Origin: Terebella lapidaria
Taxonomy: Eukaryota > Annelida > Polychaeta > Terebellida > Terebellidae
Length of the DNA stretch: 64,000 nt
Direction of reading: 5' to 3'
Assembly (NCBI GenBank): GCA_949152475.1
Contig: OX424568.1
Coordinates: forward strand, 24,837,667-24,901,666
The position numbers and the translations under genes are program-made. This document shows positions 1-64,000 of this stretch, piece after piece (the stretch's first letter is position 1; every line of letters starts with the position of its first letter). The notes beneath the pieces are model-generated. The model did not search any database. It worked only from the letters and a program-made list of their open reading frames with translations, and had not been told where the DNA came from.

Positions 1-2120
1 AACATATGTGGACAACTCGTTTGTGATCACTGGCACAGCGATCCATTGTGTTTACATGTATTGGGAAAATGTTGGATAGTGTTCAACGTGCAATGTAGGC
101 AATCTCTTTGACGTCATTGATACACCAATCCCTCGGTAATAGAAGGTCTGTTATAAAAGGGAACACAAGATTCGACACACAGTACAAACGCTGGTAGATA
201 CGACGGATGGAATTGTTAAACCCCGTTGCTGTACAGATGATCCCAGAGACAATCTGGCCGAATACCTACTCCGATTGAATGTGAATATGCCTTTGATCTA
301 TGGTTAAAGTCATAGTAGCAAGTTACCATTATATGGTTTTATTCCTGTTCAGATAAAGGCATTGTGGACATTTGGTGATAAAAAAGATGTTCGCGTCAAT
401 TGGTAATTAATAACAGCGACATATAATTGAGTATATTGAGCCATAGCCATAAAATACAGCCGCCTCAGAGCGGCTGTAAACCAACGTGCCTTTTTATTAG
501 AAACGACTTTTTGAAACATCAAAATAAGTATGAAAATCACCGGGGGACATCATCTAACACATGTAGTTTGGATCTAAAATAACTCACCTTACTGCATATA
601 AACACAAAATTTTACATCCTGAGTGCAGAGTCGTTTTATCCAGAGTTTTTGAGACAAATGTCTTCATTTTCAGTCATGATTATAGATCCCCATTTTGAGT
701 TTCCCACCCGACCATCATATTACGTAATTTTTTTCCGTAATCGTGACGTCAGTTGAGGCAAAATGTGCTTTGATGACTGGCCAAAAACGTAAAACACGTA
801 ATCTGGGCGGTCAGCTCAAAGATAGAAAATCACTCCAAAATGCATGAAATTCAAAAGAAAACACGTGAAAACCAACAAATACTGGACATCTTGCAGTTCA
901 ACAAACCTCCCTTCTGGCAGAATAAATAGTACTGATTCTAAATATCAAGACAAGAAATGCCGTATTCCCACCATCTCACCCGTTCACTTGAATTGTCAAA
1001 TATACACAACGAGAATCAATATGCGACATGCAGTTTACCTTGCTGGCTACATGTACTTTCAGTACTGCCTCAAATGACGTCACAAACCACGTGAACCATA
1101 CTGAAATCGTGATCAAAATCTTCGGCAATTTACGGAAGGAGTGCCTATTTGATTCAATATCTCGAAACGCATTGATTGTATTTGTAAAATTCATTCGCAT
1201 TTACAGATAACTATTCATAATGGACTAAATGAAAAGCACTTTCAACGGCATGCTACTAGGTCTTTAAGCATATGGGATACAGTGAACGTGAACGTTATAG
1301 ATATACTACCTATATTAGCTATACTACATAATAAATTGAATCAATCATGGCGAAGCTGGGTAACAATAACGCTGTGAAATTAGAATTAATTCAGTAATTT
1401 CATTTCAAACAATCAATTTGAATACAAACTGACAATACAACTGATGTCTCTTGAGATAATGCACGGATTGTACAAAATATTATTCATTCGTACTTTTTAT
1501 GATGAGAGCGTCCACAGTCGAACGAACATTTCAATATGTGACAGGTGATGAACACCTGAACAGAGTTTATCCGGTGCATTTAGAATGCATGTTTGGTTGG
1601 ACTATACTGCGCGATTGAGCTTCATGCGCTAGATAACCACAAAAACAACAAGCAACAAACTGGCACCAAAACTGCAGCGTGCAAGGCATTTTGTATAATG
1701 ATATTATGTCCATTGGATTTGTTAGTTTGCTGTTTGTTGGTGTTTGTTTCTGTAAATGAATTGAGTTGTGAGTGGTGTGCGTGCGTCTATGGGTATTGAT
1801 TTTATATAGGCCTTCTTCACCTCGTGGCCAATTTATGTCACCTATGTATCAACGGATCCAAATATCGAACACGTATTAAATCCTCTTCAACACTGATCAA
1901 ATGTTATGTCGGTGTCAAAATTCATATCAGAAACAGAATGTCAATCAAATGTGATTCCACGTTCCCATTGTGGGTAAAACTTCAACGGATTAACGGGTGT
2001 TGTCTTAGGCCTCTCTTGTTGGTAAAAATGACATGCACCAGGTTCTCAAACATGGCGAATGTACATCGTGTCCCACCTGCATCGAAAGACATGAACAACA
2101 CATCTCTACGCTGGTCATAA
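1..2120. other. Non-genic stretch, no supported gene
   Basis: I see no splice-bounded coding exon or recognisable protein here; the short open frames have no family signature and overlap one another on both strands. A TATAAAAG at 152-159 resembles a core promoter, but nothing convincing follows it. The rest is AT-rich single-copy-looking DNA that ends where a repeat element starts near 2121. Confidence 0.5.
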
Positions 2121-3089
2121 TTAGCCCAAAGGCTAAGACAGGTAACCGGACATATGTTATATATGTTTTATATAATAAATATTGACCATTTTTTCCCGTG
2201 ACCTTGAAAATTCAAGGTCACGAGAATATCCATCATATATGTAAATGATGTCAAAGCGTAGATAGTCGCCTTGTGTCCGTTGAATTCAATAACAAGCAAG
2301 ATATAAGAAATTTTGTCCCATAACATCAATAGTCAAATTCAAGGTCATCAAAATATTTGTCATACATCATTCCCTATATTTGCACAATTGATTCCCAAGC
2401 TGAAAAGTCGATAATATGCAAAATATTAGCCATTTTGTGCTTTGACCATGAAATGATTTCAAAGGTCAGATACAAGGTCATGACAATATTCAGCATATAT
2501 CATTTCCTATGTGCACAGTTTATTTCTAACCTGGAATGTTGACAATAAGCGAGATATTAGCCATTTTGTCATGTGATCTTGAAAATCAGGTCAAAGGTCA
2601 AATTCAAGGTCGTGAGATTATTCAGCATATATAATTTCCTGTATGTCCACAATTGATTCCTTATCTCTGATCTCAATATTAGGTGGAATATTTGGAAAAT
2701 GTGCCCCATTATAAAGCATAGGAGAATTTAGTTTGGGCCCAAAATGGCCCACTTAGAGCGATTCAAGGGCAACGAAACTTATGAATGTCAGAGGGGTATA
2801 TATGAAGTGTTATGCATCAATGAGAAAAAAACGTTACTGAACAGATTTTAGAAAACGACCATCAACGTCCAAAATTGGTCGTTTTTCGTCAAAAATGGCC
2901 GCCATTTTGAAAAAAATTGCGAAAATAAAAAACAAACAAAAAAATGGTGAAGATAAAAACTAAAAAAAATTTCAGGCATTCATGTGCGAAATGTCAGAAA
3001 GATTTGATCGTAAACTTTAACGATAGAAATGTAGACGGACGAAGACAGACGACGGACGCAACGCCACAGCAATAGGTCGGGTAACCTAA
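2121..3089 (+). repeat. Nuclear-receptor-half-site repeat element, copy 1
   Basis: The element starts with TTAGCCCAAAGGCTAAGA followed by GGTAACCGGAC. It ends with a GACGGACG-rich stretch and GGTAACCTAAA, so the two ends share a short inverted GGTTACC/GGTAACC motif. The interior has degenerate ~130-bp units containing TGACCTTGA and TCAAGGTCA, with an exact AGGTCAAAGGTCA at 2588-2600. The tail carries CGCCATTTTGA blocks. The same family recurs at 20592, 27615, 32612 and 34051. I see no coding capacity, so it is probably a non-autonomous DNA transposon or composite satellite. The class is inferred. Confidence 0.7.
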
Positions 3090-3816
3090 AAACCAACACA
3101 TTTTTTCAAATCATTCATTCCACACTTACACATTATGAATTATATTATGTGTATATATTTATTATTACATTTAATTAAGTAGATAGTCGTCCCTTACAAT
3201 GGTATGAAATAAAAGTTCATATTTTACGATGAATAGTATCTTCCTCTCCAAATATAAATGGCTAATCCCCGAATGACATCAGGCATGCTTCTCGATAGGG
3301 AATGCATATTCCTCAAATGTCGTCACAAAATGAAAATATTGTATGTAAAATGGGAATATACAACCTAGGGAAAACAAATCTGTATATTCGGCGTTTGGTG
3401 ATACAATATTTTCTAAATATCGATTAATATTACTGTTTCAGACTAATCTAGTAATGACCAACATAGTATATGCTTCGAAGACGTTACAGTGGAATTTTAT
3501 TAATTTATTTGATTAATTATGGTTCATTGATGCCCTAGTAAATATTTTGTATATTTTGGGAACTTTATGAATTAATGATTATTTTGTGACTGTGAATTGA
3601 ATTTGTGAATAATTGATTATAGTTTTTAAGGTACCACTACTTTGTGTATATGTGTCTAATTATGTACTTTCTTGTCATGATTATAATCGTGATGATACGC
3701 CCTAACATGGGGTTCGTCTACCAGTAGAATTATGTTTGTATACAGACAACCAAAAGTCATATACATATTGCTGGGATATTTTTTCATCTGTAACTGTGCA
3801 TTCAGTTCATTCAGCC
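3090..3816. other. AT-rich spacer, nothing recognised
   Basis: This spacer lies between the half-site element and the 1.3-kb tandem repeat. No exon, motif array or repeat shared with the rest of the window was seen. Confidence 0.4.
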
Positions 3817-6800
3817 TTAAGGCCACAGAACAGTAATCCGTTCAGCCAATCAGCGAGCGTTCCCCTCACTCAGGCAATTTAAAGGGAAACCTTTGTGAAA
3901 CATCACCTCGTATATTTTTTATGACAGATTTCAGGACGAGTGTATATTCACGTGAAAGAATACCCTGCTGGGAAATAATGACCCAGTTTTCAAGGCAATA
4001 TCTTGTTGTCGTTCTTCTCAGGAGCTGGGGAAGCGAAGGGGTTTTGCATGGCCATCATCACCCATATTTTTGGGTATTACCCCGAGTCCATTCGAGGCAG
4101 AATAGCGAAAAATCCCATGTGTCGTCAAATATATTCATGCTTACCACGCGATGTCCAATACATCAATTGATAAAACTAGCATAGTGGTTAGGCTGGGATT
4201 TTTTTGGGGAAAAGTGTTATGGATCACCAAAATGAGACCATTTAGCATTGAGTTGAATGGCCGATTTAATTACTATACTTTGCCCTTAACCAAACACACA
4301 ATTTTCATTCTGCGTGGCCTGGGAGCGCAAAAAATGTCATAATTTGTTGAACTAGGTAACTGTTGAAGGTTTCCGACCCAATCCAATGTTCATTTGCCAT
4401 ATTTGGGCCGGATAGGGGAAAATTGTGGATTACACTTGAATTACATGGTCAGTCTTAATATGCTCAGCGACAAAATTATGACTTGTTTCACACTTTGTTT
4501 GCACAATATTAGTGATATTGATGCTTTTCAATAGTCCAGGCTTCTACAGGTGTCAGAGCCTACGAGATGTCCACCACTGTGCCAGATTACAAGAATTCAA
4601 ACCGGCCTTATTCCGCAGCTGTCGCTTATTATAGGCAGCCTCCCTGACCCCAACATCAGTCTAGAGACAAGTTCGCATACAGATCATAATCCCTTGATAT
4701 TATGGACTCTATAAATGAATTATTAGTGGTTTATTACGTTTCACCCGAATTCTATAGGTAATTTTCCGTTTTTAGTGTGATAAATATACGTTTTTCTTTA
4801 ATCTTACTTTACTGAATAATCCAAACTGCCAATAAACTATACCAACGATTGGGTCATGATACTAATTGCACCAATAATCTATACTCATCCTGAAAATTTC
4901 AAGGCTTTAGCATGACAACTCAATGAGTTTTCAACAATTTTAATTGTAAGAATTTGGCAGAATGGCCATTTCCAGCACATATGGCCTATGTATTCAATAG
5001 GCTGAAACAGAGAAATGGATCGTGATATCAGGTTTTTATTTCGTATCACATATAAATACATATGATGTTACCTACTGACAAAATAGAATTGATATATCTC
5101 AGACACGCCTATATATTAAGGCCACAGAACAGTAATCCGTTCAGCCAATCAGCGAGCGTTCACCTCACTCAGGCAATTTAAAGGGAAACCTTTGTGAAAC
5201 ATCACCTCGTATAATTTTTTATGACAGATTTCAGGACGAGTGTATATTCACGTGAAAGAATACCCTGCTGGGAAATGATGACCCAGTTTTCAAGGCAATA
5301 TCTTGTTGTCGTTCTTCTCAGGAGCTGGGGAAGCGAAGGGGTTTTGCATGGCCATCATCACCCATAATTTTGGGTATTACCCCGAGTCCATTCGAGGCAG
5401 AATAGCGAAAAATCCCATGTGTCGTCAAATATATTCATGCTTACCACGCGATGTCCAATACATCAATTGATAAAACTAGCATAGTGGTTAGGCTGGGATT
5501 TTTTTTTGGGAAAAGTGTTATGGATCACCAAAATGAGACCATTTAGCATTGAGTTGAATGGCCAATTTAATTACTATACTTTGCCCTTAACCAAACACAC
5601 AATTTTCACTCTGCGTGGCCTGGGAGCGCAAAAAATGTCATGATTTGTTGAACTAGGTAACTGTTGAAGGTTCCCGACCCAATCCAATGTTCATTTGCAA
5701 TATTTGGGCCGGATAGGGGAAAATTGTGGATTACACTTGAATTACATGGTCAGTCTTAATATGCTCAGCGACAAAATTATGACTTGTTTTACACTTTGTT
5801 TGCACAATATTAGTGATATTGATGCTTTCCAATAGTCCAGGCTTCTACAGGTGTCAGAGCCTACGAGATGTCCACCACTGTGCCAGATTACAAGAATTCA
5901 GACCGGCCTTATTCCGCAGCTGACGCTTATTATAGGCAGCCTCCCTGACCCCAACATCAGTCTAGAGACAAGTTCGCATACAGATCATAATCCCTTGATA
6001 TTATGGACTCTATAAATGAATTATTAGTGGTTTATTACGTTTCACCCGAATTCTATAGGTAATTTTCCGTTTTTAGTGTGATAAATATACGTTTTTCTTT
6101 AATCTTACTTTACTGAATAATCCAAACTGCCAATAAACTATACCAACGATTGGGTCATGATACTAATTGCACTTATAATCTATACTCATCCTGAAATTTT
6201 CAAGGCTTTAGCATGAAAACTCAATGAGTTTTCAACAATTTTAATTGTAAGAATTTGGCAGAATGGCCATTTCCAGCACATATGGCCTATGTATTCAATA
6301 GGCTGAAACAGAGAAATGGATCATGATATCAGGTTTTTATTTCGTATCACATATAAATACATATAATGTTACCTACTGACAAAATAGAATTGATATATCT
6401 CAGACACGCCTATATATTAAGGCCACAGAACAGTAATCCGTTCAGCCAATCAGCGAGCGTTCACCTCACTCAGGCAATTTAAAGGGAAACCTTTGTGAAA
6501 CATCACCTCGTATATTTTTTTATGACAGATTTCAAGATGAGTGTATATTCACGTGAAAGAATTCCCTGCTGGGAAATAATGACCCAGTTTTCAAGGCAAT
6601 ATCTTGTTGTCGTTCTTCTCAGGAGCAGGGGAAGCGAAGGGGTTTTGCATGGCCATCATCACCCATAATTTTGGGTATTTTTACCCCGAGTCCATTCGAG
6701 GCAGAATAGCGAAAAATCCCATGTGTGGTCAAATATATTCATGCTTACCACGCGATGTCCAATACATCAATTGATAAAACTAGCATAGTGGTTAGGCTGG

Positions 6801-6830
6801 GATTTTTTTTTGGAAAGGTGTTATGGATCT
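3817..6830 (+). repeat. 1.3-kb tandem repeat, about 2.3 copies
   Basis: Three copies begin with TTAAGGCCACAGAACAG, with GGCC at 3821, 5120 and 6421, giving periods of 1,299 and 1,301 bp. Copies 1 and 2 are full length and differ by scattered substitutions and 1-2 bp indels. Copy 3 stops near 6825, shortly after TTATGGATC. Each starts just after a TTAA and contains a CCAAT-type motif (CAGCCAATCAGCGAG). Frames across the copies carry no recognisable protein. It is a young local tandem array, and its origin is unknown. Confidence 0.9.
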
Positions 6831-7204
6831 CCATGTTGAAAAAAAACCCGTGTAATAAACTGTGCCGTTCATTGTCTATAGTAACTAGGCACGTTCCAAA
6901 TTCACTACTGTAGTCCTTGACGGTTTCTGTCTTGTAGTTTGGGGAGACAGGACTTTCAAGATTTCCACACCTACAGCCCGTCTATAGTCCTCTTTCAGGG
7001 TCAATTTGGAGGAACTCCTGTGTAAGGATTGCGAGCATCTTGAGGGTTCCTAACTTCGCTTTGTCACGAAATATCACGACAGCTTTTCTTCGAAATAGTT
7101 CAGGGTGATTCAGATATCAACATATCACCAATACGATACGATTATGACGAAGTCATCAGAATACGCAAAACTAATAACTCTTGGAATAGAATACTCAGAA
7201 TAGG

Positions 7205-10010
7205 AAAAACCGCGATTTTTATCAAGTTGAGAGCGTTTGTATGTTCATGTACACCATGCTTCTTCCAGCGTTTCGAGTAGCTTGAGTAGGTCGATTCCAA
7301 TTCTTATTCTTCTCGAGCAAACATCCCTTTCAAATGGGTTTTCGATGTTAGTTCATAGTTCTTGTGATCGGTGACCTATCGCTCAACTTAAACTTCTTAT
7401 AGCTGCAGCTGACTGACGGATGTTGTGCTTAGAGTCGTGATCATTGAGAATTGGAAATGAAACACACTTAGTGCTGTACCACGTATAGATTATGCGAACT
7501 ATTAAAGAAGCATAAATCGTATTCCTTACTAAGTATGCTTTTGTATTTACCACGAGTATATAGATTTTCTGGTTCAATACCGAGTGATATATGTATTGGG
7601 ACAATAGTCGGACAGCCACTTCCAACAGGCAATTGTCCAGAATAACACCAGCCAAATGTTGTAATCATCGCGCGATATATCAATACTCTGAAATCACTGA
7701 AACTTCGCATACACATTGGACTTATACAGTTTCACCCCCCTAACGTTAACTTGTCAGTGTCGCAAAGTAGGTATACGAACCATATAGGATTGCCATTTAA
7801 CTCCATTATAACGTTTTATGAGAGAAATCACTTTCAAAATGTTTCAATTTTCATAAAATTTCAGTATGTTGAAGCAATATATATAACTTACAAAATATTA
7901 AAAAATCAGCACATGTTGTTGGAATAGATCAAACGCTACAAGCATTTGACTGTTAGCTGCTGACACCTGGCGAATTCCTCAGAAAGCAAACTCCCAGAAA
8001 GGGCCGGTTTGTTTATATGTATTCATGCGCACAGTAACAGCTCCAATCAACATGAAAATTCACATGTACATAGAGGAATACCCATAATACCACTATACAA
8101 ACCAAAACAGATACATTTTAAAGTGATACATGTGCATTTGGAGGAGAAACTGGGAGTTTTTAAATAATATAGTACTTTGATGCCTCATTTTGACCATATA
8201 ACGAAATCAATACAGGTCCATAACCAGTAGACGGCCAACGAAACATAGTAACTAACAATGGAGAACGTTTTCAATTATATTCAACTTTTTTCAGCATCAA
8301 TATCAGATGATTGTTTTATCGATACCAACTAAGAAGTACTTTATTTAGGTCAGTTTTGAACCCAAATCAGACGAGTTTGTAAAGCACTGGGTTAATTTGT
8401 TGACCTTTCTCATGTTCAGTGTGTACTTGTGCACAAGCAGAAACAAGAGTAGGTAAAGGAAAATAAGGTGGAAATTTCTAGTCATATGAACATGTTCAAT
8501 CATGTTCGGATGCGTTATGATTGACCAGCGTGATCAAAGATTTTGCTCACCGGAAAAAGAAAGTGAAAACAGATGAGGAATCCCTAGAAAAATACTTCAC
8601 ACACCGCATCTGCCACTGATCAGTCCCGCGTGGCTTCGGATGTACACGATTGGTCTTGATTTTTTAATTTTTTTTGGAAATGTTATTCACTGTAGGATTT
8701 TTATTTACTTCGTCGATATAATCTTATAACATATTGGTAATGGGTTTATGTACTAGTATACACGTAGTTGTCTTCCAGACTTCGCCCACAATCAATCCTA
8801 GTGCAATACTATTGAAAACACAGAATTTCGTGCTCATACACGTATATACAAGGAAAAACGCTGGAGCAAATGTGGTGCATTTCTTATCTCAATGCAGCTT
8901 CTCTGCAGATAAAGTACACTCGAACATGTCAACAAAGCTTGCATCCGGGGCTCGAATGTATCAGTTGCCTGTGATTATATAACTGTAGAATATTTATGAC
9001 AGTTATCGGCCCGAAACCCCTCCCTGACACATTCTCCCACTCGACATACACGGCACAGATTCATCACATGACTTCATACTTACTCACCTTACGTCACCAG
9101 CACACACCGTCCTCGCACCGCACTACATGTAAACAACTCTGCTCACGACGTCACTCCCTACAATCCCTCCAATCACGACATTTCCAGACACATAACCACG
9201 CCCACCCAGACATGACATCACATTTGACAAATCACATGAACCCCTGCCTCACGACGCGGGAAAAACCAGACACCCTGCACTTAGCCCCGCGCTCTCCCCG
9301 ACCACGAGGGTCAGTTAGTTTCCAGATTAGAGTCTGAGAAGAAGTTGATATAAAAAGTTATAAAGAGAGGTACTATAAAAGAAAATTGAGAATTAGAAGA
9401 AATCAAGCCATATTAGACTATATTATACTTGGGACGTATGTGGGATTACGTGTGAAAGAGTGTGACCGTGATCGTCATCGGACTTTATCATCAAAATAAA
9501 CCCCGGATTATTGTGGAGTTTACGTCGGACTTCTTGTCTTGTGTTCAACGCACAGCATATATCGAACTGTACGATCTGTCGGCGTAATAGCCGCCGGAAG
9601 AATTCGCTGTTCCGTCACATAACATGAGTGTATTATTGCGCAAGATGAACAACAAAACGGATACCCGATAGAAAAACAAATTTTGTGTGTGTTGCCGTTC
9701 GATCAGTACATGCTGTAGTTATACATCTGCAGATCTGTCATTGACCGAGGTACATCCTCATGATCATTCATTTGGTTTGTAAATAAACATTACATCACAC
9801 CAATGATATATTACACAAAACTTGCTGTCGTGTCAGAGTACATGTATGTATGGGTGTCAATGATCAAAGGATTCCAATACGGTGAACCAGTATATTGTTG
9901 TCTTAGACTCGAGTGATATGCGGAAAATACAAAGAAATGTTTGACAAGATGCAGCTGTCAGCAATACATTGCTCATCTCATTTTACAAGAACATCATGTG
10001 AATACACAAA
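7205..10010. repeat. Segmental-duplication module A, copy 1 (longest)
   Basis: From about CGATTTTTATCAAGTTGAG to GAATACACAAAATGACATCGG this region is homologous to 18966-20591, 25697-27614 and about 31600-32611. It holds about 0.9 kb (8740-9668, including a solo LTR) that the other copies lack, and it lacks the hairpin MITE that some of them carry. No gene is recognised. Its right end, GAATACACAAAATGACATCGGAAC, appears to be the empty site for the half-site elements found at the same position in the other copies. Confidence 0.75.
8984..9619 (+). mobile_element. Solo LTR (636 bp) of an LTR retrotransposon
   Basis: The segment starts TGTAGAATATTTATGAC, ends CCGTCACA, and is flanked by TAAC on both sides (8980-8983 and 9620-9623). 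Inside are a TATAAAA-type box near 9349, an AATAAA near 9496 and a GT/TTGTCTTGTG-rich tail, the order expected of U3-R-U5. There is no internal region, so it is a solo LTR left by LTR-LTR recombination. The corresponding place in the sister modules lacks it. The family cannot be assigned from the LTR alone; the 4-bp target duplication suits Ty3-type or related elements. Confidence 0.7.
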
Positions 10011-10337
10011 ATGACATCGGAACTTCATCACCGACCAAATTATATCACCGACCTATACTATATACATGTTGTCACAACTTTGAAGCAACTGCCTTCGAAA
10101 ATAGGCAATAGTTTATGAAAGATATATTTCATCTTAAACATGTGCAAAATTCATTAGTTTCGTTGCCGTTGAATCGCCGGTCTTCCTGTGGCAGCCATTT
10201 TGAATTTTTGACGGGTCACCGAAAAATCTTTTTTTTTTTTGCTCAAATCGCATTACCATCCTTTTCGGGCCATTTCTAGGGGGAATATTTCCCTTTGAAA
10301 AAAGAATTTGGGCTTCGAAGGCAATTGCTTCAACCCT

Positions 10338-11729
10338 CTAGAACTGGCAAAAGTACATTTGCCTTGCAGTGCAGTCCCCGTCATTCCACTTCCAACTCCA
10401 GTTAGGCACCACCTGGATACAGTCGTCGCTTGGGTTGATCTTTTGGGGCTGGGTGATGTACCAGCGAGTGAAACTCACCGCCTCGCCACTGTTCATCCAG
10501 TAGAACTCGTACTGACCCCCGCCATTCGGCCGACGACCTGATGTCCAGAACACCTTGCCCCCTAGACCCACTATCACGGCAACATGGAGAGATGGTGTGA
10601 TAGCTTTTTCAGTAGTCAAATGAAAGTGATTGGCCTTAAGCTTAGTCATATGACAATAGGCGAATATTTTGATGACAAACGAATGTATTCTTCTTCTATT
10701 CATCTCTAGTTATTTCAATGTGGACCATGCTTCATGAATGAATGGACCCTTGTCTGACGATATGCGCCTAATGGTTTATCTATAGAATCACTTTCATCAC
10801 AAGAATTTTCCTCCTCGTTTACTTACTCATGGTAGTTTTGAGGTTGTCGTGTTCGGCCATTGATGTGATGTCAGCAAGGTGAGTTCCCGGGTGGAGTTTT
10901 GGACAAAGGTCGAGTGCCTCGTCAGGTGTCAGATCGTACCCAAACGTGTGACAAACACTCTGGTCACTACACAGACCTGCAATATATGGGATGGGATTTT
11001 TATTATACATATCGAAAACCTGAACAAAAGTATGTGGAACAGAAACAAATCCAGACGTAACAAAACTTCCAAGACCCCTACATTTGTCATCGGACATAGA
11101 GTGTCAACTGACGAAAGCAAGGTTCAAATGGAAAAAATATCGTGATAAATTTTAGTTATATTCAAATATTTTTTGAAGAAAAATATTAAAGTATTATTTC
11201 AAATGTGCCTTGCGGTCCAGTGAATTCTAGTTGGATATATCTGTTTTTAGCTGTAAACTCACTGTTCAATCTGTTTTATATATGGTATAATTTGAATTGT
11301 GTTTCATTATAATGATTCCAGTTTTATAGCGGGGTTGGTGTGTGAACTGTGTGTTAACTATGTCAAGAATCTATTATGAAATATATGAAAACATATCGGG
11401 ATGAACTTACGATTGTCAATCCGCTCGTAATACACCGAAGAACTCTCAACCACCAAATCCAGGGAAGGTCTCGTCACGGCATCTAGAAGTTCACAGTTCC
11501 CAAAATGGTCCGTCACCTGTCTCAAGTTGAATCCCTGACAATTTCCACTGTTGACGCATAACCCCGCACACTCGCTCGTAGAGACGCTTGGGTGGCTGTA
11601 GAAGGCAGTCTGTGTTGAAACAATATCCAAACCATGGACTCGAACAAACAGTCCTTGACTGTCGAGTGCATAGCCCAGAGTCAGACTTAGAGATATGCAA
11701 ATTAACTGTAAGCATATATGTAGTTTCAT
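10338..11729 (-). CDS. Secreted PAN/apple + C-type lectin protein, copy 1 (three exons)
   Basis: The minus-strand gene has exons 11729-11411, 10976-10827 and 10570-10338 (319, 150 and 233 bp). Splice sites are GT-AG with matching phases, and the product is 233 residues ending at TAG. Exon 1 encodes a signal peptide (MKLHICLQLICISLSLTLG) and a PAN/apple-like domain with the C-A-G-L-C / C-Q-G-F-N pattern. Exons 2-3 encode a C-type lectin fold: LCPKLHPGTHLADI, then WYITQPQ, PSDDCIQV and the calcium-site-like WNDGDC followed by C at the end. It is probably a secreted carbohydrate-binding or adhesion protein; ligand and role are inferred. The gene looks intact and has the same exon lengths as the copy at 35675-39253. 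The start ATG was chosen because it opens the signal peptide. Confidence 0.85.
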
Positions 11730-12876
11730 GACCAGTTATGTTCTGAACCAAACGGTCCAATTGTATATTTCAGGTTGTATTTATTGAGATCCTGTCGCCT
11801 GCATGAACAGCAACACCAATTTTGAACACCTTTAACACGACGATTATATCGTACAGGGTGCGCAATAGTGATATCGTTTGATCCCATTCAATATAGTCGA
11901 TTCTACACATTCTCCACAATTGAAAGAAATAAGCAGCAATTAACACCTGCCACTAATGTGTCCGGGAACTACTAGACAATTCCATCTGAAACCGAATTAT
12001 CAATATGGACCATTAACAACGAGACAATCAGAGATTGCAGACCCTCGCCCCTTCAGATTTAGTTACTAAAATTAAAGATGATGACCCTTTCTTATTCGAT
12101 CTGGCCGATGATGGGAGATTTTCGTCCTACGACCATTGGCCATGTATCAAATGGTCCGGAATTGGCCATAGAAAGGTACAAAAATAATGGAAGAAATATT
12201 TATTAATATATGTAGAGTTCTTACGATTTTTCTGTTTTGACCATATTCTCGACCACGACCTGAATTCTTGATACTGATCTCCCAAACTTCGCAAGTTTTT
12301 TCATACTGCACACTTTATGTTTAATATTCTTTTGAATATCGGCAGTGCTTTTGAAAATACTATTACTGGTAACATTACAACTTGGTGATTTCAGCTAATG
12401 GCCTTTACGTTTTCGATCTTGGGTGATAAAGGGGAATTTTTACCGTACGACTAACGGTCATACCACAAATGATTGGGAATTGACTATAAAAAAATACAAA
12501 ATTAGTAGAAAAAATCAATCATGAATATAAGCGGCGTTATTGCAACTTTTCGATTTTGACCTTTTTTGTGACCTTGACCTTTTCGTGCAATATTGCGCTG
12601 TTAAATTTCACAACATTATTTCCATAATCAATGCACGTTTTCAGAACTGAGAACGGTTTCAAAAGATTAAAAACTCGCTTCAAAATATGGTGTCGAATCT
12701 CTGAACATTCAAAAGTCGTAAAATCGTGAGCCCCAATTTTTTTTACCTCGGGCAATAATGGAGAGTTTCGGACCTAAGACCATCGGTACACCATACAATT
12801 GGGAATTGGCCAAAGAAAAATACAAAAATAGTTTGAAAAATTAATATTGTTCAGAACTGGAGTTATGACCAATTAC

Positions 12877-13291
12877 GTAGTCAGCTACAAACAGTGAGGT
12901 AACGAAGAGTTAAAGTTTAAAAGTCATTTCTTGAATATTATCTCTTCAAAATGACATATTTTATAGAGTAAATGATCAGCATCCTAATACTGAAAAGAAA
13001 ACAGGGGGTCACCGTGCTCGTTTCTTCTACATATTCGATCGAAATCACACAAATTTACCTAAAATGACATAAGTTATGGCATTTTTGCGCATATTTTCGT
13101 CCATATTCACATCTTGCATCGTGTTTTCCATGCACACGGATACGGTGACCCCCTATTTTCTTTTCAGTTTCAAGACGCTGAACAGTTACTCTATAAAATA
13201 TATCATTTTGACGCTCTAGATTATATTGATACAGTTATTTATTTAAAAAAAAACCTTTGACCACCTCCCCTCACTGTTTGGAGCGGACTAC
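12877..13291. mobile_element. Palindromic foldback/MITE nested in the CCCTCGCCC element
   Basis: Its terminal inverted repeats are about 23 bp (GTAGTC-GCT-CAAACAGTGAGG on both ends, about two mismatches). They continue into a second arm match: TTTTATAGAGTAA...CTGAAAAGAAAA-AGGGGGTCACCGT is mirrored on the right side. The central ~120 bp forms the loop. No coding capacity was seen, so it is likely a non-autonomous DNA transposon of unassigned superfamily. Confidence 0.65.
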
Positions 13292-13426
13292 CTTAATGTG
13301 ATTTTCACTTTTTTGGTTGCCTTGGATACCATTTTCATTCGATTTTGACAAAAATTGAGGAGGACCAAGCCACGGTGATACTGCTTCATTCCTATAATGT
13401 TCACTATTCGGTGGGACAAACAGACA

Positions 13427-13483
13427 GATGAAGAACTGTGGATGAAGAACTGTGGTTGAAGAACTGTGGATGAAGAACTGTGG
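13427..13483 (+). repeat. 14-bp minisatellite (GATGAAGAACTGTG), four units
   Basis: Four consecutive units of GATGAAGAACTGTG, the third starting GTTG instead, lie near the right end of the CCCTCGCCC element. This is simple slippage or duplication with no evident function. Confidence 0.85.
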
Positions 13484-13603
13484 ACGCTAGGCTGTAAACA
13501 AACACACAAACAAACGAATCCACGAACGAACCAACATACTTGCTGAACTCTAAAGATTCCGGCAAGTAACAAACCAAAATGCATTACCGTCTCCCCCTAT
13601 TGG

Positions 13604-13945
13604 GGCGAGGGTAATAAATAATTTGTCACAGGAACTGTGGGAAAGCGAACCTATAAGTCAACGTGTACCGACAAAGATCATGTTAACTTCATGCACTGGC
13701 ATGAGTGACCCAGGCTGTAAACAAACAAACACACAAACAAACGAATCCACGAATGAACCAACATACTTGCTGAAATCTTTAGATTCCGACAAGTAACAAA
13801 CCCAAATACAATACCCTCTCCCCCTATTGGGGCGAGGGTAATAAATAATTTGTCACAGGAACTGTGGGAAAGCGAACCTATAAGTCAACGTGTACCAACA
13901 AAGAGTATGTTAACTTCATGCACTGGCATGAGTGACCCATGTATA
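13604..13945 (+). repeat. Short direct duplication, 227-bp period
   Basis: The block GGGGCGAGGGTAATAAATAA followed by TTGTCACAGGAACTGTGGG and ACTTCATGCACTGGCATGAG occurs twice, 227 bp apart. The last part of the CCCTCGCCC element and its flank were duplicated together. Confidence 0.8.
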
Positions 13946-14728
13946 GTAGTTTTAAATAATTTGTACGTAGAGTTTTAAATAATTTGTACACACCAGATAA
14001 GACGTACTAACTGAACCGTTGGTAAAAGGCTAAAAGATGGTTTGTTGTGGTTACCATATGACACACTTTCAAGTTTTAATGAAGAGTGTCGGCTGACAAA
14101 AGTTCGTTTTGTAATTCCAATAAAAACAACCTCATTAAACCGAGTATCTCTATCGGGCTCATATATTGTCGTGTAATAAGAAGGGGACATAATTCTTTTG
14201 TCATTTCGAGAAACGGTTTCGCACTAACGAGACTATTGACGGTAGAAAAGCGAGTTTCCATACCCATTGGCCTCAGTACTGTCCATAGTATGCAGAGAGA
14301 AGAATACATGCTTCTTTATCCAAACAATATAATATGCCACATCATGTGTATACATGATGTGGCCACAATAAGACAGCATCAGAATGAACTGAATTAGGTT
14401 AGGAGAGCTGTGGGAGTAGACTAACTAGACTTGTGGCTATGTTGGTCATCATGCACCTATAGGCATCATTTCATATCGGTTATATCTTGAAATTGAGATT
14501 TATAAGATTCGGTATTGGTATTGGATGGTATGTAGCGGATTAGATCTTGAGATGTGTCCAGATGTTCCTTCCCTGTTATTGAATGACGCCAGACAGTGGT
14601 GTGGGGTTTGGATAAAATATTCAGACGGGTTTTATTCTATGTTTGTTATTGGCATCATAAAAATTTTGTTGTGTTGATGGTAATACATGTAGGTTGATAC
14701 TTACATTCGTTAGTTTTCCGCAAAGAAA
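13946..14728. other. Spacer, nothing recognised
   Basis: The overlapping short frames at 13975-14400 run on both strands and have no family signature. GGTAATACATG...GATACTTAC near 14680 resembles the repeat flanks at 46200, 55333 and 58926. No gene is supported. Confidence 0.4.
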
Positions 14729-16345
14729 CATTTTTTTTTTACAAAACAGTGTTTCGAAATCGTGCTTTAATTTCGAGTGTACACAATTTTCAGAATCGGA
14801 TTCAGACTGATATGTTATGAAGCATTATGTATATCATGAAACCAAATATCCTCGATAGCTGGACCAAGATTTGGACGCATCATGATCATTACAACCTGCA
14901 ACCTCTATCAGAAGGCACTGACGAGTCACGATAACTTTTCGGAGTAAAATCTTCGAGTTGGAGGACGGAAATCGGAAATATCATAACGTGTATGTTGTTA
15001 CCCAAAATAGGGTCCAACCTTCAACGTCCTTAAGTGATATTAATGGGAGGAAAAAATATTGATCAATATTCTCGACCACGACCTGAATTCTAGATACTGA
15101 CCTCTCAAATGTTGCAAACTCTCTCAGATTTATACTGTATAATTTATGTTCAATATTCTATGGAATATCGTACGTGGCTTTGGAATTACTACCAATTGAA
15201 ATATTACGAATCAGTGATTTCAGCTGATGACCCTTACATTTTCGACCTTGGGCGATAATACGGAATTCTCATTGTATACCCATCGGTAATATAGCAATAT
15301 CGGTATGATGACTGATTTAAAGAAATACAAAATGAACAGGGTAAAATTTAATATAAACAGAGTTATAGCAACTCATTTCATTCATTGAAATTCCTTCCTA
15401 AACTATATCTTCAGTATTTATTGCTGTCAAATGACACAGAGAACAAGAAAAATCATGACATTCAGATCACTAGTGGTGGAAGCACATGCTCCGGAATGCA
15501 TCCATTTCCATGACTAGCTACGCATGAGTTGCACCAAAGACGCTAAACTGTCAAACCACTCCTTCACATGACATTCAAGATTTGACTCATAGAATATTTT
15601 AACCATATTCGGGACGAGTCACTCATTTATTGCGATATCGCATTTTATGCTCACTGGTTTGCTTCGTCGCCGTGTCTTATGCTTTTTTGTTTGCATCATA
15701 TTTGGCATCACGCAACAAATGTCAACATTCTATACCATTTTATCACCAACTATTGCACCCGTCATTTACGAATTTTGCATAGTGCAATATTTCTGCGAAA
15801 CCCTGTAGATCCGAGTGTTTCTCTATCCTTGATTGTGCCACAGTAGTCGATCGATCCGGAATTAATGCTCAAAAGGCACATTGTCGCGAATATTGTCTTC
15901 ACAGATATAAGCACTTACGTTTTGTTGACAATAGTGATCCAAATGTGTGCATGCCTAAAATGTCCCTTGATTTGTTGGCGATGTGGCTACCAAAAGGGAA
16001 ATAACACTCACTGCAAATATTTATACAACGTTGGCACTTTATGGCCGAGAATGGGCTGAAAGATGGAAACACTGGTCACGCTTATGTTTTGATCGAACAG
16101 TCAAAACAAAAAGTGTTGTGTGTTCGTAAAGTGTGGCAAGGGGCGATACAGGATGCCATCATCTGTGTTTCTCACACATGGTCTGTGACCTTCACAAAAC
16201 CATCGATTTTGACACATATGCAACTCGTATATGATTGTGTGAGGGCGTGGCGTCGTTGGAAGTTCTGTCGGAGCATTTACACAACACATATTATTGTATG
16301 ACCAGGAATTCTTCATGAACAAATATATAATATTGTGCGTTGTAC

Positions 16346-17625
16346 ATAGTCCAGTTCAGTTTGTTTATTAAAGTGACATAAGCATATGTATATACAGAAA
16401 TGTAACACATGAGAAACATAATGCTTCCAGCCTCACAGGGCTTACAGGTCACTATAAAGCAAACAATGATACATACAGATGGCAACACAGAATCACATAG
16501 ATAATAACATAAAATCAACAATATAAGTTATTTCGTCTGATTTCATATGCATCAGCAGTAAATCTGGCAACATATCTTTGACACTTTTGTAAAATGAGTA
16601 TGAACAAATGTTCATTGGTAATTTCTGTAATGTTTGGAATACATGATTCAGCCTTATAAAAAAGATTATCTCGTAAATGTGAATATAATGGGCATGACAT
16701 AATAAATGGAACTCATCTTCAATTTCTCCAAGTGCACATACATTACATAATCTTTTGTCTACAGGTGTATTTGAATATCTCCCAGTTTCAATATGCAGAG
16801 GTAAAATACCAAGTCTGAGTTGAGCAAATAAAGAGCGTTGTGTTTTAGACATATAATATTTAACATAATTTTCAATACAAAAATCATCTTTAAAGGTAAC
16901 ATAGGTACGTAAATTTGGCTTACTGTATATAGATTTGGACCACCGTTCAACATTTAACTCATTCAATTTATCCGATACAATTTTCATGTCACAAACAATT
17001 TTGTCTTGAAATATGTTCTCTAGTTCTAAAATTGAAATTATACGCTTAATGTCGTTAGACCAGTTGTTTCGACATTTATGATAGTCATACATGAATACAA
17101 ATTTGGTTAATCTATTGTCACTTATATTGATCAATCTATTCCAGAATCTTAACATACATATATATATCGTCTGCAGCCCAGTTCACCTTGCATGTCTGAG
17201 ACTTGTGCAAATTTGTGTACCCATAGATAATGTCGCATTGCTCTGTTTTGTACATTATTACAAAAACAAAATTTTTTATAACCCCATATTTCTGCAGCAT
17301 AATCACTAATAGAAGTAACAATATTAATATACAGTTTTTGAAATGTACCAAATCCTACATCTCTTAGGTGACTATACCTATAGATTATTCCAACAAGTGC
17401 CCTACCAGCTGATTCAGATAATACTTGTGCACAATATTCAAAATCAAGATGTTCGTCCAAATATACACCGAGATACTTATATCTATCTACAAGGTCTAAT
17501 ACACAGTCTCCATATTTGGATATACTGTTTGTAACTTTAATTTTTTTGGGTCGAAGATACATGAAGTTTGTAACTTTAATTTTTTTGGATACTTAGATAC
17601 ATTCAACTTTAATTTAATACATATT
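16346..17625 (-). mobile_element. 5'-truncated LINE (non-LTR retrotransposon), copy 1, frameshifted
   Basis: The 3' end, with an ATTTATTAAAG polyadenylation-like signal on the minus strand, is near 16350; the 5' truncation is near 17600. The coding remnant is the C-terminal part of a LINE polymerase. YKYLGVYLDEHLDF is the reverse-transcriptase thumb-side motif, and the zinc-knuckle-like CNVC...EDEFHLLC lies near the end. Here the frame is split at about 17150 because the TA run there is 2 bp longer than in the copies at 22649 and 29672. The exact site without the LINE is visible at about 40230. The clade is not resolved; it is of the Jockey/CR1-like broad type. Confidence 0.8.
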
Positions 17626-17831
17626 TTCACTCAATGACGCACAGTTATACTGTACGTATCTATATTATCACAACAAATCTTCCCTTGTACGCTGGTCATG
17701 TTTACGCTCTAGGTTGATGAACCCCCATGGATGAATTTCATGATCAGCTATTGAATGAAAATTCAACTTTCGCCTAGCAATCAATCAAGACTACGATCTC
17801 AAACTACTAGACATGATTGAGATGCGAAACC

Positions 17832-17874
17832 GAAAACTAACGAGGAATTCATCATGGGGAACAGGAAACTTAGG
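17832..17874 (+). pseudogene. Relic of SLC5 exon 1 (last 43 bp), unit 1
   Basis: GAAAACTAACGAGGAATTCA through AACTTAGG|GTAAATATTGAT matches the end of the real exon 1 at 40795-40837 and its donor. The first two thirds of the exon, including the ATG, are missing: the flank ACATGATTGAGATGC joins directly to the relic. It cannot encode a transporter but keeps a splice donor. Confidence 0.85.
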
Positions 17875-17970
17875 GTAAATATTGATTTGTCAGTATGTTG
17901 CAGGTGATCACACAAATTGGAAGTGGAGGTTAAACATCGTCTTGGGAAATGTCCTAGGTCACTTGGTTTG

Positions 17971-17982
17971 CCCCCCCCCCCC
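17971..17982 (+). repeat. Poly-C tract, unit 1 (12 C)
   Basis: This homopolymer follows GGTCACTTGGTTTG. The homologous tracts have 13 C near 24097, 18 C near 31120 and 17 C near 41088, so this is a hypervariable homopolymer inside the duplicated intron. Confidence 0.8.
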
Positions 17983-18118
17983 GCAGTGATATACCTGCAT
18001 CCTCAAATGTGTGTGTCTCTATTTAAACTGAGTATTGAGACGTGATCAGAAGTGAAAAAAAGTGGAAGCAATTCCAAAGGTATTCCGAGTGAATGATATC
18101 CGAGTCCATTATCCAATT

Positions 18119-18285
18119 CTACGGAGCCGCTGAAAGGACATGGAAGAAATATTTTTTGACACATCGTTATTGCGTTCCCTCGCAATATTATTGCATTCCC
18201 TCGCGATCTTATTGTGCTCCCTCGTGTTCCGGATCACGTTCCTTCGCATTCCGGATCGCTTTCCCTCGATCCCTCTTAGATCTAA
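18119..18285 (+). mobile_element. Single foldback-element arm, unit 1
   Basis: CTACGGAGCCGCTGAAAGG leads into TTCCCTCGC-type ~21-bp units, matching the left arm of the complete foldback element at 49254-49846. Only one arm is present and the right terminus is absent. Homologous arms occur at 24144, 24901 (starting inside the arm) and 31172. The SLC5 intron at 41530 lacks it, so it arrived after the first duplication. Confidence 0.8.
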
Positions 18286-18965
18286 AAAGTTGAAATATCA
18301 GAAGAGCCTTTATCGCCAAGTTCCTTAGGATATATGGTATCTATGCAAATAATCACAAAACTTATTCAGTTTTACTAGATCATACTCATCACTGATTTTG
18401 AATACACATGTGGATAAAAACAGATCATGCTTTTGTAGTGATCCGGGCATGATTTTACGGAACCAGTGCAACAACGTGCACCTAACATTGATTTGAGCCA
18501 TATACTCAGGATAGGCCGGCCAACTGCCACAGAACATACAAAGGCTCTGGCTCGAGGGGCCCTCGAGCAGCTCTCAGACCCCTGGTCGAAACATGTTTGC
18601 TTCACTTCAAAATTATATGACAAATTTTCACAGCATTGGCGTCAATGGGTATTTGAGTGGAATCTATATCTATGAGAGTCCAGCAAGTTTACACGAAACA
18701 CAAAAAATCTGGCCTCAGAAGTGCTCGAGTGGGTCTCAGACATTAGGCCGATATGGGCTCGCTTGGCTCCAATTTTTTAAACAATCATTTCGACAGCAGA
18801 TACATCAAGGGATATTTTAGGTCGAATTGATACCAAGACGAAGCTAGGAAGCTACATCGGAACATAAAAAGGCTCTGCCTTCTGGGGCTCTTCAGCAGGC
18901 CCCAGACCACCGGTCGTGAAGAGCTAGCTTGAGCCTCCACCCCTTCTCCCAAAATCCTAGTGGCA

Positions 18966-20591
18966 AAATCTGCGATTTTTATCAAGTTGAGGGCGTTTGT
19001 CTGTACATTTACACCATGCTTCTTTCAGCATTTCGAGTAGCTGATTCTGACTCATTTTTTCGAGCAAACTTTTCAAATGGATTTTCGATGTCAGTCTTAT
19101 AGTCCTTGTGATCACTAACCTAACGCTCCACTTGAACTTATTATCGTGTTCCACATGACTGACGGATGTTTTAGTTGGAGTCGTGATCATTGAGAATTGG
19201 AGTAGAAACACACCTAGTGTTTGTACGAGGTATAGACCATGCGAACTATTAAAGAAGCATAAATCATATTCCCAACTAAGTATGTTTTTTTATTATCGGA
19301 TTGCTGAAAATGCGCGATTCTGATAGGTCAATTCCCCGCCCCGACAATACCACGCCGTACTTGGAGAGGTGTGACGCAACCCCACGATATGTATCGTGGG
19401 CTCCAGACCGGTAATACGGAATGATGTTTTGGAGAGTTCCATATAATCCAATGATAAAATCGTTACTATGGACTTCAGACCCCAATACGGCTTGATATCT
19501 GCCTTCAGTCGGCATATCCCACTCCGCCTGCGGCCTCGTGGTATATGGTGACTTCAGGCTGATATGACGCCGTATTGGGGTCTGAAGCCCATGATAACTC
19601 ATAGTATTTACCATGAATATATAGACTTTCAGGTTCAATACCGATTGATACATGTGTTGGGACAATAGTCGAACAGCCACTTCCAATAGGCAATTGTCCA
19701 GAATAAAACCAATCCAATGTTGTAATCACGGCGCAATATATCAATACTCCGAAATCAATGATATTTTGCATACACATTGGACTTACGAAGTGTCACATCT
19801 AAAGTTAACTAGTCATTGTCGCAAAGCAGATGGCCTACGAAACATGGTTACTAAAAAATGGAGAACGTTTTCAATGATTCTCCACTTTTTTTAGCATCAA
19901 TATCAGATATTGTTTTATCAACGCCAACAAAGAATTACCTAGTTAGGTCATTTTTGGACCCAAATCAGACGAGTTTGAAAAACACTGCATTTTTTCTCAT
20001 AATGCGGGGTGACATTTCTTATTTCCAGTGTATGTACTTATGCACAAGCAGACAAACTACACTTTCACACACTGTCTGCCACTGATCAGTCCAGTGTGGT
20101 TTTGGATGTACATGTCTGATCAGGTTTTGCGTATATTAGAAAAGTTATTCACTATAGGGTTTTATTGATTCCTTATAATCTTATAACATATTGGTGATGA
20201 GTACAGACAAACAAATTTAGAGTGATTCAGTCCGATTAATACATGCTGTATTCACACATTCGCAGATCTGAGATCGATTGTGATTATCCACGATATGCCT
20301 GTACATATAATGTGCTTGTCTGAGGCACATCCTAACACTCATGCATTTGTTATGTAAATAAACATTACATCACATCAATGATATATTACACGAAACTTGC
20401 TATTGTGGCAGAGTACATGAATGGTTAGGTTGTCATTGATCAAGAGATTCCAATACGGCGAACCAGTCTATTGTTGCCTTAGACTCGAGTGATATGTGGA
20501 AAATACAATGAAATGTTTGACAAGATGCAGCTCTGTAAGCAGCAGATTGCTCATCTCATTTTACAAAGGTGTTGTCAAGTGAATACACAAA
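18966..20591. repeat. Segmental-duplication module A, copy 2
   Basis: Homologous to 7205-10010 but without the 8740-9668 segment, and with a hairpin MITE at 19291-19603. It runs into a truncated half-site element at 20592. No gene is recognised; the frames are shared by all copies of the module and have no domain. Confidence 0.8.
19291..19603. mobile_element. Hairpin MITE (about 313 bp), copy 1
   Basis: Module copy 1 reads straight through this point at about 7536-7548, giving the empty site. The inserted DNA starts TATTATCGGATTGCTG and ends CCCATGATAACTCATA. Its right half is a long hairpin: TGGACTTCAGACCCCAATAC at about 19470 pairs with GTATTGGGGTCTGAAGCCCA at about 19572, around a GC-rich loop CCGCCTGCGGCCTCG. 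It has no coding capacity. Copies lie at 26031 and 26338, with half copies at 24514 and 31545. Confidence 0.75.
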
Positions 20592-20884
20592 AATTAGCCC
20601 AAAGGCGAAGATAGGTTACCGGACAATATATATTATTATATATAATAGCTATTTTGTCCTGTGGCCTTGAAAATAAGGTCACGGTCAAATTTAAAGTCAC
20701 GAGAGTATTCAGCATATTTGATTTCCTATACATCCACAATTGCTTACTAAGCTGTAAATTCAGTAATAAAAGAGATATTAGTCATTATGTCTGTGATCTT
20801 GAAAATGAAATCAAAAGTCAAATTAAAGGTCATCAGAATATTCAGCATATATCATTTGCTGTATGTCCACAATAGAATCCTAAC
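20592..20884 (+). repeat. Half-site repeat element, copy 2 (3'-truncated by duplication breakpoint)
   Basis: This starts with TTAGCCCAAAGGCGAAGATAGG and GGTTACCGGAC like the full copies. It stops at CACAATAGAATCCTAA and jumps into module B (ACATTTTTTTTTACAAACAG). At 32895 the same sequence continues into the 134-bp array, so 20884 is a duplication breakpoint and not an element end. Confidence 0.8.
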
Positions 20885-22506
20885 ATTTTTTTTTACAAAC
20901 AGTGTTTCGAAATCGTGCTTTAATTTCGAGTGTACACAATTTTCAGAATCGGATTCAGACTGATATGTTATGATGCATTATGTATATCATGAAACCAAAT
21001 ATCCTCGATAGCTGGACCAAGATTTGGACGCATCATGATCATTACAACCTGCAACCTCTATCAGAAGGCACTGACGAGTCACGATAACTTTTCGGAGTAA
21101 AATCTTCGAGTTGGAGGATGGAAATCGGAAATATCATAACGTGTATGTTGTTACCCAAAATAGGGTTCAACCTTCAACGTCCTTAAGTGATATTAATGGG
21201 AGGAAAAAAATATTGATCAATATTCTCGACCACGACCTGAATTCTAGATACTGACCTCTCAAATGTTGCAAACTCTCTCAGATTTATACTGTATAATTTA
21301 TGTTCAATATTCTATGGAATATCGTACGTGGCTTTGGAATTACTACCAATTGAAATATTACGAATCAGTGATTTCAGCTGATGACCCTTACATTTTCGAC
21401 CTTGGGCGATAATACGGAATTCTCATTGTATACCCATCGGTAATATAGCAATATCGGTATGATGACTGATTTAGAGAAATACAAAATGAACAGGGTAAAA
21501 TTTAATATAAACAGAGTTATAGCAACTCATTTCATTCATTGAAATTCCTTCCTAAACTATATCTTCAGTATATTTATTGCTGTCAAATGACACAGAGAAC
21601 AAGAAAAATCATGACATTCAGATCACTAGTGGTGGAAGCACATGCTCCGGAATGCATCCATTTCCATGACTAGCTACGCATGAGTTGCACCAAAGACGCT
21701 AAACTGTCAAACCACTCCTTCACATGACATTCAAGATTTGACTCATAGAATATTTTAACCATATTCGGGACGAGTCACTCATTTATTGCGATATCGCATT
21801 TTATGCTCACTGGTTTGCTTCGTCGCCGTGTCTTATGATTTTTTGTTTGCATCATATTTGGCATCACGCAACAAATGTCAACATTCTATACCATTTTATC
21901 ACCAACTATTGCACCCGCCATTTACGAATTTTGCATAGTGCAATATTTCTGCGAAACCCTGTAGATCCGAGTGTTTCTCTATCCTTGATTGTGCCACAGT
22001 AGTCGATCGATCCGGAATTAATGCTCAAAAGGCACATTGTCGCGAATATTGTCTTCACAGATATAAGCACTTACGTTTTGTTGACAATAGTGATCCAAAT
22101 GTGTGCATGCCTAAAATGTCCCTTGATTTGTTGGCGATGTGGCTACCAGAAGGGAAATAACACTCACTGCAAATATTTATACAACGTTGGCACTTTATGG
22201 CCGAGAATGGGCTGAAAGATGGAAACACTGGTCACGCTTATGTTTTGATCGAACAGTCAAAACAAAAAGTGTTGTGTATTCGTAAAGTGTGGCAAGAGGC
22301 GATACAGGATGCCATCATCTGTGTTTCTCACACATGGTCTGTGACCTTCACAATACAATTGATTTTGACACAAATGCAACTCGTATATGATTGTGTGAGG
22401 GCATGGCGTCGTTGGAAGTTCTGTCGGAGCATTTACACAACACATATTATTGTATGACCAGGAATTCTTCATGAACAAATATATAATATTGTGCGTTGTA
22501 CATAGT

Positions 22507-23784
22507 TAAGTTCAGTTTGTTTATTAAAGTGACATAAGCATATGTATATACAGAAATGTAACACATGAGAAACATAATGCTTCCAGCCTCACAGGGCTTA
22601 CAGGTCACTATAAAGCAAACAATGATACATACAGATGGCAACACAGAATCACATAGATAATAACATAAAATCAACAATATAAGTTATTTCGTCTGATTTC
22701 ATATGCATCAGCAGTAAATCTGGCAACATATCTTTGACACTTTTGTAAAATGAGTATGAACAAATGTTCATTGGTAATTTCTGTAATGTTTGGAATACAT
22801 GATTCAGCCTTATAAAAAAGATTATCTCGTAAATGTGAATATAATGGGCATGACATAATAAATGGAACTCATCTTCAATTTCTCCAAGTGCACATACATT
22901 ACATAATCTTTTGTCTACAGGTGTATTTGAATATCTCCCAGTTTCAATATGCAGAGGTAAAATACCAAGTCTGAGTTGAGCAAATAAAGAGCGTTGTGTT
23001 TTAGACATAAAATATTTAACATAATTTTCAATACAAAAATCATCTTTAAAGGTAACATAGGTACGTAAATTTGGCTTACTGTATATAGATTTGGACCACC
23101 TTTCAACATTTAACTCATTCAATTTATCCGATACAATTTTCATGTCACAAACAATTTTGTCTTGAAATATGTTCTCTAGTTCTAAAATTGAAATTATACG
23201 CTTAATGTCGTTAGACCAGTTGTTTCGACATTTATGATAGTCATACATGAATACAAATTTGGTTAATCTATTGTCACTTATATTGATCAATCTATTCCAG
23301 AATCTTAACATACATATATATCGTCTGCAGCCCAGTTCACCTTGCATGTCTGAGACTTGTGCAAATTTGTGTACCCATAGATAATGTCGCATTGCTCTGT
23401 TTTGTACATTATTACAAAAATAAAATTTTTTATAACCCCATATTTCTGCAGCATAATCACTAATAGAAGTAACAATATTAATATACAGTTTTTGAAATGT
23501 ACCAAATCCTACATCTCTTAGGTGACTATACCTATAGATTATTCCAACAAGTGCCCTACCAGCTGATTCAGATAATACTTGTGCACAATATTCAAAATCA
23601 AGATGTTCGTCCAAATATACACCGAGATACTTATATCTATCTACAAGGTCTAATACACAGTCTCCATATTTGGATATACTGTTTGTAACTTTAATTTTTT
23701 TGGGTCGAAGATACATGAAGTTTGTAACTTTAATTTTTTTTGATACTTAGATACATTCAACTTTAATTTAATACATATTTTCAC
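22507..23784 (-). mobile_element. 5'-truncated LINE, copy 2
   Basis: An uninterrupted 355-codon frame (23716-22649) encodes the C-terminal end of a LINE polymerase. YKYLGVYLD is at residues 27-35, LYINIVTSISDYAAEIWGYK lies in the middle, and a zinc-knuckle-like CNVC...H..C is at about 272-288. The AUG-like start is an accident of truncation, because the reverse-transcriptase core and endonuclease are missing. A short repeat of AATTAAAGTTACAAAC sits at the 5' junction. The element cannot move on its own. Its open frame reflects recent duplication, not demonstrated selection. Confidence 0.85.
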
Positions 23785-23957
23785 TCTATATTATCACAAC
23801 AAATCTTCCCTTGTACGCTGGTCATGTTTACGCTCTAGGTTGATGAACCCCCATGGATGAATTTCATGATCAGCTATTGAATGAAAATTCAACTTTCGCC
23901 TAGCAATCAATCAAGACTACGATCTCAAACTACTAGACATGATTGAGATGCGAAACC

Positions 23958-24000
23958 GAAAACTAACGAGGAATTCATCATGGGGAACAGGAAACTTAGG
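23958..24000 (+). pseudogene. Relic of SLC5 exon 1, unit 2
   Basis: Same 43-bp exon end and GTAAAT donor as the relic at 17832, in the same truncated context. It is identical in extent, so the truncation predates duplication of the unit. Confidence 0.85.
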
Positions 24001-24143
24001 GTAAATATTGATTTGTCAGTATGTTGCAGGTGATCACACAAATTGGAAGTGGAGGTTAAACATCGTCTTGGGAAATGTCCTAGGTCACTTGGTTTGCCCC
24101 CCCCCCCCCGCAGTGATATACCTACATCCTCCATTATCCAATT

Positions 24144-24306
24144 CTACGGAGCCGCTGAAAGGACATGGAAGAAATATTTTTTGACACATCGTTATTGCGT
24201 TCCCTCGCAATATTATTGCATTCCCTCGCGATCTTATTGTGCTCCCTCGTGTTCCGGATCACGTTCCTTCGCATTCCGGATCGCTTTCCCTCGATCCCTC
24301 TTAGAT
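24144..24306 (+). mobile_element. Single foldback-element arm, unit 2
   Basis: CTACGGAGCCGCTGAAAGG followed by TTCCCTCGC units, as at 18119. It is preceded by a ~100-bp deletion relative to unit 1 (CTACATCCTCCATTATCC). Confidence 0.8.
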
Positions 24307-24513
24307 CTAAAAAGTTGAAATATCAGAAGAGCCTTTATCGCCAAGTTCCTTAGGATATATGGTATCTATGCAAATAATCACAAAACTTATTCAGTTTTAC
24401 TAGATCATACTCATCGCTGATTTTGAATACACATGTGGATAAAAACAGATCATGCTTTTGTAGTGATCCGGGCATGATTTTACGGAACCAGTGCAACAAC
24501 GTGCACCTAACAT

Positions 24514-24900
24514 TGGTGCCTGCGGCCTCGTGGTATATGGTGACTTCAGGCAGATATCACGCCGTATTGGGGTCTGAAGCCCATGGTAACTCATAGTATT
24601 TACCATGAATATATAGACTTTCAGGTTCAATACCGATTGATACATGTGTTGGGACAATAGTCGAACAGCCACTTCCAATAGGCAATTGTCCAGAATAAAA
24701 CCAATCCAATGTTGTAATCACGGCGCAATATATCAATACTCCGAAATCAATGATATTTTGCATACACATTGGACTTACGAAGTGTCACATCTAAAGTTAA
24801 CTAGTCATTGTCGCAAAGCAGATGGCCTATGAAACATGGTTACTAAAAAATGGAGAACGTTTTCAATGATTCTCCACTTTTTTTAGCATCAATATCAGAT
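24514..24900. repeat. Chimeric junction: hairpin MITE right half plus a piece of module A
   Basis: Intron-1-like DNA ending CACCTAACATTG switches to GTGCCTGCGGCCTCG, the loop of the hairpin MITE. It runs through module A to TTTTAGCATCAATATCAGAT, then switches at 24901 into the middle of a foldback arm (CGTTATTGCGTTCCCTC). Two rearrangement joints therefore lie within 390 bp. No gene is present. Confidence 0.8.
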
Positions 24901-25696
24901 CGTTATTGCGTTCCCTCGCAATATTATTGCATTCCCTCGCGATCTTATTGTGCTCCCTCGTGTTCCGGATCACGTTCCTTCGCATTCCGGATCGCTTTCC
25001 CTCGATCCCTCTTAGATCTAAAAAGTTGAAATATCAGAAGAGCCTTTATCGCCAAGTTCCTTAGGATATATGGTATCTATGCAAATAATCACAAAACTTA
25101 TTCAGTTTTACTAGATCATATTCATCGCTGATTTTGAATACACATGTGGATAAAAACAGATCATGCTTTTGTAGTGATCCGGGCATGATTTTACGGAACC
25201 AGTGCAACAACGTGCACCTAACATTGATTTGAGCCATATACTCAGGATAGGCCGGCCAACTGCCACAGAACATACAAAGGCTCTGGCTCGAGGGGCCCTC
25301 GAGCAGCTCTCAGACCCCTGGTCGAAACATGTTTGCTTCACTTCAAAATTATATGACAAATTTTCACAGCATTGGCGTCAATGGGTATTTGAGTGGAATC
25401 TATATCTATGAGAGTCCAGCAAGTTTACACGAAACACAAAAAATCTGGCCTCAGAAGTGCTCGAGTGGGTCTCAGACATTAGGCCGATATGGGCTCGCTT
25501 GGCTCCAATTTTTTAAACAATCATTTCGACAGCAGATACATCAAGGGATATTTTAGGTCGAATTGATACCAAGACGAAGCTAGGAAGCTACATCGGAATA
25601 TAAAAAGGCTCTGCCTTCTGGGGCTCTTCAGCAGGCCCCAGACCACCGGTCGTGAAGAGCTAGCTTGAGCCTCCACCCCTTCTCCCAAAATCCTAG
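24901..25696. repeat. Second partial copy of the SLC5-intron-like part of module B
   Basis: This starts inside a foldback arm and matches 18165-18957 to the same AAAATCCTAGTGGC end, including the CTCGAGGGGCCCTCGAGCAG near-palindrome. No coding content is recognised. Confidence 0.8.
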
Positions 25697-26030
25697 TGGC
25701 AAAATCTGCGATTTTTATCAAGTTGAGGGCGTTTGTCTGTACATTTACACCATGCTTCTTTCAGCATTTCGAGTAGCTGATTCTGACTCATTTTGTCGAG
25801 CAAACTTTTCAAATGGATTTTCGATGTTAGTCTTATAGTCCTTGTGATCACTAACCTAACGCTCCACTTGAACTTATTATCGTGTTCCACATGACTGACG
25901 GATGTTTTAGTTGGAGTCGTGATCATTGAGAATTGGAGTAGAAACACACCTAGTGTTTGTACGAGGTATAGACCATGCGAACTATTAAAGAAGCATAAAT
26001 CATATTCCCAACTAAGTATGTTTTTTTTTT

Positions 26031-26337
26031 AACCGATTGCTGAAAATGCGCGATTCTGATAGGTCAATTCCCCGCCCCGACAATACCACGCCGTACTTGG
26101 AGAGGTGTGACGCAACCCCACGATATGTATCGTGGGCTCCAGACCGGTAATACGGAATGATGTTTTGGAGAGTTCCATATAATCCAATGATAAAATCGTT
26201 ACTATGGACTTCAGACCCCAATACGGCTTGATATCTGCCTTCAGTCGGCATATCCCACTCCGCCTGCGGCCTCGTGGTATATGGTGACTTCAGGCTGATA
26301 TGACGCCGTATTGGGGTCTGAAGCCCATGGTAACTCA
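26031..26337. mobile_element. Hairpin MITE, copy 2
   Basis: Nearly identical to 19291-19603, including the GATATGTATCGTGGG and GGGGTCTGAAGCCCATG blocks. It directly abuts another copy at its right end. Confidence 0.7.
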
Positions 26338-26624
26338 TATTATCATCGGATTGCTGTAAATGCGCGATTCTGATTGGTCAATTCCCCGACAATACCACGC
26401 CGTATTTGGAGAGCTGTGACGCAACCCCACGATATTTTCTGTATCGTGGGCTTCAAGCGGGTAATATGGAATGGCGTTTCAGAGAGTTCCATATAAACCA
26501 ATGATAAAATCGTTACCATGGACTTCAGACCCGAATACGTCATGATATCTGCCTTCAGTCAGCATATATGGTGACTTCAGGCAGATATCACGCCGTATTG
26601 GGGTCTGAAGCCCATGATAACTAA
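26338..26624. mobile_element. Hairpin MITE, copy 3 (diverged, tandem)
   Basis: Same start (ATCGGATTGCTGTAAATGCG) and same right end (AAGCCCATGATAACTAATAG), but with many substitutions. It is missing the CCGCCTGCGGCCTCG loop and has about 20 bp fewer in the left arm. It may record an older element lineage recombined next to copy 2. Confidence 0.65.
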
Positions 26625-27614
26625 TAGTATTTACCATGAATATATAGACTTTCAGGTTCAATACCGATTGATACATGTGTTGGGACAATAGTCGAACAGC
26701 CACTTCCAATAGGCAATTGTCCAGAATAAAACCAATCCAATGTTGTAATCACGGCGCAATATATCAATACTCCGAAATCAATGATATTTTGCATACACAT
26801 TGGACTTACGAAGTGTCACATCTAAAGTTAACTAGTCATTGTCGCAAAGCAGATGGCCTACGAAACATGGTTACTAAAAAATGGAGAACGTTTTCAATGA
26901 TTCTCCACTTTTTTTAGCATCAATATCAGATATTGTTTTATCAACGCCAACGAAGAATTACCTAGTTAGGTCATTTTTGGACCCAAATCAGACGAGTTTG
27001 AAAAACACTGCATTTTTTCTCATAATGCGGGGTGACATTTCTTATTTCCAGTGTATGTACTTATGCACAAGCAGACAAACTACACTTTCACACACTGTCT
27101 GCCACTGATCAGTCCAGTGTGGTTTTGGATGTACATTTCTGATCAGGTTTTGCGTATATTAGAAAAGTTATTCACTATAGGGTTTTATTGATTCCTTATA
27201 ATCTTATAACATATTGGTGATGAGTACAGACAAACAAATTTAGAGTGATTCAGTCCGATTAATACATGCTGTATTCACACATTCGCAGATCAGAGATCGA
27301 TTGTGATTATCCACGATATGCCTGTACATATAATGTGCTTGTCTGAGGCACATCCTAACACTCATGCATTTGTTATGTAAATAAACATTACATCACATCA
27401 ATGATATATTACACGAAACTTGCTATTGTGGCAGAGTACATGAATGGTTAGGTTGTCATTGATCAAGAGATTCCAATACGGCGAACCAGTCTATTGTTGC
27501 CTTAGACTCGAGTGATATGTGGAAAATACAATGAAATGTTTGACAAGATGCAGCTCTGTAAGCAGCAGATTGCTCATCTCATTTTACAAAGGTGTTGTCA
27601 AGTGAATACACAAA

Positions 27615-27907
27615 AATTAGCCCAAAGGCGAAGATAGGTTACCGGACAATATATATTATTATATATAATAGCTATTTTGTCCTGTGGCCTTGAAAATAAG
27701 GTCACGGTCAAATTTAAAGTCACGAGAGTATTCAGCATATTTGATTTCCTATACATCCACAATTGCTTACTAAGCTGTAAATTCAGTAATAAAAGAGATA
27801 TTAGTCATTATGTCTGTGATCTTGAAAATGAAATCAAAAGTCAAATTAAAGGTCATCAGAATATTCAGCATATATCATTTGCTGTATGTCCACAATAGAA
27901 TCCTAAC
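27615..27907 (+). repeat. Half-site repeat element, copy 3 (truncated)
   Basis: Matches 20592-20884 at an offset of 7,023 bp and stops at the same breakpoint. Confidence 0.8.
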
Positions 27908-29529
27908 ATTTTTTTTTACAAACAGTGTTTCGAAATCGTGCTTTAATTTCGAGTGTACACAATTTTCAGAATCGGATTCAGACTGATATGTTATGATGCA
28001 TTATGTATATCATGAAACCAAATATCCTCGATAGCTGGACCAAGATTTGGACGCATCATGATCATTACAACCTGCAACCTCTATCAGAAGGCACTGACGA
28101 GTCACGATAACTTTTCGGAGTAAAATCTTCGAGTTGGAGGATGGAAATCGGAAATATCATAACGTGTATGTTGTTACCCAAAATAGGGTTCAACCTTCAA
28201 CGTCCTTAAGTGATATTAATGGGAGGAAAAAAATATTGATCAATATTCTCGACCACGACCTGAATTCTAGATACTGACCTCTCAAATGTTGCAAACTCTC
28301 TCAGATTTATACTGTATAATTTATGTTCAATATTCTATGGAATATCGTACGTGGCTTTGGAATTACTACCAATTGAAATATTACGAATCAGTGATTTCAG
28401 CTGATGACCCTTACATTTTCGACCTTGGGCGATAATACGGAATTCTCATTGTATACCCATCGGTAATATAGCAATATCGGTATGATGACTGATTTAGAGA
28501 AATACAAAATGAACAGGGTAAAATTTAATATAAACAGAGTTATAGCAACTCATTTCATTCATTGAAATTCCTTCCTAAACTATATCTTCAGTATATTTAT
28601 TGCTGTCAAATGACACAGAGAACAAGAAAAATCATGACATTCAGATCACTAGTGGTGGAAGCACATGCTCCGGAATGCATCCATTTCCATGACTAGCTAC
28701 GCATGAGTTGCACCAAAGACGCTAAACTGTCAAACCACTCCTTCACATGACATTCAAGATTTGACTCATAGAATATTTTAACCATATTCGGGACGAGTCA
28801 CTCATTTATTGCGATATCGCATTTTATGCTCACTGGTTTGCTTCGTCGCCGTGTCTTATGATTTTTTGTTTGCATCATATTTGGCATCACGCAACAAATG
28901 TCAACATTCTATACCATTTTATCACCAACTATTGCACCCGCCATTTACGAATTTTGCATAGTGCAATATTTCTGCGAAACCCTGTAGATCCGAGTGTTTC
29001 TCTATCCTTGATTGTGCCACAGTAGTCGATCGATCCGGAATTAATGCTCAAAAGGCACATTGTCGCGAATATTGTCTTCACAGATATAAGCACTTACGTT
29101 TTGTTGACAATAGTGATCCAAATGTGTGCATGCCTAAAATGTCCCTTGATTTGTTGGCGATGTGGCTACCAGAAGGGAAATAACACTCACTGCAAATATT
29201 TATACAACGTTGGCACTTTATGGCCGAGAATGGGCTGAAAGATGGAAACACTGGTCACGCTTATGTTTTGATCGAACAGTCAAAACAAAAAGTGTTGTGT
29301 ATTCGTAAAGTGTGGCAAGAGGCGATACAGGATGCCATCATCTGTGTTTCTCACACATGGTCTGTGACCTTCACAATACAATTGATTTTGACACAAATGC
29401 AACTCGTATATGATTGTGTGAGGGCATGGCGTCGTTGGAAGTTCTGTCGGAGCATTTACACAACACATATTATTGTATGACCAGGAATTCTTCATGAACA
29501 AATATATAATATTGTGCGTTGTACATAGT

Positions 29530-30807
29530 TAAGTTCAGTTTGTTTATTAAAGTGACATAAGCATATGTATATACAGAAATGTAACACATGAGAAACATAA
29601 TGCTTCCAGCCTCACAGGGCTTACAGGTCACTATAAAGCAAACAATGATACATACAGATGGCAACACAGAATCACATAGATAATAACATAAAATCAACAA
29701 TATAAGTTATTTCGTCTGATTTCATATGCATCAGCAGTAAATCTGGCAACATATCTTTGACACTTTTGTAAAATGAGTATGAACAAATGTTCATTGGTAA
29801 TTTCTGTAATGTTTGGAATACATGATTCAGCCTTATAAAAAAGATTATCTCGTAAATGTGAATATAATGGGCATGACATAATAAATGGAACTCATCTTCA
29901 ATTTCTCCAAGTGCACATGCATTACATAATCTTTTGTCTACAGGTGTATTTGAATATCTCCCAGTTTCAATATGCAGAGGTAAAATACCAAGTCTGAGTT
30001 GAGCAAATAAAGAGCGTTGTGTTTTAGACATAAAATATTTAACATAATTTTCAATACAAAAATCATCTTTAAAGGTAACATAGGTACGTAAATTTGGCTT
30101 ACTGTATATAGATTTGGACCACCTTTCAACATTTAACTCATTCAATTTATCCGATACAATTTTCATGTCACAAACAATTTTGTCTTGAAATATGTTCTCT
30201 AGTTCTAAAATTGAAATTATACGCTTAATGTCGTTAGACCAGTTGTTTCGACATTTATGATAGTCATACATGAATACAAATTTGGTTAATCTATTGTCAC
30301 TTATATTGATCAATCTATTCCAGAATCTTAACATACATATATATCGTCTGCAGCCCAGTTCACCTTGCATGTCTGAGACTTGTGCAAATTTGTGTACCCA
30401 TAGATAATGTCGCATTGCTCTGTTTTGTACATTATTACAAAAATAAAATTTTTTATAACCCCATATTTCTGCAGCATAATCACTAATAGAAGTAACAATA
30501 TTAATATACAGTTTTTGAAATGTACCAAATCCTACATCTCTTAGGTGACTATACCTATAGATTATTCCAACAAGTGCCCTACCAGCTGATTCAGATAATA
30601 CTTGTGCACAATATTCAAAATCAAGATGTTCGTCCAAATATACACCGAGATACTTATATCTATCTACAAGGTCTAATACACAGTCTCCATATTTGGATAT
30701 ACTGTTTGTAACTTTAATTTTTTTGGGTCGAAGATACATGAAGTTTGTAACTTTAATTTTTTTTGATACTTAGATACATTCAACTTTAATTTAATACATA
30801 TTTTCAC
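29530..30807 (-). mobile_element. 5'-truncated LINE, copy 3
   Basis: A 355-codon frame (30739-29672) is nearly identical to copy 2, differing by a V-to-A change in the zinc-knuckle region. It is dead by truncation in the same way. Confidence 0.85.
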
Positions 30808-30980
30808 TCTATATTATCACAACAAATCTTCCCTTGTACGCTGGTCATGTTTACGCTCTAGGTTGATGAACCCCCATGGATGAATTTCATGATCAGCTAT
30901 TGAATGAAAATTCAACTTTCGCCTAGCAATCAATCAAGACTACGATCTCAAACTACTAGACATGATTGAGATGCGAAACC

Positions 30981-31023
30981 GAAAACTAACGAGGAATTCA
31001 TCATGGGGAACAGGAAACTTAGG
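30981..31023 (+). pseudogene. Relic of SLC5 exon 1, unit 3
   Basis: Same 43-bp exon remnant plus GTAAAT donor as at 17832 and 23958. Confidence 0.85.
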
Positions 31024-31171
31024 GTAAATATTGATTTGTCAGTATGTTGCAGGTGATCACACAAATTGGAAGTGGAGGTTAAACATCGTCTTGGGAAATG
31101 TCCTAGGTCACTTGGTTTGCCCCCCCCCCCCCCCCCCGCAGTGATATACCTACATCCTCCATTATCCAATT

Positions 31172-31334
31172 CTACGGAGCCGCTGAAAGGACATGGAAGA
31201 AATATTTTTTGACACATCGTTATTGCGTTCCCTCGCAATATTATTGCATTCCCTCGCGATCTTATTGTGCTCCCTCGTGTTCCGGATCACGTTCCTTCGC
31301 ATTCCGGATCGCTTTCCCTCGATCCCTCTTAGAT
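31172..31334 (+). mobile_element. Single foldback-element arm, unit 3
   Basis: Same arm as 24144-24306, following an 18-C tract at about 31120-31137. Confidence 0.8.
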
Positions 31335-31544
31335 CTAAAAAGTTGAAATATCAGAAGAGCCTTTATCGCCAAGTTCCTTAGGATATATGGTATCTATGCA
31401 AATAATCACAAAACTTATTCAGTTTTACTAGATCATACTCATCGCTGATTTTGAATACACATGTGGATAAAAACAGATCATGCTTTTGTAGTGATCCGGG
31501 CATGATTTTACGGAACCAGTGCAACAACGTGCACCTAACATTGG

Positions 31545-32611
31545 TGCCTGCGGCCTCGTGGTATATGGTGACTTCAGGCTGATATGACGCCGTATTGGGG
31601 TCTGAAGCCCATGATAACTAATAGTATTTACCATGAATATATAGACTTTCAGGTTCAATACCGATTGATACATGTGTTGGGACAATAGTCGAACAGCCAC
31701 TTCCAATAGGCAATTGTCCAGAATAAAACCAATCCAATGTTGTAATCACGGCGCAATATATCAATACTCCGAAATCAATGATATTTTGCATACACATTGG
31801 ACTTACGAAGTGTCACATCTAAAGTTAACTAGTCATTGTCGCAAAGCAGATGGCCTACGAAACATGGTTACTAAAAAATGGAGAACGTTTTCAATGATTC
31901 TCCACTTTTTTTAGCATCAATATCAGATATTGTTTTATCAACGCCAACAAAGAATTACCTAGTTAGGTCATTTTTGGACCCAAATCAGACGAGTTTGAAA
32001 AACACTGCATTTTTTCTCATAATGCGGGGTGACATTTCTTATTTCCAGTGTATGTACTTATGCACAAGCAGACAAACTACACTTTCACACACTGTCTGCC
32101 ACTGATCAGTCCAGTGTGGTTTTGGATGTACATGTCTGATCAGGTTTTGCGTATATTAGAAAAGTTATTCACTATAGGGTTTTATTGATTCCTTATAATC
32201 TTATAACATATTGGTGATGAGTACAGACAAACAAATTTAGAGTGATTCAGTCCGATTAATACATGCTGTATTCACACATTCGCAGATCTGAGATCGATTG
32301 TGATTATCCACGATATGCCTGTACATATAATGTGCTTGTCTGAGGCACATCCTAACACTCATGCATTTGTTATGTAAATAAACATTACATCACATCAATG
32401 ATATATTACACGAAACTTGCTATTGTGGCAGAGTACATGAATGGTTAGGTTGTCATTGATCAAGAGATTCCAATACGGCGAACCAGTCTATTGTTGCCTT
32501 AGACTCGAGTGATATGTGGAAAATACAATGAAATGTTTGACAAGATGCAGCTCTGTAAGCAGCAGATTGCTCATCTCATTTTACAAAGGTGTTGTCAAGT
32601 GAATACACAAA
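31545..32611. repeat. Hairpin-MITE half plus module A, copy 4
   Basis: Begins in the MITE loop (GTGCCTGCGGCCTCG), runs through the rest of module A and reaches GAATACACAAAAATTAGCCC, the left junction of a complete half-site element. This is the only unit in which the downstream order (half-site elements, lectin gene, SLC5) is preserved. Confidence 0.8.
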
Positions 32612-34050
32612 AATTAGCCCAAAGGCGAAGATAGGTTACCGGACAATATATATTATTATATATAATAGCTATTTTGTCCTGTGGCCTTGAAAATAAGGTC
32701 ACGGTCAAATTTAAAGTCACGAGAGTATTCAGCATATTTGATTTCCTATACATCCACAATTGCTTACTAAGCTGTAAATTCAGTAATAAAAGAGATATTA
32801 GTCATTATGTCTGTGATCTTGAAAATGAAATCAAAAGTCAAATTAAAGGTCATCAGAATATTCAGCATATATCATTTGCTGTATGTCCACAATAGAATCC
32901 TAAGTTGTAAATTTTATAATAAACAAGATATTAGCTAAGCTGTCCTGTGAGACATTGGAAATGAGGTCAAACGTCAATTTCAAGGTCACGACAATATTCA
33001 ACATATATCATTTCCTATATTTCCACAATTGATTCCTAATCTGCAATGTTGATAATAAGCGAGATGTTAGTCATCTTGTTCTATGACCTTGAAAATGAGG
33101 TCGAAGGTCAAATCCAGGGTCATCACAATATTCAAACTATATCATTTTTTATATGTCCACAATTGATTCCTAAGCTGTAAAGTCGATAATGAGCGAGATA
33201 TTACGCATTTTGTGCTCTGACCTTGAAAATCAGGTCAAAGGTCAAATTCAAGGTCATCAAAATATTCGGCACACCTCATTTCCTATACATTCACAAATCA
33301 GTCTCAAGCTGTAAAGTGGATAATAAGCGAGATATTAGCCATTTTGTTTTTTGACCTTGGAAATGAGGTCAAAGGTCAAATTCAAGGTCATCAGAGTATT
33401 CGGATTATATCATTTCCTATATTTGCACAATTGATTCCTAAGCTGTAAAGTCGATTATAAGCGAGATATTAGCCATTTTGTGCTCTGACCTTGAAAATGA
33501 GGTCAAAGGTCAAATTCAAAGTCATGACAATAATCAGCATATATCATTTCCTATGTGTTCATAATTGATTCCTAGTCTCTAATCTCAACATTAAGTGAGA
33601 TATTAGGCAAAATGTGTCCCATTATAAAGCATAGGAAAGTTTGACATGTGAAAGTCCCATTTGGGACCAGTCGAGAACATGAAAATGGCCGCCACACGCA
33701 GACCGGCGATTCAGGGGCAACGAAACTTATACCATCACAGAGGTATATGAGGGCAATGTTTTGAAACAAAAATCTCAAAACTGTCAGAACAGTCTTCGAG
33801 AAAATTGCCGCCAAAGTCAGAAATTGGCCGTTTTTTGTCGAAAATGGCCGCCATTTTGAAAAAAATGCAAAAAATAAAAAAACTAAAGAATACCCGCTTA
33901 TTGAATTATTTTTAGGCATTTTTGTGCAAAATTTCAGAAAGATTGACCTGTAAACTTTAAAGAAAAAAACGTGGACGGACGATGCCGCCGACGGACGACG
34001 GATGCAATGCCATGCCAATAGGTTGTCGGACCATAGGTCCGGTAACCTAA
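32612..34050 (+). repeat. Nuclear-receptor-half-site element, full copy 4
   Basis: TTAGCCCAAAGGCGAAGATAGG at the left, GGACCATAGGTCCGGTAACC at the right. The centre is an array of ~134-bp units, each reading roughly TGACCTTGAAAATGAGGTCA...TTCAAGGTCAT, TCATTTCCTATATG, CACAATTGATTCCTAAGC, GATATTAGCCATTTTGT. Exact AGGTCAAAGGTCA motifs lie at 33232-33244, 33366-33378 and 33500-33512. The 3' part has GCCGCCATTTTGA blocks and a GACGGACGATGCC tail. A 148-codon frame at 33572-34018 on the minus strand is composed of this repeat and is not a gene. AGGTCA direct repeats with 1-bp spacing are the established binding format of RXR-heterodimer/HNF4/COUP-type receptors, and TCAAGGTCA that of ERR/NR5A-type receptors. 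Whether they are used here is inference. Confidence 0.85.
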
Positions 34051-35587
34051 AAATTAGGCCAAGGGCTAAGATAGGTTACGGGACAATATATAATACCTAT
34101 TTTGTCCCGAGGCTTTGAAAATAAGGCCATGGTCAAATTTAAACTCACGAGAATATTCAGCATATTATATGGTTTCCTACATGTTCACAACTGCTACTAA
34201 GCTGTGAATTCAGTAATAAGATAGATATTAGTCATTATGCCCTGTGACATAATGAAAATGAAATCAAAAGTCAAATTAAAGGTGTCCACAACAGAATCCT
34301 AAGTTGTAAATTTGATAATAGACAAGATATTAGCTGAGTTGTCCTGTGAGACCTTGAAAATGAAGTCAAAGGTCAAATTCAAGGTCACGACAATATTCAG
34401 CATCTATAAATTCCTATCAGTCCACAATTGATTCTCAAGTTGTAAAGTCGATGACAAGCAAAATATTACTCATTTTCTTCTTTGACCTTGAAAATGAGGT
34501 CAAAGGACAAACCAGGGTCATCACAATATTTGAACAATATCATTTCCTATATGTCCACAACTGATTCCTAAGCTGTAAAGTCGATAATGAGCAAGGTATT
34601 GACCATTTTGCACTCTGACCTTGAAAACAGGTCAAACGTCAAATTCAAGGTCATCAGAATATTCGGCATATGCCATTTCCTATATGTCCACAATTGATTC
34701 CTAAGGTGTAAAGTCAATAATAAGTGAGATATTAGCCATTTTGTACCTGACCTTGAAACTGAGGTCAAGTGTCAAATTCAAGGTCATCAAAATGTTCGGC
34801 ATACATCATTTTGTATGCGTCCAAAATTTAGTCCCAAGCTGTAAAGTGGATAATAAGCAAGATATTAGCTGTTTTGTTCTTTGACCTTGAAAATGAGGTC
34901 AAAGGTCAAATTCAAGGTCATCAGAATATTCGGATTATATCATTTCCTATATGTGCACAATTGATTCCTAAGCTGTAAAGTCTATCATAAGCGAGAGAGT
35001 AGCCGTTTTGTGCTCTGACCTTGAAAATGAGGTCAAAGGTCAAATTCAAGGTCATGACAATAATCAGCATATATCATTTCTTATGTGTGCATAATTGATT
35101 CCTAGTCTCTAATCTCAATACTAAGTGACATATTAGGCATAATGTGTCCCATTATAAAGCATAGGAGAATTTAACATGGAAAAGTCCCATTTGGGACCCG
35201 TCGAGAAAATGAAAATGGCTGCTACACGCAGACCGGCGATTCAGGAGCAACAAAACTTATACACATCAAAGAGGTATGTGAGAGCAATTTTTGAAATAAA
35301 AATTTCAAAACTGTCTGAACATTTTTTTAAAAAATGGCCGCCAAAGTCACAAATTGGCCGTTTTTCGGCGAAAATGGCCGCCATTTTGAAAAAAATGCAA
35401 AAATCAAAAAACTAAAAAATAGTCCCCTCTTGAAATATTTTTAGGTATTTTTGTGCAAAATTTCAGAAATATCTGATTGTAAACTTTAAAGATAAAAATG
35501 TGGACAGACGACGCCGACGCCGACAATGGACGACGGACGCAACGCCATGCCAACAGGTTATCGGACCATAGGTCCGGTAACCTAAAA
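34051..35587 (+). repeat. Nuclear-receptor-half-site element, full copy 5 (tandem to copy 4)
   Basis: Starts TTAGGCCAAGGGCTAAGATA and ends GGACCATAGGTCCGGTAACC. It has more 134-bp units than copy 4, with exact AGGTCAAAGGTCA at 34896-34908 and 35030-35042 and diverged versions elsewhere. After its end the sequence resumes as AAAATGATATCGGAACG, matching the uninterrupted site at about 10008. Confidence 0.85.
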
Positions 35588-35674
35588 TGATATCGGAACG
35601 CCAAATTACATCACCGAGCATACAGAATATAGTATACAACACACATAGTACAGTATTTCAACTTGAGCAGGAAT

Positions 35675-38600
35675 CTAGAACTGGCAGAAGTACATTAGCC
35701 TTGCAGTGCAGTCCCCATCATTCCACTTCCATCCCCAGTTAGGCACCACTTGGATACAGTCATCGCTTGGGGTGCTCTCTTGGGGTTGGGTGATGTACCA
35801 GCGAGTGAAACTCACCGCCTCGCCGCTGTTCATCCAGTAGAACTCGTATTGACCCCCGCCATTCGGCCGACGACCTGATGTCCAGAACACCTCGCCCCCT
35901 AGACCCACTGTGATGATAGCCTTTTCATTAGTCAAATAAAAGTGATTGAATCTCGAAAACTTAGTCACTTAGTCACAAACGAATATATTCTTCTCTTATT
36001 CATCTCTAGTTATCTCACTGTGAACCATGCTTCATGAATGAATGGACCCTTGTCTGACGATATGCGCCTAATGGTTCATCTATAGAATCACTTTCATCAC
36101 AAACTTTTCCTCCCCGTTCACTTACTCATGGCAGTTTTGAGGTTGTCGTGTTCGGCCAATGATGTAATGTCAGCCAGATGAGTTCCTGGGTGGAGTTTTG
36201 GACAAAGGTCGAGCGCCTCGTCAGGTGTCAGATCGTACCCATACATGTGGCAAACACTTTGGTCACTACACAGACCTGCAATACATGGGATGGGATTTTT
36301 ATTAAACATATTGAAAACCTGAACAAAAGTATGTGGAACAGAAACAAATCCAGACGTAACAAAACATCCAAGACCCCTACATTTGTCATTGGACATAAGA
36401 GTGTCAACTGACTAAAACAAGGTTTAAATGGAAAAAAAAATATCATGATAAATTTTAGTTCCTTTCTACGGTGGCTTCTATCTGCCACAATTAGTAGTTT
36501 AGATTTTTGCTCCAGCTAAAATAAAAAATACAATATTAACACGTCGGAAATAATTCAAAACAATTCTGACGCGTCAAAAACATTTCAGACGCGTCATAAA
36601 CATTTCACAATTCCGATACATCATAAACATTTCAGACGCGTCGAAAACATTTCAGACGCGTCATAAACATTTCCGCCGCGTTGAAAACATTTCAGACGCG
36701 TCAAAAACATTTCAGACGCGTCGATAACAATTCCGATGCTTCATATTCATTTCAGACGCGTTGAAAACATTTCCGACGCGTCATAAACTTTCCGACGCGT
36801 CTAAAACATTTCTGATGCGTCTAAAACATATTCGATGCATAGAAAATAATTCAAGATGCATATGAAACAGCTCTGATGTTTATGCATCGGAAATTATTAA
36901 GTGCCCCTTAAACCTGAAGTATTTTCTATTTGCATACACCGGAAATGTTTCAGACGCATCAGAAATGGTTTTAGAAAATGTTTTAGACACATTTAAAATA
37001 GTTTTAGACGCATCGAAAATATTTTAGATCCATCGAAAATGTTTTAGACGCATATAAATTAATTTAGATGCATCAAAAATATTTTGGATGCATCAAAAAT
37101 GCTTCAGACGCATCGAAAATATTTTACATGTATCAAAAATGTTTTAGTCACATCGAAAATATTTTAGACGCATCGAAAATGTTTTATACACATCTAAAAT
37201 AGTTTTAGGCGCATCGAAAATATTTTAGTGGTGTTGAGATTGACTCTATTTTAAATTTCTTCTTTGAATCTTTGCTCGGGAGCAAAACTCATAATTTTGG
37301 CAAATAGAAGCCACCGTAGCTTTCAAATATTTTTTGAAGAAAAATATTAAAGTATTATTTCAAATGTGCGATGCGGTCCAGTGAATTCTAGTTGGATATA
37401 TGGGTTTTTATAACTGTAAACTCACTGTTCAATCTGTTTTATATATGGTATAACTTGATTTGTGTTTCATTATAATGATCCAAGTTTTATAATGGGGTTG
37501 GAGTGTGGAATTTGTGTTAAGTATGTCAAGAATCTATTATGAACGAGACAATCAGAGATTGCAGACCCTCGCCCTTCCAGATTTAGTTTTACTGAAAATA
37601 TATAGTTGATGACCCTTAGATTTTCTACCTGGACAATAATCGGGGATTTTGGTCGTACTATCATTGGTCATATATAAATTGTTCCGAAATTGGCCATAAA
37701 AAATACAAAAATCATGGGAGAAATGATCATTAATCAAAGTAGAGTAACTTTTTCTATCTTGAACATATTCTCGACCTGTCGATCATGACCTGAATTCTTG
37801 ATACTGACAACCCAAACTTCACCAGCTATCACAACTTTATACTGCATACTGTAATTCAACATTCTATTGAATATTGTCGTATTGGGAATTACCAAACCTC
37901 GAAATACTACGAATCAGTGATTTCGGCTAATGACCCTTACACTTTCTACCTTGGGCGATACGACCATCGGTCATACAGCAAATGATCGGAATTGAGCACT
38001 GAAAAATACAAAATTATTAAGGGAAATTAATCACTAATATAAGTTATTGCTACTTTTCGATTTTTATCTTTTCTCTGACCTTGACCTTGTCGATCAATAT
38101 TGAGCTGTAAAATTCCAGAGTATTGTTTCTATCATCCAGCCACATCTCCTGAATGAGAATGGGTTAAAACGAATGAAAACTAGCTTCACAATATATATGG
38201 CCTTGAGTCTCAGAACACTCAAAAGTCGTAAAATAATATTTCGACATCGGGCGATAATGGAGGGTTTTCGTCGTATGACCATTGGTCGTACACCATACGA
38301 TCGAGCATTTGGCCAAAGAAAAACACAAAAATAGTTGGAAGAACAAATATCAAGTAGAACCAGAGTTAAAGTTAATTATGTGATTTTCCATTTTCCGTTG
38401 CCATGACAACCATTTTTATTCGAATTTGACAAAATTCGAAGGAGACCGAGCCACTACCATAGCGCTTCAGTCCTATAAATTTCAGAATTATAGAACCGTT
38501 TGTCATTGAGTTATAAGCGCAAATATCGGAAATAACCGAAACCGGGAACCCCCAATTTTTTGACATCGGTCGATAATGGAGAATTTTAGTCGTACGACCA

Positions 38601-39253
38601 TCCGCCGTACACCATACGATCCGGAATTGGCCAAAAAAAAAATACAAAAATAGCTGGAAAAATAAATATCAAATAGAACCGTGTTATAGCCATTTATGTG
38701 ATTTTCACTTTTTCCGTTGCCATGGCAACCGTTTTTATCTGATTCCAACAAAATTTGAGGAGGACCGAGCCACTGCTATACCGCTTCATATCTATAAGTT
38801 TGGAGTCGATCAGACCATTTGTTTTCGAGTTATGCGCGCGGACAGACAGACAGACAAACAGACCCAAATGCAATACCCTCTCCCCCTATCGGGGCGAGGG
38901 TAAATATTATGAAAACATGTCGGGATGAACTCACGATTGTCAATCCGCTCGTAGTACACCGAAGAACTCTCAACCACCAAATCCAGGGAAGGTCTCGTCA
39001 CGGCATCTAGAAGTTCACAGTTCCCGAAATGGTCCATCACCTGTCTCAAGTTGAATCCCTGACAATTCCCACTGTTGGCGCATAACCCCGCACACTCGCT
39101 CGCAGAGACGCTTGGGTGGGTGTAGAAGGCAGTCTGTGTTGAAACAATGTCCAAGCCATGGACTCGAACAAACAGTCCTTGACTGTCGAGTGCATAGCCC
39201 AGAGTCAGACTTAGAGATATGCATATTAACTGTAAGCATATACGTAGTACCAT
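35675..39253 (-). CDS. Secreted PAN/apple + C-type lectin protein, copy 2 (three exons)
   Basis: Exons 39253-38935, 36275-36126 and 35907-35675 (319, 150 and 233 bp) have the same lengths, phases and GT-AG boundaries as copy 1, giving 233 residues. A signal peptide (MVLRICLQLICISLSLTLG) is followed by a PAN-like domain ending SSSVYYERIDN. The C-type lectin part has LCPKLHPGTHLADI, WYITQPQ, PSDDCIQV and WNDGDC. Intron 1 is expanded to 2.66 kb by two transposons (36466-37319 and 37543-38904); in copy 1 it is about 0.43 kb. The frame is intact, so the gene is likely functional. It is divergent from the SLC5 gene, whose ATG is about 1.45 kb away. Differences from copy 1 are mostly conservative. 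Confidence 0.85.
36466..37319. mobile_element. Minisatellite foldback element in lectin intron 1 (854 bp, 4-bp TSD)
   Basis: The terminal inverted repeat CTACGGTGGCTTCTAT-TGCC starts both ends and continues imperfectly to TTTTGCTCC. It is flanked by CTTT on both sides (36462-36465 and 37320-37323). The lectin copy 1 intron is uninterrupted at the equivalent place (about 11154). The interior is two minisatellite arrays of ~20-bp units: ACATTTCAGACGCGTC-type at about 36541-36880 and TTTTAGACGCATCGAAAA-type at about 36945-37240, separated by a unique ~60-bp centre. No coding capacity. Superfamily not assigned. Confidence 0.85.
37543..38904 (-). mobile_element. CCCTCGCCC-family element in lectin intron 1 (8-bp TSD)
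   Basis: Left end ACGAGACAATCAGAGATTG, right end CGGGGCGAGGGTAA. The flanks are TATTATGA at 37535-37542 and 38905-38912, an 8-bp target duplication. The empty site is visible in copy 1 near 11380 (AATCTATTATGAAATATATG). Internal ~300-bp modules repeat. There is no coding frame of interest and the ends are not inverted repeats. Confidence 0.8.
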
Positions 39254-40702
39254 GACCAGTTATGTTCTGAACCAAAGGGTTCAAGTGTAAATTTCAGATT
39301 GTATTTATTGAGACACTGTCGCCTGAATGAACAGTAACACCAATCTTGACCACCTTTAACACAACGGATGTTTCGTACAGGGTGTGCAAAAATAGTGATA
39401 TTGATTGTTGAACATTTATTTTGTTTCCGTGGTTCAAGAATAGCTGCGCTTGGGTTGCGCCAAAGAAGCTAAACTGTCAAAAGTTGACCTTTCGCCGTGA
39501 CTCCTTGTTTCACCACTCCTTCACTCGCAATTCAAGATTCAATTCCTAGAATTTTTTAACTGTAGTCGGGACGAGTCGCTCATTCATTGTCGCTGTGTTT
39601 TATGCTCTTTGGTTTGCTTCGTTGCTGTTTTTTACGCGTTCTCTCCATCTACTGCACCAGTCATTCACGAAATTTGCATCTTGCAATAATTCTGCGACAC
39701 CCTGTAGATCCGAGTGTTTCTCTACCCTTGATTGTACCAGAGTAGTCAATCGATCCGGAATTAATGCTCAAAAGGCGCATTGTCGCGCATATTGTCTTCA
39801 CAGATATAACCAAACTTTCGTTTTGTTGACAATAGTGATCCAACTGGGTGCCTGCCTAAAATGTCCCTGATTTGTTGGCGATGTGGCTACCAAAAGGGAA
39901 ATAACACTCACTGCAAATATTTATACAACGTTGGCACTTTGTGGCCGAGAATGGGCTGAAAGAAAGGAAACACTGGTCACGCGTATGTTTTGATCGAACT
40001 TCCAAAACAAAAAGTGCTGTGTGTTCGTAAAGTGTGGCAAGAGGCGATACAGGATGCCATCATCTGTGTTTCTCACAAATGGTCTGTGACCTTCACAATA
40101 CAATCGATTTTGACACAAATGCAACTCGTATATGATTGTGTGAGGGCGTGGCGTCGTTGGAAGTTCTGTAGAAGCACAAAACATATTATTGTATGACCAG
40201 AAATTCTTCATGGAAGAATATATAATATTTTGTGATGTAGATATGATCAGTCAAAGATGCACAGTAATGTTGTACGTATCTAAATTGTCACAATAAAATC
40301 TCCACTTGGACCATGGTCATGTTTACGTTCCAGGATGGACCCCATGAACATAACAGTCTGCTGTTTCTAATTGCGTCTCTTTCCTAGTCCCATTCTGCAT
40401 ATTTATGTTGATGAACCCCCGTGAATGAATTTCATGATCAACTTTTGAATGGAAATTCAACCTTCGCCTAGCAATGAACTACGATCTCAAACTACTAGAC
40501 ATGATTGAGATGCAAATTAACAGTTTCACGCATGATCATGTAGTGGTCCGTGAACGTAGCGAACTTGACACGCTAGGGTAATGTTCAAAACACCATCATT
40601 CAAAATCGCCATGTCATCAGTAATTTTTTGAGGGTACTAATTGCATTTCGGCTCAAAGCAATATCGGGCTGTGCGTTGCAAAGTTTAAAAGGTTTAAGAA
40701 AC
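39254..40702. promoter_or_regulatory. Divergent intergenic region between lectin copy 2 and SLC5
   Basis: These 1.45 kb separate two genes transcribed away from each other, so both promoters should lie here. 39440-40250 is homologous to 15520-16345 in module B. The LINE is absent: TATAATATTTTGTGATGTAG continues directly, which marks its empty site. No clear TATA box was assigned. Confidence 0.5.
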
Positions 40703-43700
40703 ATGGATCACTGGCTAGATTACCTGATATTTGTGGCATTTCTTGCATCATCCCTTGGAATCGGACTGTATCATGCATTTACTGGAGGAAAACAGAAAAC
40801 TAACGAGGAATTCATCATGGGAAACAGGAAACTTCGGGTAAATATTGATATGACCAAATGTTGCAAGTGATGACAAAAATTGGAAATGGAGCTTGAAGAT
40901 CTTCATAGGAAGTGTTCTAGATCTCTGCTCAATTTTGTGCGTACATTTAATTGAGTATTGAGAAGACGTGATCAAAAGTGAATAAAAATGGTAGCAATAC
41001 CAAACGTAATCCGAGTGAACAATATCCGAGTCCGTTATCCAATCCAATGGCAAGCAAAATCGATTGAAATTTGATTGAGCTTCGTTGCCCCCCCCCCCCC
41101 CCCCACATGACAACAAGGAGGTGAAATAATGAGTTCCTGAAAGAATTGTTATTTCCTGCGTCACGGTTGGCACCCGTATTAATTCCGAAATAAAATAGAC
41201 AAGCAACATGAGCAAGTCACCCTTACATGATGTATTTCAACCAGATCATGATGACGTTCATGCAATTTCTCAAACACAGCTATTAGTGTTGGCAACACAT
41301 CCTTGTCGCTGTATTTTAGAGACTAGCGGACAGATGGGAACAAACTCATCATATCTGCAACTAGCTCTGGAATAGCGTATACAGTGTGAGACAAACAAGC
41401 CAGATATGCTGCAACATAGGATTGTTGCTGTTCGGAAAAGGGAAGTTCAATATGATTAATTGAAATCAAAATAAAATTATTGTTAAATACTCTAGTTGAC
41501 AGGTTAGAATCTTCATCAATCTCCAGTCTTACATCTAAACAGTTGAAATATTAGAAGAGCCTTTATCGGCAAGTTCCTTAGGACAGATGTCAGCTAATAT
41601 ATGCAAATAATCACCAAACTTATTAAGTTTTACTAGATTTTACTCGTTGCTGATTTTGAATACACAAGTGAATAAAAACAGATCATGCTTTTGTGATGAT
41701 GGGGAAATGATTTCACGGAACCAATGCAATAATGTGCACTTAACATCGATTGAAGCTTTATAAAACTCAGGATAGGCCCGCTAACTGCCACAAAACATAA
41801 AAAGGCTCTAGCTCCAGTGGCCCTTGAGCGGTTCCCAGACCCCTGGTCGAAACATGTTTGCTTCACTTAAAAATTATATGACTGTAAACTTTTCACAGCA
41901 TTGGCGTCAATTAATATTGAGTGGAATTTATACGCAAGTTTACACGAAACACAAAAATCTGGCATCAAAACTATTCGAGCGGGATCGCTTGGCTCCAATT
42001 TTTTTAAACAATCATTTCGACAACAGAGACAGCAATGGATATCTTAGGTCGAATTGATACCCAGGCGAAGCTAGGAAGCTACATCGGAACATAAAAAGGC
42101 CCTGCCTTCTGGGGCTCTTGAGCAGGCCTCAGACCCCAGGTAGTGAAGGGCTAGTCTCTCTCCACCCCCCCCCCCTCTTCCAAAATCCTGGTGGCGCTTA
42201 TGTTGTTAAATGACGATCATCTGTCACTGTTGTTGTTAAACTCATTACAAAACTCATTCATGCAACATTACAGACGTTGCCGACGACAGTGTCGATCATC
42301 GTGTCGTATATGTCGGCACTGACGATAGTGGGCGGTCCTGCTGAGATGTACAGCTATGGTTTTGCTGCCTGGCCCGGCTACAACCTCTCGGCTATCATGG
42401 GCGTATCAATCGTGGCCTTCGTCATCATTCCTTGGATATATCCACTCAAACTTACCAGCGTCTACTCGGTATGTACAATGAATCTGAAGTATGTCAAACA
42501 TATGTTGATTGGCTTGTGTAATTGTTCCGAAAAGGAATAGTCGAACTATTCTTTAAAAGTGTGTTAAATCATTATTATAATCGAATTGCACGTTTGGGGA
42601 TCAATAAAGAGAATATGAACACAAGATCCAAACAATAAAATAATTCATCAATATTTTATCAAGCGATGTTTAAAACTTGCGAGAACTTTCTCTGCGGAAG
42701 TACATATCGGGTTTTCATAGTTTTTCTCACATGTGATTTGGCCTTAAGTTTTTCATTGTATATAACAAGTAATGCGCATCATATGTGTAGTCATTGTAAC
42801 CCATTATGCTTGAAGCGATATGTTTTGATTTTTTTTCAGTATTTCTATTACCGATACGGCAATCGCGCACTGCAGACTTACGGCACAATATTGGGCATAC
42901 TTTCATCGGTGGGTACTTTTATTATTTGGTCATGTCGACCCATCACATTTTTTGCATTCGACAGTTCATAAGTTCTATAAAATGTTAAAATAAAATAAGT
43001 TCTAAGAATGTTAATGTTTAATTAAGTCACTTTGGAATAAGGTACTAGACAGTCTGTATGTGTTTGAATGTATATATGCCGCTTTCCGAGCAAAAAAAAA
43101 AGATTATGCCGAGGACAATAGAATAATTTAAAACGAATAAAATGCTTGCTTTTTATACACTGGTTTACAGATAATGTACAGTGGCGTAGCTATTTATGCC
43201 CCATCCCTGAGCATGGAGACTGGTACGGAACAGCAATGTGATATCAAAATAACTAGCACATGTATAAATTTAGTGTAGTGACTGTCGAGCGAACCCTATA
43301 AAGTTATTATTATACACTAATTTCACAGATTAGAAACTACCTACATACGCTGCACATAAATATTGCATCCGTTGCAGTATGAGAAATAACAGTGCTTTTG
43401 ACCTGAAATAAGTGTTTCGCTGTTGGTGTTGATGGAACAATATCTGATATTGTTGCTGAGAAAAATATCTTCATTGTTTAGTAAAAATCTGCATTGTTTA
43501 GTAACTATGTTTCGTTTTCATCTTTTGTTTCGTTTCCGTCACTTTGCGAAAGTGACTAAGGGGTGATATTTTTTATGTCTAGTGCGTGTGCAATATGAAA
43601 AAAAACCCAATAAGATTTTATATGAGTAACGTATACAAAATGATAAAACCTCAATGGTTCACGAAATCTATGTTTTTTTTCAGAAAGCGATGAATATTTT

Positions 43701-46700
43701 AATATTTTGTACAGCTACAGGATTCCCGGCACAGGCTTCAATTCCGCTTATTGCTGTTGTTTGTATCATCTACACAGCTCTGGTAAGTGACAGTTACTCT
43801 ACGTGTCAAAAGTACCTCACAACAATATTACACACCCTTCAAAATTTAGTGTTTAAATGTATATGAATGAGAGTTCCGTGAGTTTCAGCTCAAATCATAT
43901 TTTTCTTACGTTTAAGGGTGGAATAAAAGCCGTGATTTGGACTGACGTATTCCAATCTCTGGTCATGGTTGGGGGCATGATGACAATTCTGATTAAGGTG
44001 AGACATTTAGTGTGCTCATGCAATGTCATAGTGGCATACATGTAGGTTCCGTCATGGTTTAGTGCATTATTTTTTGTCAGTGTGAATGTATGAATCAACC
44101 TCATACCACCAACTTTTTAATATTATAATTGTCATGATTGGATCGCAATTCGATCGGATATGTGTTGATGTAGCATCAGAGAGGCAATTTTTATCTCACG
44201 CAAACAGGTTTTGTTAGAAGTTGGCAGCTTAAGCCAAGCATTTGACGTTTTGAAGGAAAACCGGCGCCTAGAATTCCCTCTGTAAGTATCCATGTTATTG
44301 CTGTCATAAGATCAGATAATTTTGTATTCAACGTTATATTACCCTAGTTACCCTCGCCCCCGTAGGGGGGGTGGGGGGGGGGCGAGGATATTGTATTTGG
44401 GTCTGTCTGTTTGTCTGTCTGTCCTTCCGCGCACATAACTCAAAAACAAATGGTCCGATCGATGTGAAATTTATAGGGATGAAGCAGTATGTCAGTAACT
44501 CGGTTTTACTGAGTAACTCAAATTTAGTCAAAATCGGATTGAAACGGTTGCCGTGGCAACAGAAAAAGTGAAAATCACATAATCAGCTCTAACTCCGGTT
44601 CTACTTGATATTAATTTTTCCAATTATTTTTGGATTTTTCTCTGGCCAATTCCCGATCGTATAGTTTACGGCCAATGGTCGTACGACGAAAATTCTCCAT
44701 TATCGCCCGATGTCGAAAACTTGGGGGTCATGATTTCAGTTATTTTTGGCCAGCGATGTTTCAGTGCAAATGTCATAACTCAAAGGCAAACGGTCCGATC
44801 GATCTGAAATTTATAAGGCTGGAGTGCTATGGTAGTGGCTCAGTCCCTTTCAAATTTTGCCAAAATCGGATGAAAACGGTTGACATGGCAACCGAAAAAA
44901 GAAAATCACATAATTGGCTATAACTCCGGTTCTAATCAAAATTGAATTTTCAACCTATTTTTCTATTTTTCGTTGGCCAATTCTCAATCGTATGGCGTAC
45001 AACCGTTGGTTTAAGACCAAAACTCTCAATTATCGTCCAAGGTTGAAAATTTGGGGATCACGATTTTATGACTTGTGAATGTTCTGAGATTCGAGACCAT
45101 ATTGTGAAGCCAGTTATCAATCTGTTCAAACCGTTTTCGTTCATGTGATGTGCCTTGATACTAGAAACATTACGGTGAAATTTTACAGCTCAATATGAAA
45201 CTACGAGGTCAAGGTCACAGAAGAGGTCAAAATCGAGAAGTTGCAATAACTCCGTTTATATTCATGATTAATTTACCCTAATAATTTTGTTTTTTTCTGG
45301 GGTCAATTCTCCATCATTTGCTATATGAACAATGGTCGTAAGATCAAAATTCCCCATTATCGCCCAAGGTCGAGAATGTAAGGGTCATCAGCTGAAATTA
45401 CCGATTCATAATATTACAACTAGTAATAATTCAGAAACCACTGAAGAATTCAATAGAATATTTTACGCAGTATAAATCTGGGTGACCCTGCAAAGTTTGT
45501 GTCTATAATTCATGCCGTGGTCGAGAATGTGGTCAAAATAGAGAAATCGCAGGAACTCTACTTCTAATAATGATTAATTCTGCCATGATTTTTGTATTTT
45601 TCTATGGCTAATTACCGACCATTTGATATATGATAAATTGTCGTATGACCAAAATCCCCGATTATCGCCCACGTTGAAAATACAAAGGTTATCAGCTTTA
45701 ATTTTAGTGACTGGATCTAAAGGGCGAGGGTCTGCAATCTCTGATTGTCTCGTCACCTTTGTTACACAGTCGTTGGTATGATCACAAAGCAATCGCAATC
45801 CAAAGCGATGGTTATTGAGTTTGAGCAGGGCATAGTACCATAAAGACAAAAATATAAATTTCGGAAAAAAACCTTTGTAGTGGCAAGTAATCGAGATTTT
45901 TGAAATTCTGAAGTTCCCTATTATGAATCAAGAGCAGTAACGTATTAGGTACTTATGTACTTGTCATATATCTGTTCCATGGGGTTTGTTTCGGATTTCT
46001 AAATTATTTTCATAGGATGTTGGGCAGTTGTATACTGATTTCATCAGGTGTACAGTAGAAACTACTACGTTTAACACACTGTCTACCCCGGATGACACCA
46101 GTGTGTCTTTGGATAAACTATTCGGTCGGGTTTTGTTGTATAGCAAAATGTTGTATTTTACGTTTGTTATTGGCATTATCAAAATATGACCATATTGGTG
46201 GTAATAGATTGATACTTACCAGGCCTGGGGTCAATTACTTTGAAATGTAATCTATTATATTACTATTACTTCAGAATTTGACCTATTACTATTACAATTG
46301 CTTTATTTTTTAAAAAATATTCTATTATATTACTATTACTTTTGCATCAATTACTTTTACTATTACTTTTCAAATTCAAAGTTCACAACAAATATTGTTT
46401 AACACAAGTCAGCAACAATTAATGTATTCAAAAAACAAAGTTGCCATCGCGTTCATTGGAGAACGACTTCACGAATAAATCACTATCGTGATTAACAGAC
46501 TCATGAGTGTATCATTCTATAGCACACATTCGCACATCGTGTCGGCTGGACTTTGCGTGTTTGGTTTCAAATATAATTATTATTCAGGCAAACTCCACCC
46601 CGGACCTGTATTATCGAGAGTTGATGTAACATTTTGCAACACCTGTACTTATGATCACAGTGCTCTTTGAGTCTGAACCTCTGAAGTTGCGAACAAGATC

Positions 46701-49700
46701 ATCAAACAAATTAATGTGGTGATTTCTTGATTTGACTATATATGATAAACTAAGTGGCTGCCTATTGATGCCTCGATTGCCATCAAACTGATTACGCAAT
46801 CACTCTCCCCAACAGTTAATCAAGGCAGGGGGGTGGGGGGGGAGCAGGGGGAGGTGAAATGCCTCATTCACAATGAAATAGTTGGTGTTTGTCTGACAAG
46901 CTACAAGAACAATGTGAATGCCGTAATAAAAAGAGCCCCAAATAATCCTGCCGAGGGTATGGAGTAAATAATCTGAAGTAATAGCAATTGTAATATATAT
47001 TACATATTACAATTGAGATATATTACTATTACATAAAAAAAAGAAGCTATTTGGAAAAGCTATTACTATTATATTACTATTACTTGGAAAAATGTAATCG
47101 TTACTATTACTATTACAATTACATATTACTATTACCCCAGGCCTGATACTTACATCCTTATTATGAATCAAGAGCAAGATGCAGCCTTACACCGAAAACG
47201 TACAATATATTCTCTGACCTGCTGCTATGTATTTCAATGATGCTCACTTCACTTTGGTAAACCTGAACAGCTTTCCTGATCCAACCATACGTCACACCCT
47301 GTGGGCTTTCTTGCTTGGAGGGGGCCTTGGCAACAGTGTCATCTCAGGCCTATCACAGCCCAGCGTGCAGAGATATGGTGCCCTTCCGTCTCTCAGACAA
47401 GCTAAAAAGTAGGAATAAAAAACAAACAAATGGTATTGGACCAACATAGGAATATTCAAGTTGATACACAATTTTGTATGTATTGGGATACTGTACTAAA
47501 TGATGCGCACTAAAACATATTCATGCAATGCAGCCCTTAGATCTAGGTGCTGCTGCTGAAAAAAAAACATGAACAGATAAATTTACCATATAGTACAATC
47601 CGAATACGTTCTGAACTTACAGAATGCTTCTTCTGTGGTGGATCGGAACATGTTTAATGGGCTCCCTGTCTTTTCTCACGGGTCTTCTATTGTTTGTCTA
47701 CTATGAAAAGAAACAATGTGACCCGATTGCAAGTCACACGATATCATCCTCAAACGAAGTATAATATTCTATTCAAAATTAACTGTTATTGAACTGAATT
47801 GGTATTTATTAAAACCATCGGAAACATTCTTTGCAATAGGGTAATTTCAGTGGATCCCGCGGGGTTTTTCCTCAATTTCAGGTTGTCCCTTTGTTCGTCT
47901 CGACAGTTTTCAAGGGGTACATTGGATTCCCAGGACTATTTCTTGCCACCATGTATAGTGCGACACTCAGGTATTCAACCACTGGCAAGGATTGGTGAAC
48001 TTATAAAAAATGTTCTTACAGTTGAAGAACCTGACGAATCCGATGCCCATTGAAAAAAAGTCGCTACAATTCAATCGCTACAATTCAACGATTGACGGTA
48101 TACTAGTAGGTTTTGCTTTCAGCACTGTATCATCCACACTCTCCGGTGCTGCAGCAAACGGATGGACGGATATCTTGGAACCATTCTTCCCGAACCTATC
48201 AGAAAAAAGCGCTACCTTAGTTAGTAAACTTCTGGGTGAGTATAGATTCAGGTGAATATAGAAGACTCGCGAAGTATTGGTTTGGAATTGCAATGTTTGT
48301 TTGAGAATTAGGAGTCAGTAATTTCAACCAAGCAGTGATGTGTTACGAGGAAATAATAGTTACCTAATATAAGTTCGAGGTTAACCTCTTGAATCTGTCA
48401 TGATTAGAGTAAATTCATTCATTCACTGTCTGAAGGTTTCCGGAAATATGAGTATCTCTGTCCTACTATTGGAATGTCAATACTACTGGCCATTTTTTAC
48501 CTCTATTTTCCTCTCAAATTTAGTGATGGTAACTGGAATTATGGCGATGGCGTTTGCGTTTAGTGTTTCATCATTCAAAGGACCCCTGATGTTTGTAAGG
48601 ATGTTATAGTCTTTAAGCGTATAGTATGTTTCTAAAAGTTACAACGTTGCCATTTTCCATTCATTCATCAAGTGTAAGTGAATAACTGTGACTGTCACAA
48701 AACTTTTCGCAAGTTTTAATAATTACTACCATTCATATTTCAGATTTGCATCTCCTTTTTCTCTGCAATTAATGGTCCCATTCTCGGGATGTTCATACTG
48801 GGCGGGATACGATCTTTCCGTAGCGTCTCCTGGAAGGTCAGGTCTTACCATTAATTTTAATATTACTACATCCCATGACCTCAATATTAATTAGTGGAAC
48901 ATTGCTTTTTGACTTCTCGACAGACATCTTTTGCCCTGCTTTCAGAGCGTTTTTTGTGGGGGATTAGTAGGGTTCGTGGCAACTCTTTGGGTCACGTTTG
49001 GATCAAGGACGGTGGAGGGCGGAGCTTCAACTCTACCCCCAGCCTCGACTGCTGCCTGTCAGCTGAATGCTACTGAAGAATGGTCGGGGACTTCATTCTG
49101 GTTTAACAGAACGAACGGTTGGCCGGATAACGCAACCTGGATGAACGTATCAGACTCGGGCACTAACACCTGGCCACTTACAGACAACCAACCATTGTAT
49201 GTGTGACCAACTATTCCAGGCCATTGAATGAGTTGATTCCACAAGTTCTATACTACGGAGCCTCTGAGAGGACATGGAAGAAATATTTTTAGCACATTGT
49301 TATTGCGTTCCCTCTCAATAATATTGCATTCCCTCGCGATATTATCGCGTTCCCTCGTGATCTTATGGCATTCCCTCACAATCCGGATCGCGTTCCCTCG
49401 CGATCTTATTGTGTTCCCTCGCAATCCAGATCGCGTTCCCTCGCGATATTATCACATTCCCTCGCGATCTTATTGCGTTCCCTTGCATTCCGGATCGCGT
49501 TCCCTCGCGATCTTGTAGAATAACCTTCTCAGAAGTCAATGGCGTCAGCACAATGCGAGGGAACGCGATCCAGAATGCGAGGGAACGCAATAAGATCGTG
49601 GGGGAACACGATAATATCGCGAGGGAATGCGATAATATCGCAAGGGAACCAATCTGGATTGCGAGGGAACGCGATCCAGATTGCGAGGGAATGCAATAAG

Positions 49701-50616
49701 ATCACGAGGGAACGCGATCCAGAATGCGAGGGAACGCGATAATATTGCGAGGGAACGCAATATTATTGTGAGGGAATAATACTGCGAGGGAACGCAATAA
49801 CAATGTGCTAAAAATATTTCTTCCATGTCCTCTCAGAGGCTCCGTACTATACAGTTCTATAAAACTAATACAAATTTGACCCAGTGATAAACATGGAAAC
49901 AATACCCAAGTAATATTATTGGCTATGTATGGAAAATATCAGCAGATGTAGTGGGACTGGGACAAGTTGCAACAAAATTGGTCTTTCCCATCAAGGAAAA
50001 GTTTGATAATAATTGTTTTTTTCTCCCAATTGTAACTACATGATAAAGTGACATATCATAGCTGAATATATTGTGTATGGAAAGAGTCACCAAGACAAGT
50101 GAGGATAAGGGAGATTTCTTGTTCCACATTAAAATTTTAACTAAACAACAAATCTTACTTATCCTATTGCATGGCAAGTGGATGAACAAGCACATTGCAA
50201 AGTCACGAATGATAGCTGTACCCAGTCTCCTTCAAATTACCTCGATGCCCGGGCATGTTGAATCATTACTCAGTTTAAGATAAAGCTGTCATTTATGTGT
50301 GTAAAAAATTTTATTTATCGAGAATAACAAGATTTGGTGACTCTTGTCATATACGATACATTCAGCTCTGATATGTCACTATATCATGTATAGGTAGTTA
50401 CCATTAGGTATACAACTTCATTGACCAACCTTTACAGTTTTATTGAGCACCTAAAACTTGACACAATGAACACACAGGCTTGTATAAGCGTTCAACATTC
50501 ACACCCCTTTTGCAGGCAAGGACTAGATAGGTTCTACAGTCTATCATACCTTTTCTACACTTGGTTTGGGATGCTGGTTACACTGGCGGTGGCGTTTCTT
50601 GTCCACTTGCCCTCAT
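40703..50616 (+). CDS. SLC5-family sodium-coupled (monocarboxylate-type) transporter, 15 exons placed
   Basis: A plasma-membrane sodium/solute symporter, closest in my reading to SLC5A8/SLC5A12/SLC5A6-type proteins. Exons: 40703-40837, 42274-42468, 42840-42908, 43171-43222, 43715-43782, 43917-43997, 44208-44281, 47271-47408, 47623-47758, 47882-47970, 48123-48235, 48524-48594, 48744-48836, 48946-49196, 50516-50616. All have GT-AG borders and joining phases, giving about 555 residues. Signatures are DYLIFVAFLASSLGIGLYHA and GGKQKTNEEFIMGNRKLR (exon 1), SYMSALTIVGGPAEMYSYG (exon 2), GGIKAVIWTDVFQS (exon 6), DPTIRHTLW and VQRYGALPSLRQAKK (exon 8), GFPGLFLATMYSATL (exon 10), STVSSTLSGAA (exon 11) and LDRFYSLSYLFYTWFG (exon 15). 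There are about 13 membrane segments. Exon 14 encodes an extracellular loop with N-glycosylation sequons (NAT, NRT). No break was seen. The substrate cannot be fixed from sequence. Exon 8 could begin slightly differently. A terminal exon is proposed separately. Confidence 0.9.
40880..42190 (+). repeat. SLC5 intron 1, source-like copy of module B
   Basis: This intron matches the right-hand part of module B (TTGAGTATTGAGA, a poly-C tract, GTTGAAATATTAGAAGAGCC, CTTCTGGGGCTCTTGAGCAG). It lacks the foldback arm and carries about 400 bp the duplicates lack (41060-41530). It is therefore closest to the ancestral arrangement. Confidence 0.75.
41088..41104 (+). repeat. Poly-C tract in SLC5 intron 1 (17 C)
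   Basis: Equivalent to the C runs in the duplicated units (12, 13 and 18 C). Confidence 0.8.
44348..45753 (+). mobile_element. CCCTCGCCC-family element in SLC5 intron 7
   Basis: Starts TTACCCTCGCCCCCGTAGGG with a G-run and the TTGTATTTGGGTCTGTCTG block, and ends CTCTGATTGTCTCGT, the reverse orientation of 12019-13612 and 37543-38904. Three to four internal ~300-bp modules repeat TAACTCCGGTTCTA and ATTATCGCCC. No coding capacity. A target duplication is not obvious here. Confidence 0.75.
45970..47200 (+). repeat. Interspersed repeat (GTTGGGCAGTTGTATACT family) split by a hAT-like MITE
   Basis: TCCATGGGGTTTGTTTCGG, GTTGGGCAGTTGTATACT, ACACTGTCTACCCC and GGTGGTAATAGATTGATACT match 54195-55350 in order. 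The family is interrupted at 46220-47145. Related tails lie at 14690 and 58920. The element class is unknown. Confidence 0.65.
46220..47145. mobile_element. hAT-type non-autonomous element, 926 bp, 8-bp TSD
   Basis: The termini CAGGCCTGGGGT and ACCCCAGGCCTG are perfect inverted repeats. They are flanked by ATACTTAC at 46212-46219 and 47146-47153, an exact 8-bp target duplication. The CAGG start and 8-bp duplication are hallmarks of hAT elements (established knowledge). Inside are TTACTATTAC-rich low-complexity arms and a non-coding centre. The uninterrupted target (AATAGATTGATACTTACAT) is seen at 55336 and 58928. Confidence 0.88.
49254..49846. mobile_element. Foldback element made of TTCCCTCGC-type units (593 bp, 6-bp TSD)
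   Basis: Terminal inverted repeats begin TACGGAGCCTCTGAGAGG and remain matched through AAATATTTTTAGCACA. They run into arms of ~21-bp units (TTCCCTCGCGATCTTATTG in the left arm, the reverse complement in the right). The central loop is about 40 bp (49512-49550). CTATAC flanks both sides (49248-49253 and 49847-49852). It sits in SLC5 intron 14. Nearly the whole element can fold into one hairpin. Open frames in it are translations of the minisatellite and not genes. Single arms of a related element lie in the duplicated units. Confidence 0.9.
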
Positions 50617-50845
50617 GTAAGTAGTTAGAAGTTGGAATCAATTTAGCATTCTTGTCTGTCACGTTTACTCGAAAGTACATATCGAGAATGTATTGAATAT
50701 AAAGAAAGCCTACACAATTCGATGACAGTTATTGCGTGCAGTTAAACGTGTGTGAAAGCGTGGGTGAAAACACTGTATAGAGAAAAATTGGCTTGTCGAC
50801 TCTGCCGGTTGCCAGAGTCCATGAGCATAATCCAAGATTCGGTAT

Positions 50846-51183
50846 GAAATTCAAGATGGCGTCCATTACAATCGCATATTTTGTCACATTTTATTCTGAA
50901 ACTTTATTTTAAGGAACTGTGTGGCCATTATCAAAAACTTGGTAACATCAGTGGCAAATATAAGAAAGCCCCAAATGTCTCAAATGCTTAAAAAAATATG
51001 TTGAATTTGGCAATAAACACAATCACAGCATTGGGGACATTTTATTTTTGCCACTGATGTTACCAAGTACCAAAAGCATGTATTTGAGCACAGAATTATT
51101 GATATTGGTCACACAGTTCCTTAAAATAATAAAGTTCCAGAAAAAATATGCGACTCTGATGGCCGCCATTCTGGATTTCATGC
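50846..51183. mobile_element. Palindromic MITE-like element in the last SLC5 intron
   Basis: The left arm (TGAAATTCAAGATGGCG, GTCGCATATTTT-like, TTAAGGAACTGTGTGGCCA, ACTTGGTAACATCAGTGGC) is mirrored by the right arm (GCCACTGATGTTACCAAGT, GGTCACACAGTTCCTTAA, GGCCGCCATTCTGGATTTCA). The arms are about 130-150 bp with a ~60-bp loop near 50980-51035. No coding capacity; target duplication not determined. Confidence 0.7.
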
Positions 51184-51306
51184 TGAAGTAGTTGAAAGTA
51201 CTTGCATTCCTTGATTTCTAGAACATATGTTTAGGTACCAAATTCGTGTCTATAGCACAATTAGGGGCGAAGATATATACAATTTGTGTTTAAAGAAATC
51301 TCTCAG

Positions 51307-51413
51307 ACCCTGAAGCACAAGGGTCCATGAACAAAATGACACCTCTCGCGGAGAGTCCTGGGGGTGGGGGTGCAATGGTGGACCCCTGGGCTCATGGACT
51401 ACCAAGGTATTAA
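51307..51413 (+). CDS. Proposed terminal coding exon of the SLC5 transporter
   Basis: After a TCTCTCAG acceptor, the phase left by exon 15 reads YPEAQGSMNKM, then a GGGG stretch, then a stop at 51411-51413. This would give a total of about 590 residues, close to the usual SLC5A8-like length. An AATAAA follows at 51577-51582. The cytoplasmic tail of SLC5 proteins is poorly conserved, so the call rests on phase, acceptor and polyadenylation signal only. Confidence 0.4.
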
Positions 51414-51576
51414 GACAGATACCGATGACGTCACGAGACTATGTGTAACACTCGCCAGCAAGGCGCGTCATTGTGAGGAAAAAAGTCGAGTTCGCATCGT
51501 GGATTCAGCAACTTGTTGTAAGCTGATAAAACATAATTCAAACTGATTTCTGAACAAATTGTCGTTCTATATGCAA

Positions 51577-51582
51577 AATAAA
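51577..51582 (+). terminator. Polyadenylation signal candidate for SLC5
   Basis: AATAAA about 165 bp downstream of the proposed SLC5 stop codon; it fits a short 3' UTR. Confidence 0.45.
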
Positions 51583-51599
51583 GCTACTACACGATGAAT

Positions 51600-52720
51600 A
51601 ACTTTGTTCTAGCTTTAATTCTAGTTTTAAATTACGAAAGAGCTATTTTGGCATTGCATAGCCACATTTCGAGTTGAGGGATTAAAACTGGGTTGGTTTG
51701 AAGTTTTGTGAGAATAAAACGCTCAGGGATCGATGTCGTCCAATAGAGACTCGAGACGTCGTCAGCCAGGGTCTCACATGAAACCGATAACCTTCAATAC
51801 AACCAGATATTGATGATAAAAACAACAAAATATCGGACTAAACTATAAAATTTTGGCATATAAATAATTCCCGGCCAAATACATTATCCCACGACACAGT
51901 GGCGTCATCAGAGGCAGACAGTGTGTAAAATGTAGTTTGTACTGTACACTAGCGTCACAACCAACCAGTGTTTATTCGGAATATGACATGACATTATTTT
52001 TTAATCGGAGGAAATGTTGACGGAATGTCACGCACATCAGCTAGTTTCGTTGCACGGCAAGATGTACTTCTTTACACTACAAAAATTAATAATTACATAA
52101 TGTATATCAAGTTCTGTGCGAAATAGAGTGTTTTTTGTAAGGTTTTATTTGTGCCTTTTTGGTGATGCAACGATTATGTCAGTGATATCTTTTGATGGAA
52201 ACGAGCAGCAAATTCCTTCCAATTGATGTCAAGATATAGACTCATGCTAGGTAAATATGTGATATACTAGTAATATGTCTGAACTGGAATGAACTAGTCT
52301 TGAGTAGTTCATTCACTTGTAACATAGTCTCACGCTTCGAAGTGATAGGGTTGCGCAGTTCCGGACACGTACGAATTGAAAGGCTGACATGGGCGCATGT
52401 CTTCACGCCTGGCTGAATGTGAACTTTTTGTAAACCTTGAAATTCCCATAATTAAAAAAAATATGACAAGGTTTGTAAACGTTTTGTGTTGTTGCTAGAA
52501 ATAGTAGGTAAATGAATGCCATTGAGTTACTTATTATTGGTAAATGCTTTATTAAATGTATTACCTTGATATAGTAAAATGATTACCTTGCTGTGTTTCA
52601 ATTTTCATGTTATCCCTCGTAGTGTTATAATTTGTATGGTATGGCATGTGAACAGCCCACTATGCCATCATGTTCGTGTACATGTATTGTGATCTGAGCT
52701 TTGGACAATGGATAGTATCG
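51600..52720. other. Intergenic, nothing recognised
   Basis: AT-rich DNA with no exon-like frame, repeat array or known element end seen. The GGCAGACAGTGTGTAA near 51912 loosely resembles the ACACTGTCTGCC block of the interspersed repeat family on the other strand. Confidence 0.4.
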
Positions 52721-52844
52721 GGTGCACAGTAACTGTTGGCGTTCATGTCAACTGCAGCTTTTGTGTGATTGCTACAATCACAAGGAGTTCAAGTTTCAAG
52801 TTTCCTGCATCTGCCATCGATGTATAAACCGACATGACAGATAC

Positions 52845-52946
52845 CTCAGAAAGTATGTTGTTGTGAGATTTGATTGCGACGCATATCCTGGCATTGTAGC
52901 CGATGTTGATGAAGCATACGTCGATTGCAATGCATATACACAGTAG
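52845..52946 (+). pseudogene. Degenerate fragment of a 'YPG' domain
   Basis: KYVVVRFDCDAYPGIVADVD resembles a small beta-rich domain with a central YPG that I associate with mobile-element-linked proteins of marine invertebrates. It runs into a stop after about 34 residues with no clear splice sites. Recognition is from memory of the motif style only. Confidence 0.25.
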
Positions 52947-53046
52947 GTCGCAACAGACTTCATCAGCTAAGAAGGGAGTTGGCAGAGACAACCGACATCT
53001 CGATAGAAGATACTAACTGATTCCGTAGTGGGAAAATGATGTAGCT

Positions 53047-53281
53047 TCATTGTCCCTGGTAGGTCATATCCAGAGGCACATGCCAGGTGCGTTTGATTCG
53101 CTTCAATCCTTTAGGTTCAACAAGATGTAGTAATATCTTGGTCTTCCCATCCAGTAACTGAAACATTGACCTCGTGCTAGGGACATCAAACCCATGTAAC
53201 ACACTGCTGTCACACGTGCACTTCACCCCAAAAGCGGTCAGGAATAACCTCGCCATGGCAACTCTCATGAAAGATCCAGGT
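53047..53281 (-). CDS. Candidate last exon of an unrecognised minus-strand gene
   Basis: A TTTTCACAG acceptor is followed by an open frame PPGSFMRVAMARLF...VKCTCDSSVLHGF...LLDGKTKILLHLVEPKG...RTWHVPLDMTYQGQ and a stop at 53047. The amino-acid mix looks like a folded protein. I do not recognise the family. It may belong with exon-like frames at 56948-57189 and 58027-58195 on the same strand, but the joins are not proven. Confidence 0.45.
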
Positions 53282-54347
53282 GGCTGTGAAAACTAAAGTG
53301 CATACATATCTCAGCAAGCAGTATGTGTTCAGTTTGAGAAGTATTAACTCATATATGCAGAAGTCGAATGCATCTAAAAAAAATATTTCATGTGTTTCGA
53401 GACTTTTTTCTGAACATGCTTATTAGGGTCCTTGATGATGCGTTCAAGGATGGAGAGAAATGAATTGCTCCTTAGGCCTGATATGTAGGCCCGAAACACA
53501 CATGAAGCCTGGTATGCACAAATTGGCTTCTGGGGCCAAAACACTTGTACATAGAGTGTATGTTGTATTATAAGCATATAGTAAGTCGTATATGATTAAT
53601 CTTTTGGTGACCTTGAACTTGACATCTTAACCCTTGGGTTAATTTTTGTTCTTCTCAACTTTACCTTCGAGTCTCTCGATTTCCTTTTTGGGAATTCATG
53701 AGGATTTTTCTTTATCAGTTGCCTGGACCTTTTTGTAGGGTTTTGTTCATGGCATAATTGGTTGTCTTCGGCTAAGTTACGGTTTCTGGAACTGACAGTT
53801 GCAGAAATTTAAGACCTTTGTCTAGTTCTCTTCCATGTCTTTCACCGTTGTCTGACACAAAACGGATACGAAGAAACACAAGAAGATATTCTCCGGGTCA
53901 GTGTGTAACTTTGGGACCTACATTTACCCTCTAATCTGGATCCACCCAATGTGATACGATGACCACCGTTCTTTGGTCATCGTATCACATGAATTGACGG
54001 AATTTTGCACAGCAAGCTTTTTGTGGAATTCACCAACAAATACTGGTAGTAATGTTAAAAGTAATGTTAATGGCTCTTCCGAATAGCCTCCTCCCGCAAA
54101 TTCCTAGGTTGGATGAACCATTGACATCGAACTTCGAATCTCCTCGATGCTTTTGACTGGGTTGGGGAGTACCACTGCTGAGGCTAAAGGGTTTGTTCCA
54201 TGGGATTGTTTTCGGACCTCAAAATTATTTTTCATAGGTTGTTGGGCAGTTGTATACTAGTTACATCGATCAGTTGTAGGCCTACAGTACAAAGAACTAC
54301 ATTGAAGACACTGTCTGCCCCTGATGACGCCAATTTGTCTTTGGATA

Positions 54348-54808
54348 CAAGTGACCGTGGCGCGATGCACTTAATAAGTCGTTCGACCGCTGCTGAAGGG
54401 AAATCAATGTTCGTCGTAGGCGGGTTCGTGCCCCACTCTCGGCGATCAAAATTCACTCAGCGGATCAAGGGTTACCCTCACTTCTCAGTCTGTCGGCCTC
54501 GAGCGGACACTAAAATGGTGAGCAGGTGATACATTGTAGACTGCTGCACTCAAGTGTATCGGGGAGGTGAAGAGGCAGAAACCTAGTTCACTAGGCGTAC
54601 CCGGATCTGTCATGGGCCGCCCTACAATTACCCATCAATGCAGTACACCAGAAAATCCCGTCCATACAATACATACATACAGGGGAACGAAAAATATGCC
54701 AGGCGCTGTACCACGACGACGCGCCACCCAATATCGCGGACCAAAGTTGGTCGGATGGTGGTAAGTTCCTATACAGGGTTACATCGGTATCTATCTATCT
54801 ACTTGTCC
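54348..54808 (+). mobile_element. SINE-like insertion with tRNA-type promoter motifs
   Basis: At this point the interspersed repeat of 45970 reads TTTGGATAAACTATTCGG without interruption, so ~460 bp was inserted here. The insert has an A-box-like TGGCGCGATGC near 54357 and a B-box-like GGTTCGTGCCCC at 54423. It ends in a TATCTATCTATC-type simple repeat. This fits a tRNA-derived SINE, but one B-box mismatch and a wide box spacing keep it uncertain. Confidence 0.45.
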
Positions 54809-54905
54809 AAACAATTTGGTCGGGCTTCGTTTATATTCTAAATTGTTGAATTTTACCTTTATTATTGGCATCATCAAAATCAAAATTGGTGGTGGAATAA
54901 TGATA

Positions 54906-55321
54906 TTATTCCGACACCCCACTGTTCCGACACTCCAATGTACTGACACCGAACTGTCATCTTACTGTATTAACCCTTTCAGTGCCGGAGGTGACTTTTG
55001 TCGATAGGGGGGTTCACTGCCGGAGACGACTTTATACGACCAAAATTAGGGGAAATCAGGGCAATTTGAAACATGATAAATTAACATTAAATTAATGTCC
55101 CAATAGTGAAATTCTGAAATTTAAATTCTATACATTGTACTTAGAACAAACCCACTTCATATTTTATTATAATGGAAACTGTTTCACAACAAATATGTCA
55201 TTTTAATATAAACTTCATAATTTCTTCAAAATAACTTGGCAATGGAATACAAGGTCTGAAACAGTTTTTGGCAGTGAAAGGGTTAAAACTGTTGTGTCAG
55301 AACATTGGGGTGTCGGAATAT
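54906..55321. mobile_element. MITE with ATTCCGACACCCCA termini, interrupted by a TTAA element
   Basis: ATTATTCCGACACCCCACTG at the left and CATTGGGGTGTCGGAATAT at the right form ~25-bp inverted repeats. They are extended by TGTTC-GACAC. The middle holds the TTAA-flanked element 54974-55282. The superfamily is unassigned. Confidence 0.65.
54974..55282. mobile_element. piggyBac-type MITE (309 bp, TTAA target duplication)
   Basis: CCCTTTCAGTGCC and its reverse complement GGCAGTGAAAGGG form the ends, each flanked by TTAA (54970-54973 and 55283-55286). TTAA duplication and a CCC-type terminus are established piggyBac hallmarks. The interior repeats CACTGCCGGAGACGAC-like blocks near the left end and is otherwise non-coding. 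Confidence 0.82.
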
Positions 55322-55999
55322 AGGGTAGACCCTTTAGTGGTAATAGATTGATACTTACATATCCGTGATACGAATAACAATGTGAACACGCGTTTATAAG
55401 CAAATGTAAAATTTACCAACGTCACCATAATAGTGGTGGGTCGCAAAGGGTCTATCACAGGATTTACATTGGCTTCGGCCTCTGGATGCTGATGTCATGG
55501 TACAATGCCCAGGTTGATAATTTGACTATTTTCGATTAACCATCCCACGTGTACCATAGGCTGTGTTCATGGCGCGGCGCCGACTATGCCTGTGAGAGAG
55601 GACCTGTTCATATCGTGGGGACAGCGAGCCAGGGAGAAGCCTACTCGTGGCCGATATGGTGATGTCATCGTCAAAGGCTGGGAGGAGGTACCACTCAAGA
55701 AATAATTATAGGGATGTGTCTCACTTCTGTTCTGGAGCAATTTCTCCTCAAATAAATCTGACTTTTGCTGGAATGCTTCCATGAAATAAAAGTAATCTAC
55801 TACTAGTATGTAAGAATGTTTGGTCCAATTATTTGATGTCAAAGGCAAAATAGCCAAACAACACTAAACTCGACAAACATCAAATCATATTCCAATTTGT
55901 ATCACTTATACTCTGATTTTTTTAACTTGTTTACATCGGTTTTCGACTATATTTTTGCGATGCTAAATATTAACGCTCTTCAATTAGCATACTTGAGAG
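55305..55999. repeat. 0.7-kb direct repeat, copy 1
   Basis: GGGGTGTCGGAATATAGGG through GATGCTAAATATTA...GAGAGTCAAA matches 58890-59614. Each copy includes a minus-strand frame (here 55857-55567) sharing KSDLFEEK, LQNRSETHPY, YFLSGTSSQPLTMTSPYRPR and LARCPHDMNRSSLTG before a stop. Its function is not recognised. Confidence 0.8.
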
Positions 56000-56947
56000 T
56001 CAAACGGCAATTTTGTACCGAATTTCATAATTGTATCGCAAAAATTGACGAAGTTGGCAATCTGCCTCAATGTTAAATTTCAGCCCAAAACGGGATCTCG
56101 AAAATCTGAGCATATCCGAGGATTTGGCCCTGTTTATATCCATCAGGACTCAAAATATTAGTTATTTTGGACAAAAAAACACACTGGGGTATATTCTACA
56201 CAAATATTTTGAGTTCGAAACATTTCTCGGCTACAAAACCGAGCAAATGCACAAAATTGTGTGCGGACCCAGAAATTAAATGACAAGGCTAAATTTAACA
56301 TTGCGATAGTTTGCTAAGGGCTTCTCCAAAGTCAGACTGTACTTTATTGTTGAATATTAATAAAATATAAAACATGTGTCGGGCACACCAGTAACCTAAT
56401 TTTATCGAGCATTCGTTACTGAAAATATAAAAATTTAATCACTTTTACGCGTGTTCGCTCTTGTCTACGGACGCTACAAGATAGAGCATACTGCATACTG
56501 GTTTACTTAAAAAATGAATATTTTTTATTCCAAAAGTAAATGGAAATCATACAAGAAAACCCATTTTTTCCAAACTGTAAGTAATTCTGCTTGAATCTAA
56601 ACAGAATTGTTCTGGTAGGCCAGCGAGTGCACCATTGTTTTTTTTTAAATATTAAACCATGTCATTTATAATATATATTATATATATATAGAATCCCAGA
56701 CAATTTTTACTGAATATACTTTATTGTATGGTTATTGGGCAAACAAATCGGTGTATGTTGACTTCACAAGAACATTTTTACATTTCCCTGGTATTTTTTT
56801 TAACTACTTATTTTCATTTGCATACAAATTGCAAAGTCTCTGGTTTAATATCCACCCAGTAAAAAAGGTTTAAATCTGTTATGATAGGTAAGATCTTAAA
56901 ATGGTATGTTAGAAGTGAGCATTTGTACAAGGAATTGTTGTACTTTC
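56000..56947. other. Spacer, no supported gene
   Basis: AT-rich, with a TATATA run near 56680 and two T-rich tracts. No exon with family signature. Confidence 0.4.
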
Positions 56948-57189
56948 AGAATACCAATACACAGTATATTCAATGTTCTTCGCGGAGACAATGTCATGCT
57001 GCTGAAAGCGGAAGAACCGATGTCTGCTGTTGGTCTTGTCTGGGACGTATACTGGCACCTCCAAAATTAACAGGGTGTTGCTGACAGGCTCCCAGGAACA
57101 CTCTTCCGTTCTTGGCCAGGTGTACAGCTCACTGTCCTTGGCTTGCATGGACCTGACATTGACAAATTCATCCTCAACGACCAGAACCT
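56948..57189 (-). CDS. Candidate internal exon of an unrecognised minus-strand gene
   Basis: An ACACTCTAG acceptor is followed by VLVVEDEFVNVRSMQAKDSE, then LYTWPRTEECSWEPVSNTLL and ILEVPVYVPDKTN, ending near YTVYWYSE with a possible GTACAA donor. The reading frame stays open through about 80 codons of protein-like composition. No family recognised. Confidence 0.5.
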
Positions 57190-58026
57190 AGAGTGTAAAG
57201 ATCGACCTTTGTAGATCTGCATGTTGTTTGCTTGTACAAGTAACATCTAACATGTACATGACATAAATTGTAATAATAATTCAGCATTTCTAGATTTTCA
57301 TCAGAATATCCTCCTATGGGTGAACATGATGTTCTTGAGTATTAAGTCTCACCATATATTCAAAGTGTCCAGAAGAGAACGTCCTAAAATGGGAAACAGC
57401 AACTGCCAAAAATAGCTCAAATGAGGGAAAACATTCCAAACAAGCCTAAGCAAATAGAGGTTATGTTAGTAAGAACAAAACATCAATTAAACATATACCA
57501 TGTTTTGTTATTGCATACTGTGATAGCTTGATATACTTGCGCTATGAACATTTCTTTTTCTTACGTCGCCCAATAATGTATAGCGCCACTTAATCCTGGT
57601 CCCTGATAGGTGATAGAAAGAAAGTGAACATTAGCAAGACAGGGAGAGGTTCTAACTCGGGTTCTTCTGGCCTTGGAGAGGCTGTGGGTCTCTTGCTCCT
57701 GCTCGCAACTGCCCGGAAGACGTCACAGTGTTACTGCTAGTTCCTGTGGAAACATCAGCTGTTGCTTCAAGATGTGAGGAAATAATCTATACAACTAGAA
57801 AAACAAAACATTCAGAAATTATCTATGTGATAATTCTTCAGTATTCTCAAATTAGCTGAGTTTAATGATACAGGTACAACAAAATGTTTTGATAACATCA
57901 CTGTCCCAGATTCCAACATAAGATACGTTGGTGCATTCACTGTCACCAGTATGACATCCCTGACAGTATCAAGACAATGGTCGTGAACCGATTACTGAAG
58001 GCTGTGGAACACTCCTGACTGCATGA

Positions 58027-58195
58027 AAATTCCGAGTCCCTTTAACAGGAAGTACGTCGCTTCAGGATTGTCAATGTCCTTGGATGCCACATAAGAAACT
58101 GTCACCTTGACTCGCTTGCCTGATTGGCCACTGTTTTGTTTGGTCGGCTGTCCAGGGCAGGAAATTTGGAGCGAATGATCGTTCCGTTCCTGTGA
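58027..58195 (-). CDS. Candidate exon of an unrecognised minus-strand gene
   Basis: After a CGTCACAG acceptor the frame reads ERNDHSLQISCPGQPTKQNS, GQSGKRVKVTVSYVASKDID and NPEATYFLLKGLGIFMQSGV before a stop or a GTAATC donor. The pattern VTVSYVA...ATYFLLKGLG looks like a structured domain, but I cannot name it. Another frame (58320-58102) also stays open and ends at an AAG|GTGACA-like donor, so the correct frame is not certain. Confidence 0.4.
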
Positions 58196-58889
58196 CGGTT
58201 ACGCGACTTGATTTCCACGCGAACGGCAAATCGGTTACCCAAAAAGAGACAGATATCACCGATCGAAAATACATAAATCTTGCAGTCCCTAACGATGACA
58301 AAGTAGCACCGTTTATACACATGTTTTGATGCATATCTTCACTATTACTCACACGATGTATTCTGAAACACAACATTTCATCAGCGCTCGATTGTTTGTT
58401 TCATCATGGCGCCGCTGACTTGTCACTCTTGTGATAATCGTATCTGTGCCCCTCCCCCGCCCCGTTGCTCTTTGCGAGACCAGGATGCAATGCGGCAGCA
58501 TGTGGTGGTTTTTGCATAATGTCGAGCCATGTATATCGTGACCTAGTTTCAAGGCATGTTATTGGCTGCTGTGACATTCACTTCCAAATTAGGTCCAGTG
58601 CAGCTGGAAATGAATCGAACGGACGTGACACATACGTTGCAAAGAAGACACCCGCTTGTCTCCTGTGTTCGATAAAAAATACTTGCAACTTGTACGGTAA
58701 GATTCAGAAAAAAATTATTTACGATCACGGACGGTCGAACATTGATTGACTTGTAAACATGGCATAAAAAGGAAAAGAAACGGTTAACATAAATACATTC
58801 AAATAGTGGTATTTCAAAGATGATTTTATCGTCAACGAAACGGACTCGGAGAACATATTAAACATATTAAAACTCACTTGCCGGGTTTG

Positions 58890-59614
58890 CTCGGGGTGTC
58901 AGAATATAGGGTAGACCCTTTGGTGGTAATAGATTGATACTTACATATCCGTGATACGAATAACAATGTGAACACGCGTTTATAAGCAAATGTAAAATTT
59001 ACCAACGTCACCATAATAAGTGGTGGGTCGCAAAGGGTCTATCACAGGATTTACATTGGCTCCGGCCTCTGGATGCTGATGTCATGGTACAATGCCCAAG
59101 TTGATGTTTTGACTATTTTCGATTGACCATCCCACGTGTACCATAGGCTGTGTTCATGGCGCGGCACCGACTACGCCTGTGAGAGAGGACCTGTTCATAT
59201 CGTGGGGACAGCGAGCCAGGGAGATGCCTACTCGTGGCCGATATGGTGATGTCATCGTCAAAGGCTGGGAGGAGGTTCCACTCAAGAAATAATCATAGGG
59301 ATGTGTCTCACTTCTGTTCTGAAGCCATTTCTCCTCAAATAGATCTGACTTTCGCCTAAATGCTTCCAAGAAATAAACGTAATCTACCACTAGTATGTAA
59401 GAATGTTTGGTCCGTTTCTGTACTCATGCCAATGATGTCAAAGGCAAAATGGCCAAAGAACATTGAACTCGACGAACATCAAATCATGTTCTAATTTGTA
59501 TCACTTATACTGTGATTTTTCTAACTTGTTTACACCAGTTTTTGACGATATTTTTTGGATGCTAAATATTATCGCTCTATAACTTAGCATACTACACCTG
59601 AGAGTCAAATGAGG
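58890..59614. repeat. 0.7-kb direct repeat, copy 2
   Basis: Second copy of 55305-55999. Its minus-strand frame (59390-59154) differs from copy 1 by several amino-acid changes (for example EAFRRKSD for EAFQQKSD) and stays open to the same stop. The copies are about 3.6 kb apart in direct orientation. Confidence 0.8.
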
Positions 59615-60768
59615 TTCTACACAACATTGGCCAATTTTAGATTATCACATGAAATCACAACTTGCGTGAGGTCATGTTGAAATTTTAAAACTTTATCAAT
59701 TACTTTTTTGTCGTGGACCAGTGATCAGCTTTTGTGCTGTAATTGATGGCATGGACGGTCTGAGCGACGTGGACTCAGGCTGGCATGGACTGTATGCTGT
59801 ATAGTGTACGCCTATGCAATGTGCCATGTATGTGCCAGTGATCTGGTCATACATATAATATATTCTCAAGAATGATTATCTGGACCGATTATCAGATTTT
59901 ATATAAATATGGTCTAATAATATTTGTGACCATGATACATAGATGCATGAAAATATCATTTTGTGATGTAGATACTAGTTTTGTAATTTGTCGGTAAGTG
60001 TGTAATTTCTAATATCGCTGTATGTATATGATAATGAAATATGTACAACAAATATTAAGGAATTTTTATTTTGTATTGTGAACCAGGTAACTGACGAACC
60101 CAACTAGTCAGCTGGTAGGTTACTAGACAATAACAGATGTTATCCCTCGAATAAATGTATGTGATATTTTTCGTGTTGTTCATGTATTTGTGTTGAATTT
60201 GTTTTATGTTTCGGGTTCGTGTTGTATTCTTGTTGTGATCTTATGTTATCATGTATGTGATATTGGTAGGTTATCGTCCTTACAGAAACCTTGCGAATTG
60301 ACCAAGGCTTGGAAGTGTCATTCATAATTATCATCAGTTTTGTTTGGAACGTTTCAATTCAAGAAAATTTGTTGCACAATTGACATATGTTTTTGTGTTT
60401 TGAGGGGCCAAAGAATGTTGAAAGGTTGTTCTGTTATCTGGTCTTTGTCTTGAATTCGTGTTGTATAGAATTTTGAGGCATTGGAATCAACGAAATCTGT
60501 GTTAGATTAGGCTGAGGACCAAGCTATCAGCGACTGGTATGTGTTAGTAGCTGTGTGTTTTGACCTTCTGTTCCACAAGCCTTTTACGTTTTGAATCAGT
60601 CATTAAATTAATTTTCTGACATGTGATAAAATAACATGCGTGTATAATGCTAGCAATATTTAATTATGGCGTTTGCTCGTGTTTGTAGGTAACAAATATG
60701 TTAAAGATTAGTATGAATGAATTTTTGTTTTTATTTAAAACAAACTTTAAAAAAAATTATAATGGTTT
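59615..60768. other. Spacer, nothing recognised
   Basis: AT-rich, GTGTTGTATT-rich stretch near 60180-60250. No exon, element end or array identified. Confidence 0.4.
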
Positions 60769-60882
60769 ATGAAGAAGGACAACCTGACAGCTCTGAGTGC
60801 CCGACAACTCAATGCGATACTGAAGTATCACGGAAAAACTGTGAAAGGGAAACGACAGCAAAAGATCGTAATACTAGTATGA
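60769..60882 (+). pseudogene. Short SAP-like reading frame
   Basis: The 37-codon frame NLTALSARQLNAILKYHGKT, VKGKRQQKI resembles a SAP-type DNA-binding helix pair (L..L....L...L...G....G.K...). It may be an exon end or a leftover of a mobile-element protein; no splice sites were convincing. Confidence 0.3.
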
Positions 60883-61090
60883 TGTGAAGTGTACAATTTA
60901 CACGATGAGCCAAGGAGTATCAGCGCAATTTTGAAAGTGGATCATGGAGGACAAGACTTTAAGAAGTTATTTACAATTTGGTCACATCCATTCAATGTAT
61001 TTTCTCTACATGGGCGATTCAAGTGTGTGTGCCTTGAGAGGAAATTGCAACCCCTCATTCGACACCTCAGTCACCACGTATGATTGTATA

Positions 61091-61986
61091 TGTAACAAAA
61101 CCATGCAACTGCCGCGCTGAAACGTTCGTTAGGAACGGTCACGTGATCTACAAAGTCCACTTGCGAAGACACCGTTCGCGGAAGAACCGTTCGCGGAAGC
61201 ACGATTGCGGAAGCATCATCAGCGGAAGCATCGTTCGCGGAAGAACCGTTCGCGGAAGCACGATTGCGGAAGCATCATCAGCGGAAGCATCAGTCGCGGA
61301 AGCACCGTTCGCGGAAGAGGAGCCTTCGCGGAAGAACCGTTCGCGGACGCAGTCTTCACCACGTGGAGAAGAGTGCGGAAGATACGTTCGCGGACGAAGA
61401 TGCGCGCGCAGCCACCCTGGCTATATAAGGGAGAGCGGACGGCCGCTCTGAGAGCACTGCAACAGCGACATCGACCGTGGGGAGATCGTCACCGCCACAG
61501 CCAAGGGACTCGACGAACTCCGTGCGGACGACTCCTTCTTCAGGGCCTTAGAGTCAACCGGGATTTAGACCGACTACCTGGAGAAACCATTCGACTAAGC
61601 GGGACGGGAAACTTCAACGGGAAGGGACAGAGAGACGCCGCCGGCTAAGAACTCTTTTTAGTTGTGCCCTCGTGCACTATTTATTTTTGAAATGTGATCA
61701 TACAGTGCTCCATGTCTGAACTTCATATTTGTACGTCACGTGGGTGACCAGCCATACAATTGTAAGTTGATTTGATGTATATAAATCTTCAATTTATTTA
61801 CATCTGAGTTGCTTCTTGCCTAAGTGAAGCCGGTGAGCTACGGAGTGATGATACACCAGCGTTGGGGGACACCAATTTAGTGACGGCTCTCGAATCACAA
61901 CGAGCGGGAGTTACATAAAGTCTATACGATCAGAGAAACCAGGTTTTTTGGGCCACACCGAAAACAAGTCATTACCAAACGTCACA
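61091..61986 (+). repeat. Probable 5' LTR with TATA box and TTCGCGGAA array
   Basis: A TATATAA at 61422-61428 sits downstream of a GC-rich array (61163-61400) with about eight TTCGCGGA-type motifs. This places the array in the U3 promoter region. The left boundary is not proven. Confidence 0.5.
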
Positions 61987-61988
61987 AC

Positions 61989-62006
61989 TTGGTGCCGTGA
62001 CCAGGA
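61989..62006 (+). other. Primer-binding site, tRNA-His-like
   Basis: TGGTGCCGTGACCAGGAT (from 61990) lies directly after the LTR. Its first 12 bases are complementary to the 3' end of animal tRNA-His (GUCACGGCACCA, including CCA). That tRNA identity is from memory of the tRNA-His acceptor stem. Confidence 0.55.
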
Positions 62007-62049
62007 TCCCCGAGGGTCTACTGCCAGGGAACGAACCTCAGCATCACTC

Positions 62050-64000
62050 ATGTCCGGCGAAAACGACGAAACTGCCCCAGGGAAGACAGGAGGTGAAGAG
62101 GAAGACTCTTCGCGGACGGCCTCACTTGCGGACGAGGAAGACAGCGGTTCGCGGAAGCCGACCTTTGCGGAAGAGGGAGACGACCGTTCGCGGAAGACGT
62201 TCGCGGAAGACGACCGTTCGCGGAAGACGTTCGCGGACGACAACCGTTCGCGGAAGACGACCTTGGCGGAAGAGGCCGACGACCGTTCGCGGAAGACAAC
62301 GTTCGCGGAAGACGACCGTTCGCGGAAGAGCAGCTTCACAGCCAGGGGTAGACGGGACGTTTCGACGAGTGAGGAGCAACCAGGGAGGTCGAGACCTTCC
62401 ATGGGCCAGTCGACTAGTCAACAGAGACCCCGGAGCCAGACACCCGACAACCGTTTTCTTTTCAGACACGACTCTGGGTGGCAGCACGATCGAGACAGGG
62501 AGAGGTCAACCTACCTTGAGAGCGTTAGGAGGGGCCCCGAGTTCCGACGAGTGCTGGGACCGGAGTACGTCAATCTGGACGGGGAGGACGGCGAAATCTG
62601 GGCGAGGAGGGATCGGCTACAGCTACCGGAGCAGAGTCCAAGTGTGGCACCTCCAGAGAATGCAGCATTGAGACGGCTTTGGGACCAGTCCCAGCAGCAG
62701 TCTGGTGCAACAGAGCAGCAGTCTGGTGCAACAGGGCAGCGGTCGGGTGTGACGAGTCGACAAACGGGAGTGACTGGAGGACGGGTTACTTGGGCTCCGA
62801 CCCAAGAGAGCAGCTCGAGAGGGAGAGGACTTTTCGCGGAAGAGAACATTCGCGGACGAGAGGCATTCTTCGGCGACAGGGACGCTTGCAGCCGGGGATC
62901 CTTCGTGGATGAACGGGCTCGTGGGCGAGGGGGAGTCTTTGGTGACGAGGACGCTTGTGACCGGGGAGGGCCCTTCGCGGACGACCACGTTCGCGGACGA
63001 GGACGACTCGCGGAAGAGAGTGTTCGCGGAAGAGAGGAGTCTTCACCCAGACGGCGGCTCGACGAAAGGAGTGATCCAGGCGACCAATCTTCCTTTCCAG
63101 TTTTTCAGAATAGACGGGGAAGACCATTCGCGGATGAGCCGGTTCGCGGAAGACTCGCGGAAGATGGCGTTCGCGGACGTGCATCTTTTGTGGAGGGACG
63201 TCTCCGAGACATCTTGGCGGACGAGCCCGTTCGCGGAAGACTCGCGGAAGACGGCGTTCGCGGAAGAGGCCTGTTCGCGGAAGAACTTCTTCGGGAGCTG
63301 TTGGCGGAAGAGTCCGTTCGCGGAAGGTTCGCGGAAGACAGTGTTCGCGGAGGGTTCGCGGAAGACAGCGTTCGCGGAAGAGGGAGGTCTTCACCCAGTC
63401 GACAACCGAGACAGCCAGCCTCCTGGAGAAATCCAGCTTCTATTTCAGTCACCCAGGGAGGCCGGAGACAGCACCCTTTCTCATCATCGGGCGATGAGGG
63501 GCCTTCATCTGATGGAGGGACCGACAGCAGCCATGGTTACCCAGGACGGGGGAGGAGACCACCGAGGCGGGGACCGCCGCTGCACCGACGAAGCCCTAGG
63601 CCGAGACGGAGGCAGGAGGACTCGTCGTCCGAGGACAGCACAGCCTGGAATCAGAACGGCAGAAGGAACCGGAAGATGCTGACCCCTGACAAGTTCGATG
63701 GGACTTCCATAGAGTGGCCGGTGTACCGGGCCCACTTTGACGTCATCGCAGAGGTCAACGGATGGAGCAAGCGGGAACAGGGCGTCTACTTAGCCGGGAG
63801 CTTGACAGGAGAGGCGCGACGAATGCTGACCAGCCTGAGTCCTGCAGACCGGAGGGACATCGACGTTCTGACCGACAAGCTGACCCTACGATTCGACCCT
63901 GACTGTCAGGAGGAGTCCTACAAGGCGACCTTGGGACAGAGAACCCGCAGGAAGGCAGAGACACCCCAGCAGTACGGCTATGAGTTGCAGCGACTGGCCG
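62050..64000 (+). CDS. Gag-like protein with polyampholyte repeat N-terminus (open to window end)
   Basis: One frame from ATG 62050 stays open to the window edge. Residues ~20-440 are low-complexity, alternating acidic FAED/AEED and basic VRGR/RSRKT blocks from a TTCGCGGAAGA-type repeat, with Q-rich (QQQSGATEQQSG) and SR-rich pieces. From about 63676 the frame becomes a typical retrotransposon gag core: LTPDKFDGTSIEWPVYRAHF, NGWSKREQGVYLAGSLTGEA, RF-P-C and QYGYELQRLA. That core is the particle-forming part of Ty3-type elements (established family knowledge). The repeat-rich extension is unusual. Other long frames here on both strands are shadows of the repeat. Confidence 0.75.
   Translation, partial: MSGENDETAPGKTGGEEEDSSRTASLADEEDSGSRKPTFAEEGDDRSRKTFAEDDRSRKTFADDNRSRKTTLAEEADDRSRKTTFAEDDRSRKSSFTARGRRDVSTSEEQPGRSRPSMGQSTSQQRPRSQTPDNRFLFRHDSGWQHDRDRERSTYLESVRRGPEFRRVLGPEYVNLDGEDGEIWARRDRLQLPEQSPSVAPPENAALRRLWDQSQQQSGATEQQSGATGQRSGVTSRQTGVTGGRVTWAPTQESSSRGRGLFAEENIRGREAFFGDRDACSRGSFVDERARGRGGVFGDEDACDRGGPFADDHVRGRGRLAEESVRGREESSPRRRLDERSDPGDQSSFPVFQNRRGRPFADEPVRGRLAEDGVRGRASFVEGRLRDILADEPVRGRLAEDGVRGRGLFAEELLRELLAEESVRGRFAEDSVRGGFAEDSVRGRGRSSPSRQPRQPASWRNPASISVTQGGRRQHPFSSSGDEGPSSDGGTDSSHGYPGRGRRPPRRGPPLHRRSPRPRRRQEDSSSEDSTAWNQNGRRNRKMLTPDKFDGTSIEWPVYRAHFDVIAEVNGWSKREQGVYLAGSLTGEARRMLTSLSPADRRDIDVLTDKLTLRFDPDCQEESYKATLGQRTRRKAETPQQYGYELQRLA

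Follow-up and report, generated by a model that had tools for sequence, protein, structure and literature searches.

Why should one short DNA word recur in both the long terminal repeat (LTR) and the gag gene of a single retrotransposon, and what would keep it there? The locus that raises this question lies at the end of the analysed stretch of the Terebella lapidaria genome (64,000 nucleotides, hereafter the window), where a Ty3-type LTR retrotransposon (family F1) begins on the forward strand (61091..64000 in the window) and runs on to position 72003, into the 9,934 bases of contig directly after the window (locus L009; window position = L009 position + 64000). Two LTRs, a primer binding site and the order protease, reverse transcriptase, RNase H, integrase place the element among the Ty3-type group (Metaviridae). 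Its 5' LTR (61091..61986, forward strand, ends TGTAAC...CACA) matches the 3' LTR (L009:7108-8003, 896 bp) at 896/896 positions (100% identity). The primer binding site TTGGTGCCGTGACCAGGATC (61989..62008, forward strand) starts 2 nt past the LTR end, and this 20-mer occurs 1,728 times genome-wide, compared with 0 for the backwards control. The gag frame, open since 61948, has its first in-frame ATG at 62050 and extends on the forward strand through 64000 into L009, with a zinc knuckle near its C-terminal end (Pfam zf-CCHC match within L009:3-605). It is followed by two pol frames separated by one in-frame stop (L009:569-2767 and 2768-5650), with Pfam matches in the order aspartyl protease, RVT_1, RNase H, H2C2 and rve.

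A preliminary description had placed about 35 copies of the motif in the LTR upstream of a TATA box and in two blocks of gag, and this count was borne out. Within the window TTCGCGGA was matched 35 times, always on the forward strand, versus 1.01 expected and a maximum of 4 in 100 shuffles. Apart from one match at 56979, the remaining 34 belong to the element: the LTR contributes 8, the first gag block 10 (62109-62326) and the second 16 (62833-63378). All eight LTR matches are upstream of the TATA box (TATATAA, 61422..61428, forward strand). The wider core GCGGA was found 50 times on the forward strand and 0 times on the reverse strand of 61091-63400. The LTR array (61166..61400, forward strand), which the 3' LTR repeats, consists of 14 GCGGA units in steps of mostly 14-15 bp; these 14 in the 250 bp before the TATA box compare with 1.55 expected, and 0/1000 shuffles scored as high. 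Behind pol lies a fourth array (L009:5666-5779, eight words in 14-15-bp steps), then a second, internal TATA-like box (L009:5848) 42 bp upstream of the ATG of a 365-aa open reading frame (ORF; L009:5890-6987). TATA boxes on both sides were identified by eye.

Counting as a gag unit any stretch with at least 7 of the 10 letters of TTCGCGGAAG, we found 38 units, read as F-A-E-D (20), V-R-G-R (11) and R-S-R-K (7). Block 1 (62109..62329, forward strand) uses the frames RSRK and FAED, and block 2 (62833..63381, forward strand) FAED and VRGR. The alternation of F-A-E-D and V-R-G-R within one open frame, described earlier, therefore stands, while the third frame had been missed; what recurs is indeed the DNA word and not a peptide. 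The suggested check at third codon positions did not discriminate, as fourfold sites match the word at 55/56 core and 19/20 other places. Across 60 units, the composition was G60 C56 G60 G60 A60, then A46/C10/T2/G2, then G60: positions G3, G5, G6, A7 and G9 are invariant and C4 differs in 4/60. In the TTC half, mismatches number 10, 5 and 11 at the three positions; the final A of GAA differs in 14 units, and TTCNNNGAA is retained in 32/60. The invariant core is thus G(C)GGA-n-G, with a variable TTC half, and the proposed link to STAT sites, which calls for conserved TTC and GAA half sites, was rejected on this basis.

The same statistics bear on whether the arrays reflect functionless, selfish tandem expansion of a GC-rich unit (by slippage or template switching) or an RNA packaging signal. 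The equal conservation of fourfold sites inside and outside the core suits such an origin, as do the differing numbers of word units among copies and the spacers common to the LTR array and the internal array; against it, the core is invariant while the TTC half and the spacers vary, one word occupies separate places, and families differ in word but share the layout. Gag block 1, folded alone, was not clearly more stable than its shuffles (z -1.65, 12/200), and Rfam returned no match in 60900-64000, so that neither RNA structure nor a known RNA gained support. We regard both readings as highly improbable.

The ORF behind the internal array encodes a protein whose N-terminus is acidic and hydrophobic and which also has a basic RS stretch and a pair of C2H2 fingers. 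Both finger motifs are present with helix residues at base-contact positions, although all Pfam finger-model matches fall short of the curated thresholds and finger 1 has 11 residues between Cys and His instead of 12; the relatives in the PDB are C2H2 proteins that bind DNA (best E 3.6e-05). The contact residues at -1/-4/-7 are R/N/T in finger 1 and R/D/R in finger 2. In one account of the finger code, Arg, Lys and His specify G, Asn and Gln A, and Asp C, and Thr at -7 in TFIIIA is too distant to reach its base (PMC12264921). The finger-2 quartet, RADR, is listed elsewhere as binding GCGT with a Kd of 0.035 nM in a Zif268 context (PMC3002361). By this code fingers 2 and 1 are predicted to read GCG-GA(n), the core of the word: 5/5 predicted bases match and the variable word position coincides with the Thr, in a decoding that was not blind, the word being known beforehand. 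G9 and the TTC half of the F1 word, like the CGA of the word of family F4, extend beyond what two fingers explain. A swapped finger order was rejected in F1 (GANGCG 1 vs 4.3 expected in shuffles); the corresponding GGNGNG occurred 7 vs 8.7 times in family F7 and 9 vs 5.3 in F4 (38/400 shuffles), and GANGCG 2 vs 0.3 in F9 (18/400) and 2 vs 0.2 in F10 (6/400).

We consider it likely that the word is a binding site for the retrotransposon's own zinc-finger protein, most probably one that switches on both promoters in a positive feedback loop. This reading builds on the observed arrays, TATA-like boxes, ORF and finger selection, and on the same layout with other words in other families. Finger 2 would contact GCG and finger 1 GA(n); the LTR array precedes the TATA box for the predicted gag-pol transcript and the internal array the one ahead of the finger gene; the protein would activate the LTR and the putative internal promoter alike, and the gag arrays would provide additional sites. 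Binding is suggested by the finger code and activation by the acidic N-terminus and the layout; the choice of an activating role over repression or anti-silencing is a guess. The repeated protein-binding site envisaged in the preliminary description is, as a set of predicted sites, the reading we judge best.

Selection and copy number speak to the protein itself. Finger-region dN/dS was 0.04 and 0.07 in copies L065 and L067 (middle region 0.26 and 0.21), showing purifying selection on the fingers; finger values were higher elsewhere, with 0.15 in L066 and 0.20 in L063, the latter hardly lower than the 0.23 of the L063 middle region. Two codon-excluding patterns for finger 2 returned nine rows representing seven loci, four of them same-family copies and three unrelated (L064, L068, L069). 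Arrays are kept in the older copies L065 and L067, while L066 has lost the array-bearing part. The finger ORF is open in the best 112 of 1,712 candidate copies, and the family probably numbers hundreds. Alternatively, the protein, once bound to the word, might serve as a repressor of its own element (copy control) or mark that element for integration targeting. Sites before TATA boxes are compatible with a repressor as well, and sequence cannot tell repression from activation. The many identical ORF copies, which point to recent activity, and the acidic, hydrophobic N-terminus count against this variant, and we hold it to be very unlikely.

Activation by the element's own protein also gains from other families in the same genome, which were compared through gag and integrase identities between families and which carry the words GGGCGA, RCGGGG and CGGGTC; GCGGGCGA represents the F4 word, as GCGGAAG does that of F1. 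In F1, F4, F7 and F9/F10, both the LTR TATA box and the internal TATA box are preceded by an excess of the family's own word, and foreign words count 0 or 1. Related families thus do carry arrays, as had been asked of them, but of other words, and TTCGCGGA is absent from 20 other LTRs that share the primer site and were picked away from F1. In F4 and F7, too, a word array and a TATA box precede an ORF for a two-finger protein (finger 2 of F7 terminates in Cys). At -4 of finger 1, His stands in F4, F7, the broken F6 and F10 (F10 read by eye from DNA) versus Asn in F1, and the matching word base is G in the His families and A in F1, a contrast that depends on the single Asn family. It counts against the self-encoded reader that the full code prediction GNGGG was not above shuffles before the TATA boxes of F4 (4 vs 5.8) or F7 (9 vs 11.4), nor in F9 or F10 (control L061: 6 vs 3.4, 38/400 shuffles); since Lys at -1 is paired with either G or A, the fit in F4/F7 is limited to the inner GGG.

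The wider survey was mixed. The F4 ORF had 74 matches, of which 8 loci (14 stretches) were examined, yielding F7, F6, F5, F9, F10, L092 and host genes; L085/L086 and L091 were dropped as host multi-finger genes, the F5 loci L083 and L084 had no array (L083 no clear one), and the upstream repeat of L092 does not fit. Among 12 F7-ORF matches, three more loci were examined: L093 is an old F7 copy that keeps F7-like words, with two GACGGGG before the TATA box; L095 has GGCGGG words before a broken ORF, but Gln at -1; and L097 showed no word and no clear array. No array was found in L094, L096, L098 or L099, nor in F3 (L073), which has no primer site of F1 type; L071 contains no element part. The loci found through the F7-ORF matches were left out of the family-by-word matrix.

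Family F2 also counts against the self-encoded reader: its LTR holds 22 GCGGA/TCCGC (1.9 expected), with further ones in gag and the 3' region, and no C2H2 motif appeared either in a copy scanned over its entire internal region or in a second, covered for its element part. It is possible, and we propose it tentatively, that these families form a lock-and-key clade, each with a two-finger protein and its own word co-changing by the C2H2 code, and that gene-less F2 lives off the F1 protein through its GCGGA array. F2 also suits a reading in which the GCGGA core is bound by a host factor (STAT, ETS or another) and the finger gene is either unrelated or a competitor; GCGGAAG is similar to an ETS site, and among five control LTRs (GCGGA counts 0, 3, 0, 0, 1) the unrelated L044 has 3 vs 0.4, reached by 3/400 shuffles. 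Yet F4, F7 and F9/F10, in the same host, have other words before both TATA boxes, and the F1 core agrees with the code prediction for the fingers of F1 at 5/5 bases. TTCGCGGAAG has 19,134 genome-wide matches vs 1,184 for the backwards word, and its lone matches appear close to the chance level (17 over the first 8.7 Mb among the matches listed, a hand count of 1.95/Mb, vs 1.55/Mb for the backwards control). A host factor thus seems quite unlikely.

Less remote, though still unlikely, is that the same self-encoded finger protein uses the same sites for anti-silencing, clearing the element of methylation or chromatin marks. Same-orientation, family-specific, tandemly grown arrays match the targets described for the Arabidopsis VANC proteins (PMC5735166), each family word tested before the TATA boxes contains CpG, and anti-silencing would account for sites away from promoters, both in gag and, for F4 and F7, in the LTR downstream of its TATA box, where their largest LTR array lies. 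On the other hand, word enrichment right before both TATA boxes in F1, F4, F7 and F9/F10 is in keeping with a promoter factor, the N-terminus of the F1 protein resembles, by eye, an activation domain (that of F7, with 11 K/R vs 13 D/E in its first 45 residues, is less clearly acidic), and the F4 gag stretch examined has no array.

If promoter activation by the finger protein is correct, a Ty3-type retrotransposon that encodes a reader of its own word may bring its own on-switch and lean less on host enhancers, and a family of probably hundreds of copies would scatter one binding-site array across the genome. A narrow, exact-phrase and partial literature search found no precedent for self-encoded finger regulators in LTR retrotransposons, which is not proof of absence, and viral contigs had no match to the finger protein, the integrase piece or the word pattern. 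A zinc-finger site array within a Ty3-type element is familiar from Drosophila gypsy, where it forms an insulator in the 5' leader; su(Hw), which binds it, is a host protein, whereas the F1 finger protein is the element's own. Self-activating loops are already known from foamy viruses (Spumaretrovirinae), where Tas/Bel-1, an internal promoter that lies close to the 3' end and precedes the regulator gene, and regulator sites at both promoters are described (PMC3798896). The F1 layout and its word enrichment at both TATA boxes would fit that pattern, with an internal promoter proposed here from sequence; in contrast, F1 is Ty3-type, its regulator ORF adjoins pol with no space for env, its regulator has C2H2 fingers, word repeats are many and words are family-specific, and no Tas/Bel-1 Pfam family matched the F1 protein up to E 10. 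With other chemistry, such a loop is also known in plant VANDALs, whose element-encoded, DNA-binding VANC proteins recognise same-orientation tandem arrays, motif and protein differing together as they do among F1 and its related families; VANDALs are, however, plant transposons outside the LTR group, VANC reduces DNA methylation, and the available text leaves its specificity region open and contains no 'zinc finger' (PMC5735166). The F1 sites, by comparison, sit before TATA boxes and in gag, and the finger positions can be read, which makes co-change of protein and word between families testable base by base.

The pattern TTCGCGGA matched 35 times in the window, always on the + strand, against 1.01 expected. 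All except one of these matches start within 61175-63371, in the LTR (8) and two gag blocks (10 and 16) of F1, a Ty3-type LTR retrotransposon. The core GCGGA occurs 50 times on the + strand of 61091-63400 and never on the - strand; among enriched 5-mers it ranked first in the F1 LTR and second in the 5' part of gag, whereas it came eighth in the 1,457-base stretch, mostly ORF, that runs from the internal array as far as the 3' LTR. The 38 gag units (≥7 of 10 letters) are read in three frames, split 20, 11, and 7. The preliminary description was therefore right in counting about 35 words and in noting that gag reads them in two frames, to which a third (RSRK) is now added. Across the genome (762 Mb, 438 contigs), TTCGCGGAAG had 19,134 matches versus 1,184 for a control, and the 24-base pattern TTCGCGGAAGANNNNNTTCGCGGA had 1,683, with 0 when reversed. 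In 60 units (14 LTR, 14 and 24 gag, 8 internal), picked by ≥7/10 similarity to TTCGCGGAAG with no position favoured, G3, G5, G6, A7, and G9 were invariant, while C4 was changed in 4, T0, T1, and C2 in 10, 5, and 11, and A8 in 14.

The window also holds other repeats. Long ones occupy 14727-18004, 19290-24900, and 26340-31928, in pairs that share ~98-99% identity across 3.3 and 5.6 kb. A further CG-rich word has also been amplified: the 21-bp unit TTATCGCGTTCCCTCGCGATC forms with its reverse complement facing arrays at 49300-49514 and 49554-49776, and has shorter relatives at 18167, 24192, 24903, and 31220. Tandem arrays of a 133-134-bp unit with AAGGTCA-type repeats lie at 32662-33606 and 34283-35104, and arrays of a 20-bp unit of AAAACATTTCAGACGCGTCA type at 36557-37228.

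F1 is completed by the next 9,934 bases of the contig (L009), which supply the gag end with a zinc knuckle, aspartyl protease, reverse transcriptase, RNase H, and integrase, with one in-frame stop interrupting pol. Its 3' and 5' LTRs are identical (896/896 bases), so the insertion is recent; by eye, TATA lies on both flanks. Between pol and the 3' LTR is a fourth array of eight words in 14-15-bp steps (L009:5666-5779), followed by an internal TATA (L009:5848) and, 42 bp past it, the ATG (L009:5890) of a 365-aa finger-protein ORF. Two other loci, L040 and L041, are apparently solo F1 LTRs, 92 and 95% identical, with differing unit numbers (17 in L041 versus 14 in the F1 LTR here).

The finger protein begins with MNTPTLQIIEIPAFADEDFGDVPDFDLADFLPLEVD; its first 45 residues include 11 D/E, 2 K/R, and 16 FWYILVM, an N-terminus that, by eye, we take to resemble VP16-type activation domains. 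A basic RS stretch and two C2H2 fingers follow. Pfam finger models matched below curated cut-offs only, and the best PDB relatives were C2H2 DNA binders. The query ran without a stop through all 112 scored copies (the best 112 of 1,712 first-look candidates). Comparison with the older F1 copies L065 and L067 gave dN 0.016 and 0.024 with dS 0.41 and 0.34 for the finger region, and dN 0.131 and 0.115 with dS 0.51 and 0.54 for the middle region; against L066, with one stop codon skipped, the fingers gave dN 0.053 and dS 0.35. In the young copy L063 the values were 0.023 and 0.114 for the fingers, and 0.028 and 0.123 for the middle. The word is retained before the ORF in L065 (3 units) and L067 (5), versus 8 in L009; the part of the element with the array is gone from L066.

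Finger 1 (CSPCRIHVTASNFSRHVATKH) carries Arg, Asn, and Thr at -1, -4, and -7, and finger 2 (CKMCSQRFARRADRDRHETSH) Arg, Asp, and Arg. By the C2H2 code, as set out in the review PMC12264921, these specify G-A-(none) and G-C-G, respectively; the same review describes the Thr at -7 of TFIIIA finger 3 as too distant to contact its base. Because the C-terminal finger occupies the 5' triplet, the predicted site is GCG-GAn. Judged from sequence, the word core fits its own element's fingers, with 5/5 predicted bases falling on five consecutive well-kept positions; the Thr position is a variable position in the word. Finger 2 shares its quartet, R-A-D-R, with a Zif268 variant whose Kd is 0.035 nM for GCGT, 0.068 nM for GCAC, and 9.3 nM for GACC (PMC3002361); the base 3' of GCG is G in the F1 word versus T in GCGT.

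We then considered related families (labels F1-F10 are ours). TTCGCGGA was not found on the LTR side of 20 primer sites away from F1 copies, these sites being taken from 100 listed of 1,728 primer-site matches. One of these, F2 (L052, L062, L070, L075), has an integrase ~67-68% identical to that of F1 and a word, CTCCGCA/TGCGGAG, present 15 times in the LTR, 11 in the 5' part of gag, and 17 in the 3' internal region (each <0.4 expected); its core, occurring on both strands, is likewise GCGGA. One F2 copy showed no C2H2 motif in its internal region, and a looser search of the 3' part of a second gave a sole match past the 3' LTR, outside the element; the finger gene's place is taken by a short ORF that includes a hydrophobic segment. 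A response of F2 may depend on the F1 protein or on a host factor. CTCCGCA in F2 gag is partly read as A-P-Q-M, and one copy has a doubled 3' region with an 811-bp step. At L055, a 20-bp GTTTGTGCC unit array lies on the LTR side of an F1-type PBS.

F4 (61% identical to F1 in gag, 66% in integrase; 99.9% identity between its LTRs across 1,020 bases) repeats the F1 layout with another word: 3' of pol, five GGGCGA in ~75 bp precede TATATA and an ORF with an acidic N-terminus, a basic stretch, and two C2H2 fingers, and its LTR has six GGGCGA within 120 bp upstream of TATA and a longer array downstream. With this ORF as genome query we obtained F6, F7, F9/F10, and older remains. F7 has an open two-finger ORF, finger 2 ending in Cys, and the words GACGGGG and GGCGGGG; the F9/F10 ORF is homologous to it (E 6.9e-28), with the word CGGGTC and a finger region that one copy lacks and the other carries in broken form; the F6 ORF is broken, its LTR holding 8 GGGCGA versus 0.42 expected. 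The F1-F4 ORF alignment is clear in finger 1 only (E 0.002), and alignments spanning both fingers link F7 to F1 (1e-07) and F4 (6e-07). In F9/F10 (L087, L089), one copy has an open 367-aa frame without the finger region, flanking parts kept, whose product, if made, might act as an antagonist. At L092, a broken finger ORF lies downstream of a CACGTTCG/ACGTAGAA array, its words off the code of the other families.

Within 250 bp upstream of the LTR and internal TATAs (120 bp for the F4 LTR), each family's own word occurred, respectively, 14 and 9 times in F1, 6 and 6 in F4, 4 and 5 in F7, 5 and 3 in F9, and 2 and 4 in F10 (F9 and F10 being one family, counted once). Foreign words occurred 0 or 1 times, and own-word counts were equalled by 0-8 of 1000 shuffles. 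LTR arrays were the main source of these words, so of the two promoters the internal one gives the more independent test. Finger-1 residue -4 is His in F4, F7, a broken F6 copy, and (by eye) F10, where the matching word base is G, and Asn in F1, where it is A; as a sequence-level match, His-G and Asn-A fit the C2H2 code, though as a single contrast. The outer base opposite finger-2 Lys -1 is G or A in F4 (25 and 11, n = 36) and F7 (23 and 17, plus 2 T, n = 42), and the full GNGGG prediction was not above shuffles upstream of the F4 and F7 TATAs. G9 of the F1 word and CGA of the F4 word are beyond what two fingers explain.

We consider it probable that the arrays serve a regulator encoded by the element itself, which most likely acts as an activator in a positive loop. 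The F1 protein would act on sites upstream of both the LTR promoter and the internal promoter, the latter driving the regulator's own gene and so closing the loop. The main rival is anti-silencing by the self-encoded protein. The gag arrays, seen in both F1 and F2 (one GGGCGA lay in the examined stretch of F4 gag), may be downstream sites, presumably tolerated because none of the unit's three frames contains a stop. A narrow literature search of partial coverage found no LTR retrotransposon with such a finger gene.

Among known systems, arrays that keep one orientation and differ between families together with the encoded protein recall the VANC proteins (PMC5735166). The layout proposed for F1, with putative regulator sites before both the LTR promoter and a putative internal promoter of the regulator gene, is that of foamy viruses; there, according to PMC3798896, Tas has high affinity for the internal promoter and binds the LTR at a higher Tas level (see also PMC8670036 and PMC4929722).
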